Position numbers and translations under genes: made by a program
Notes under the pieces: generated by a model
Databases searched by the model: none
What the model was told of the DNA's origin: nothing
What the model saw: the letters and a program-made list of their open reading frames with translations, nothing else
DNA from: Planctomycetia bacterium
GTDB taxonomy: Bacteria; Planctomycetota; Phycisphaerae; FEN-1346
Length of the DNA: 42,054 bases
Reading direction: 5' to 3'
Assembly (NCBI GenBank): GCA_003170085.1
Contig: PMZT01000016.1
Span: 1 to 42,054, forward strand
Part shown: positions 1 through 42,054 of the stretch, piece after piece
Numbering within the stretch: position 1 is the stretch's first letter
How the letters are laid out: the number at the start of each line of letters is the position of its first letter

Positions 1-2
1 AC

Positions 3-305
3 CCTCGAACCGGAGCAAGGCATAAGTTGCTTTACTGGTCAATGCTCGAGTATGCCTGCCGGCGCCAAACCCCGTGCTTCGATTTCGGCCGCAGCACACA
101 GGATTCCGGCACCTATCGCTTCAAGGCCCAGTGGGGCGCCAAGGAGGTCCCCCTCTACTGGTTCTACCTCCTGCGGCCGGGCGAGGAGATCCCCGACCTG
201 CGGCCCGATAGCCCGAAATATCGCCTTGCTACAGCCCTGTGGCGGCGGCTTCCATTATGCCTCGTCCGCCTGATTGGTCCGCGAATCATCGCCAGGCTCT
301 CGTAG
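3..305 (+). CDS. FemAB-like (GNAT-fold) protein, C-terminal part, truncated by left window edge
   Basis: Frame is open to the left edge (...ARHKLLYWSMLEYACRRQ...); FDFGRST..SGTYRFKAQWGA..VPLYW matches the C-terminus of FemAB-related, PEP-CTERM/exosortase-associated proteins; TAG stop at 303-305. Confidence 0.7.
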   Translation, partial: PRTGARHKLLYWSMLEYACRRQTPCFDFGRSTQDSGTYRFKAQWGAKEVPLYWFYLLRPGEEIPDLRPDSPKYRLATALWRRLPLCLVRLIGPRIIARLS

Positions 306-414
306 CCTGGTGCCGTGGCTGTCTACCGCCTGAGGGGAGGAGTGCCGCGATGCAGCTGTTCAGAGTCACCTTTGTACAGACGTGCTGACCCATGCAAACC
401 GCCGCTAAAGTACT

Positions 415-1503
415 TCAGACCGACTTCCGCAGCACATCCACGATGCGGTCCGCGGCATGGCCGTCCCAGAGGTCGGGGGTGCGGGAAGTGGATTCCGGCG
501 CCGCCATGACACGGCGGAAGGCGGCTTCGATGCGGGCGGGATCGGTGCCGACGAGTTGATTGCAGCCCACATCCACCGTCACCGGCCGCTCGGTGTTCTC
601 GCGCAGCGTCAGGCACGGCACCTTCAAGATGGTGGTCTCTTCCTGGATGCCGCCGGAGTCGGTCAGCACAAGCCGGGCCTCGGCCATCAGCCGCAGGAAA
701 TCGAGGTATCCCAGCGGTTCCACCAGGCGAAGGCCCCGCTCGGCCCCGGCGCCGGCCAGGCCGAACTGTTCCAGGTTCCGCCGCGTCCGCGGGTGGACCG
801 GGAAGATGATGGGCAGTTCGCGGCCGATCTCGCCCAAGGCCTCGATGAGCCGGCCGAGCGTAGTGGGATCGTCGACGTTCGCGGGCCGATGAAGCGTCAG
901 GACGGCGTAGCGGCGCGGGACGAGGCCAAGGTCCGCCAGGATGGGCCGGCTGCGCGCCCGCTCGAGGTTCCGCAGGAGCGTGTCGATCATGACGTTGCCG
1001 ACGAAATGGACCTTCTCGGGGGCCACGCCCTCGCGTTTCAGGTTCGCCAGGCCGCTGGGCTCGGTCACGAAAAGCAGGTCGCTGATGGCATCAGTCAGGA
1101 GGCGGTTGATCTCCTCGGGCATGGTCCGGTCGAAACTGCGCAGGCCCGCCTCGACGTGGGCCACCCGCACGCCCATGCGTACGGCCACCAGGGCGCACGC
1201 CACGGTGCTATTGACGTCGCCGACCACGAGGACGATGTCGGGCCGGTGCTCGGCTACAATCGGCTCGAAGCGCAGCATGATCTCGGCCGTCTGCCACGTG
1301 GGCGAACCGGAGCCGACGCCCAGGTTGACGTCCGGTCGCGGGATGCCCAGTTCATCGAAGAACTGCTCGCTCATCCGGGCATCGTAATGCTGGCCGGTAT
1401 GGACGAGGAGTGGCTGAATAGATGGGTGCCGCCGATAGGCTTCCATCAGCGGGGCGATCTTCATGAAGTTCGGACGCGCGCCGCAGACATTGATGATTCT
1501 CAT
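415..1503 (-). CDS. wecB: UDP-N-acetylglucosamine 2-epimerase (non-hydrolysing)
   Basis: MRIINVCGARPNFMKIAPLM..., HTGQHYD, HVEAGLRS, MPEEINR, LTDSGGIQEE motifs; alternative upstream start at 1518. Confidence 0.92.
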   Translation of the reverse strand: MRIINVCGARPNFMKIAPLMEAYRRHPSIQPLLVHTGQHYDARMSEQFFDELGIPRPDVNLGVGSGSPTWQTAEIMLRFEPIVAEHRPDIVLVVGDVNSTVACALVAVRMGVRVAHVEAGLRSFDRTMPEEINRLLTDAISDLLFVTEPSGLANLKREGVAPEKVHFVGNVMIDTLLRNLERARSRPILADLGLVPRRYAVLTLHRPANVDDPTTLGRLIEALGEIGRELPIIFPVHPRTRRNLEQFGLAGAGAERGLRLVEPLGYLDFLRLMAEARLVLTDSGGIQEETTILKVPCLTLRENTERPVTVDVGCNQLVGTDPARIEAAFRRVMAAPESTSRTPDLWDGHAADRIVDVLRKSV

Positions 1504-1713
1504 GGCCGATCCTTGCACGCCCCCCGCTTGCTGCGCAGGCCGGAACCGACCGAGCCGCTCAGCCAGGAGGCCACGCGTCTCCTATATCGGCACGTGGCAG
1601 ATATGAGTCAAGAACAAAACGCCGGACAGGGGTCGCCAGATAGAGTGTCATGGCCGACTGAGCTGGCCAGCCAGATCGGCCCGGCCCACGAGACCTCTGG
1701 GAAGTTCATACAC

Positions 1714-2340
1714 TCAGCCGCCTTGCGGGCGCTGCTCCGCGTGGAACCCGATGCGTTTTCTGGGCGGCTGCGGCGGCGGGATCATCAACTCGCGAATGGC
1801 GTCGAACACCACGCGGAACTGGGAGTCGTACTTGCTCTCCAATTCGTTCAGCCGCTGGGCCAGGTCGGCATGCGTGGCAAGCATCTGCCGCAGGCGAACA
1901 AAAGCCCGCATGATCTCGATATTGACCCACACGGCCCGTTGGCTTCGCAGGACGCTCGACAGCATGGCCACGCCCTGTTCGGTAAAGGCGCGCGGCGGCT
2001 TGCGCGTCCCGCCCCAACTTGATGTTCCAGAATGGAACTTCAAGTTCTCAAACTCCTTGCGAGTCAGGCTGAACATAAAATCGCCGGGAAAGCGGCCGAG
2101 GTTACGGCTTACCGCCTTGTTCAGGTTGCCCGTCGTTACGCCATACATGGGTGCCAGGTCCCTGTCCAGCATGACCTTGTGACCGCGGATGAGAAGGATG
2201 CTGCGCTCGATGCGCTCCACCGGCACAACGGCCTTACGCTCCGGCAACGTTGCGGCAGGGATGCGCTTGCGTCTGCCTTTGTGGTGGACGGATTCGACGG
2301 GTATCTTTTTCGCATTGTCGGCCTTCTTGGCCATTGGCAT
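1714..2340 (-). CDS. ORF6N (KilA-N-type) DNA-binding domain protein
   Basis: [70 protein letters not shown]...[16 protein letters not shown] is a typical ORF6N domain; start set at MPMAKKADN (longer ORF to 2469 possible). Confidence 0.82.
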
Positions 2341-2732
2341 ATTACCTATTTGGCGATCTTGCGCCATTAGGCGCTTTGGCCCAGGCCGAGGCATTCGACT
2401 TGCTGCACGTACGTCCGTCAGATACTGACACAGTAGGCCCCGGTTGCCGACGGCTACCCATTCTGACAACTTCCCGACCCATCTACAACAGGTTAATCAC
2501 GAGTTAGGGTAACCATACGCTCGGCCAGGTCATCCCGCGACTTGGCGGCCAGCGGCACCCGATTGTGGTGGTGTGAGTGGTTCGGCCATTGCACACAGGC
2601 GAGTGCGCCAGTAACCTGTATTCGGTGGTCGCTTATCGGAAGGCAAAGTCTGCAACGCGGCTTTTCAAGACACAACGTCGTTGCCGCCGGTCCGGTAGCG
2701 CAGCGACGTCATTTACAAGGGAAGGAAACTGA

Positions 2733-4217
2733 ATGAGAATCGAGAACTTCAGCTCCCTCTTCCGTCGTTCGGCGGCGATGCCGGCGGTGTTCGTGATCCT
2801 CGTTCTGGCCGCGTGCGGCGCGGCCGGGGTAGCGGAAGGCAAGGTGGTCGTTTATCCCGCGCCGCCCGGCGAGCCGATCAGCCCGGATTACCGGGTCTCG
2901 GTCGCGGGGCAGGAGGTGCCCGTTTATGTGGCCAAGGTCGCCCCCGCCGACGCGCAGCGGCGCTGGAAGGCCATGGACGACAAGAAGAACTCCGCCGACT
3001 ATTTCGATACGGCGGCCTTCGCATCCTTCGACATGCAGGGCGCGGTGACCGTTACCGTGACGGTGCCCGCGACGGTTTCGGCGGCAAAGGTCCTTCCCGC
3101 CTCCGCCGGGATTACGCCGACGATCCGCGAGAAGTCCGTTTCCTTCACCGTGGCCTCGCCCCGGCACCTGACGGTCGAGATCAACGGCGAATGGGTGAAG
3201 TCCTTGCACCTCTTTGCCAACCCGCCCGAGACCGATGCGCCCCGGCCCGACGATCCCAACGTCATTTACTTCGGGCCGGGAGTGCACAAGGTCAGCCACG
3301 TGGTGGTCGGCGACAATAAGACCGTGTACATCGCGGGCGGGGCCGTGGTGCGGGCGGTGATCGATCCAGACGAAAAGTTCAACATCAGCAGCTACAGCGG
3401 CCTGCGCGGCTACGCACCGACGTTCGAACTGCGGGGGCGGAACATCACTTTCCGCGGGCGCGGCATCCTCGATGCCGGCGGCTGCACGACCCACGCCCGG
3501 AACATGATCCTCGTCCAGGGATCCGACATCACCCTGGAGGGTGTGATCCTGCGCGACTCGAGCACCTGGAACATCCCCATCCGCCGGTCCGACCGCGTCA
3601 CGGTCCGGAACGTCAAGGTGCTCGGCTACCGGGCGAACTCCGACGGCATCGATATATGCAACAGCCGCGACGTAACGGTCGAGAACTGCTTCCTCCGCAC
3701 CCTCGACGACCTCATCGTCGTGAAGTCGGACAAGGGGCAAGGCGAAGTGAAGCACATCGTGGCCAGGGGCTGCGTGCTGTGGAACCAGGTGGCGCATGCG
3801 CTGAGCGTCGGCGCGGAACTCCGCGAAAACGTGGACGACGTGCTGTTCACCGATTGCGACGTGATCCATGACCAGGGGCGGGAATGGTCGCTGCGCGTGT
3901 ACCACTGCGATGCCGCCCGGATCAGCAACATCCGCTTCGAGAACATCCGCATTGAGGAGGCGCGTAAATTCATCTCGCTGTGGATCGGCAAGGCCGTGTG
4001 GACCCACGACCAGGAACTGGGGCACATCCAGGGCGTGACGTTCAAGGACATCCGGGCTGCCGGCGATTCTCCGCTCAAGGTGGAATTGGTCGGCGGCGAT
4101 GAAGAGCACATGATCGAGGACGTGCTCTTCCAGGACGTGGTGCTCAATGGTAAGCCGTTGACGCGCGACGGGGTGAAGGCGAACGCATTCGTGAAGAACG
4201 TGGTCATACGGCCATGA
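2733..4217 (+). CDS. Secreted GH28-like (polygalacturonase-type) right-handed beta-helix glycoside hydrolase
   Basis: Signal peptide; GPGVHKV...IAGGAVVRA...RGRGILDA...NSDGIDICNSRDVTVENCFLRTLDDLIVVKS pattern of GH28/pectin-lyase-fold enzymes. Confidence 0.75.
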   Translation: MRIENFSSLFRRSAAMPAVFVILVLAACGAAGVAEGKVVVYPAPPGEPISPDYRVSVAGQEVPVYVAKVAPADAQRRWKAMDDKKNSADYFDTAAFASFDMQGAVTVTVTVPATVSAAKVLPASAGITPTIREKSVSFTVASPRHLTVEINGEWVKSLHLFANPPETDAPRPDDPNVIYFGPGVHKVSHVVVGDNKTVYIAGGAVVRAVIDPDEKFNISSYSGLRGYAPTFELRGRNITFRGRGILDAGGCTTHARNMILVQGSDITLEGVILRDSSTWNIPIRRSDRVTVRNVKVLGYRANSDGIDICNSRDVTVENCFLRTLDDLIVVKSDKGQGEVKHIVARGCVLWNQVAHALSVGAELRENVDDVLFTDCDVIHDQGREWSLRVYHCDAARISNIRFENIRIEEARKFISLWIGKAVWTHDQELGHIQGVTFKDIRAAGDSPLKVELVGGDEEHMIEDVLFQDVVLNGKPLTRDGVKANAFVKNVVIRP

Positions 4218-4282
4218 CTGCGGGCAGGCCCATGAACGCCAGGGGAACGGGAGCGTGCAACTCACCTTGGCCACTTGCCGTC

Positions 4283-6475
4283 CTACGGTATCGCAAGTTC
4301 CCACGCCCAGGCTTGCCTCGCACCCGCAGAGACCGCCCGCTGGAACACCCTCGGCACCGGCTCCCCTGATCCGTCCTGCCCAATCCGCCTGAGGGTCAGC
4401 GAACCGGCCGGCAAATCGTACCGTGCGGCATCGAAATCCAGCGTGGCTTGGACCGGTTCGTTGCCCACGTTGACCATCAGGAGCACCAGCTTCTTCTCCT
4501 TGGGTAGCCGCCATGCGCCAACCATGAGGGCGTCCGTGGTCACGGGCCAGGTTCCGCTCCACTGCCAGTCGGCCGTGACGCGCGGGATGGTTCCCAGGAG
4601 CCGCGGCGGCCGGGCCATCTCGCCGGCATAGAAGTAGCGCCGCAGCGCATATCGTAACCGCACGACTTGGCGCAGGAACTCGGCATTGCCCTTCTCATGG
4701 ACCACATCCGGATCGAGCCAGCCGATCTGCTCGCCGTAAACGAGCTGCTGCCCGGCCTTCATCTGCAGGGCCAGGTCCTTGGTCGGGCCGCCGCGGTAAG
4801 CCCGGCCGAACATCTGGATCGCGCCGCCGTAGACGGCCGGGAAGACCGGCACCTGGCCGTCGTACTGCCAGTGCCACGTCAGGTAACCGTCGAAGACCTG
4901 CGTGTAGAGCTCGGCGTTACACTCGGTGGTGAGCATACAGTCGGCCGGTTTGGCCTTGCGGATCGACTCCAAAAGGGCCCAGTAGCCTTCGGTCCACCAG
5001 TGGCCGCCGCCCAGGGGATGGCCGTGCGTGCGATCGAAGCAAAGCTCGGGCTTGGCCGCGGCGATTTGGTCCATGTAAACGCCCTTCACGCCGCACTCGC
5101 CGAAAAGCCGGAGCACCGTCGCTTGTATCGTGCTGCGCCAAAGCTCGGTGGTCGGGCACATGACCGCCAACTGCACGGGGCTGCCGTCGGACTCCTTGCT
5201 TCCGTACATCTCAATGTAAGGCTTGCCCTGTTCGTCCTTGGTGGCGGCCGGCAAGGCCAGGCGGGTGAACTCGAAGTCCTCCCGCCCCCGGTCGTGCGTG
5301 TCCCACAGCCGGCTGTTGATGTAGGGCATCACGTACACACCCGACGCCTGGAGGTCGCGAACCGCCTCGGCGAACCCCGGCTTGGCCGGAAAGTAGTGTG
5401 GATAGTCGTTGTCGAAGGGGATCTGATGCCAGGAGTACCAGTGGAAGCCGATCGGCACGCCGAGGTACTTCTGGAACTCCTTGACCCGGGCGGCACACTC
5501 GCCGGGTGCCCCGCCGGTCTGGGCCCAGGCCGAGAGTTCCCGCATCCACAGGGGCGTGTCGGCGCGGCCCTCGGACTCGAGCCGCGGATACCAACGGGCG
5601 CAGCGGCGAACCCAGTCGCGGTAGATTACCGCGGCGTCGAACCAGTCGCCCTGCAGAAGCTGCCACACGGCCTCGCCGCTCAGTTCGAACCCGTTGCCGC
5701 CCACGCCCATATCGGCCGCCGGGTGCTCGAATGCCAAGGTCACGGCCCGCTCCGCCGGCCGACTCTCCACGACGATGTCCTTGGTGCTCCCCAGCGGGTC
5801 GTGCATGGCCACATAGAGGCCCGCCTTGCCCTCGGCGTCGTAAGCTGCCAGCAGTTGCATGCTGGTCCAGCCGCTGGGATAGGTGCCTCGGTACTGAAAA
5901 GCTCGCCGCCACGGGTCCTGCTGCAACTCACCTGCGCCGCGAGGCAAAAGGACCTTGGCCTGTGGCCCCAGGTCGGTCACGGCCAGTTGCGGGAAGCGGA
6001 CCTGCCAGACGCTCCACTCGGCCGGCGCGCCTTCGATACGCAACGTCCAGCGGAACGCCCCCGCCGCATCCGGCACGACGTGGGCCACCACGCGAAGCTC
6101 GCCCAGCCGACGATCGGCCGGGCGCTGCCAGCGAATCTCGGCGCCCTTGCTCGGATCGGGCATGCGTACTTCGCATCCGGTCCAGCCGTCCTCAGCGTTC
6201 AATCGTAGCGTTTCCTTGGCAGCCACCTGCCGGAGCGTGAGCTCGAAAAGCGGCAAGGCTTTCGGGGCGAGCATTTGGCGGCGCGAAGCGACATCGTACA
6301 AGTTGGTCAGGCGGACGCCGCCGTCGCCCTGCTGAAGAATCAGCCCCAGGTTGCCGGCGGTCAACTCGGTCCGACCGGTTGGCTCGCCGCCGGCGGCCGC
6401 GTGAGCACCCATCAAGATGAAGGCGCACAGGCCGAACAGCCAAATGCGACGGATTGTTGCGCTCGTGCCGACCAT
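4283..6475 (-). CDS. DUF6259-type putative glycoside hydrolase (TIM barrel), secreted
   Basis: Signal peptide; LPRGAGELQQDPWRRAFQYRGTYPSGWTSMQLLAAYD...GLYVAMHDPLGSTKD..., GVKGVYMDQIAAAKP; DUF6259-like layout. Confidence 0.7.
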   Translation of the reverse strand: MVGTSATIRRIWLFGLCAFILMGAHAAAGGEPTGRTELTAGNLGLILQQGDGGVRLTNLYDVASRRQMLAPKALPLFELTLRQVAAKETLRLNAEDGWTGCEVRMPDPSKGAEIRWQRPADRRLGELRVVAHVVPDAAGAFRWTLRIEGAPAEWSVWQVRFPQLAVTDLGPQAKVLLPRGAGELQQDPWRRAFQYRGTYPSGWTSMQLLAAYDAEGKAGLYVAMHDPLGSTKDIVVESRPAERAVTLAFEHPAADMGVGGNGFELSGEAVWQLLQGDWFDAAVIYRDWVRRCARWYPRLESEGRADTPLWMRELSAWAQTGGAPGECAARVKEFQKYLGVPIGFHWYSWHQIPFDNDYPHYFPAKPGFAEAVRDLQASGVYVMPYINSRLWDTHDRGREDFEFTRLALPAATKDEQGKPYIEMYGSKESDGSPVQLAVMCPTTELWRSTIQATVLRLFGECGVKGVYMDQIAAAKPELCFDRTHGHPLGGGHWWTEGYWALLESIRKAKPADCMLTTECNAELYTQVFDGYLTWHWQYDGQVPVFPAVYGGAIQMFGRAYRGGPTKDLALQMKAGQQLVYGEQIGWLDPDVVHEKGNAEFLRQVVRLRYALRRYFYAGEMARPPRLLGTIPRVTADWQWSGTWPVTTDALMVGAWRLPKEKKLVLLMVNVGNEPVQATLDFDAARYDLPAGSLTLRRIGQDGSGEPVPRVFQRAVSAGARQAWAWELAIP

Positions 6476-6714
6476 CAGATGCCCACCTTCCCTTGGACGA
6501 AACCCGACTTCCAGGCAGGAGTAGCCGTGTTTCTCATTTCAACTCCGCTCGGACACGCCCCGCGCAGCCGTAGCCGCCTCATGCTAACGTGGTGGTGCCC
6601 CGCTTGCCAGCGGGCGAACTGTCACTGACGGAGTTCGTGTGGCGCGCGGTCTTGGCCGGTTTTTCTGGCGGCGCGTGCGTTTCATGGCTATTCTAGGCTC
6701 GACAAGGGGAACCC

Positions 6715-9204
6715 ATGCGATCAACCAACCTACTTTGCGTCCGTATCCTGGCGTGCGCCCTGGGCGTGCTGTTCGGTTCAGCGGCATTCGCCGGCACGGA
6801 GTTGCACGTCGCCCCGAACGGCAGCGATGCAAACCCCGGCACGCTTGATAAGCCGCTGGCCACGCTGCAACGGGCGCGCGACCTCATCCGCCAGCTCAGG
6901 AAGGGCGACCAACCTCCGCAAGGGGGCGTGCGCGTAATCCTGCACGAAGGCCGGTACTTTCTGGCCGAGCCGCTGGTTCTCGGCCCGCAGGACTCCGGCG
7001 CGGAAGGCGCCCCGATCATCTACTCTGCCGAAGCGGGCAAGAACGTCGTGCTCAGCGGCGGCCGGTTGATCACGGGGTGGAAGAACGTCAGGGACAACCT
7101 TTGGACGGTCGCCCTGCCCGAGGTCCAGCAAGGTAAATGGTATTTCCGCCAGCTCTTCACCGGCGACCGGCGCCTGACGCGGGCGCGATCTCCCAACAGC
7201 GGGTTCTTCCTGAGCACCGGCCCCTTGTCGAAGTACGCCGGCGGACTGAAGGACCACTGGGGCGGCATGAAGGCCGTGGGCGGGCTGCGCGCAACCGAGC
7301 CCGACTTGTTCTGCGGCATGAACTTCCGCGCCGGCGACATCAAGGCGGCCAAGGACCTCGACCAAGCCGAGGTCCTGACCTGGCACAGTTGGGAATGCTC
7401 CTGGCAAACGGTCCGCCGGATCGACGAGGCCCAGCACGACGTCTACTTCAACACGCCCTGCCGCTACCCGGTTGGCTTCTTCTCTCCCGAATGCCGCTAC
7501 CGCGTGGAGAACATCGCCGAGGCGCTCGACGAACCCGGCGAGTGGCTGCTGGACCGCAAGACCGGCGTCCTTTCCTATCTCGCCGCCAAGGATGAAAATC
7601 CCAACACCATGGGCATCGTCGCGCCCGTGCTCCAGAAACTGCTCGTGCTGGACGGCGACGGCCATGCCGGACAGTTCGTGCAGCACGTGACCTTCAGCGG
7701 CCTCAGTTTCCGCCACGCCGATTATCCGCTGGGCATCTACGACGTCGCTCCCGGCTGGCCCGCGCAGGCGCTCAAGGTGGACCCGACGTGGCCAAAGGAT
7801 TTCCCGCCCGGTTACACCGACGCCCAGGCCGCCCCCAACTGCGGGCAGGTCATCGAATTCAACTCCGCCCGCCATTGCACGCTCGAGCGGTGCGAAGTCA
7901 CCCTAATCGGCAACTACGCGCTGGCGATCCAGAACGCCTCCCGGGCCAACCGCGTTGCCGGGTGCTTCCTCCACGACCTCGGCGGCGGAGGCATCCGCGT
8001 GGGACCCCCGACGAGAACCGTCAAGAATCTCGACAAAGACGACACCCCCAGCGACAACCTGATCGAGGACAACACGATCCGCCACACCAGCCTGGTGCAC
8101 CCCTCGGCCGTGGGCATCATGATCGCCCAGAGCCAGGCCAATCGCGTGCGGCACAACGAGATCGCCGATATCGGTTACGCGGGCATCCACATCGGCTGGA
8201 CGTGGGGCCGCGATCCCAACTACACGAGCGACAACCTCCTCGAGGCCAATCACATCTTCGGCGCCATGCGCGACCTGGCCGACGCGGGCGGCATCTACTC
8301 GCTGGGCATCCAGGCCGGAACCGTCTTCCGCGAGAACTACATCCACGACATCGTCTCGCCGCGCGGCGCCATCGGCGCGCCGGTCAACGGCATGTTCTTC
8401 GACGAAGGCACGCGCGACCTGCGGGTGGAGCGCAACGTCATCCGCAACTGCCTCCAGCCCATACGCTTCAACCAGTGCAAATACGATGAACAGACCTTCG
8501 TCGAGAACAGCCTGGGCCTGAGCCTCCTGCGTGGCAAGCCCGCCGGCAAGATGGTCGCCGGCAAAGACGGTAACGGCTGCCTCTTCAGCGACGGCGGACA
8601 GGTCGTGGGGCATTGGCCCGACCTGGAAACGGACTTCTTCACGCTCTGCGCCTGGATCAAGCTGGACGCCCTGCCCCAGGGCGCCGAATCCCGCCAGTGG
8701 ATCGCCGGCAAGAACGCCGACGAATGGAGCGACGCCCACTACTCGCTGCTCGTGCAGGGCGACAAGCCGGCCGCGTACGTGAACCTCGGCGGTGGCAAGG
8801 AGAACCGTTTCAGCCTCACGGGCAAGCAGCCGCTGGTTGCCGGCCAGTGGCATCACGTGGCCATGACCCTCGGCCGCACCACGATAGGCCTCTTCCTGGA
8901 CGGCCAGCCCGCGGGCGAGATGAAACTTCAGTCGTCGCGAAAGAAAGGCACCGGCGACCTGGTCATCGGCGGCCGCCCTGATGGCTGGAAGCCCGGCAAC
9001 TTCCACGGCATCATCGACGACGTGCGTTTCTACCGCCGCAACCTGAACGCCGCGCAGTTGAAGGCCATCATCTCCGCCCCCGCCCAACTCGACTGGGACA
9101 CGGGCCTCGTGCACGCCTGGACCTTCGACAGCGAATCGCCGGCCTTCAACGCCGACCCGGTGATCCAATCCGCCGGCCCGCGCAGCAACCTCCGGCGGCC
9201 GTAA
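6715..9204 (+). CDS. Secreted right-handed beta-helix protein (GH141-like) with C-terminal LamG/concanavalin-like domain
   Basis: ELHVAPNGSDANPGTLDKPLATLQRARDLIRQ..., parallel beta-helix repeats, C-terminal FTLCAWIKL...WHHVAMTLG...IDDVRFYRRNL. Confidence 0.75.
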   Translation: MRSTNLLCVRILACALGVLFGSAAFAGTELHVAPNGSDANPGTLDKPLATLQRARDLIRQLRKGDQPPQGGVRVILHEGRYFLAEPLVLGPQDSGAEGAPIIYSAEAGKNVVLSGGRLITGWKNVRDNLWTVALPEVQQGKWYFRQLFTGDRRLTRARSPNSGFFLSTGPLSKYAGGLKDHWGGMKAVGGLRATEPDLFCGMNFRAGDIKAAKDLDQAEVLTWHSWECSWQTVRRIDEAQHDVYFNTPCRYPVGFFSPECRYRVENIAEALDEPGEWLLDRKTGVLSYLAAKDENPNTMGIVAPVLQKLLVLDGDGHAGQFVQHVTFSGLSFRHADYPLGIYDVAPGWPAQALKVDPTWPKDFPPGYTDAQAAPNCGQVIEFNSARHCTLERCEVTLIGNYALAIQNASRANRVAGCFLHDLGGGGIRVGPPTRTVKNLDKDDTPSDNLIEDNTIRHTSLVHPSAVGIMIAQSQANRVRHNEIADIGYAGIHIGWTWGRDPNYTSDNLLEANHIFGAMRDLADAGGIYSLGIQAGTVFRENYIHDIVSPRGAIGAPVNGMFFDEGTRDLRVERNVIRNCLQPIRFNQCKYDEQTFVENSLGLSLLRGKPAGKMVAGKDGNGCLFSDGGQVVGHWPDLETDFFTLCAWIKLDALPQGAESRQWIAGKNADEWSDAHYSLLVQGDKPAAYVNLGGGKENRFSLTGKQPLVAGQWHHVAMTLGRTTIGLFLDGQPAGEMKLQSSRKKGTGDLVIGGRPDGWKPGNFHGIIDDVRFYRRNLNAAQLKAIISAPAQLDWDTGLVHAWTFDSESPAFNADPVIQSAGPRSNLRRP

Positions 9205-9262
9205 GCGGCCGGGGTCAGCCACGAGCATAGGAGCAGTGAACTTGCGGCGGCGAAGCGTTCCT

Positions 9263-9691
9263 TCAGCCCATGAAGACCTCGGGGCTCACCTTGAATCGCC
9301 CCGCCAGTTTGCGGAGGTGCTCGACCGTCAGCGACCGCTCGCCCTTGAGAATCTTCGATCCCATACTCACGTGCACGCCCAAGAGCCGGGCAAGATCGGA
9401 TGCGCTCATGTCGTTCTCGGCCAGCAGATACTTCAGAACGCCGATCCCGCTGATATCTGCAGTCTCAATGGCATGGTGCCGGGCCTCGTAGGCCTGCACC
9501 AACTGTACAAGGGTCTCCAGATACCTCTCCTGGCCCCTGGTCAACTTGCCGGCTGCCATCAGGGCATCAATCATCTCCACCGTGTTCTCGTAGTGAACGT
9601 CGTCGATGATGGCCTGGGGCGGCATCATCCGCACAAGATCTTCGAAGCGACCCGGCAGCTTCTTCTTGTCAAGACTCTTCGTCGCAGACAT
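9263..9691 (-). CDS. higA: HigA-type antitoxin (HTH XRE)
   Basis: ISGIGVLKYLLAENDMSASDLARLLGVHVSMGSKILKGERSLTVEHLRKLAGRFKVSPEVFMG; immediately downstream of HigB. Confidence 0.85.
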   Translation of the reverse strand: MSATKSLDKKKLPGRFEDLVRMMPPQAIIDDVHYENTVEMIDALMAAGKLTRGQERYLETLVQLVQAYEARHHAIETADISGIGVLKYLLAENDMSASDLARLLGVHVSMGSKILKGERSLTVEHLRKLAGRFKVSPEVFMG

Positions 9692-9693
9692 GG

Positions 9694-9996
9694 CTACTCC
9701 TTCCACTTGTCTTCGTCGTACTCTTCGTGCGTGAGGACAGCCCGAACGTTGACAAGCTGGTAGTCGTACCGGATTCGGGCAATCAGGCGGTACTTGTTCC
9801 CACCAATGTTGAACACGGTCAGCGTATCTCCACCTGCCGTCCGAACCCCATCCGCACGTGGATACGCCTGCCGCACTTCCTGAAGATTGGACCATTCGGC
9901 ACCGGTGGCCATCTTGTACCAGAGCCGCAACGGCTCCTCCGCGCCGGCATGGCGCCGCCAGAACTCCCGCAGGGGTTTCAGGCTGATCACTCGCAC
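9694..9996 (-). CDS. higB: HigB-type mRNA interferase toxin
   Basis: MRVISLKPLREFWRRHAGAEEPLRLWYKMATGAEWSNLQEVRQAYP...FNIGGNKYRLIARIRYDYQLVNVRAVLTHEEYD; GTG start. Confidence 0.88.
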   Translation of the reverse strand: MRVISLKPLREFWRRHAGAEEPLRLWYKMATGAEWSNLQEVRQAYPRADGVRTAGGDTLTVFNIGGNKYRLIARIRYDYQLVNVRAVLTHEEYDEDKWKE

Positions 9997-10013
9997 TTAG
10001 ACATTATGTCTAA
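9997..10013. promoter_or_regulatory. Perfect palindrome, candidate HigA operator overlapping the higBA promoter
   Basis: TTAGACAT-T-ATGTCTAA (8-bp arms), abutting the higB GTG; a further TTTAGACA half-site at 10038-10045. Confidence 0.7.
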
Positions 10014-10031
10014 TTTTCGGCCTTCAGTCAA
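10003..10031 (-). promoter_or_regulatory. Candidate sigma70 promoter for higBA
   Basis: Minus strand TTGACT (10031-10026), 17 nt, CATAAT (10008-10003). Confidence 0.6.
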
Positions 10032-10105
10032 TCTCCATTTAGACAAAATGGCCAAACGGGCAAGAAACCCGGGCGTGGGGTGCGGGTCCACCCACTTTCG
10101 CGCCC

Positions 10106-10163
10106 TTCGCCGGGCGGCGTAACCCGTTTCTTTACTGTCACTTATGGTAGCCTCCGCGGTGTC
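10106..10163. repeat. Dispersed repeat copy 1
   Basis: GGCGTAACCCGTTTCTTTACTGTCACTTATGGTAGCCTCCGCGGTGTC, aligned with 37522-37568. Confidence 0.6.
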
Positions 10164-10399
10164 CTGCCGGATGGCATCCACGGATGGGCCCAGGGCCCGG
10201 GCCGCATCCTCGACGGCCAGGGCCGCCGGGTTCACGCGTTCGGTTGAAGTCAGGCTCTGCTCGGCCACGGGCGACCTCCCGGAATTATTGATGCTGGTCC
10301 ATCTTTTCGCCTTGATTCCTCGCCGCACACATGCCCTGATCCACATGACGTTGGAGAGCACGAAGGGCGAGGCTCTGCCGGGCGGACGGCAATACCGCC

Positions 10400-10690
10400 G
10401 TGGCAGGATGGGCAATCGCTTACAGCAGTTACGTTGATTACAGGAATGAGCATCGCGCGTCAGCCGGTCCGCTGATCATCCTCGGCCTGCTGCTGCCTTT
10501 CATCGTTATCGGCGGCGAGGTGTATAGGTACATGGACGGCGCCAAGAAGATCAGGTGCGTCCGCTGCCGTAACTGCGGCAAGGAGCATCCGCTCAAGGCA
10601 ATCTACAAGGCCGGCAGGTGCCCGGAATGCAACTCCAAGAAAATTGTCGGGGTCAAGCATGACGGAAGCGAGCTGACTCCACTGAGGTAG
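10400..10690 (+). CDS. Small membrane protein with C-terminal zinc ribbon
   Basis: One TM segment (GPLIILGLLLPFIVIGGEVYRY) followed by CRNC...CPEC pair; no family recognised. Confidence 0.4.
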   Translation: MAGWAIAYSSYVDYRNEHRASAGPLIILGLLLPFIVIGGEVYRYMDGAKKIRCVRCRNCGKEHPLKAIYKAGRCPECNSKKIVGVKHDGSELTPLR

Positions 10691-10843
10691 GGCTCTCGCC
10701 GTGGTTCGACTGCCTGTCGCCTTCCGCCTAAATTGCCGCCACGTCACGAGGTTCGTACCATCCGTTTTCGAGGAAGAGCCCCCCCCCCTCACGGATAGCG
10801 TCAAAACCGTCGGCTTTATAATCATCCGCGACAAATATTCACC

Positions 10844-11398
10844 ATGTCCTATCAGTTCGTGCGTGAGCCTTTGAACGCGGAGGAAACGGACCACCTGGTG
10901 AACGCGTGCCGCTCGTTCCAGGAAAAACTCGTCGTCTGGGTCCTCCTCGACACAGGCCTGCGGGTGCACGAGTTCTGCGGCCTGCGACGCGATCACGTGC
11001 AGTGGCAGGAAAACTGCCTGATCGTCTGGGGAAAGGGTGGCTGGTACGGCCACAAGGGTAAACGAAGGGTCGTTCCGCTTACCGCCAGGGCCAGGCGGTT
11101 GCTTGAGGTTCACTTCGTCACCAATGAAGGCATTGGTTTCTCAACCAGGACAGCCCAGAGGATTGTCAAGCGCGTCGCCAACAGGGCCATGATCACCAAG
11201 CCCGTGACGCCGCACACCTTGAGGCACACGTTCGCCGTGAATTGCGTGAAGCGGGGTGTGAGCACCGCGAGCCTCAAGAAGATCCTGGGCCACGACCGCC
11301 TGGAGACTACCGAGATCTACCTGAACATCTGCCCCGAGGACGCCCTGGGCGAGTTCTTTCAGAAGGTTGACGGTCGTGCACGTTCGAGATGGGACTGA
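10844..11398 (+). CDS. Minimal tyrosine recombinase/integrase (catalytic domain only)
   Basis: Catalytic set: TGLRVHEFCGL (R), WGKGG (K), HTLRHTF (HxxR), LGHDRLETTEIYLN (H/Y); no N-terminal core-binding domain. Confidence 0.85.
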   Translation: MSYQFVREPLNAEETDHLVNACRSFQEKLVVWVLLDTGLRVHEFCGLRRDHVQWQENCLIVWGKGGWYGHKGKRRVVPLTARARRLLEVHFVTNEGIGFSTRTAQRIVKRVANRAMITKPVTPHTLRHTFAVNCVKRGVSTASLKKILGHDRLETTEIYLNICPEDALGEFFQKVDGRARSRWD

Positions 11399-11459
11399 GA
11401 AACTACCTGCGGCTCTTCCTCGTTGCTGACCACGGCATCAAGCGTCGGCCACTGCCAAT

Positions 11460-11855
11460 TCAGGCTTCTTCCGAATCCAGCCCCGCGCCCGCTTCCCCCT
11501 TCCCCGGCCGCGCATCCGGATATTCGGACGCCGGAATTTGCACGACCTGTTTCCGCAAGGCGGGAGCATCTTCCGTAGCGGCCACCCAGACGATAGGCCA
11601 GTTGACGCTGAAATAGGCATGAACGGCAATGTTGCGGAAGGCCACAATGTCAGCCCATTCGATCTGGGGATGACGGTCCTTGAAATTCGCACTCAGCCGG
11701 GCGGCGGCTTCGCCGATCATGGCGAGTTTCTGAAGCACCGCACTACACACGAGGTCATCGCCCGTGAAGGCCTCCTCCTACACCTCTGCCACAAAGCCGG
11801 CGATGGCGTCGGCCGCCTCCACGATGTCGGCCAAGTACAGAACGTCACCCCGCAA
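11460..11855 (-). pseudogene. hepT: HepT-type toxin interrupted by in-frame TAG at codon 26
   Basis: Frame from TTG at 11855: MRGDVLYLADIVEAADAIAGFVAEV*EEAFTGDDLVCSAVLQKLAMIGEAAARLS...IEWADIVAFRNIAVHAYF; RX4HXY motif intact; TAG at 11780-11778. Confidence 0.75.
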
Positions 11856-12138
11856 AGAGCACCTCCGCCTCTGCCAGGACCTCGTCGCGTATCAGCGGCT
11901 TCAGACCATCCTGCGGCACAAGGTCCACCCGCCGGCCGAGAATCGAGGACAGTTCTCGAGCCATTCGCGCCAGCGCCAAAAAACCCACTCGCGCCTCAGC
12001 CTCAAACTGCACCAGCACATCCACATCGCTGTCAGGTCGGAAATCCTGCCGAAGCACTGAGCCGAACATCGCCAACCGCCGGACATAATGCTTCCGACAG
12101 AACGCGGCAATCTGCTCCTTGTTGACCGCTACGTTGAT
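11845..12138 (-). CDS. mntA: MntA-type minimal nucleotidyltransferase antitoxin
   Basis: FGSVLRQDFRPDSDVDVLVQF = GSX10DXD; overlaps hepT by 11 bp; alternative start 12156. Confidence 0.85.
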   Translation of the reverse strand: MNVAVNKEQIAAFCRKHYVRRLAMFGSVLRQDFRPDSDVDVLVQFEAEARVGFLALARMARELSSILGRRVDLVPQDGLKPLIRDEVLAEAEVLFAG

Positions 12139-12243
12139 CATCGGACTGCGCTCCATCCTTCCAAGACACTCCCATGTAAAACGATTATACCCCCGGCTTC
12201 CTCGAATGGCAACCCTCGATACGCCATGACGGCCGCGAAGTCC

Positions 12244-13318
12244 TCACGGCCCTTGCAGAACGTCGTTCCCGTCCCGCAATTCTATCCCCGGCCCCAACCG
12301 GAGCGTCCGTGCCAGCCTATCCCGGATACCGGCCGAAACAGCAACTACAATGACCTTGTTCATCCTGGCGTCCAGGCATTTCTGGACATTGGCCGCCGCA
12401 TCGGATTTTCCGGTCTCCACCTCAAGGGCAACCCGTTTACCATCTCGTTCGGCCACAAGGTCGATGGTCTTGCCGCCACCCACCGGGTATTCCTCGGTCA
12501 CATGGTAGCCGCTGGCCCTCAGGTGGTCGGCCAGCCGCTTCTTCCAATACCTGTGCTCTGGACCACCGAGTCTGTCCGCATCGGGTTCATCGATGCCGAG
12601 CGCCGCTTTCCCGGCGCCGGTCAGCGCCAGTACTTTGATTCTTGATCGACCGATTACGATCGGACAGGAAACAATAAGCGACTGCTTCAAGAGCATCTTT
12701 TGCAACCCCGTGCCCCGGCGAGGAGATAGACACAAAGAATGATAACGATCTGTGATCGTTGACGTTGGACGTTCCCAGACGTCCACCAGCAACTGCCTTT
12801 CCTGCGTTGTAAGCCGAATTGCGCACCCCTTTTCCCCATTTGATTTTTCATCTTTTCCTTTCACCGGAATCCCCGGAATCTCCTTGTCTTTCGATGGAAT
12901 CGGCACGGAATCTCCTTCTCGGCTGGAAATTGGTGAGGAAGAACTCTCCTGCCAACCTGTAACGACATCGTTGAACTCCACCGACGCGAGCAACCGGCGA
13001 TGGATATGTCCGTCAGTCACGCTTCCCTTCTTCAGCCGCACCAGCGGCAACTTGATCAGGAACGGGAAGAACCATCGGCCCTGGAGTTTGGCGATGGCCC
13101 AGCCGACCTCCAGGCGGTTGAGGTAGCCGGCCTGCTCGCTGTCCAGGTGCAGGCAGTCCTGGATCATGGAGATGTCGCCGCGGTGCTTGAGGTTGAAGGC
13201 GAATGTGGTGTAGGTGTTCCCCAGGGCGGGCTTCGAGATGAGGCTGGGGTGCTGGTCCAGGCAGATGACCGACTCGCCGAGTTCACGGATTTCACGCAGA
13301 AGGTTGGCCGCCGAACTC
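12244..13318 (-). pseudogene. 5'-truncated P-loop ATPase (VirD4/HerA/DUF87-like) remnant with C-terminal PD-(D/E)XK-like nuclease domain
   Basis: Frame extends upstream of M13167 as NLLREIRELGESVICLDQHPSLISKPALGNTYTTFAFNLKHRGDIS without Walker A region or start; C-terminus YPVGGGKTIDLVAERDGKRVALEVETGKSDAAANVQKCL. Confidence 0.6.
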
Positions 13319-13343
13319 GATCCTGGGACACGGGCTTGTCTGC

Positions 13344-13371
13344 TTGGCAGGCTTCCGCTGCGTGGTACAAT
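13344..13371 (+). promoter_or_regulatory. Candidate sigma70 promoter for the 13399 gene
   Basis: TTGGCA (13344-13349), 16 nt, TACAAT (13366-13371); GAGGAGG SD follows. Confidence 0.5.
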
Positions 13372-13398
13372 ACCGCACGACTCTGAGGAGGCACGGAG

Positions 13399-14421
13399 AT
13401 GGGCAAGACCAAGAAGCCGTCGTCGCGATTCTTCGGCCTCTGGGCCTGTTCTGCCCTGACGATCATGGGTCTTGCCACAGGTTGGGCGGTGCCGCTGCTT
13501 GGCCAGACTTCACCCGCTGAAGAAGCCTTCCAGCCGCAGCTCATCACGGCGCAGACCAGGGCTGATCCTAAGAAACTGGCGATCCTTCAGAAGCCGGGCA
13601 AGGTCTTCTTCGAGGACGGCTTTGAGTCACCCGACTCGCTCGAGAAATACTTTGAAATCCGGGGCCTCAAAGAAGGCCGGGCCAAGATGGTCAGCGATCC
13701 AAAACTCGCTCACTCGGGCAAGGGCGCGATCCAATTCACCGCGCCGGCCAATGACGGCCGCGAGAGCGGCGCGGGGGCCAGCGGCTGGTTCGGACCGGAG
13801 GGTTACGACCGCGTCTACTTCCGCCGGTACATCAAGTTTGCCGCCGACTACGACCAGGGCAATCTGAACCACACGGGCGGCAGCCTTGCTGCCGTAGCGG
13901 GAGCCGACCGCTGGCGGGCGATGGGCTCGGCCGGTATCCGGCCCAAAGGAGATGATCACTTCAACAGCGCCTTCGAGCCCTGGCGCGACTGGGGACGTTA
14001 TCCCGCACCGGGCTACATGTTCCTCTACACTTACTGGGTGGACATGCAGCGCGACCCTGACGGGCATTTCTGGGGAAACATGCTCGGGCCGCAGGACAGC
14101 GAACGGATGGTGCTTCAGCGCGACCGGTGGTACTGCCTGGAGCATATGATTCAGGTCAACGACGCAGGGAAGGCCAACGGCGAACTGGCTGCGTGGATCG
14201 ACGGCAAGTTGTACATCCACTACACGGGCATCCGGTGGCGCACGAGCGACGCCGTCAAGCTCAAGCGGTTTGACATCGGCGTGTACGTCCACCAGGCCAG
14301 GAAAGACAACACCGTCTGGTACGATGATGTGGCGCTCTCGACCGGCTACATCGGCCCGACGGAAGGGCCGGAGATCAAGCCGGCGGCCCCGGCCGGCAAA
14401 CAGGCAGAAGGTGCTCCGTGA
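13399..14421 (+). CDS. Secreted concanavalin-like/polysaccharide-lyase-like protein
   Basis: Signal peptide; VFFEDGFESPDSLEKYFEIRG...YDRVYFRRYIKFAADYDQ...WYCLEHMIQVNDAGKANGELAAWIDGKLYIHYTGIRWR; beta-jelly-roll style. Confidence 0.55.
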   Translation: MGKTKKPSSRFFGLWACSALTIMGLATGWAVPLLGQTSPAEEAFQPQLITAQTRADPKKLAILQKPGKVFFEDGFESPDSLEKYFEIRGLKEGRAKMVSDPKLAHSGKGAIQFTAPANDGRESGAGASGWFGPEGYDRVYFRRYIKFAADYDQGNLNHTGGSLAAVAGADRWRAMGSAGIRPKGDDHFNSAFEPWRDWGRYPAPGYMFLYTYWVDMQRDPDGHFWGNMLGPQDSERMVLQRDRWYCLEHMIQVNDAGKANGELAAWIDGKLYIHYTGIRWRTSDAVKLKRFDIGVYVHQARKDNTVWYDDVALSTGYIGPTEGPEIKPAAPAGKQAEGAP

Positions 14422-15014
14422 GAGTCCTTGGACGTTGCAGTACATGCGGGCGTACCTCTCAACGTCCTTGATTTCGTTATCCGGCTCGTTGCCGATAACG
14501 AGGAACTTGATGCACGAGTACTTCCGGTCCTCCAGGAGGTGCTTCAGATACGTCGCGATGCCCTGGGCATAGGCGGGGTCGTCATGGTCCTTCACCCACT
14601 TGCACTGGCCGACCCACGCCCAGTCTGTCAGGATGACGTCGATGTCGTGCTTTTGGCAAAAGTCGGGGTAGGCCATCAGGCTCCGGGCCTGCGGGTTGTC
14701 GTAGTCGAACCGGTTCGGCCCTGCTGCCGCGAACCAGCCTAACTGGCTCATCATGCGGACGATGGGCATCCTCATCTCCGCCAGCCGGTCGGTGAGCAGC
14801 CGCCAGTCCTCATCGGTCACGCCCCGGCGGCGGTTGTTGGCGTTCAGCGCCATCGGGTCCAACTCGACGCCGAAGCCGAGGAAGTCCTTCGTGACGACCC
14901 GGCCTGGATCGATCTGCAGGGACAGTCTTTCGGGCCCGTCTGGCTGTGGCACGTCCGAACCGGGCGCTGAGACCGGAAGGGCGGCGAAGCCAAGTGTGCA
15001 GAGTAAGGCAAGGC
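14422..15014 (-). pseudogene. Internal fragment of a clan GH-A-like glycoside hydrolase (GH39/GH30-like), truncated at both ends
   Basis: LSLQIDPGRVVTKDFLGFGVELDPMALNANNRR...MPIVRMM...IKFLVIGNEPDNEIKDVERYARMYCNVQ then homology ends; the longer ORF 13627..15078 is antisense read-through. Confidence 0.6.
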
Positions 15015-15437
15015 CATTCCTTATGGCGTCTACGACGTGACCCGCAACGAAGCCTGGGTCAGCGTAGGGATTGATCACGACACGGCCGAGTTTGCGGCCG
15101 CCGCCATCGGCCGCTGGTGGTCCAAGATGGGCCGGCCGCGATACCCCCTGGCCCGCGAGTTATACATCACTGCCGACGGGGGAGGCAGCAATGGCGCGCG
15201 CTGCCGGCTGTGGAAGGTCGCGCTGCAAAAGCTGGCGAACCGCACGGGCCTGCGGCTGGCGGTAAGCCACCTCCCGCCCGGCACCAGCAAATGGAACAAG
15301 ATCGAGCATCGTCTCTTCTGCCACATCACCCAGAACTGGCGCGGCCGACCACTCGTCAGCCACGACATCATCGTCAAACTGATCAGCAGCACCACCACGG
15401 CCCAGGGCTTGCACGTCCAGGCCGCCTTGGACCGCCG
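15007..15437 (+). mobile_element. ISAzo13-family transposase fragment (both ends missing)
   Basis: GKAIPYGVYDVTRNEAWVSVGIDHDTAEFAAAAIGRWW...ELYITADGGGSNGARCRLWKVALQKLANRTGLRLAVSHLPPGTSKWNKIEHRLFCHITQNWRGRPLVSHDIIVKLI. Confidence 0.85.
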
Positions 15438-16033
15438 CCACTAGCCGCGCTCGTGGCCAGCCACTGGACGCGCTCGGGCACATCCACGACCCGGTCGGCA
15501 GACACGGGATTCCGGTCGGGGCCGTGCCGCCAATGTGTCCACTCGTCAACGCCTTGGGGGCGCGGCTTGGTGGTCGCCGCGAACTTCTCGCCCTGCCGCA
15601 CGATCATCTCGCCGCCGGGCCGGAGAACGCGCAGACGTTCGGCCTCCGTGGCCTTGCCGGGGTCGATCACGATGAGGAGCGAGACGAGATTGTCGCCGTA
15701 AGGCAGCGTATCGGCATCCCATCGCTCGACGGACGCCCTGCCGTACAGCCTCTTTGCTGTGAGCGCCTGGCGTGCGGCGTCCACGCCGGCCGCATCGGCA
15801 AAGAGGCAATGAACGAGAAACGTGCCGTCCCTGGCAATGGCGGCGGCCGACTCGGCATCGGCCAAACCCAACACCACACACAGGCCGCCCTTGATGCGGG
15901 AGGCCTGGATCGCCTGCTCAGCCCACGCCTCGTCCCGAGCGGCTCCGCAGGCCACAAGTCCAAGCAGGATGCAAGCCACGGACGCTAGCAAGGCAACGAC
16001 GCGGTTCAACCTTCCCGGCCGCGTGTCGCGCAT
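15437..16033 (-). pseudogene. N-terminal fragment of a PQQ/beta-propeller protein with SAM-methyltransferase-like N-domain, truncated by the transposase fragment
   Basis: Signal peptide; GGLCVVLGLADAESAAAIARDGTFLVHCLFAD...GRASVERWDADTLPYGDNLVSLLIVID...ERLRVLRPGGEMIV...GVDEWTHWRHGPDRNPVSADRVVDVPERVQWLA; propeller missing. Confidence 0.65.
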
Positions 16034-16205
16034 TTTTGAACCTCCAACCGTCTCTTGCAGGGTCCCGTAAGACCGCGGCTCTCGGACGGAACAGCCCGCA
16101 GGGAATACTGTAAACCGGATGTTGGGAGGCTACAATAGGCCGCTCGCAATGAGAGCGCGGATGTGCGGCGGCAAGACCTCGTGGCCGAGGAGATAGGAGT
16201 TGCGC

Positions 16206-17654
16206 ATGGTGCGACATGCAGCGATGGCGCGGACGGGGTTCGTGGCGGCGCTCGCGGTAGCGTCCGTTCTCGGCTATGCGGCATGCCTGGGGGCCGCCGA
16301 GGACAAGGTCGCGGCTGAGGGGCCGTTCCAGCCCACGTGGCAATCGCTCGAGGAGTATGAAGTGCCGGACTGGTTCCGCGACGGCAAGTTCGGCATCTTC
16401 GTGCACTGGGGGCCGCAGACGCTGGCCGGCGCCAAGGACGGCTCGGCCGACGGCACGAAGACCGGCAACTGGAAGGACTACGCCGTCGCCTTTCGCGGCG
16501 AAAAGTTCGACGCCGCGCACTGGGCCGAGATGTTCCGAAAGTCCGGCGCTAAGTACGTCGTGCAGGTGGCGGAGCACCACGACGGCTACGCGCTGTACGA
16601 CTCGAGCCTGACGCCATGGACTTCGGTCAAGATGGCGCCGAAGCGCGACTTCGTGGCCGAACTGGCCGCCGCCGTCCGCAAGGAGGGGCTGGTCTTCGGC
16701 GCATCATCTCACACCGAGGAGCACTGGTGGTTCTACTCCGACCCGCCCAAGAAGGCGCCGCCCGCGCCTCTGCCGGGCCGCCCTGTGCCGCCGCAACCCG
16801 ATAAGGAGTTCCTCGACTGGTGGTATGCGCGGCTGGTGGAGATCGTGGAGAAGTACCACCCGCAATTCATGTGGTTCGACTGGTGCATCGAGCAACCGGC
16901 CTATGAGCCGTACCTGCGCAAGTTTGCCGCATACTACTACAACCGCGCCGCCGAGTGGAAGCAGGGCGTGGTCATCAACTATAAGTACGAGGCCATGCCG
17001 ACAAAGGCCGCCGTGCTCGACATCTCGTGGAACACCAGCCGCTTTGCGTGGAAACCCGAGCGGATCAACCCCACCCCGTGGCAGTTCGACACCATGTCCA
17101 ACCGCAGTTACTGGTTCTGGCGGGCCGATATGCAGATGCGGCCGCTGGCCGAGATGATTTGCGAGATGGCCGACGTCGTCAGCAAGAACGGCAACTACCT
17201 GCTGAACTTCCCCCCGGCCCCCGACGGCACGCTGACGCCCGGCCAGGAAGAAGTCCTGCTCGGCATCGGCCGCTGGCTGAAGGTAAACGGCGAGGCGATC
17301 TATGGCACGCGGCCGTGGAAGGTCTTCGGCGAGGGTCCCACCGAGGGGCTCGGCCCGAAGTTCCAGGGCAATCCCCCCAAGACGCCCTGGACGCCGCAAG
17401 ACATCCGCTTCACGACGAAAGGCGATGCGCTTTACGCCATCGTGCTGGCGTGGCCGGAAGACCGGAAAGTGAACATCAGGTCGCTGGCCTCCGGATCGCC
17501 GCTCCTGCAGCGGGAGATCAAGGGCGTCAGCCTGCTGGGCTGTGACGCACCCGTTCAGTGGAAGCGCACCGCGGACGGCCTTGGCGTCGATCTCCCCGCG
17601 CAGCGGCCCTGCGACTACGCGTTCGTGCTGAAGATCGAGCAGCGTTCATTATAA
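16206..17654 (+). CDS. GH29 alpha-L-fucosidase, secreted
   Basis: VPDWFRDGKFGIFVHWGPQTLAG, GAKYVVQVAEHHDGYALYDSSLTPW, FMWFDWCIEQ (nucleophile region), VSKNGNYLLNFPPAPDG. Confidence 0.92.
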   Translation: MVRHAAMARTGFVAALAVASVLGYAACLGAAEDKVAAEGPFQPTWQSLEEYEVPDWFRDGKFGIFVHWGPQTLAGAKDGSADGTKTGNWKDYAVAFRGEKFDAAHWAEMFRKSGAKYVVQVAEHHDGYALYDSSLTPWTSVKMAPKRDFVAELAAAVRKEGLVFGASSHTEEHWWFYSDPPKKAPPAPLPGRPVPPQPDKEFLDWWYARLVEIVEKYHPQFMWFDWCIEQPAYEPYLRKFAAYYYNRAAEWKQGVVINYKYEAMPTKAAVLDISWNTSRFAWKPERINPTPWQFDTMSNRSYWFWRADMQMRPLAEMICEMADVVSKNGNYLLNFPPAPDGTLTPGQEEVLLGIGRWLKVNGEAIYGTRPWKVFGEGPTEGLGPKFQGNPPKTPWTPQDIRFTTKGDALYAIVLAWPEDRKVNIRSLASGSPLLQREIKGVSLLGCDAPVQWKRTADGLGVDLPAQRPCDYAFVLKIEQRSL

Positions 17655-17665
17655 AGGGCATCAAC

Positions 17666-19690
17666 ATGCGGATTACCCGTATCCTGAACATCTGCACGTT
17701 TCTCGTTTCGCTATGTCTCTTGTCTTTGGCTGGAGCCGGCATGGCATGGGGCGAACAAAGCATCTCCATCGACGGACAACGCGAGGGACGGCGGTTTGAC
17801 GGCATCGGCGCCGTCAGCGGCGGCGGGGCGACCTCCCGGCTGCTGATCGAATACCCCGAACCCGAGCGCAGCCGGATTCTGGATTATCTGTTCAAGCCGA
17901 ACTTCGGGGCCTCCCTGCAGGTGCTTTACGTGGAAATCGGCAGCGACAAGAACGGCACCCAGGGCTCCGAGCCCAGTCACGCCCGCAGCCGCGAAGAACT
18001 GGACCATCCCAGGCCCGAGTACTTCGAGAGGGGCTATGAATGGTGGCTGATGAAGGAGGCCAAGAAGCGGAATCCGGAGATCCGCTTCGACGCCACCGCC
18101 TGGAACTCTCCCCTATGGGTCGGCGTCGGAAGCGGCGGCTTCTGGTCGCAGGACATGTGCGACTATTACGTGGGGTGGATCAAGGGGGCCAAGACCTACC
18201 ACGGCCTGGACATCAACTACACCGGCTGCCGCAATGAGATGGGGGTCAACCTGCCGTGGATAAAGACGTACCGCAAGACGCTGGACAAGGCCGGCCTGAA
18301 CAACGTGATCATCCACGCCTTTGACAACTGGAGGCCGGAAAACAAATGGCTCTTCGCCAAGGAGTTCGCCACCGACGCGGACCTCAACAAGGCCGTCGGC
18401 ATCATAGGCAACCACGTGACCTGGAAAGGAGCGCCCGAAGGCGTGTCGCCTTCGCCGGACTATGTGCTCAAGAGCGGCAAGCCCATCTGGGACACGGAAG
18501 AGCACGTTTACCAGGACGGGTTCCCCTCGGCGATCAACAAGGTGCGGGCCTGCAACGAAAACTACATCGACAACCGGGTTTCCAGCACCGTCTTCTGGCA
18601 CCTGATCTCCGCCTTCTACGGCATTGAGGGCTGGTACGGCAAGCACGCGATGGCCATAGCCCCCTCGCCCTGGAGCGGCAATTACACCCTGATGCCGGAG
18701 TTGTGGGGCCATGCCCACACCTGCCAGTTCACCAAGATCGGCTGGACGTACCTGGAAGGCGAGGGGTGCGGGTACTTCAAGAATGGCGGCAGTTACGTCA
18801 CCTATAAATCTCCCAACGGCTCGGACTACACCATCGTCATCGAGACCAAAGGTGCAAAGGCCGATCAGGCCGTCACGTTCAATATCACCGGCGGCCTGTC
18901 CACCGGCAAAGTGTGCGTCTGGAAGAGCGACAAGGCCGCGATGTTCCAGAAGCAGGATGACATCACTCCGCAGAACGGAGCCATTGCCCTCACCCTCAAG
19001 CCCGAGTCCATTTACACGATCACCACAACGAGCGGGCAGCAGAAGGGCGATTATCCGGCACCGCCGGCTAACAAGCCTTTCCCCTTCCCCTACCACGAGA
19101 ACTACGACCACTATCGCAAGACGGGCGTGTTGCCCTACTACCATTCCGATATCCAGGGCGTGTTCGAGGTCGCCAACCGCCCGGACGGCAAGGGCAAGTG
19201 TGCGCAAGCGGTCGTCAAGTTCACCAACACCAAGACGGCCTTGGACGGATTCACGATCCTGGGCGATGCGACTTGGAAGGATTATCAGGTCAGCGTGGAT
19301 GTCTCGCTGGACAAGGACGGGGCGGCTGTTTTGCTGGGACGCGTGGCCGGAACCCGGGGCAAAACGACCAGAAGCCAAGGATACCTTTTGAAACTCGGCA
19401 AGGACGGCACCTGGACGCTGCTAGCCGAAGCCGAAACCCTCGCATCAGGCAAAGCCACGATTGCGGACCAACCCTGGCACAATCTGAAGTTCGTGTTCCA
19501 GGGGACAACGATCAAGGCGTCAATCGATGGCATAGAGGTGGCTTCCGTGACCAACGGCGCCTTTGCGGCAGGGATGGTCGGGCTGGGCACGTTTACCAGC
19601 GCTCCCTGCTTTGACAACCTGATTATCAGCGAGGTCAACGGGGCTGTGCCCCAACCGACGGTGTTCTCCCAGGATGGCGCACTACAATAG
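17666..19690 (+). CDS. GH59-like beta-galactosidase/galactocerebrosidase-like protein, secreted
   Basis: RRFDGIGAVSGGGATSRLLIEYPEPERSRILDYLFKPNFGASLQVLYVEIGSDKNGTQGSEPSHAR...; C-terminal jelly-roll domain; start chosen at MRITRILN. Confidence 0.85.
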   Translation: MRITRILNICTFLVSLCLLSLAGAGMAWGEQSISIDGQREGRRFDGIGAVSGGGATSRLLIEYPEPERSRILDYLFKPNFGASLQVLYVEIGSDKNGTQGSEPSHARSREELDHPRPEYFERGYEWWLMKEAKKRNPEIRFDATAWNSPLWVGVGSGGFWSQDMCDYYVGWIKGAKTYHGLDINYTGCRNEMGVNLPWIKTYRKTLDKAGLNNVIIHAFDNWRPENKWLFAKEFATDADLNKAVGIIGNHVTWKGAPEGVSPSPDYVLKSGKPIWDTEEHVYQDGFPSAINKVRACNENYIDNRVSSTVFWHLISAFYGIEGWYGKHAMAIAPSPWSGNYTLMPELWGHAHTCQFTKIGWTYLEGEGCGYFKNGGSYVTYKSPNGSDYTIVIETKGAKADQAVTFNITGGLSTGKVCVWKSDKAAMFQKQDDITPQNGAIALTLKPESIYTITTTSGQQKGDYPAPPANKPFPFPYHENYDHYRKTGVLPYYHSDIQGVFEVANRPDGKGKCAQAVVKFTNTKTALDGFTILGDATWKDYQVSVDVSLDKDGAAVLLGRVAGTRGKTTRSQGYLLKLGKDGTWTLLAEAETLASGKATIADQPWHNLKFVFQGTTIKASIDGIEVASVTNGAFAAGMVGLGTFTSAPCFDNLIISEVNGAVPQPTVFSQDGALQ

Positions 19691-19708
19691 GAACCGCGAG
19701 GGAGTAAA

Positions 19709-21712
19709 ATGACAGTGCATTCCTTGGCTGCAAGGCTGGCGGGCATCCTGGCGTCGCTCCTTATCTTCTGCGGCGGACTCTCCGCCCTGGGGGCGGAAAC
19801 GCTCCGGTCGCCCGACGGGAAAGTGATTGTGACCTTCGAGTTGAAGGAGGGGCGACCCTTCTGGGATGTCGCCTACAGCGGCAATCGCTTCATTCAACGC
19901 GGCCTGCTGGGGGTTGAAACCGCCCTGGAGAACTTCTGCGGAACCTACAAGGTCGTGGGCATGGAGACCGCCGCGCGCGACACCACGTGGAAGGCCGTCT
20001 GGGGAAACCTGAGCGAAATCCGGGACCACTTCAACCAGCTCGCCGTCAAGCTCCAGGAAACGGCCGGCAAGCAGCGCGTGCTGCATGTGGTCCTGCGCGC
20101 GTACAACGAGGGCGTCGGCTGCCGGTACGAGTTTCCGCCGCAACCCGGCCTCGCGGAAGTCACCGTCAAGAAGCGGTTGACCGAGTACCGGTTCGCCCAG
20201 AACTTCGCCGTCTACCAGAACCGGAACTACGAGTACGGCACGGTCAAGATCGATACCATGTCGAGGAGTGAAGGCGCCGTGACCCTGGACGTGGGCGGCG
20301 GCAACTTCGTTTCGCTGACCGATGCCGACCGCTCCAACTTCTCCATGGTCTTCTGGAGCAACCGCAAGGGGGACCCCAACACGATCGTGGGCGGCCTGGC
20401 CGGGCCGGCCTCCGGCGCGCTGCCTTTTGCGACCTCGTGGGAGGTAATCATCGTCGGCGAAACCCTCGGCAAGCTGTATGAGAACCGCTTCATCGTCGAG
20501 AACCTGAACCCGCCCTGCGCGATCGCCGACACATCGTGGATCAACCCCGGCCCCGCCATCTGCCAGATCCGCAACTCGCGGATGGTGACCGCCGAACTCA
20601 AGAAACTGCTCGACTTCGCCTCGGCCCACAACATCCCGTACATGGAGATCGACCACTCCTGGAACGGCGCGGAGACCAAGTGGACCCCACAGGAGATCGA
20701 GTTCTTCGAGAAGAACAAACTGCCCTTCTGGAACGACAAGCCGGAGTGGCGCAGCAACATCGGCGGAAACCCCATGGTCCCGGCCAAGGGCTGGGTCCCG
20801 TTCCGCCCGCAAGCCACGTCCGGCGGCAACTTTGTCGACCTCAACATCCCCGAGTTGACCGCCTACGGGAAGAGCCTGAAGCCCCCCGTCGGCGTTTGCG
20901 TTTACGTCCGTAGCGTGCTGCTGAAGGAATTCGGCGGCGAGCACCCCATCGATACGGTTTTCGCCGCGTACGAAAAGATGGGCCTGGCGGGCGTCAAGCC
21001 TGGATTCACACCCTCGGCCAGTCAATACAACGAGCAGATGGTTGCCTACATGGTCAAAAAAGCGGCGGAACACAAGCTCATCCTCACCATTCACGACGGC
21101 TACTATCCATACGGCCTATCGCGGACCTATCCGAACCTGGTCAACGTGGAAGGCGGCGCGGGCGACGAGGCGGAACACTCCATCAAGCCCGAGATGAAGT
21201 CCCTGCACGACGTGATGCTCGTCTTCACCCGCTTCCTGATGGGTCCGTTCGATTACACGCCCGAAATCGGCCGGAAGTCCAAGACCCACTGCCACCAGGT
21301 GGCGATGATCGGGGTGTACCACGGGCGCCCCAGCATCCGCGGGGGCATGCCGCAATGGTCGCCCGGCGGCGAAGGCGGCGGCGAAATCGAGTTCATCGAG
21401 AAGTGGCCGGGGATTTTCGATGAAATGAAAGTGACCGCCGAGGTCTGCGAATCGGTGACCGTGGCGCGACGCCGGGCGGGCAACTGGTACGTCGCCAGCA
21501 TGTCGGGGCCCCATGCCCGCTCGTATCCGTATCCCCTTGACTTCCTGACGCCGGGCAAGACCTACCAGGCGAGCATCTACAGCGACACGCCCGGAAGCCG
21601 GAAGTCCACGCATACGCAGCAAAAGGTGACCTCCCAAACGGTGATTCCAATCGCCATGGAACCCAACGGCGGCCACCTGATGATTCTCACTCTACAAGGG
21701 CAAACGCCATGA
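19709..21712 (+). CDS. GH97 glycoside hydrolase, secreted
   Basis: LRSPDGKVIVTFELKEGRPFWDVAYSGNRFIQRGLLG..., YEFPPQPG, IPYMEIDHSWNG, GVKPGFTPS...NEQMVAYMVKKAAEHKLILTIHDGYYP. Confidence 0.9.
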   Translation: MTVHSLAARLAGILASLLIFCGGLSALGAETLRSPDGKVIVTFELKEGRPFWDVAYSGNRFIQRGLLGVETALENFCGTYKVVGMETAARDTTWKAVWGNLSEIRDHFNQLAVKLQETAGKQRVLHVVLRAYNEGVGCRYEFPPQPGLAEVTVKKRLTEYRFAQNFAVYQNRNYEYGTVKIDTMSRSEGAVTLDVGGGNFVSLTDADRSNFSMVFWSNRKGDPNTIVGGLAGPASGALPFATSWEVIIVGETLGKLYENRFIVENLNPPCAIADTSWINPGPAICQIRNSRMVTAELKKLLDFASAHNIPYMEIDHSWNGAETKWTPQEIEFFEKNKLPFWNDKPEWRSNIGGNPMVPAKGWVPFRPQATSGGNFVDLNIPELTAYGKSLKPPVGVCVYVRSVLLKEFGGEHPIDTVFAAYEKMGLAGVKPGFTPSASQYNEQMVAYMVKKAAEHKLILTIHDGYYPYGLSRTYPNLVNVEGGAGDEAEHSIKPEMKSLHDVMLVFTRFLMGPFDYTPEIGRKSKTHCHQVAMIGVYHGRPSIRGGMPQWSPGGEGGGEIEFIEKWPGIFDEMKVTAEVCESVTVARRRAGNWYVASMSGPHARSYPYPLDFLTPGKTYQASIYSDTPGSRKSTHTQQKVTSQTVIPIAMEPNGGHLMILTLQGQTP

Positions 21713-23286
21713 GACACCTCTTCATTCTACTCGCGCTGCTCGCCGCCCGCCTGCCTGCGGCCGAGCCGAGCCTCGTCCCTGCCGCCCCCAGCACCGCGCC
21801 CGACTATTTCTGCACCTGGAACGTGCAGGGCTTCGCGTGCGGTTACGCCGGTCCGAGCCCGCAGGCGGACATGATGGTCGAGGCCGGCCTCTTTGGCCAG
21901 GGGCCGAACCAAGACTGGCTGGGGTTCTATCCCGACGTGCGGGCCGACCTGACCTTTCTTCTCGATGATGCCTTCGACTTTCCGCTGGGCGGCGGCCATA
22001 ACTGCCCCATCCGCGGCAGCGTGGAACTCGACCCCGGCCGCTTCCCCTCCTACCAGGGGAGCCCCGCCGAACGGCTGGCCAAGTTGAGCAAGGCTGTGAA
22101 AGCCAAGGGCTGGCGCGACCTGGGCCTATGGATCTGCAATTCCCGCCCGAATGTGGATGAGCTTCCAATAGACAGCGATACGTACTGGTGCCAGCGGCTG
22201 GCGTGGTCCCAGCAGGCGGGCATAGGCTCCTGGAAAGTGGATTGGGGCATCGGGATTCCCGGCAAGCCGCTGTGGAAATTCAAGGTCACCCCCAAGGTAC
22301 GCAGCGTAGCGCCTGACGTGTGGATCGAATTCGGCACCCAGGGCGACCTCTACCGCACCTATGACGTAAACATCTCGGTATCGATCCCCGAGACCATCTG
22401 GCGTATCGCAGCGTTTCTCGCCAAGCAGGACACCGAGGATCACCGCCTGATCAATTGCGAGGACGAAGTATACATCGGGGCGGGCCTGGGGTGTTCGTAC
22501 GGTGTGATGCGCCATCCGCTGAACGGGAACATGCCCAACGGCAAGCCGGACCCCTTCTTCCCTTCCCACTTCCGTGACGTCAAACACCGCATCGACGAGG
22601 TCACCCGGGCGGTCCGCTGGCACCGCATCGCCCTGCCTTTTGGCAAGGGCGACAAGGCCGTCATCGACGACAATATTCTTAGCGATTTCAAGAGCAAGCC
22701 CGCCCCGGCACGCATATCGCGCGGAGGGCTGCCTTTGCCCGCAGTGACCATGCCTGACGGCAAGGAGCCGCCCTACGTTCTCTGCTGCCGTCACCCCGAC
22801 GGAGAAATCGCGGTGGCGACCATTGCCAGAAACCTCGGTGACGGCAAGAAGGCAAGTCTCTCCTTCCCGCTGGCCGACGTCGTCCTGAATGTCGGCGAGT
22901 TGAACAGGCCCGTGGGCATCTTCGGCGAATATGCCAGCCTCACCCTGGTCACCACCAGCGCTCTGGCCGGCAAGCGCATCCTCGCCCAGGACCTGGCCGG
23001 AAAGACACCGGTGGACATCACCGGCGAGGTGACGGTGGACGGCAGCCGCCTCACGATCCCCGGTGCGGTCATCCACCGCGTCGGCCTGATGGCGGCAAAA
23101 TCCGGCGACATTTCGGACCCGGGGCTCGTGCTGGCCGTCGAAGGTCTCACCAGGTTTGTTCCCAAGCAACCGATGAAACCGGGCAAGAACCCTGACCGGC
23201 CCAAGCCCGTGACCGAAGCGGAGCCGGCCTCGACGTTCCCCAGCGCCGAGGCCCTCGCCAGGCAGGCGAAGGAAGACAAGAAATGA
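21709..23286 (+). CDS. Putative clan GH-D-like TIM-barrel glycoside hydrolase, family not assigned
   Basis: Signal peptide; WRDLGLWICNSRPN...GIGSWKVDWGIGIPGKPLWKFK with GH27/GH36/GH97-like K-x-D nucleophile context; 4-bp ATGA overlap with GH97. Confidence 0.55.
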   Translation: MRHLFILLALLAARLPAAEPSLVPAAPSTAPDYFCTWNVQGFACGYAGPSPQADMMVEAGLFGQGPNQDWLGFYPDVRADLTFLLDDAFDFPLGGGHNCPIRGSVELDPGRFPSYQGSPAERLAKLSKAVKAKGWRDLGLWICNSRPNVDELPIDSDTYWCQRLAWSQQAGIGSWKVDWGIGIPGKPLWKFKVTPKVRSVAPDVWIEFGTQGDLYRTYDVNISVSIPETIWRIAAFLAKQDTEDHRLINCEDEVYIGAGLGCSYGVMRHPLNGNMPNGKPDPFFPSHFRDVKHRIDEVTRAVRWHRIALPFGKGDKAVIDDNILSDFKSKPAPARISRGGLPLPAVTMPDGKEPPYVLCCRHPDGEIAVATIARNLGDGKKASLSFPLADVVLNVGELNRPVGIFGEYASLTLVTTSALAGKRILAQDLAGKTPVDITGEVTVDGSRLTIPGAVIHRVGLMAAKSGDISDPGLVLAVEGLTRFVPKQPMKPGKNPDRPKPVTEAEPASTFPSAEALARQAKEDKK

Positions 23287-26200
23287 TAACGAGAACGATA
23301 CTGACGGCGGCGCTTCTGGCCGCGTGCTGCGCGGCTGCGCAGGCGGGGGCGGCCGTGCCCGTCACGGTGGTCAACTACTCCAGAATGCCCGTCTACGCGA
23401 CGGCCATCGCTCTCGATGAAAAGGACCTCTGCGGCCGCCTGGGCCTGCCCGAAGGCACGCCGCTGCGGGTCCGCACCGCCAATGCGGCGCCGGCTATACC
23501 GATAGCGCGCGGCACGGAGGACGGCCGGCCGGTCATGAGGCTGTACGTGAGCCTTGCGCCAACGTCGCGGCTGGACCTCGTGGCCGAGCGGGCCGAACGG
23601 TGGCAGGAGGCCAAGGTCGCGGAGGCGGCGTGCAACCCGGCCGATGCCAGCGGCGCCATCGCCAACGGCGTCCTGTGCGTGACGTTCGGCAAGAAGGGCT
23701 GGGACCTGGCCTTCGCTCCACCGGCGGCGGACGGCGACAAGGCGAAGGCCGACAAGAACGTTCTCATCCAGAACGGGGCGCTGGACTTCTGGATCGACAA
23801 CCAGAACCGCGGCCGCATCATGAACGCCGATCCCAAGGACATGGGCCTCGTGCGATTCGCCACGGCTGCACGCCTTGAAAAGTGCGAGGCGGCGGTTGGG
23901 CCGGACGGCCGCCCGATGTTCAAGACCGTGCGCCGGCTCGACGGTTTCGCCAAGGCCATGACCGTTACGGAAACCTTCGAGCTAATCCCCGGCCTGCCCA
24001 TCCTCATCTCGCGCGTGCGGTGGCAGAATGACGGCGACGCGCCGCTGTGGGTGGCGTACGTGGGCAGCGGCGACGGCGTCAAAGGCTCGTGGGCGAAAGG
24101 CCTGATGACCGGGCCGCTCATCGAGCGGAAGAAGTCGCCGCTCCAGGGCGATATCAACGGCGGCGAGACGCGCTGCGCATGGATCGGGCAAGTCTGCCGC
24201 ATTAGCATGGAGTCGCCCGCGACGGGTTGCGGCGTAGGCCTGTCGACGATCCTGCCGGGCCTGAACAAGGTGGGCACGGGCTCGATGATCTGGGGATGCA
24301 GCGGCTCCGGGTTCCAGTGCAACTTTATCGACCCGACGTACGGCCAGTTCCCGTTCCTCGTAAAGCCGCACGAGGGGCTCGATAACGGCTTCGCATTCCT
24401 CGCCACGCAAACGGGCACGAGTGTGTTCCGCCAGACCGTGGAGCTATGGACAACCATCCAGGCGGGCAAGCTGCCGCGCCTGGCGTCGCCGTGCGCGGTA
24501 TTCGTCGGCGGGGAGCCGGTGTACGCCCAGACGGTCTCGGGGCTTGGCGACGATGCCGCCACGCAAGGGCTGCTTGCGGCGGGCGGGCCGGTCAGCCGGA
24601 TACCCCTGCGGATGGACTTCAACAAGTACTTCGAGTTGCGGGCGTCGGTCCAAGCCGCCTCGCCGCAGGCGGCGGTCGAGGTCGTTGCGCGGCCGATGGT
24701 CCCCGGCAAGGCGCCTATCCCCCTGCTTCGGGCCGAGAAGCCGGGCGAGTACAAGGTGGACCTCAACAAGTGTTTCGGTAAACCCGACGAAGTCGCCTTC
24801 GTGCTGGAGGTGAAAGCGAGCGGGGCGGCGGCGCTCAAGGCCCTCTCGATCGCCGAAATCCTGCCGGTCGCGCCGGAACTGCTCTCGCCTGTGCCGGACG
24901 CCTCGATGACCGACCTTGCGGCCATGTTCCGCTGGAAGGCGATTCCGATGGTCGTCGATTACGATCTCCAGATGTCGCGGGCGGCGGACTTCTCCTCGCC
25001 CACCGACGTGCGGGTCGCGAGCAGCCAGGAATTCCCGTGGTACCTCGTGCCCGACGACAAACTGCCCGCGCCCGGCCGCTGGTACTACCGTATCCGCGGC
25101 GTCAAAGGCGACGTGCTGGGCCAGTGGTCCGAGCCGCGAAGTTTCACCGTCAACAACGACCACTCGACCAAGCCGCCGAAGCGGCCCGTGACCGCCGAGA
25201 AGCCGCTCTTTACGCTCGAGGCCACGCGGGTCCTCGATTACACCACGTTTCACCCCGACGTGCCGGCCGACATCGCCCCGTACGTCGGCATCATCGCCGA
25301 GGGTTTCGAGGGCAAGGGCCTCCCCGTGACCGACTTCGCGCGCGGCATGGACAAACTGCCGCACGCCATCATGCTTCGCAGCCACTGGGTGGGCCTGGCC
25401 GACCTGGAGTGGCTCTTCCAGAACGTGCCGAACTTCGTCGGCATCCAGGGCGGCGAACACCTGAGCGATCTGTATCAGAACGGGAAGGACGGGGCCACGA
25501 CTTACGCCCACCGCCTCACCCGCCTGTGCGCCAAGTACGGCATGATCTACCAGGAGGCCGACGGCACGTACAAGGATGACAAGTGGCAGGACCTGATGGA
25601 CAAGCAGGGCCCGTTCGTCCGCGAGTACGGACGGTACCTGGTGCTGTCGCAGAAGAACAACATTATTCGCCGCCAGTTCTACTCGCAGAGTGCCGCAATG
25701 GGCCTCTGGCTGGGTGGCATCACGCACCAGCACGGCGCGTGGGAGGACGGCGGCTTCTACTGGCAGAACGCGGGCTTTAACGGACTGGGCAAGTGCGCGG
25801 GCGAGCGGAGTGGGGTCCTCAAGACCATGCCGCGCATCTTCTGGGACCTGGTGTTCGTGATGGGCATCAGCCGGGGTTGCGGCATATACAGTTGCGACGG
25901 CCAGACGCTCATGATCAGCCCGAAGGAGGTCGAACGGAATCCGGCCGCCGCGTTCCAAGCGGGCATCTGGGACTCAAGCGGCAAGACCACCGACACGTTC
26001 AAGCGGTTCGTCGCGCCGCTCATCCGCGGCACGGTCCAGCACGGCCTCATCCCCACAAAGGAGCAGGTGCTGGCCAACGTCCACCTGGCGGTCTTCAACG
26101 ATAAGAAAGTGCCCGGCGACAGCAAGGCCTGGCCGCACTACATGGAGTACGGGCCGCTGTACGCCGCCACCTACGGCTTCCGCAAGATGGGCAACATCGA

Positions 26201-26738
26201 CGGGCAACTGTGGGAGTTCTTCCCGAACACAGGGCGGTACTACTACATTCCCGTGCTCGTCCAGGGCAACGAGCCGCTGGGGCCGGCGGTCAAGAACCTG
26301 CCCGTCTCCCAGTTGCAGGACACGGCGCAGGTGAAGAAGGTGTTTGACGCCGCGTACTCGAAGTGGTACGAGGGCGACGCACTGGTGTGCCTTGTCGGCG
26401 ACACGCTGACGGTCCTCAACTCGAATGAGAACGAGGACGTGACGGAGTCGTATTCCGTGCCCTTGAAGCGCGGCTGGCTGGCGAATCTTTCCGGCAAGGT
26501 TGGGCCGCATGCGTACCTCGTCGGCAAGTTCGAGGACCGCAGCCGCCGGTTGTGGCTCCAGGCGAACACCGATTATCCGGAGCGCGACACCGAACTCTCG
26601 ATCACCTGCGAACGCAAGCCGGAGTGGCAGATCGAGCCGGCATCGGCGGCGAAGGAAGCCCGGTGGGATGAGGCCGCGAAGTGCCTGAAACTCCGCCTCT
26701 CGCACAGGGATGGCGCGGTGGAAGTGACTGTAAAATGA
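23283..26738 (+). CDS. Large secreted GH98-like protein with central Fn3-type module
   Basis: Signal peptide; [39 protein letters not shown]...[21 protein letters not shown] (Fn3-like); C-terminal [10 protein letters not shown]...[19 protein letters not shown] resembling GH98 C-domain; ATGA overlaps on both sides. Confidence 0.55.
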
Positions 26739-29104
26739 GAATCAGCCGAAGAGAATTCATGGCAATCGGCGGCGCCGCGATTGCGGGGACGGCGATTGGC
26801 GCCGTGGCATCCGACAAGCCGGCCGAAACGCCCGGTTCTAGCGCTACAGGCGCGACGCCGGCGGCAGACGCACCCAATGCGATGCTGCTCTGGTACCGCC
26901 AGCCCGCCGCCAACTGGAACGAGGCCCTGCCGGTCGGTAACGGCCGCCTGGGCGGCATGGTCTTCGGGGGCGTCAAGTCGGAACTCGTCCAACTCAACGA
27001 GGACAGCGTGTGGTCGGGCCAGCGGTACTACATCGAGAAGCCCGAGGCGCGCGAGAACCTGCCTCAGGTACGCCAACTCCTCTTCGACGGCAAACTCTCG
27101 GAGGCCCAGGCGCTGGTCGAGAAGTTCATGACCACCAAGCCCGACCCGCATTACGGCAGCTACCAGCCGCTCGGCGACCTGCGCATCACTTTCGAAAAAC
27201 TCGATGGCGAGGTTGCCGATTACCGCCGCCAACTTGACCTCGACACGGCCGTCGCCCGCACCTCGTTTGTGGTTGACGGCGCGCGGCACACCCGCGAGGT
27301 GTTCGCCAGCGCCGCAGACCAGGTGCTCGTGGTGCGGCTGACGTGCGAGCGGCCCGGACGCATCTCGGCCAAGGTGGAACTCACGCGGCAGGCGGAGGCC
27401 GAGATTCGCGCGGCAGGCAACAACGAACTCATCCTCGGCGGGCAGTGCCCCGAGGGCGGCAGCGTCTTCCGCGCGTATCTCAGGGCGACGACCGAACGCG
27501 GCAAAGTGTCGACCTCCGATAGCGCGCTGCGGATCGAGAACGCCGACGCCGCAACGCTCGTCCTGGCTGCCAACACGAACTTCTACAGACCCGACCCCGA
27601 CCGTCTCTGCCGCGAGCAGATTGACCGGGCCGCAGCCAAGCCGTTCGCACGGCTGCTCGATGCCCACGTGGCTGACTACCAGTCGTTTTTCCGCCGCGTG
27701 GACATCGACCTGGGCCGGACCGACGCCGCCGCGCTCCCCACCGACGAGCGTCTGAGTCGCATCAAGACCGCCGGCGGCGACCCGCAACTCGAGGCCCTGT
27801 TCTTCCAGTACGGGCGGTACCTGCTCATCTCTTCGTCGCGGCCGGGCAGCCTGCCGGCAAACCTCCAAGGCATCTGGAACCCGCTCACGAAGCCCCCGTG
27901 GTTCAGCGATTACACGATCAACATCAACGCCGAGATGAACTACTGGCCGGCCGAGGTCACGAACCTCTCCGAGTGCCACCAGCCGCTCATCGACTTCATC
28001 GAGTCGCTGCGCGAGCCCGCCCGCCGCGCGGCCAAGGAGCGATACGGCTGCCGCGGGACCACCCTCAGCACGCGCACCACGCCGTGGGGCGCAAGCGACC
28101 TCCGCGGCAGCGCCGGCCTCCTGTGGCAAGACGGCATGGCATGGCTCTCCACGCATCTCTGGGAACACTACGCCTTTACGCAGGACCGCAAGTTCCTGGC
28201 CGAGCGGGCGTACCCAGCGATGAAGGAGGCTGCGGAGTTCTACGTCGACTTCCTCGTGGAGCACCCCACACGCAAGTGGCTGGTCGCCGGCCCGTCAACG
28301 TCGCCGGAAAACACGTACATCGCGCCGGACGGCAAGAAACTGGCGGTGGACATGGGCCCCGCGATGACCATGCAGATCGTCCGCGACATCTTCACGCGCT
28401 GCATCGAGGCGAGCGAGATCCTGGGCATCGACGCCGATTCCCGCCGGACGCTCATCGCCAAACGCGACAAACTCGCACCCATGCGCATCGGCGGCGACGG
28501 CCGGCTGCTGGAGTGGTCCGAGGAATACAAGGAAGCTGACCCCGCCCATCGCCACGTCTCGCACCTGTACGGCCTGTACCCGGCGAACCTGATCACGCCG
28601 CGCGGCACGCCGGACCTTGCGGCCGCCGCCAGGAAGTCGCTGGAGGGCCGCGGCGACGGCGGCACCGGCTGGAGCAAGGCTTGGAAGATCAACCTCTGGG
28701 CGCGCTTGCTGGACGGCGACCACGCACGCAAACTCCTCGTGGAGGCGCTCGCCGGCAACACGTATCCGAATCTTTTTGATGCGCACCCGCCGTTCCAGAT
28801 CGACGGCAACTTCGGCGCCACTGCCGCCGTGGCCGAGATGCTCGTACAATCGCACACCGGCGAGGTAGAACTGCTGCCGGCGCTGCCTGCGGCGTGGCCG
28901 GATGGGCATGTGAGCGGCCTGCGGGCGCGCGGGGGATGGGTGGTGGACATCCAGTGGCAAGGCGGCCGACTTCAGCAGGCGACCCTGCGGGCAAGCGTTG
29001 GCGGCAAGTGCAAGGTCCGCTACAATCAGACCGTCATGGAACTGTCTTTGGCAGCCAACGAAGTCCGCGTTCTGGACGCAAGCCTGCAGCCCGCCGGGAA
29101 CTGA
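26735..29104 (+). CDS. GH95 alpha-L-fucosidase, Tat-type signal
   Basis: [115 protein letters not shown]. Confidence 0.95.
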
Positions 29105-29164
29105 GTAGATGCGCTGCCCCTCTCTCGGCCAGGAGTACTGCAAGCCTCGCGGCCCGTGCCGCAC

Positions 29165-29704
29165 TTACTTCCACTTGCACTTTCGCTGGGCCAACCGGTG
29201 CTTGCCGTGGCAGTCGGTGCAGCACTTCTCGGCGACGGTGCCGGCCAGGAAGGCGGCGTGGTGCGCCGCGGAGAGTTTCTCCTTCGCGTGGCAGCCGAGG
29301 CAGAACGGGGCGACCTTGTCGCGGGTGAACATGATGCCGGGCGCCGTGCCGTTGCCGCCGGAGGCCCATGATTCATCGGCGATGTGGGCGTCGCAGTTTC
29401 CGTGGCATTTCGCGCAGCCGATGTTGGCCTTGGCGTGGACAACGGCGATGGATTCCTGCACGTAGTTCAGGTGGCAGACGAAGCAGCGGCCGTTATCGAC
29501 CACCGGTCCGGCCGGGCCGGCTGATTTTCTCTCGCCGTCGTCCAGCAGGAGCAGCGGTTCCTGATCGCTCTTGCCCGCGCCTCCGGCCCCGCGCGGGATC
29601 CCGACGGCGGGCCGCTCCGCGCCATTCCTGACCCCTTGCGGCTGGCAAGACACCAGCACAACAGCCACCAGTCCCGCCACCAGCGCCCAAGCTGCATATC
29701 GCAT
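29165..29704 (-). CDS. Tetraheme cytochrome c, predicted lipoprotein
   Basis: Four CxxCH motifs (CFVCH, CAKCH, CLGCH, CTDCH); lipobox-like VLVSC near N-terminus. Confidence 0.8.
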   Translation of the reverse strand: MRYAAWALVAGLVAVVLVSCQPQGVRNGAERPAVGIPRGAGGAGKSDQEPLLLLDDGERKSAGPAGPVVDNGRCFVCHLNYVQESIAVVHAKANIGCAKCHGNCDAHIADESWASGGNGTAPGIMFTRDKVAPFCLGCHAKEKLSAAHHAAFLAGTVAEKCCTDCHGKHRLAQRKCKWK

Positions 29705-29784
29705 GCGGACTTACCTCAGTTGGAAGCGTGCGGCGAGCGGACGAGCCTCGCCCCGCGCACGCCGCCCAAGGTCTCTCGGGAACG

Positions 29785-30801
29785 CTACACGTATTCCCAG
29801 TCTCTCAGCCACTCGTACTTCGGCGGGAGGTTGGCCCACATATCCCGGCTGACGCGGTTCAATTCGGCCTGCTCCTTGAGGTCGAGTTCGCGGCGCTCCT
29901 TGACGGCCTTGACCACGTTGTCGACAAACTTCGGATCATTGATGCCGGGGATGGGGATGACGGTGTTGGTCATGAGGATATAACGGATCGCCAGGCGTCC
30001 GCGGCGGTCGTCTTCCTCGCCTTCGCCCGTGAAGAGCGAGCCGGCTCCAAAGGGCTTGATGCCGAACGCGCCCACGTCGCACTTCTTGAGGGCCTCGAAG
30101 AGACTGTCGGTCGGGGCCACCTTGCTCATGGTCGTGAACGGGAAGCAGACGGCGTCGATCTGCGGGAAGTACTCGATCATGAACTTGATCCACCGCCGGT
30201 CGTGCGACGAGAAGCCCACGTGCCGGGCCTTGCCCGCTTTTTTCGCCTTCTCGAGGGCGTCGACGATCTCGCACGAAGTGTCGAACGTGTGCCGCCCGCC
30301 CGGCTCAAAGCAGGTGATCCGCCAGAAGTCGCTGTATTCCTCGCCCGAATCCTTCAGGAGCACGTCGAGCGACTCCAGCAACTTCTTCGAGGTGCGGAAG
30401 TTCTCGTTGCGGACCTCGTTGCCGCAATGGGAAAACGCCAGGTACATCTTGTCGCGGCGGCCTTTGAGCGCCTTGGAATCCCGCATCACCTCCTCGTAAC
30501 AGCACGCATCGACGTAATTGATGCCGGCATCGATGCAGCGGCTGACGGTCTCGTAGCGCTCCTTGTCATTGCTCCGCGAGTGCCCGCCCAGGCAGACCGC
30601 CGAGACCATGAGGTTGGTCTTGCCGAGGCGGCGGTACTCCATGTTCCCGTTGTAGTTGAGGATCTTGGACGTATCGACCGAGGGAGCGGGCGCGGCCATC
30701 GCGCCAGTCGCCCCGGCGACGCCAAGACCGACAGCCACGCCCGCCGCCACCTTCACCGTGTCGCCCAGAAAATCCCGCCGCGTCACACCCTTGGCATCCA
30801 T
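29785..30801 (-). CDS. Aldo/keto reductase with Tat signal
   Basis: TRRDFLGDTVKVAAG; MEYRRLGKTNLMVSAVCLGG..., IDAGINYVDACCYEE, LESLDVLL, GKARHVGFSSHD, VIPIPGINDP. Confidence 0.88.
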   Translation of the reverse strand: MDAKGVTRRDFLGDTVKVAAGVAVGLGVAGATGAMAAPAPSVDTSKILNYNGNMEYRRLGKTNLMVSAVCLGGHSRSNDKERYETVSRCIDAGINYVDACCYEEVMRDSKALKGRRDKMYLAFSHCGNEVRNENFRTSKKLLESLDVLLKDSGEEYSDFWRITCFEPGGRHTFDTSCEIVDALEKAKKAGKARHVGFSSHDRRWIKFMIEYFPQIDAVCFPFTTMSKVAPTDSLFEALKKCDVGAFGIKPFGAGSLFTGEGEEDDRRGRLAIRYILMTNTVIPIPGINDPKFVDNVVKAVKERRELDLKEQAELNRVSRDMWANLPPKYEWLRDWEYV

Positions 30802-30896
30802 GGTTTCCCCGCCTTCCTGTGTCCCCGCCCTATTGTCATTCCACACCTTCAACCATACGCCCGCATGGCGGTCGCGGTCAATCCCGCCGGGACCGG

Positions 30897-31667
30897 TTAC
30901 TTTCCCCCGCCCTGACGCCAGAGGGCCTTGATCTCGTCCTCCGAGAGGGCGCGGTCGTAGATACGAACGTCGTCCAGAAGGCCGCTGAACTTCCACCCGA
31001 TCCTGACATCCTGCTCGCTGCCAGTCTCGATCGGCCAGAGGTCCAGCAGGCCGATGTCGTCGATCTTCGCGGGCTCGCCGTCCTTGTAGAGTTTGACGTT
31101 GTCGTGCAGGTTCGGCCGGGCGGCCTCTTCCACCACGGCGGCCACGTGATGCCACGCGTCGTCGTTGGTGGCGTCGCCCATGTAGAGATACCCCCCCTTG
31201 GGCGTCACGCCGACGCGGCCGCGGATGAAGCAGAAGGTCCACATCTTGCCGAAGTCGCGCTGGCCCCACGACAGGATTTCTCCCCCGGCGGCCTTCGTCC
31301 TGATCCAGGCGCACACCGTCCGGGGCGCCGTGCCGCCGATCCCCTTATACCCGGTGACCTGAACAAACCCTTCCTTGCCGTCGAACTTCAGTGCCTTGCC
31401 CATGCGGCCGGGTGCGGAGTCCTTGTCAAAGGAGAGGCCGCCTTGGAGCGTGCCGTTGCGGCCCTGCTTCGACGAGTCCGCCGCCGTGGCGCCGGGGGCG
31501 TCGTCGAACTTCCACCAACCTACAAGGTGAGCGTCTGTGTCGAGGTTGGCGACCTTGGGCTGTTCCGCCGGCGCGGGCGCCGCCCGCCCCACGGCGGCGA
31601 TCTCAAGACCGAGCAGCCCAATGGCAGACAAGAGAAGTAACCGGCTTCCGACGACAGGAGTTCTCAT
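30897..31667 (-). CDS. Secreted LamG/concanavalin-like domain protein
   Basis: Signal peptide; AHLVGWWKFDDAPGATAADSS..GRNGTLQGG...CAWIRTKAAGGEILSWG...WHHVAAVVEE...GLLDDVRIYDRALSEDEIKAL. Confidence 0.85.
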   Translation of the reverse strand: MRTPVVGSRLLLLSAIGLLGLEIAAVGRAAPAPAEQPKVANLDTDAHLVGWWKFDDAPGATAADSSKQGRNGTLQGGLSFDKDSAPGRMGKALKFDGKEGFVQVTGYKGIGGTAPRTVCAWIRTKAAGGEILSWGQRDFGKMWTFCFIRGRVGVTPKGGYLYMGDATNDDAWHHVAAVVEEAARPNLHDNVKLYKDGEPAKIDDIGLLDLWPIETGSEQDVRIGWKFSGLLDDVRIYDRALSEDEIKALWRQGGGK

Positions 31668-31764
31668 GATCTCGTCTCTCCCCTTCATGCGCGGAAGGCC
31701 GCCCATCTGAGGCGGGATTCCCCAGATGAACTCGGGCGGGTGGCCGCTGCCGGCCTTCGTGACG

Positions 31765-31792
31765 ATTGTATCCTGTCTCCGGGTTTCTGCAA
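31765..31792 (-). promoter_or_regulatory. Candidate sigma70 promoter for the LamG gene
   Basis: Minus strand TTGCAG (31792-31787), 16 nt, TACAAT (31770-31765). Confidence 0.45.
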
Positions 31793-31865
31793 TACGCTCT
31801 CGGCTTCCGAGACCCTCCGCCCGTCTGTCGTACCCGTTGCCGAAGTCATTCCGTCACCGCCCACG

Positions 31866-32095
31866 TCACTTGGCGGGCAGCGGCGCCTTCACGGGGGCCT
31901 CGTCGACCCACCCCGTCATCGCGCCCTTTTCTCTGTTTGCCCAGGCGTAGTACGGCACGGCAGTCAGCGTGACCGGGCGATGGCCTTCAGCCAGGGCGCT
32001 GCCTTGGAGGACGGTCACGCCGCCCAGCAGCCCCGCGCGATGCCGCACCCCATGGGGGACCGGCAACTCCGGCCATCCAGGGTGCCCCCTTGAAT
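31866..32095 (-). pseudogene. C-terminal fossil of a GH127-like beta-L-arabinofuranosidase
   Basis: GLLGGVTVLQGSALAEGHRPVTLTAVPYYAWANREKGAMTGWV is the characteristic C-terminal segment of GH127 proteins; catalytic body absent. Confidence 0.55.
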
Positions 32096-32248
32096 GATCA
32101 TGTACTTGTGTAGCCCCGTCGCGATCTCCTCGACGCGAGACTTCTCCACGTCGGCAGGACGGGTGTTGGCTGACCAGGGCTTCAAGGCAGCGTCTGCGCC
32201 AGTGACTGCCGGGAGGGTCGCCAGCATGAGAAGCAGCATAGGGTGCAT
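32015..32248 (-). pseudogene. N-terminal fragment with signal peptide, body missing
   Basis: MHPMLLLMLATLPAVTGADAALKPWSANTRPADVEKSRVEEIATGLHKYMIIQGG then runs out of frame into the GH127 fossil. Confidence 0.4.
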
Positions 32249-32421
32249 CGCATGGGCTCCTGTACGGTGTAGTGCTCGCGTGCCTGCCGGAACCCCAGGC
32301 GTTCGGCGGCCCGAGCGCACAGACCCCATGCTTTAACCTCACGCAAGCCAACGCGATTCCCTCAATCCGGCGACGACGTTCGCGTCTGCCGCTGTGACGT
32401 ATCCCCGTCGGATTCCCCGCC

Positions 32422-35400
32422 TTGACAAGTCGCACCGACGGAATGAAGATATGGTTGGCGAAACGGGAACTTGAGAGGGAACCCATGAGACGATGTCGAA
32501 TCGCGATGGCGCTCGGGCTCGCGATGGTGCTCGGCCTGGCGGTGGCACTCCTGGCCCTAAGCGAGGTGCGTGGCGGCACGGCGGGGCGGGTGGACCCGGA
32601 GACGCTGCGCACGCCGGTTTACAGCCCCGAAGGGAATGCGATCGTGCGGCATAACGGGGACCGGTTCAACAACCGGCCGCTGTACTGCAACCAGACGAGC
32701 GCGATCGTCGTCGCGGGCGACCGGCCGCTGATCCGTTTCGGCAATGGGTCGGTGCTGAACGGCACCTTTATGGCGGCGCTCGTGCGCGGGAATAAGGCCA
32801 AGTGGCTGCACGACTGGTCGGACATCACGTCGAAGTACCGCCCGGATCGCATGGAATGGACGCTCAAGGACGGCGGGTTCGGGGCGACGGTGCTGACGCT
32901 CGACACCGTGCCGCCGGCCGACGGCGCGGGCATGGCGGTGCGGCTGCGGATCGAGAACGCGGAGGCCGGCGACCGCCTGATCTGGGTCTGCGGCGGCGCG
33001 GTCCAGCAGAAGGAGAGCATGCTGGGCGCGTGGGACGTGACGACCGCCGGGCGCCAGAAGACGCTCACGCGCGGATTCTTGCCCGACGAGTGCCGCGACA
33101 ACCTCGTGACGGTCAGCGGCGATCAGTTTATCGTGCAGCCCACCGCCGGCAAGTCGGTCGGCGTCGCGGTGGGGCGCTGCAGCGCCGCCGCCAAGATCAC
33201 TATCGCCGATGCCGGGGCCTGGGCGGACCCGCTGAAACTGTCGGCCAGTTCCGGTAAAGATGCGCCGCTGGCGTGCGCCATAGTGAACCTCGACGGCCAG
33301 CGGGAACTCTACTGGGCGATGCAAGGTTTCCGGAGCATCAAGGCGGGCAGCACGCCGCGCGTGCCGCCGGCGGCCGAGGTGTTCGCTGCGGGGCTGAAGC
33401 GGGCCGAGGAGATCGGAAACCGCGTGGTGGTCGAGACGCCCGACCCGCGCCTCAACGCCCTGGTGGCGGCGTCGAATGCGGTGATGGACGGGGTGTTCCG
33501 CGACGGGGTGTTCACGCACTCGGGCATGCGCTGGGGCGTGCCGCTGCTGGGCTGGCGCTCGATCTACGGCGGCACGGCCTACGGCTGGCATGATCGCGTC
33601 ATGACCGAGGCCCGCACCTGCCTGGCCAAGCAGATCACCGAGTCCGACAAGACGCGCCCGGTAGCCGATCCGAAGGTGGGTCTGGCGTGCCAGTCGCTCG
33701 AGTCGCGCCTGTTCGGCAAAGGCCGCGTGAACGCCTTTCATACGTGGCATTATGATATGCAGAGCCAGTTCTTCGACGAGCTCATCCACGCCTGGCGCTG
33801 GACCGGCGACCCGGAGCTGGAAAAGATGCTGCGCCCGGCGCTGGAACTGCACCTGGAATACATCCACGATTGTTTCGATCCCGACGACGACGGCCTGTAC
33901 GAGAGCTATGCCAACACATGGCCGACCGACAATCAGTGGTACAACGGCGGCGGCACGGCGGAGGAGACGGCGTACGCGTACGCCGCCCACAAGGCCGCCC
34001 TCGAACTGGCCCGCCGCGCCGGCGACGAGGCGGCCGCCAAACGGCACGAGGCGCGGCTGACGAAGATCCGCAAGGCCTTTCTGGAGAAGCTGTGGATTCC
34101 GTCCAAAGGGTACGTCGGCTCCTATGTCGAACAGGGCGGCCACGCGCGCCTGCACGAGGACTCATGGCTATACGCGATCTTCTGCCCCATCGACGCCGGA
34201 ATGCTCGACGCCGGCCAGGCGGCGCGGGCGCTGTACTACACCGAGTGGGGCCTGGAACGCGAGACCATGCCCTACGGCGGCCAGCGCTGCTGGACCTCCA
34301 ACTGGGTGCCGTCGGTCTGGTCGCTGCGCGAGATGTGGCCCGGCGACAACTACGGCTTGGCGCTGGCGTACTTCCAGACCGGGCTGGCCGACGACGGCTG
34401 GGCGGTGCTGCGCGGGACGTTTCCGCACATGGCGTTTTTCGGCCCCGTCCCCGGCGACCTGGGCTTCCCCAACGGCGGCACGGACTTCAGCGATTGCACG
34501 AGTCCGTTCTGCCGGACGGTGGTGGAGGGCCTGTTCGGTTACCGGCCGGATTATCCGAACGGGGTGGTGACGATCGCGCCGCAGTTGCCTTCCGACTGGG
34601 AGCACGCCTCGATCAAGACGCCGGATTTCTCGCTGGAGGCCGGACGGACGAAATATCGCATTGAACTCACCCGCCCCGCGGCGCTCGACCTGCGCCTGCC
34701 CGTGCGAGCCCGGAAGCTCGCCGCTGTGACGGTCAACGGCCAGCCGGCAAAATGGGAACTGCTGCCCGGTTTCGGTTGCAGCGTGGCGAAGATCGCGGTG
34801 CCGAAGGGCAAGTCCGTAACTGTCGAACTAACCTGCGAGCAGCCGCTGCCGCAGTATGCGGCCGTGGCGGTGGAGACCACGGTGGGCGCGAAACCGGATC
34901 TGACGGTCAAGGACGCCCGGATTATCGAACCGGCCGTGCCGCCGTCAACCGCCGGGTATCACCTGGTGGAGGCGCTGGTGCAGGTGGGCGACGCGCCGCA
35001 GCGGCGGCTGTTCAAGATCAAGGTGAACGATCCCAAGGCCGACGCCGCGCTGGCTGCGCGGGTCTTTGAGAAGGCGCCGGCGAATGCGCGGTGGGAATGT
35101 GTCGATATGTCGCGGCAGTTCAACGGCGACATCCGCACGATCTTCCAGCAGCAGTACCTTTCGCCGCGTCCGGACACCTGTTCCTTGCGGCTGGCGACCA
35201 ACGGTTACTCCACCTGGCAGATGAGTCTGGGCGGGAACCCCAAGGTGCCGGTGATCGACCAGGCCCAAGTGCCTGCGCTCCTGGAAGGCGTATCGCGCCT
35301 GCGTACGCCGCAGGGGGTTCCGTTCGCGTGGCCCGGCGGCGAGCGCAACATCGCGTTCACGTCGATGTGGGACAACTGGCCTCGGCAGGTCGCCGTGCCG

Positions 35401-35781
35401 GTGAACCGCAAGGCCGAGGGCATCTGGCTGCTCGTGTGCGGCTTCACCAACCCGATGCAGGGCCGAATCGCCAACGCCGAACTGCGGATGAAGTACGCCG
35501 ACGGCGCGGTGGAGAAGCTGGAACTGGTGCCGCCGTTCAACTTCTGGTCGCTGTGCCCGTTCGGCGGCGCCGACTACGATTACGCGCACGACGGCTTCTG
35601 CCTGCCGAAGGTTCCGCCTCAGGCGGTGCAGCTTGGCGCCAACTGCCGCGCGATCCTGCTGAACCTGCGCCTCCGGCCGGACGCGGCGCTGGAAAGCGTG
35701 ACGCTCGAAACCCTTTCGCAGGAAGTGATCGTCGGCCTGATGGGCGCGAGCCTGATGAATCCGAAGGAAGCCGCCCGATGA
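32422..35781 (+). CDS. DUF4450-like (alpha/alpha)6-type putative glycoside hydrolase with C-terminal beta domains
   Basis: GVPLLGWRSIYGGTAYGWHDRV, DPDDDGLYESYANTWPTDNQWYNGGGTAEETAYAYAA, barrel repeats; start may be MRRCRIAMALGLAMVLG inside. Confidence 0.65.
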   Translation: MTSRTDGMKIWLAKRELEREPMRRCRIAMALGLAMVLGLAVALLALSEVRGGTAGRVDPETLRTPVYSPEGNAIVRHNGDRFNNRPLYCNQTSAIVVAGDRPLIRFGNGSVLNGTFMAALVRGNKAKWLHDWSDITSKYRPDRMEWTLKDGGFGATVLTLDTVPPADGAGMAVRLRIENAEAGDRLIWVCGGAVQQKESMLGAWDVTTAGRQKTLTRGFLPDECRDNLVTVSGDQFIVQPTAGKSVGVAVGRCSAAAKITIADAGAWADPLKLSASSGKDAPLACAIVNLDGQRELYWAMQGFRSIKAGSTPRVPPAAEVFAAGLKRAEEIGNRVVVETPDPRLNALVAASNAVMDGVFRDGVFTHSGMRWGVPLLGWRSIYGGTAYGWHDRVMTEARTCLAKQITESDKTRPVADPKVGLACQSLESRLFGKGRVNAFHTWHYDMQSQFFDELIHAWRWTGDPELEKMLRPALELHLEYIHDCFDPDDDGLYESYANTWPTDNQWYNGGGTAEETAYAYAAHKAALELARRAGDEAAAKRHEARLTKIRKAFLEKLWIPSKGYVGSYVEQGGHARLHEDSWLYAIFCPIDAGMLDAGQAARALYYTEWGLERETMPYGGQRCWTSNWVPSVWSLREMWPGDNYGLALAYFQTGLADDGWAVLRGTFPHMAFFGPVPGDLGFPNGGTDFSDCTSPFCRTVVEGLFGYRPDYPNGVVTIAPQLPSDWEHASIKTPDFSLEAGRTKYRIELTRPAALDLRLPVRARKLAAVTVNGQPAKWELLPGFGCSVAKIAVPKGKSVTVELTCEQPLPQYAAVAVETTVGAKPDLTVKDARIIEPAVPPSTAGYHLVEALVQVGDAPQRRLFKIKVNDPKADAALAARVFEKAPANARWECVDMSRQFNGDIRTIFQQQYLSPRPDTCSLRLATNGYSTWQMSLGGNPKVPVIDQAQVPALLEGVSRLRTPQGVPFAWPGGERNIAFTSMWDNWPRQVAVPVNRKAEGIWLLVCGFTNPMQGRIANAELRMKYADGAVEKLELVPPFNFWSLCPFGGADYDYAHDGFCLPKVPPQAVQLGANCRAILLNLRLRPDAALESVTLETLSQEVIVGLMGASLMNPKEAAR

Positions 35782-36950
35782 TGAATTCTCTCGTCACACA
35801 CTTGTCGGCTGTTGTCTGTTCCGCCCTGCTGCTGGCGCCGCTGGCCGCGCTCCATGCCGCCGACGCGCCCCAACTGCCGCGCCCCAGGCTGCAGATCATC
35901 AACGGCAGCAGCCAGACCGTCGACATTTTCTGGCTCAAGTCCGACGACGAGCGTGTGACGAACGGTTCCGTCGCCCCTGGGAAGAATACCGTCATTACCA
36001 CAACGCTCGGGCATCGCTTCGAGGTCGTGGGTCGCGACGACAAGACAACAGCCACGGTGACCAGCGAGGTGCCGGTGCAGGGCTTTCGCTTCGACCCGCG
36101 AGGCCGGGACGGCGTGCCGTCATTCTATACACAATCCGTCAGTGCGAACGGTTTTCCCATCGTCGCCTCCGCCAAAGTGAATCCCTACGCCCTCAAGGAG
36201 GCCGCTTACCTCGTGAACATGATGCTCGCGAAGCGCCCGGAGGTGCGCACGGCGATGATCAAGAGCGGTGCGCGGCTTTGCATCATGGCCTACAACGAAT
36301 TCACCACCGACATGCCGGAGTTCGCCCGCTTGAGCGAGGAAAAGGTGCCGGGATTCAAGGGTCTGTCGGCGAAGGACTATTGGGATGCGCGCGCCCGCGG
36401 CCAAGGCGGCAGTGAGACCGACCCCTATTGCTCCATCGGAGAGGAGAACCTGCTCCGTTACCGGGGCGACCCCTTTGACAAGGAGTGCATCCTCATCCAC
36501 GAGATGGCCCACAACATCCACCTCCGTGGCATGGTGAATGTGGACCCGACGTTCGACACGCGCCTCAAGGCCGCCTACGACGCCGCGATGAAGGCCGGAC
36601 TTTGGAAGGGCAAATACGCGTCCGTGAACCACCATGAGTATTTTGCCGTCGGCGTGGCGTCTTGGTATGGGCACAACCGCTTCAACGACTTCGACCACAA
36701 CCATGTGCATTTGCGCTCGCAACTGATCGAATACGATCCCGGGCTCGCCGAGTTGTGCCGCGAAGTTTTCGGCGACACAGCGCCGCAGTACACCAAGCCG
36801 GCCACTCGCCTCGTCGGCCACCTGACCGGCTACGATCCGGCGACGGCGCCAACGTTTGCGTGGCCTGAGCGGTTAAAGCAGGCCAAGGCGGATATCCGCG
36901 CGAAAGCGGAGGCGCGGGACAAGGCGGCCAACGGTGACAGCCCGCCTTAG
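35778..36950 (+). CDS. Secreted HEXXH (M34/ATLF-like) metallopeptidase-like protein with N-terminal VHL-beta-like domain
   Basis: LQIINGSSQTVDIFWLKSDDERVTNGSVAPGKNTVITTTLGHRFEVV (VHL-beta-like) then HEMAHNIH and NHHEYFAVGVASWYG; ATGA overlap with upstream gene. Confidence 0.65.
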   Translation: MMNSLVTHLSAVVCSALLLAPLAALHAADAPQLPRPRLQIINGSSQTVDIFWLKSDDERVTNGSVAPGKNTVITTTLGHRFEVVGRDDKTTATVTSEVPVQGFRFDPRGRDGVPSFYTQSVSANGFPIVASAKVNPYALKEAAYLVNMMLAKRPEVRTAMIKSGARLCIMAYNEFTTDMPEFARLSEEKVPGFKGLSAKDYWDARARGQGGSETDPYCSIGEENLLRYRGDPFDKECILIHEMAHNIHLRGMVNVDPTFDTRLKAAYDAAMKAGLWKGKYASVNHHEYFAVGVASWYGHNRFNDFDHNHVHLRSQLIEYDPGLAELCREVFGDTAPQYTKPATRLVGHLTGYDPATAPTFAWPERLKQAKADIRAKAEARDKAANGDSPP

Positions 36951-36981
36951 ACAAGGAACCTCGCGGGCTGAGTTGTGACAA

Positions 36982-37012
36982 CCGCCACATCTTCGATTTT
37001 GCCTCGTGGCGG
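36982..37012 (+). terminator. Possible stem-loop terminator
   Basis: CCGCCAC-17 nt-GTGGCGG followed by GGCTTT, 30 bp after the metallopeptidase stop; weak U-tract. Confidence 0.3.
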
Positions 37013-37149
37013 GGCTTTCCGGGTACTCTCCACACCCATCCGTCATCTGGTTGTCGCAGATAATGCCTGCTGACATCCGTCAATCCCCCCGCAGACCCCG
37101 GACGGAGATTTCGGGACGTCACACCAATGGCATTGAAACAAGCCTTTTT

Positions 37150-37308
37150 GCCTCGCTTTGTCACGGGAAATAGTGAGGAAGCAGAAGCGGACTGGGTCTC
37201 GTTTGACGAGACGCGGCTCCACGCGACCTGGGCGATGGAGGTTGGTGCGGCGGGCGATCTGGCGCAGCATGGCGTTGTAGAGTCGCTCGCGTCGGGCCGG
37301 GGGCGCCT
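37150..37308 (-). mobile_element. IS4-like transposase C-terminal remnant
   Basis: ARRERLYNAMLRQIARRTNLHRPGRVEPRLVKRDP resembles the RPGR.EPR..KRRPK C-terminus of IS4-type transposases. Confidence 0.45.
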
Positions 37309-37328
37309 AGGCCAACACGGCCTCGACC

Positions 37329-37448
37329 TCAGCGCAGCTGCGCCAGCACGGGTTGCGGCTCGGGCGTTTCGGCGGCAGACACCGCCACGCATGCCGTTGC
37401 GGCTAATGCCGGGATCGCCCACAAGAAGCCCAAGACGCTCTTGTTCAT
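37329..37448 (-). pseudogene. Orphan signal-peptide fragment (39 aa)
   Basis: MNKSVLGFLWAIPALAATACVAVSAAETPEPQPVLAQLR*; plausible Sec signal with no mature protein. Confidence 0.35.
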
Positions 37449-37521
37449 GGTCCGAATCTCCGCTCGGCAATAGGTTCCTTGCCGGTGTGGCGGTACGCGG
37501 CTCTTGCGCCCGCTGTATGAC

Positions 37522-37568
37522 GGCGTAACCTGTTTCTTGGCGTCACTTATGGTAGTCTCCGAGGCGTC
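37522..37568. repeat. Dispersed repeat copy 2
   Basis: GGCGTAACCTGTTTCTTGGCGTCACTTATGGTAGTCTCCGAGGCGTC, aligned with copy 1. Confidence 0.6.
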
Positions 37569-37628
37569 AACCGGAGATGATGCTCGGGTTATCGCGGAAC
37601 CCAGGGAAGAGCGTCCCGACGATTGATA

Positions 37629-40600
37629 TCATCTCCCGATGGCGCCGGCGTCGCGTTTGCCGTCGGCAGGAGCCTTGTTGGCAAAGTCCCGGAGGAACGG
37701 CCCGTCGAACTCCCAGGCGTACAGTTCCTCGATGCTCGTCTTGGACTCGGCAAGCGTGCTGCGACAGACGCGCAGGAAGTCCAGCGCGCCGGCGAATCCC
37801 TTGCCCACGATAAAGTCGGCCGTGTTCGATAGCGCTGCATCCTTGGCGATGGCGTCGAGTTTGCCTTCGCCCGCCGCCTTGCCATCCACATAGATCGAGA
37901 CCTTGCCGGCGGCGCGGTCCGCTTCGGCGATCACGTGGTGCCACTTGCCATCGTTCACTTTGACCGAAGAGGCTACTGAGGCCTGGGCGCCGCCGGCTTT
38001 GAGCGTCAGGCAAACGCTGCCGTCGGGTCCGACAGCCAGTTGGTATCCCGACTGGGCCGCTTTCGAGGCCAGCACGCCGTTGGTGTGGCCGGGATCGGCC
38101 CTGAAGACGATCTCGATGAGGAAGTTGTTGGCGCCCATGTCGAGGGTTTCGCGCTTCGAACCGTCGTAGGTGTTCTTGACGCCATTCTTGTCGCCGGGAT
38201 ACTGCATGTTCTTGGTCATTTCGGCATGGGAGAGGGAGGCGACGCGTTTGCCGTCGAAGAGGAGAGCGCCCTCGATCCAATCCTCCAGCGGCCCCGGCAC
38301 GTAGTCCTCCGGAGTGCAGGCGGAGACGACCAGGTCGTTTCGAGGAATGAAGTAGTACATGTCGCGACCGAGGTATTCGTCCGTCATGTAGAACCCTTCG
38401 CCCAGGACGACCCGCGGGTTCGAGGCACTTTTGAAGAAATTCCATTCACCGACGTTGCGGGCCAGTGCCCAGGGGACGAAATACTTCACGCCGCGCTGCT
38501 TCACGCCGGAATGGGCGGTGGGACGATAGTCCTTCCTGGCCGGGTCAACCAGGGGCGGCTCGGTAACGTGCCAGCCGATGCTGGCCAGGCGGCACTTCTC
38601 GGCCTGGAGTTTATCGCGAAGTTCCTGAAGGGTTTTGCCGGGCACGACGGGCGCTCCTTTGGAGGAGCCCGCGCTGCTGGTGCCGGCGACGCTGCCGAAG
38701 TTGGCGGGATTGCCCTGGAAGACGTTGCTGGCATACGACATCGTGGGAATGCCGGTTCGGCCCATCTCCCCCGTGTCGCCCCCGCCCAGCATGGAGACGT
38801 CGCCCGGCCGGTTCTGCCCGATGAACTCCTTGTGGCAGTCCACCATCAGGTTGCCCAGGATGTTGGAACGGTTGCCCGAGCTGCCGTCCAGCGATTTCTC
38901 GAAATGGTAGATCGTGTTGTTGAAGAGCTGATCCATGAATCCGAAGACCATGAAATAGCCGCAGTTGTTGTAGTAATCGGGCTGGCCGGGCTTGATGTTT
39001 CCGGCCATGATGTTGTTGAAGCAGTAGCATTTGAAGCCGCCGTCGAGATACAGGCTGTAGCCGAACTCGACGCCCAGGGTCCGGTTGCCCACGCAGTTGC
39101 GGGTGATGTTGTTATAGAGGTAAGCGGGGCCGCCCTGGAAGTGCTCCAGACCACCGTAGTCGTTGCAGTCGAGCATGGTGTTGTCGAGCTGGTTATGATG
39201 GACGAGGATGCGCGTCAGAGGCACCGTGTTGCAGGCGCCGCTGCCCTTGCCGCCGGTCGTGAGAATCCCGTTGCCAAAGCTGGTGTCTACGATGTTGCCG
39301 GCCACTTCGCAGGTTTCGGGCAAATCCACGTGGATGGCCGGGATCGAGGTCCAGGGGCTATAGCCACACCGGAAGCCCGTATCGATGAGGCGGTTGCGCA
39401 GCACCTCGACATGTTTCAGTTGGCCGTAGGCGGCGTCTTTGGTTCGCTGACAGTCGCCGAGCACGGCGATCGTCCCGCCCCGCTCGGAGTGCTGGATGTC
39501 GTTGTCGCTGATCAGGATGTTGTCCATCACGCCGCTGATGGGCCGGTTGGCGTCGCAATCGGGATGCAGGGTGGCCACGACCGCGTTGGCGATATGGTAG
39601 AATTTGCAGTTCTTCACGGTGATGTTGGCGCAGGTGCCCAGAATGCGGATACACGGCGAGGGCGACCCGCTTCCCACGTAATAGTCGTGAGGAGTGCCAT
39701 CGTCGGGATCGTTGTAGCGGAATTCCAAACCGCTGACGACAATGTCGTGCTGGTTGGCTATCCAGATCGGGAAGCGGATCTGCGCCACTTCATAAACGAC
39801 GCTATTGGGATCGGCGCCGCCGGCCGGCCACAGGAAGAGGCGTCCGGCCTTGGGGCCGTTGACGGCAAAGAAGTATTCGCCGGGAGCGTCGAGAAACTTC
39901 GCCACGTTCTCGATCATGAAGTGAACCTGGGCACGTGGAATGCGGCCGAACCAGCGGGGGTTCAGATCTTTGCTCGTCAAAGAGCCGGTAGTGGGGTCGT
40001 AGACCCAATTCGCCATGGAGCGCGCCGTGTCCGCCGCCATCAGGAAGTCAATCCCGGTCCAGATCGTGGCACCGCGAAACAGATCTTTGTCGCCAAGGCC
40101 CTTGAGTGTGGGCGACGTTAGAGTGCACGTCTTGCCGTCATAGGCACTCCAGGTGGGCCAGTTCTTCACCGGATTGTTGGGATCGGAGAAGTCGTAGTTG
40201 GGTTCGCGGGCGATGTGCAGGCGCTCGACCTTGTCGCCTTTGACCTGCCACATGGCGGAGAATTTCACGCCATCCGGGTCCGGATCGTAGTCCTTGCCGA
40301 GGTCGATGTACCAGACCTTGTCCGGCTGCGGGATGCCGGGGGCTTCCGCGGCGCTGGCCTTCTTCCATCCGCCCCTGATCTGGGTGGAGCCATAGATTGC
40401 GGCCTCCCCCTGGCCCCAGTCGGGATCGCGTGTCAGGCGGATGGGATTGCCCGCCCCGCCCGATTCGCCGGCCTTCAACGCGCCGCGATAAACGACGCCG
40501 CCCTTGAAAACGTACGTGTAAACGCCGTTGCATGCCTTGGCCGCGCCCGTCGCATTCGCATCCCACGGATGGTGCTTCCAGGCGGTCTGCTGCGTCCGGC

Positions 40601-40838
40601 CATCTCTCGTGTCGTCGCCGGCGCCGAAGTCAATGTACCGCATGGACGCGCCCTTCTCGAAAACGAAAGGCCTGGGCGCCCATTCGAGATTGCCGCTGGG
40701 CAGCACCCTGGCATGCGGTTCCTGCCACGAATAAGCCGGCGCTTTAGGCTCGGCGGCCGCCGCCACATTCACTGCCGTTGCCCCGGCTAGAATAGCCGCC
40801 GCCATCAACTCCGCCGCGACCTTCGCCACGAATAGCAT
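37629..40838 (-). CDS. Secreted right-handed beta-helix protein (GH141-like) with C-terminal LamG domain
   Basis: Signal peptide MLFVAKVAAELMAAAILAGATAVNVAAA; MRYIDFGAGDDTRDGRTQQTAWKHHPWD, IYGSTQIRGGWKK, beta-helix repeats, C-terminal ...FLIEIVFRADPGHTNGVLASKAAQSGYQLAVGPDG...KWHHVIAEADRAAGKVSIYVDGK. Confidence 0.75.
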   Translation of the reverse strand: MLFVAKVAAELMAAAILAGATAVNVAAAAEPKAPAYSWQEPHARVLPSGNLEWAPRPFVFEKGASMRYIDFGAGDDTRDGRTQQTAWKHHPWDANATGAAKACNGVYTYVFKGGVVYRGALKAGESGGAGNPIRLTRDPDWGQGEAAIYGSTQIRGGWKKASAAEAPGIPQPDKVWYIDLGKDYDPDPDGVKFSAMWQVKGDKVERLHIAREPNYDFSDPNNPVKNWPTWSAYDGKTCTLTSPTLKGLGDKDLFRGATIWTGIDFLMAADTARSMANWVYDPTTGSLTSKDLNPRWFGRIPRAQVHFMIENVAKFLDAPGEYFFAVNGPKAGRLFLWPAGGADPNSVVYEVAQIRFPIWIANQHDIVVSGLEFRYNDPDDGTPHDYYVGSGSPSPCIRILGTCANITVKNCKFYHIANAVVATLHPDCDANRPISGVMDNILISDNDIQHSERGGTIAVLGDCQRTKDAAYGQLKHVEVLRNRLIDTGFRCGYSPWTSIPAIHVDLPETCEVAGNIVDTSFGNGILTTGGKGSGACNTVPLTRILVHHNQLDNTMLDCNDYGGLEHFQGGPAYLYNNITRNCVGNRTLGVEFGYSLYLDGGFKCYCFNNIMAGNIKPGQPDYYNNCGYFMVFGFMDQLFNNTIYHFEKSLDGSSGNRSNILGNLMVDCHKEFIGQNRPGDVSMLGGGDTGEMGRTGIPTMSYASNVFQGNPANFGSVAGTSSAGSSKGAPVVPGKTLQELRDKLQAEKCRLASIGWHVTEPPLVDPARKDYRPTAHSGVKQRGVKYFVPWALARNVGEWNFFKSASNPRVVLGEGFYMTDEYLGRDMYYFIPRNDLVVSACTPEDYVPGPLEDWIEGALLFDGKRVASLSHAEMTKNMQYPGDKNGVKNTYDGSKRETLDMGANNFLIEIVFRADPGHTNGVLASKAAQSGYQLAVGPDGSVCLTLKAGGAQASVASSVKVNDGKWHHVIAEADRAAGKVSIYVDGKAAGEGKLDAIAKDAALSNTADFIVGKGFAGALDFLRVCRSTLAESKTSIEELYAWEFDGPFLRDFANKAPADGKRDAGAIGR

Positions 40839-40945
40839 GTTCCTGACTCCTTGTGCGCCGGGCCAAGTCGCCCACGCTGACAAAACGGCTTGCCAGGTTC
40901 CAGTCGGCACGCCGATTTCCGGCCGTGACGAATCTGGCAACCGCG

Positions 40946-41366
40946 CTAGCCAGGGCGGGCGTAGGCAGCCTCGATCAGCGTCTCTGGGATCGGCCCGCGG
41001 TTGTACTCCTCGCAGATCCACTTATTCACCCGCCCCACTCCTACGCCGAGTTCCCGTGCGATCTTGATCTGCCCCCATCCCCGCGATCGGAGTTCCGCTG
41101 CCCTCTTCTTGTCAAAGTACCGCCGCCGGTTCCCGATCTGCCTGCCCCTGGCCTTGGCCGCCCGCATGCCCGCCCTGGTCCGCTAGCGGATGATCGAACA
41201 CTCATACTCGGCCAAGACCGCGAAGATGCCCGCTAGTATCCTCCCCAAAGGTGCTTAAGTCAATGTTCTCCCGGTAACTGACGAGCGACAGCCCCTTCTC
41301 CGACATCTCCGTGATGATCTTCACCAGGTGCGGCAGCGACCGGCCAAAGCGGTCGAGCGCCGTCGT
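40946..41366 (-). pseudogene. Serine recombinase (resolvase) remnant with frameshift and in-frame TAG
   Basis: ALDRFGRSLPHLVKIITEMSEKGLSLVSYRENIDLST / (frameshift near 41246-41252) / LGRILAGIFAVLAEYECSIIR*RTRAGMRAAKARGRQIGNRRRYFDKKRAAELRSRGWGQIKIARELGVGVGRVNKW; TAG at 41185-41183; N-terminal catalytic part missing. Confidence 0.8.
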
Positions 41367-41367
41367 C

Positions 41368-42054
41368 CTATTTCCCGACGACGATCTTCAGCTTCTGCTC
41401 AACCGGCATGCCGTCAGCGGTCGTCTGCGCCGTGACGACGTGGAGGCCCGGCGTCTTGAAGCTATGCGCAAGCTCCGCGTAGGACTGGTAACCGGCGACG
41501 TGCGTATCGTCGTCAAAGTCCACCTGGATCGGGCCGGCGCCCCGGCCCTGGAACCAGAACCGCAGCCGCACGGGCTGGCCCGGCCGGATGTCCTCGGTGG
41601 GCGTACACGTCATGAATATGTGCGGCATGGCACTCTCGGGGTTGGCGGCCGAGAACACCTTGACCTGGCAGAAGTCCACGTCCTCTTGACCCTTGTCATC
41701 CTTGACCCACAGCGCGGCCACGTACGCGCCCGGCTTGTCGTAGACTTTCTCGGCCCTGGCCTGGCGGACCTCCTGGCCGTCGTGGAAGACCCAGCGCCAT
41801 TCGACGATCTTGCCGCCGAACGCCAGCGAGTTTGAGCCGTCGAGGACGAGATAGGGCATTTCGCCGAGGGGCCGGGTGCGCCACTGGGTGAGTTCGTCGT
41901 CGAGGAGCGTGGCCGCGCGGCTGACGTCGGTGGAAGAGATCTCCAGGCCGCAGAGGGTTTCCATGACCTCGGTGACCTTTCGGGTGGAGATGCCCTGGAC
42001 GTACATTTCGGCGACAGCGAGTTTGAGTGCCCGCTCGGAGCGGACGCCGCGTTC
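41368..42054 (-). CDS. Chimeric ORF: IS256-type transposase segment fused in frame to a PKD-domain C-terminal tail; open at right edge
   Basis: ERGVRSERALKLAVAEMYVQGISTRKVTEVMETLCGLEISSTDVSRAATLLDDELTQWRTRPLGEMPYLVLDG (IS256-like) then SNSLAFGGKIVEWRWVFHDGQEVRQARAEKVYDKPGAYVAALWVKDD (PKD). Confidence 0.7.
   Translation of the reverse strand, partial: ERGVRSERALKLAVAEMYVQGISTRKVTEVMETLCGLEISSTDVSRAATLLDDELTQWRTRPLGEMPYLVLDGSNSLAFGGKIVEWRWVFHDGQEVRQARAEKVYDKPGAYVAALWVKDDKGQEDVDFCQVKVFSAANPESAMPHIFMTCTPTEDIRPGQPVRLRFWFQGRGAGPIQVDFDDDTHVAGYQSYAELAHSFKTPGLHVVTAQTTADGMPVEQKLKIVVGK

Follow-up and report, generated by a model that had tools for sequence, protein, structure and literature searches.

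The window analysed here, a stretch of 42,054 nucleotides, is one entire contig of a genome of the class Phycisphaerae (4.47 Mb in 313 contigs, 88.9% complete). Six uninterrupted open reading frames, P0001 to P0006, lie on its forward strand:

16206..17654, forward strand: P0001, GH29, predicted exo-α-L-fucosidase/L-galactosidase type (Pfam, PDB matches)
17666..19690, forward strand: P0002, GH59, predicted β-galactosidase (Pfam, alignment with GALC structures)
19709..21712, forward strand: P0003, GH97 of the KXG(Y/F) + HD outlier group (Pfam, motifs)
21709..23286, forward strand: P0004, unassigned clan GH-D-like glycosidase (47-sequence alignment, AF2 model)
23283..26738, forward strand: P0005, GH98-like endo-glycosidase (PDB sequence matches, fold, residues)
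26735..29104, forward strand: P0006, GH95, predicted α-L-fucosidase/L-galactosidase (Pfam, XacAfc95 match)

The layout described in an initial annotation of this DNA proved exact: all six genes point in one direction, with spacings from P0001 to P0006 of 11, 18, -4, -4 and -4 bases, the three negative values being ATGA overlaps at 21709, 23283 and 26735. Most of the six starts are preceded by purine-rich, Shine-Dalgarno-like stretches, as judged by eye, and a consensus scan of the forward strand found no terminator-like site between the six genes, the first on that strand lying at 29503. An N-terminal hydrophobic stretch can be read in each of the six proteins, and the N-terminus of P0006 contains a twin-arginine motif (SRREFM), so that all six are apparently exported.

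The surroundings of the operon contain the following elements:

9263-9895, reverse strand: Cro/C1-type helix-turn-helix protein
10844..11398, forward strand: tyrosine recombinase of the phage-integrase family, upstream context (PF00589, 1.8e-26)
15040..15441, forward strand: ISAzo13/Rhodopirellula-type transposase, C-terminal remnant (PF07592, 6.5e-60, profile positions 144-275 of 308)

The transposase remnant is directly upstream of the operon, as context outside it, and is enclosed by two opposite-strand gene fragments with no Pfam match; the stretch around the recombinase and the Cro/C1-type gene has few other recognisable genes. At the far end of the window, an open reading frame cut by the contig end (41368-42054) combines a match to Mutator-type transposase with a PKD domain. 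Just downstream of the operon, 32422-35781 encodes a 1119-residue protein with a DUF4450 and a GH116-type region, likely a further glycosidase, and the reverse-strand frame 31866-32612 has a C-terminal GH127 match of just 26 residues and is possibly a gene fragment; GH127 also occurs in two related loci discussed below, L022 and L037. A DUF6259 protein is encoded at 4283-6475, and a relative of it in L065 adjoins a distant P0004 homologue (26% identity).

HMM searches place four of the enzymes securely, in GH29, GH59, GH97 and GH95, each Pfam match lying far above cut-off. P0001 matches GH29 with E = 1.8e-76; its closest PDB matches are the fucosidase 7snk and the exo-α-L-galactosidase 7ljj, and it has a putative Asp nucleophile, D225, in the motif WFDW. 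P0002 matches GH59 (E = 2.6e-93) and aligns along its whole length with the structures of mammalian galactocerebrosidase (GALC; E = 1.5e-95), the NE and SSED motifs being aligned and both catalytic Glu, E191 and E278, kept. P0006 matches GH95 (E = 3.4e-178), is closest in the PDB to XacAfc95 (7kmq, E = 1.7e-213), and has T394, N396, N398 and the acid E525 at the catalytic positions, which agrees with the Asn pair and acid Glu of GH95 (PMC4491172, PMC8245568). The Thr/His position was abandoned as a guide to specificity in GH95, since XacAfc95 has Thr there yet prefers fucose (PMC8245568). GH29 and GH95 had initially been described as fucosidase families; both also include L-galactosidases.

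The GH97 protein P0003 is an unusual member of its family. Its Pfam matches (E = 5.5e-39 and 1.3e-38) have the N-terminal, catalytic and C-terminal domains all over cut-off. Retaining GH97 enzymes carry (K/M)(I/V)DF with HG and inverting ones HHET with HE, and six outliers carry KXG(Y/F), mostly with HD, and have neither base nor nucleophile; Gloster et al. (2008) considered these either inactive or differently catalytic (PMC2670981), and the outlier type corresponds to subfamily 97e (PMC1249566). P0003 has KPGF and HD, with G432 at the position of the retaining nucleophile, T434 at that of the inverting base, D463 replacing the HE/HG residue and E487 at the acid. It fails the motifs of the retaining α-galactosidases, represented by 3a24 with Asp in the G432 column, and equally those of the inverting α-glucosidases, having T434 in the base column and D463 in place of HE. 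The GH97 structure 5e1q also has Gly in the G432 column, presumably as an engineered mutant. By its motifs P0003 thus belongs to the published outlier group without both known catalytic bases, and it may be inactive. As P0003 has neither a retaining nucleophile nor an inverting base, the α-galactosidase or α-glucosidase role first proposed for it is unsupported; the initial annotation had said that its pathway would fall if HMM assignment led to unrelated specificities, and the GH97 result goes part of the way there. The GH97 copies in the planctomycete loci L022 and L024 have the same residues at G432, D463 and E487, and distant GH97 proteins of Planctomycetota in L106 (G727), L107 (G716) and L108 (G513) have KFGF and HD, residues by which the nucleophile-less group is present elsewhere in this phylum too. 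A scan of viral contigs with P0003 gave no matches.

P0004 has no match in Pfam or NCBIfam, and among 47 members of its family that were scanned none has a Pfam glycosidase match, save for the GH97 half of one fusion. A PDB sequence search with P0004 alone returned just a DARPin, by chance, and with the 47-row family profile the best glycosidase match was a GH36 galactosidase, weakly, at E = 0.81. The AF2 model (pLDDT 90) has its best fold matches in GH27 (E = 4.7e-9), with modest TM-scores of 0.34-0.47. Residues K176, D178, E207, R216, Y218 and D219 are invariant in 47/47 aligned members, and D86 and R268 are likewise invariant; D178 (in WKxD) is the candidate nucleophile and D219 (in RTYD) the candidate acid/base. 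P0004 looks clan GH-D-like, as first suggested, because its model matches GH27 best and because of the invariant K-x-D and R-x-x-D; it is predicted to be a barrel of the GH27/GH36 kind in which Asp serves both as nucleophile and as acid/base, and its mechanism is probably retaining. Judged against Pfam and NCBIfam, this looks like an undescribed family of clan GH-D, which CAZy may already number; a literature search for a new clan GH-D family found none. Fifty relatives (50 bacterial loci) occur in named genomes of Planctomycetota, Verrucomicrobiota, Lentisphaerae, Kiritimatiellota, Bacteroidota, Armatimonadota, Acidobacteriota and Bacillota, and a structural search against viral models gave no match at E<=0.001.

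P0005 reaches neither of the Pfam GH98 cut-offs, scoring 18.8 bits where 23 are required and 20.2 where 25 are (E about 0.001), and a homologue in the Lentisphaerae contig L037, 29% identical to it, passes at 34.4 bits. The GH98-like call nevertheless stands: in a PDB sequence search the closest match is pneumococcal Sp4GH98 (E = 2.5e-9), and when a model of residues 540-1151, built from eight sequences with a pLDDT of 70, was submitted to Foldseek, the 27 best PDB matches were all GH98, with E down to 1.5e-27, among them blood-group endo-galactosidases and a Bacteroides ovatus GH98 endo-xylanase (2.6e-26). E725, invariant in the alignment, is at the acid position, and D822 and D872 occupy the base columns. 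A broken base dyad was considered and rejected, the family alignment placing D872 in the base column. Published GH98 catalytic residues are Glu361 and Asp467 (PMC4491172). On the strength of the model, P0005 is a divergent GH98 whose catalytic half has the GH98 fold. The N-terminal 500 or so residues (23355-24850) match no Pfam family, are conserved in L022 and L024 and are absent from shorter GH98 relatives. A search of the organism's own genome with the Pfam GH98 model gave no match, the controls being equally silent. The chain that P0005 cuts is not readable from sequence: the family contains not only the endo-β-galactosidases named initially but also an endo-xylanase (PMC4491172), so a galactan backbone does not follow.

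The initial annotation had suggested looking for this gene set in related genomes, and parts of it do recur. In planctomycete L022 the homologues of P0004, P0003 and P0005 (79, 69 and 52% identity) are adjacent, the order being GH127, P0004 homologue, GH98-like and GH97. In planctomycete L024 they are neighbours (73, 66 and 62% identity), with the GH98-like gene followed by a P0004 homologue fused with GH97 in one 1168-codon open reading frame (9878-13381). Next to the module, neither L022 nor L024 gave any homologue of the window's fucosidases, so fucose is perhaps peripheral. Among 392 sampled Planctomycetota genomes (the window's own included), only one other has close homologues of both the GH97 and the GH98-like gene, there adjacent. 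The Lentisphaerae contig L037 groups GH59 (85%), GH29 (68%), a P0004 homologue, GH98, GH35, GH127 and esterases; its P0004 copy (9938-10855) lacks, in frame, residues about 211-403, D219 among them, and is either a decayed gene or an assembly error. Bacteroidota homologues of P0004 adjoin GH43, GH97, GH115, GH28, GH2 and SusD. In the tree of the P0004 family the window copy groups, with full support, with those of two planctomycetes and two Verrucomicrobiota, a Chthoniobacter copy being nested inside, and other Phycisphaerae copies fall elsewhere. Taken with the window's recombinase and transposase pieces, this favours horizontal spread, which we regard as likely, although contigs may have been misplaced in these metagenome bins.

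The Bacteroidota neighbours, and the GH127 and GH35 genes of closer relatives, point to a plant or algal cell-wall glycan, arabinogalactan- or pectin-like, and the best-supported substrate, though not an established one, is a glycan of plants or algae that carries fucose and is rich in galactose. We would give an even chance to the proposal that the operon is one transcription unit encoding six exported glycosidases for one such polysaccharide, bearing fucose (or L-galactose) and galactose and probably arabinogalactan-like. The GH98-type enzyme P0005 would cut the main chain; GH95 and GH29 would remove terminal α-L-fucose or L-galactose; P0004 would remove an α-D-galactose or β-L-arabinopyranose cap by retaining double displacement, with D178 as nucleophile and D219 as acid/base; GH59 would remove β-galactose; and P0003 would act, by whatever mechanism, on a side chain shared with P0004. 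The core of P0004, GH97 and GH98-like genes would be a mobile module passed between lineages. Possible, if on balance doubtful, is the further idea that P0004 founds a new clan GH-D family, that its constant and once fused GH97 partner is active by a third catalytic arrangement, and that the two form with the divergent GH98 a mobile module of three enzymes directed at a single unusual set of linkages. Of the pathway first proposed for the operon, what survives is a set of coupled, apparently exported glycosidases, two from fucosidase families and one a GH98-type endo-enzyme, several of them clustered elsewhere; the specificities had been over-read.

Three other explanations deserve consideration. 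The window holds a tyrosine recombinase and two pieces of transposase, and relatives share only subsets of the genes in differing order, which would suit a loosely selected set of debranching enzymes in a mobile island, serving several glycans and not one pathway; we think this explanation unlikely in view of the three consecutive four-base overlaps, the three-gene core that stays together despite reordering, and the gene fusion. The strongest rival substrate is highly decorated glucurono-arabinoxylan of the corn type, on which P0005 would serve as endo-xylanase, GH95 and GH29 would remove L-galactose, and GH97 or P0004 would remove α-D-galactose. B. ovatus PUL-XylL does unite a GH95 L-galactosidase, a GH97 α-galactosidase and a GH98 endo-xylanase (PMC4491172), whose fold the P0005 model matches, but the operon has none of the classic xylan families (GH10, GH30_8, GH43, GH67, GH115), no role on xylan is known for GH59, relatives carry GH35 and GH59, and P0005 is nearest in sequence to the pneumococcal GH98 in a search whose matches did not include the xylanase; corn-type xylan is distinctly unlikely on this evidence. 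Breakdown of a blood-group H/B or mucin-type glycan, one of the options proposed initially, is very improbable: GH98, GH95 and GH29 do include enzymes for such glycans, and Sp4GH98 is the closest PDB match of P0005, but no hexosaminidase, sialidase, GH109 or GH110 was recognised among the window frames scanned, nothing else points there, and the relatives' neighbours (GH127, GH35, GH43, GH115, GH28) are of plant or algal type.

The operon links three poorly understood enzymes: a clan-D-like family outside Pfam, an enigmatic GH97 group and a divergent GH98. Their natural linkage, and in one case fusion, provides what tests of them had lacked: a partner for each enzyme and a few substrates to try. 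The operon also suggests that a module for glycan degradation moves between Planctomycetota and other phyla.

Each of the three can be set beside known enzymes. P0004 shares the barrel fold and the K-x-D ... R-x(2,3)-D pattern with GH27 and other clan GH-D α-galactosidases and β-L-arabinopyranosidases, but differs from GH27/GH36 in its R-x-x-D spacing and in that its sequence does not significantly match their entries in Pfam or the PDB (best E = 0.81). P0003 resembles the 97e-type outliers in motifs and missing bases (PMC2670981, PMC1249566), but lies in a three-member subclade, 67-71% identical, tied to the clan-D partner, and has N173 at the Glu194-equivalent position, where the outliers have Gln and the alignment is loose. 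P0005 shares fold and acid/base positions with Sp4GH98 of Streptococcus pneumoniae, but is only 17% identical to it, has the long N-terminal region and bears Asp, not Glu, at one base position (D872). A literature search for a system combining GH98, GH59 and GH97 found none. Unlike a Bacteroidota-type PUL, the operon has next to it no SusC/SusD pair, nor another transporter, that a Pfam scan of window frames could recognise; elsewhere the genome encodes two TonB-dependent receptors. The genome also has a fucose-isomerase-family protein and a galactokinase, which speak for the proposed pathway. The operon is like PUL-XylL, the corn glucurono-arabinoxylan locus, in holding GH95, GH97 and GH98 together (PMC4491172); unlike the operon, PUL-XylL has GH31, the families typical of xylan breakdown and transport proteins of Bacteroidota, with no GH59 mentioned, and its GH97 enzyme is an active α-galactosidase.
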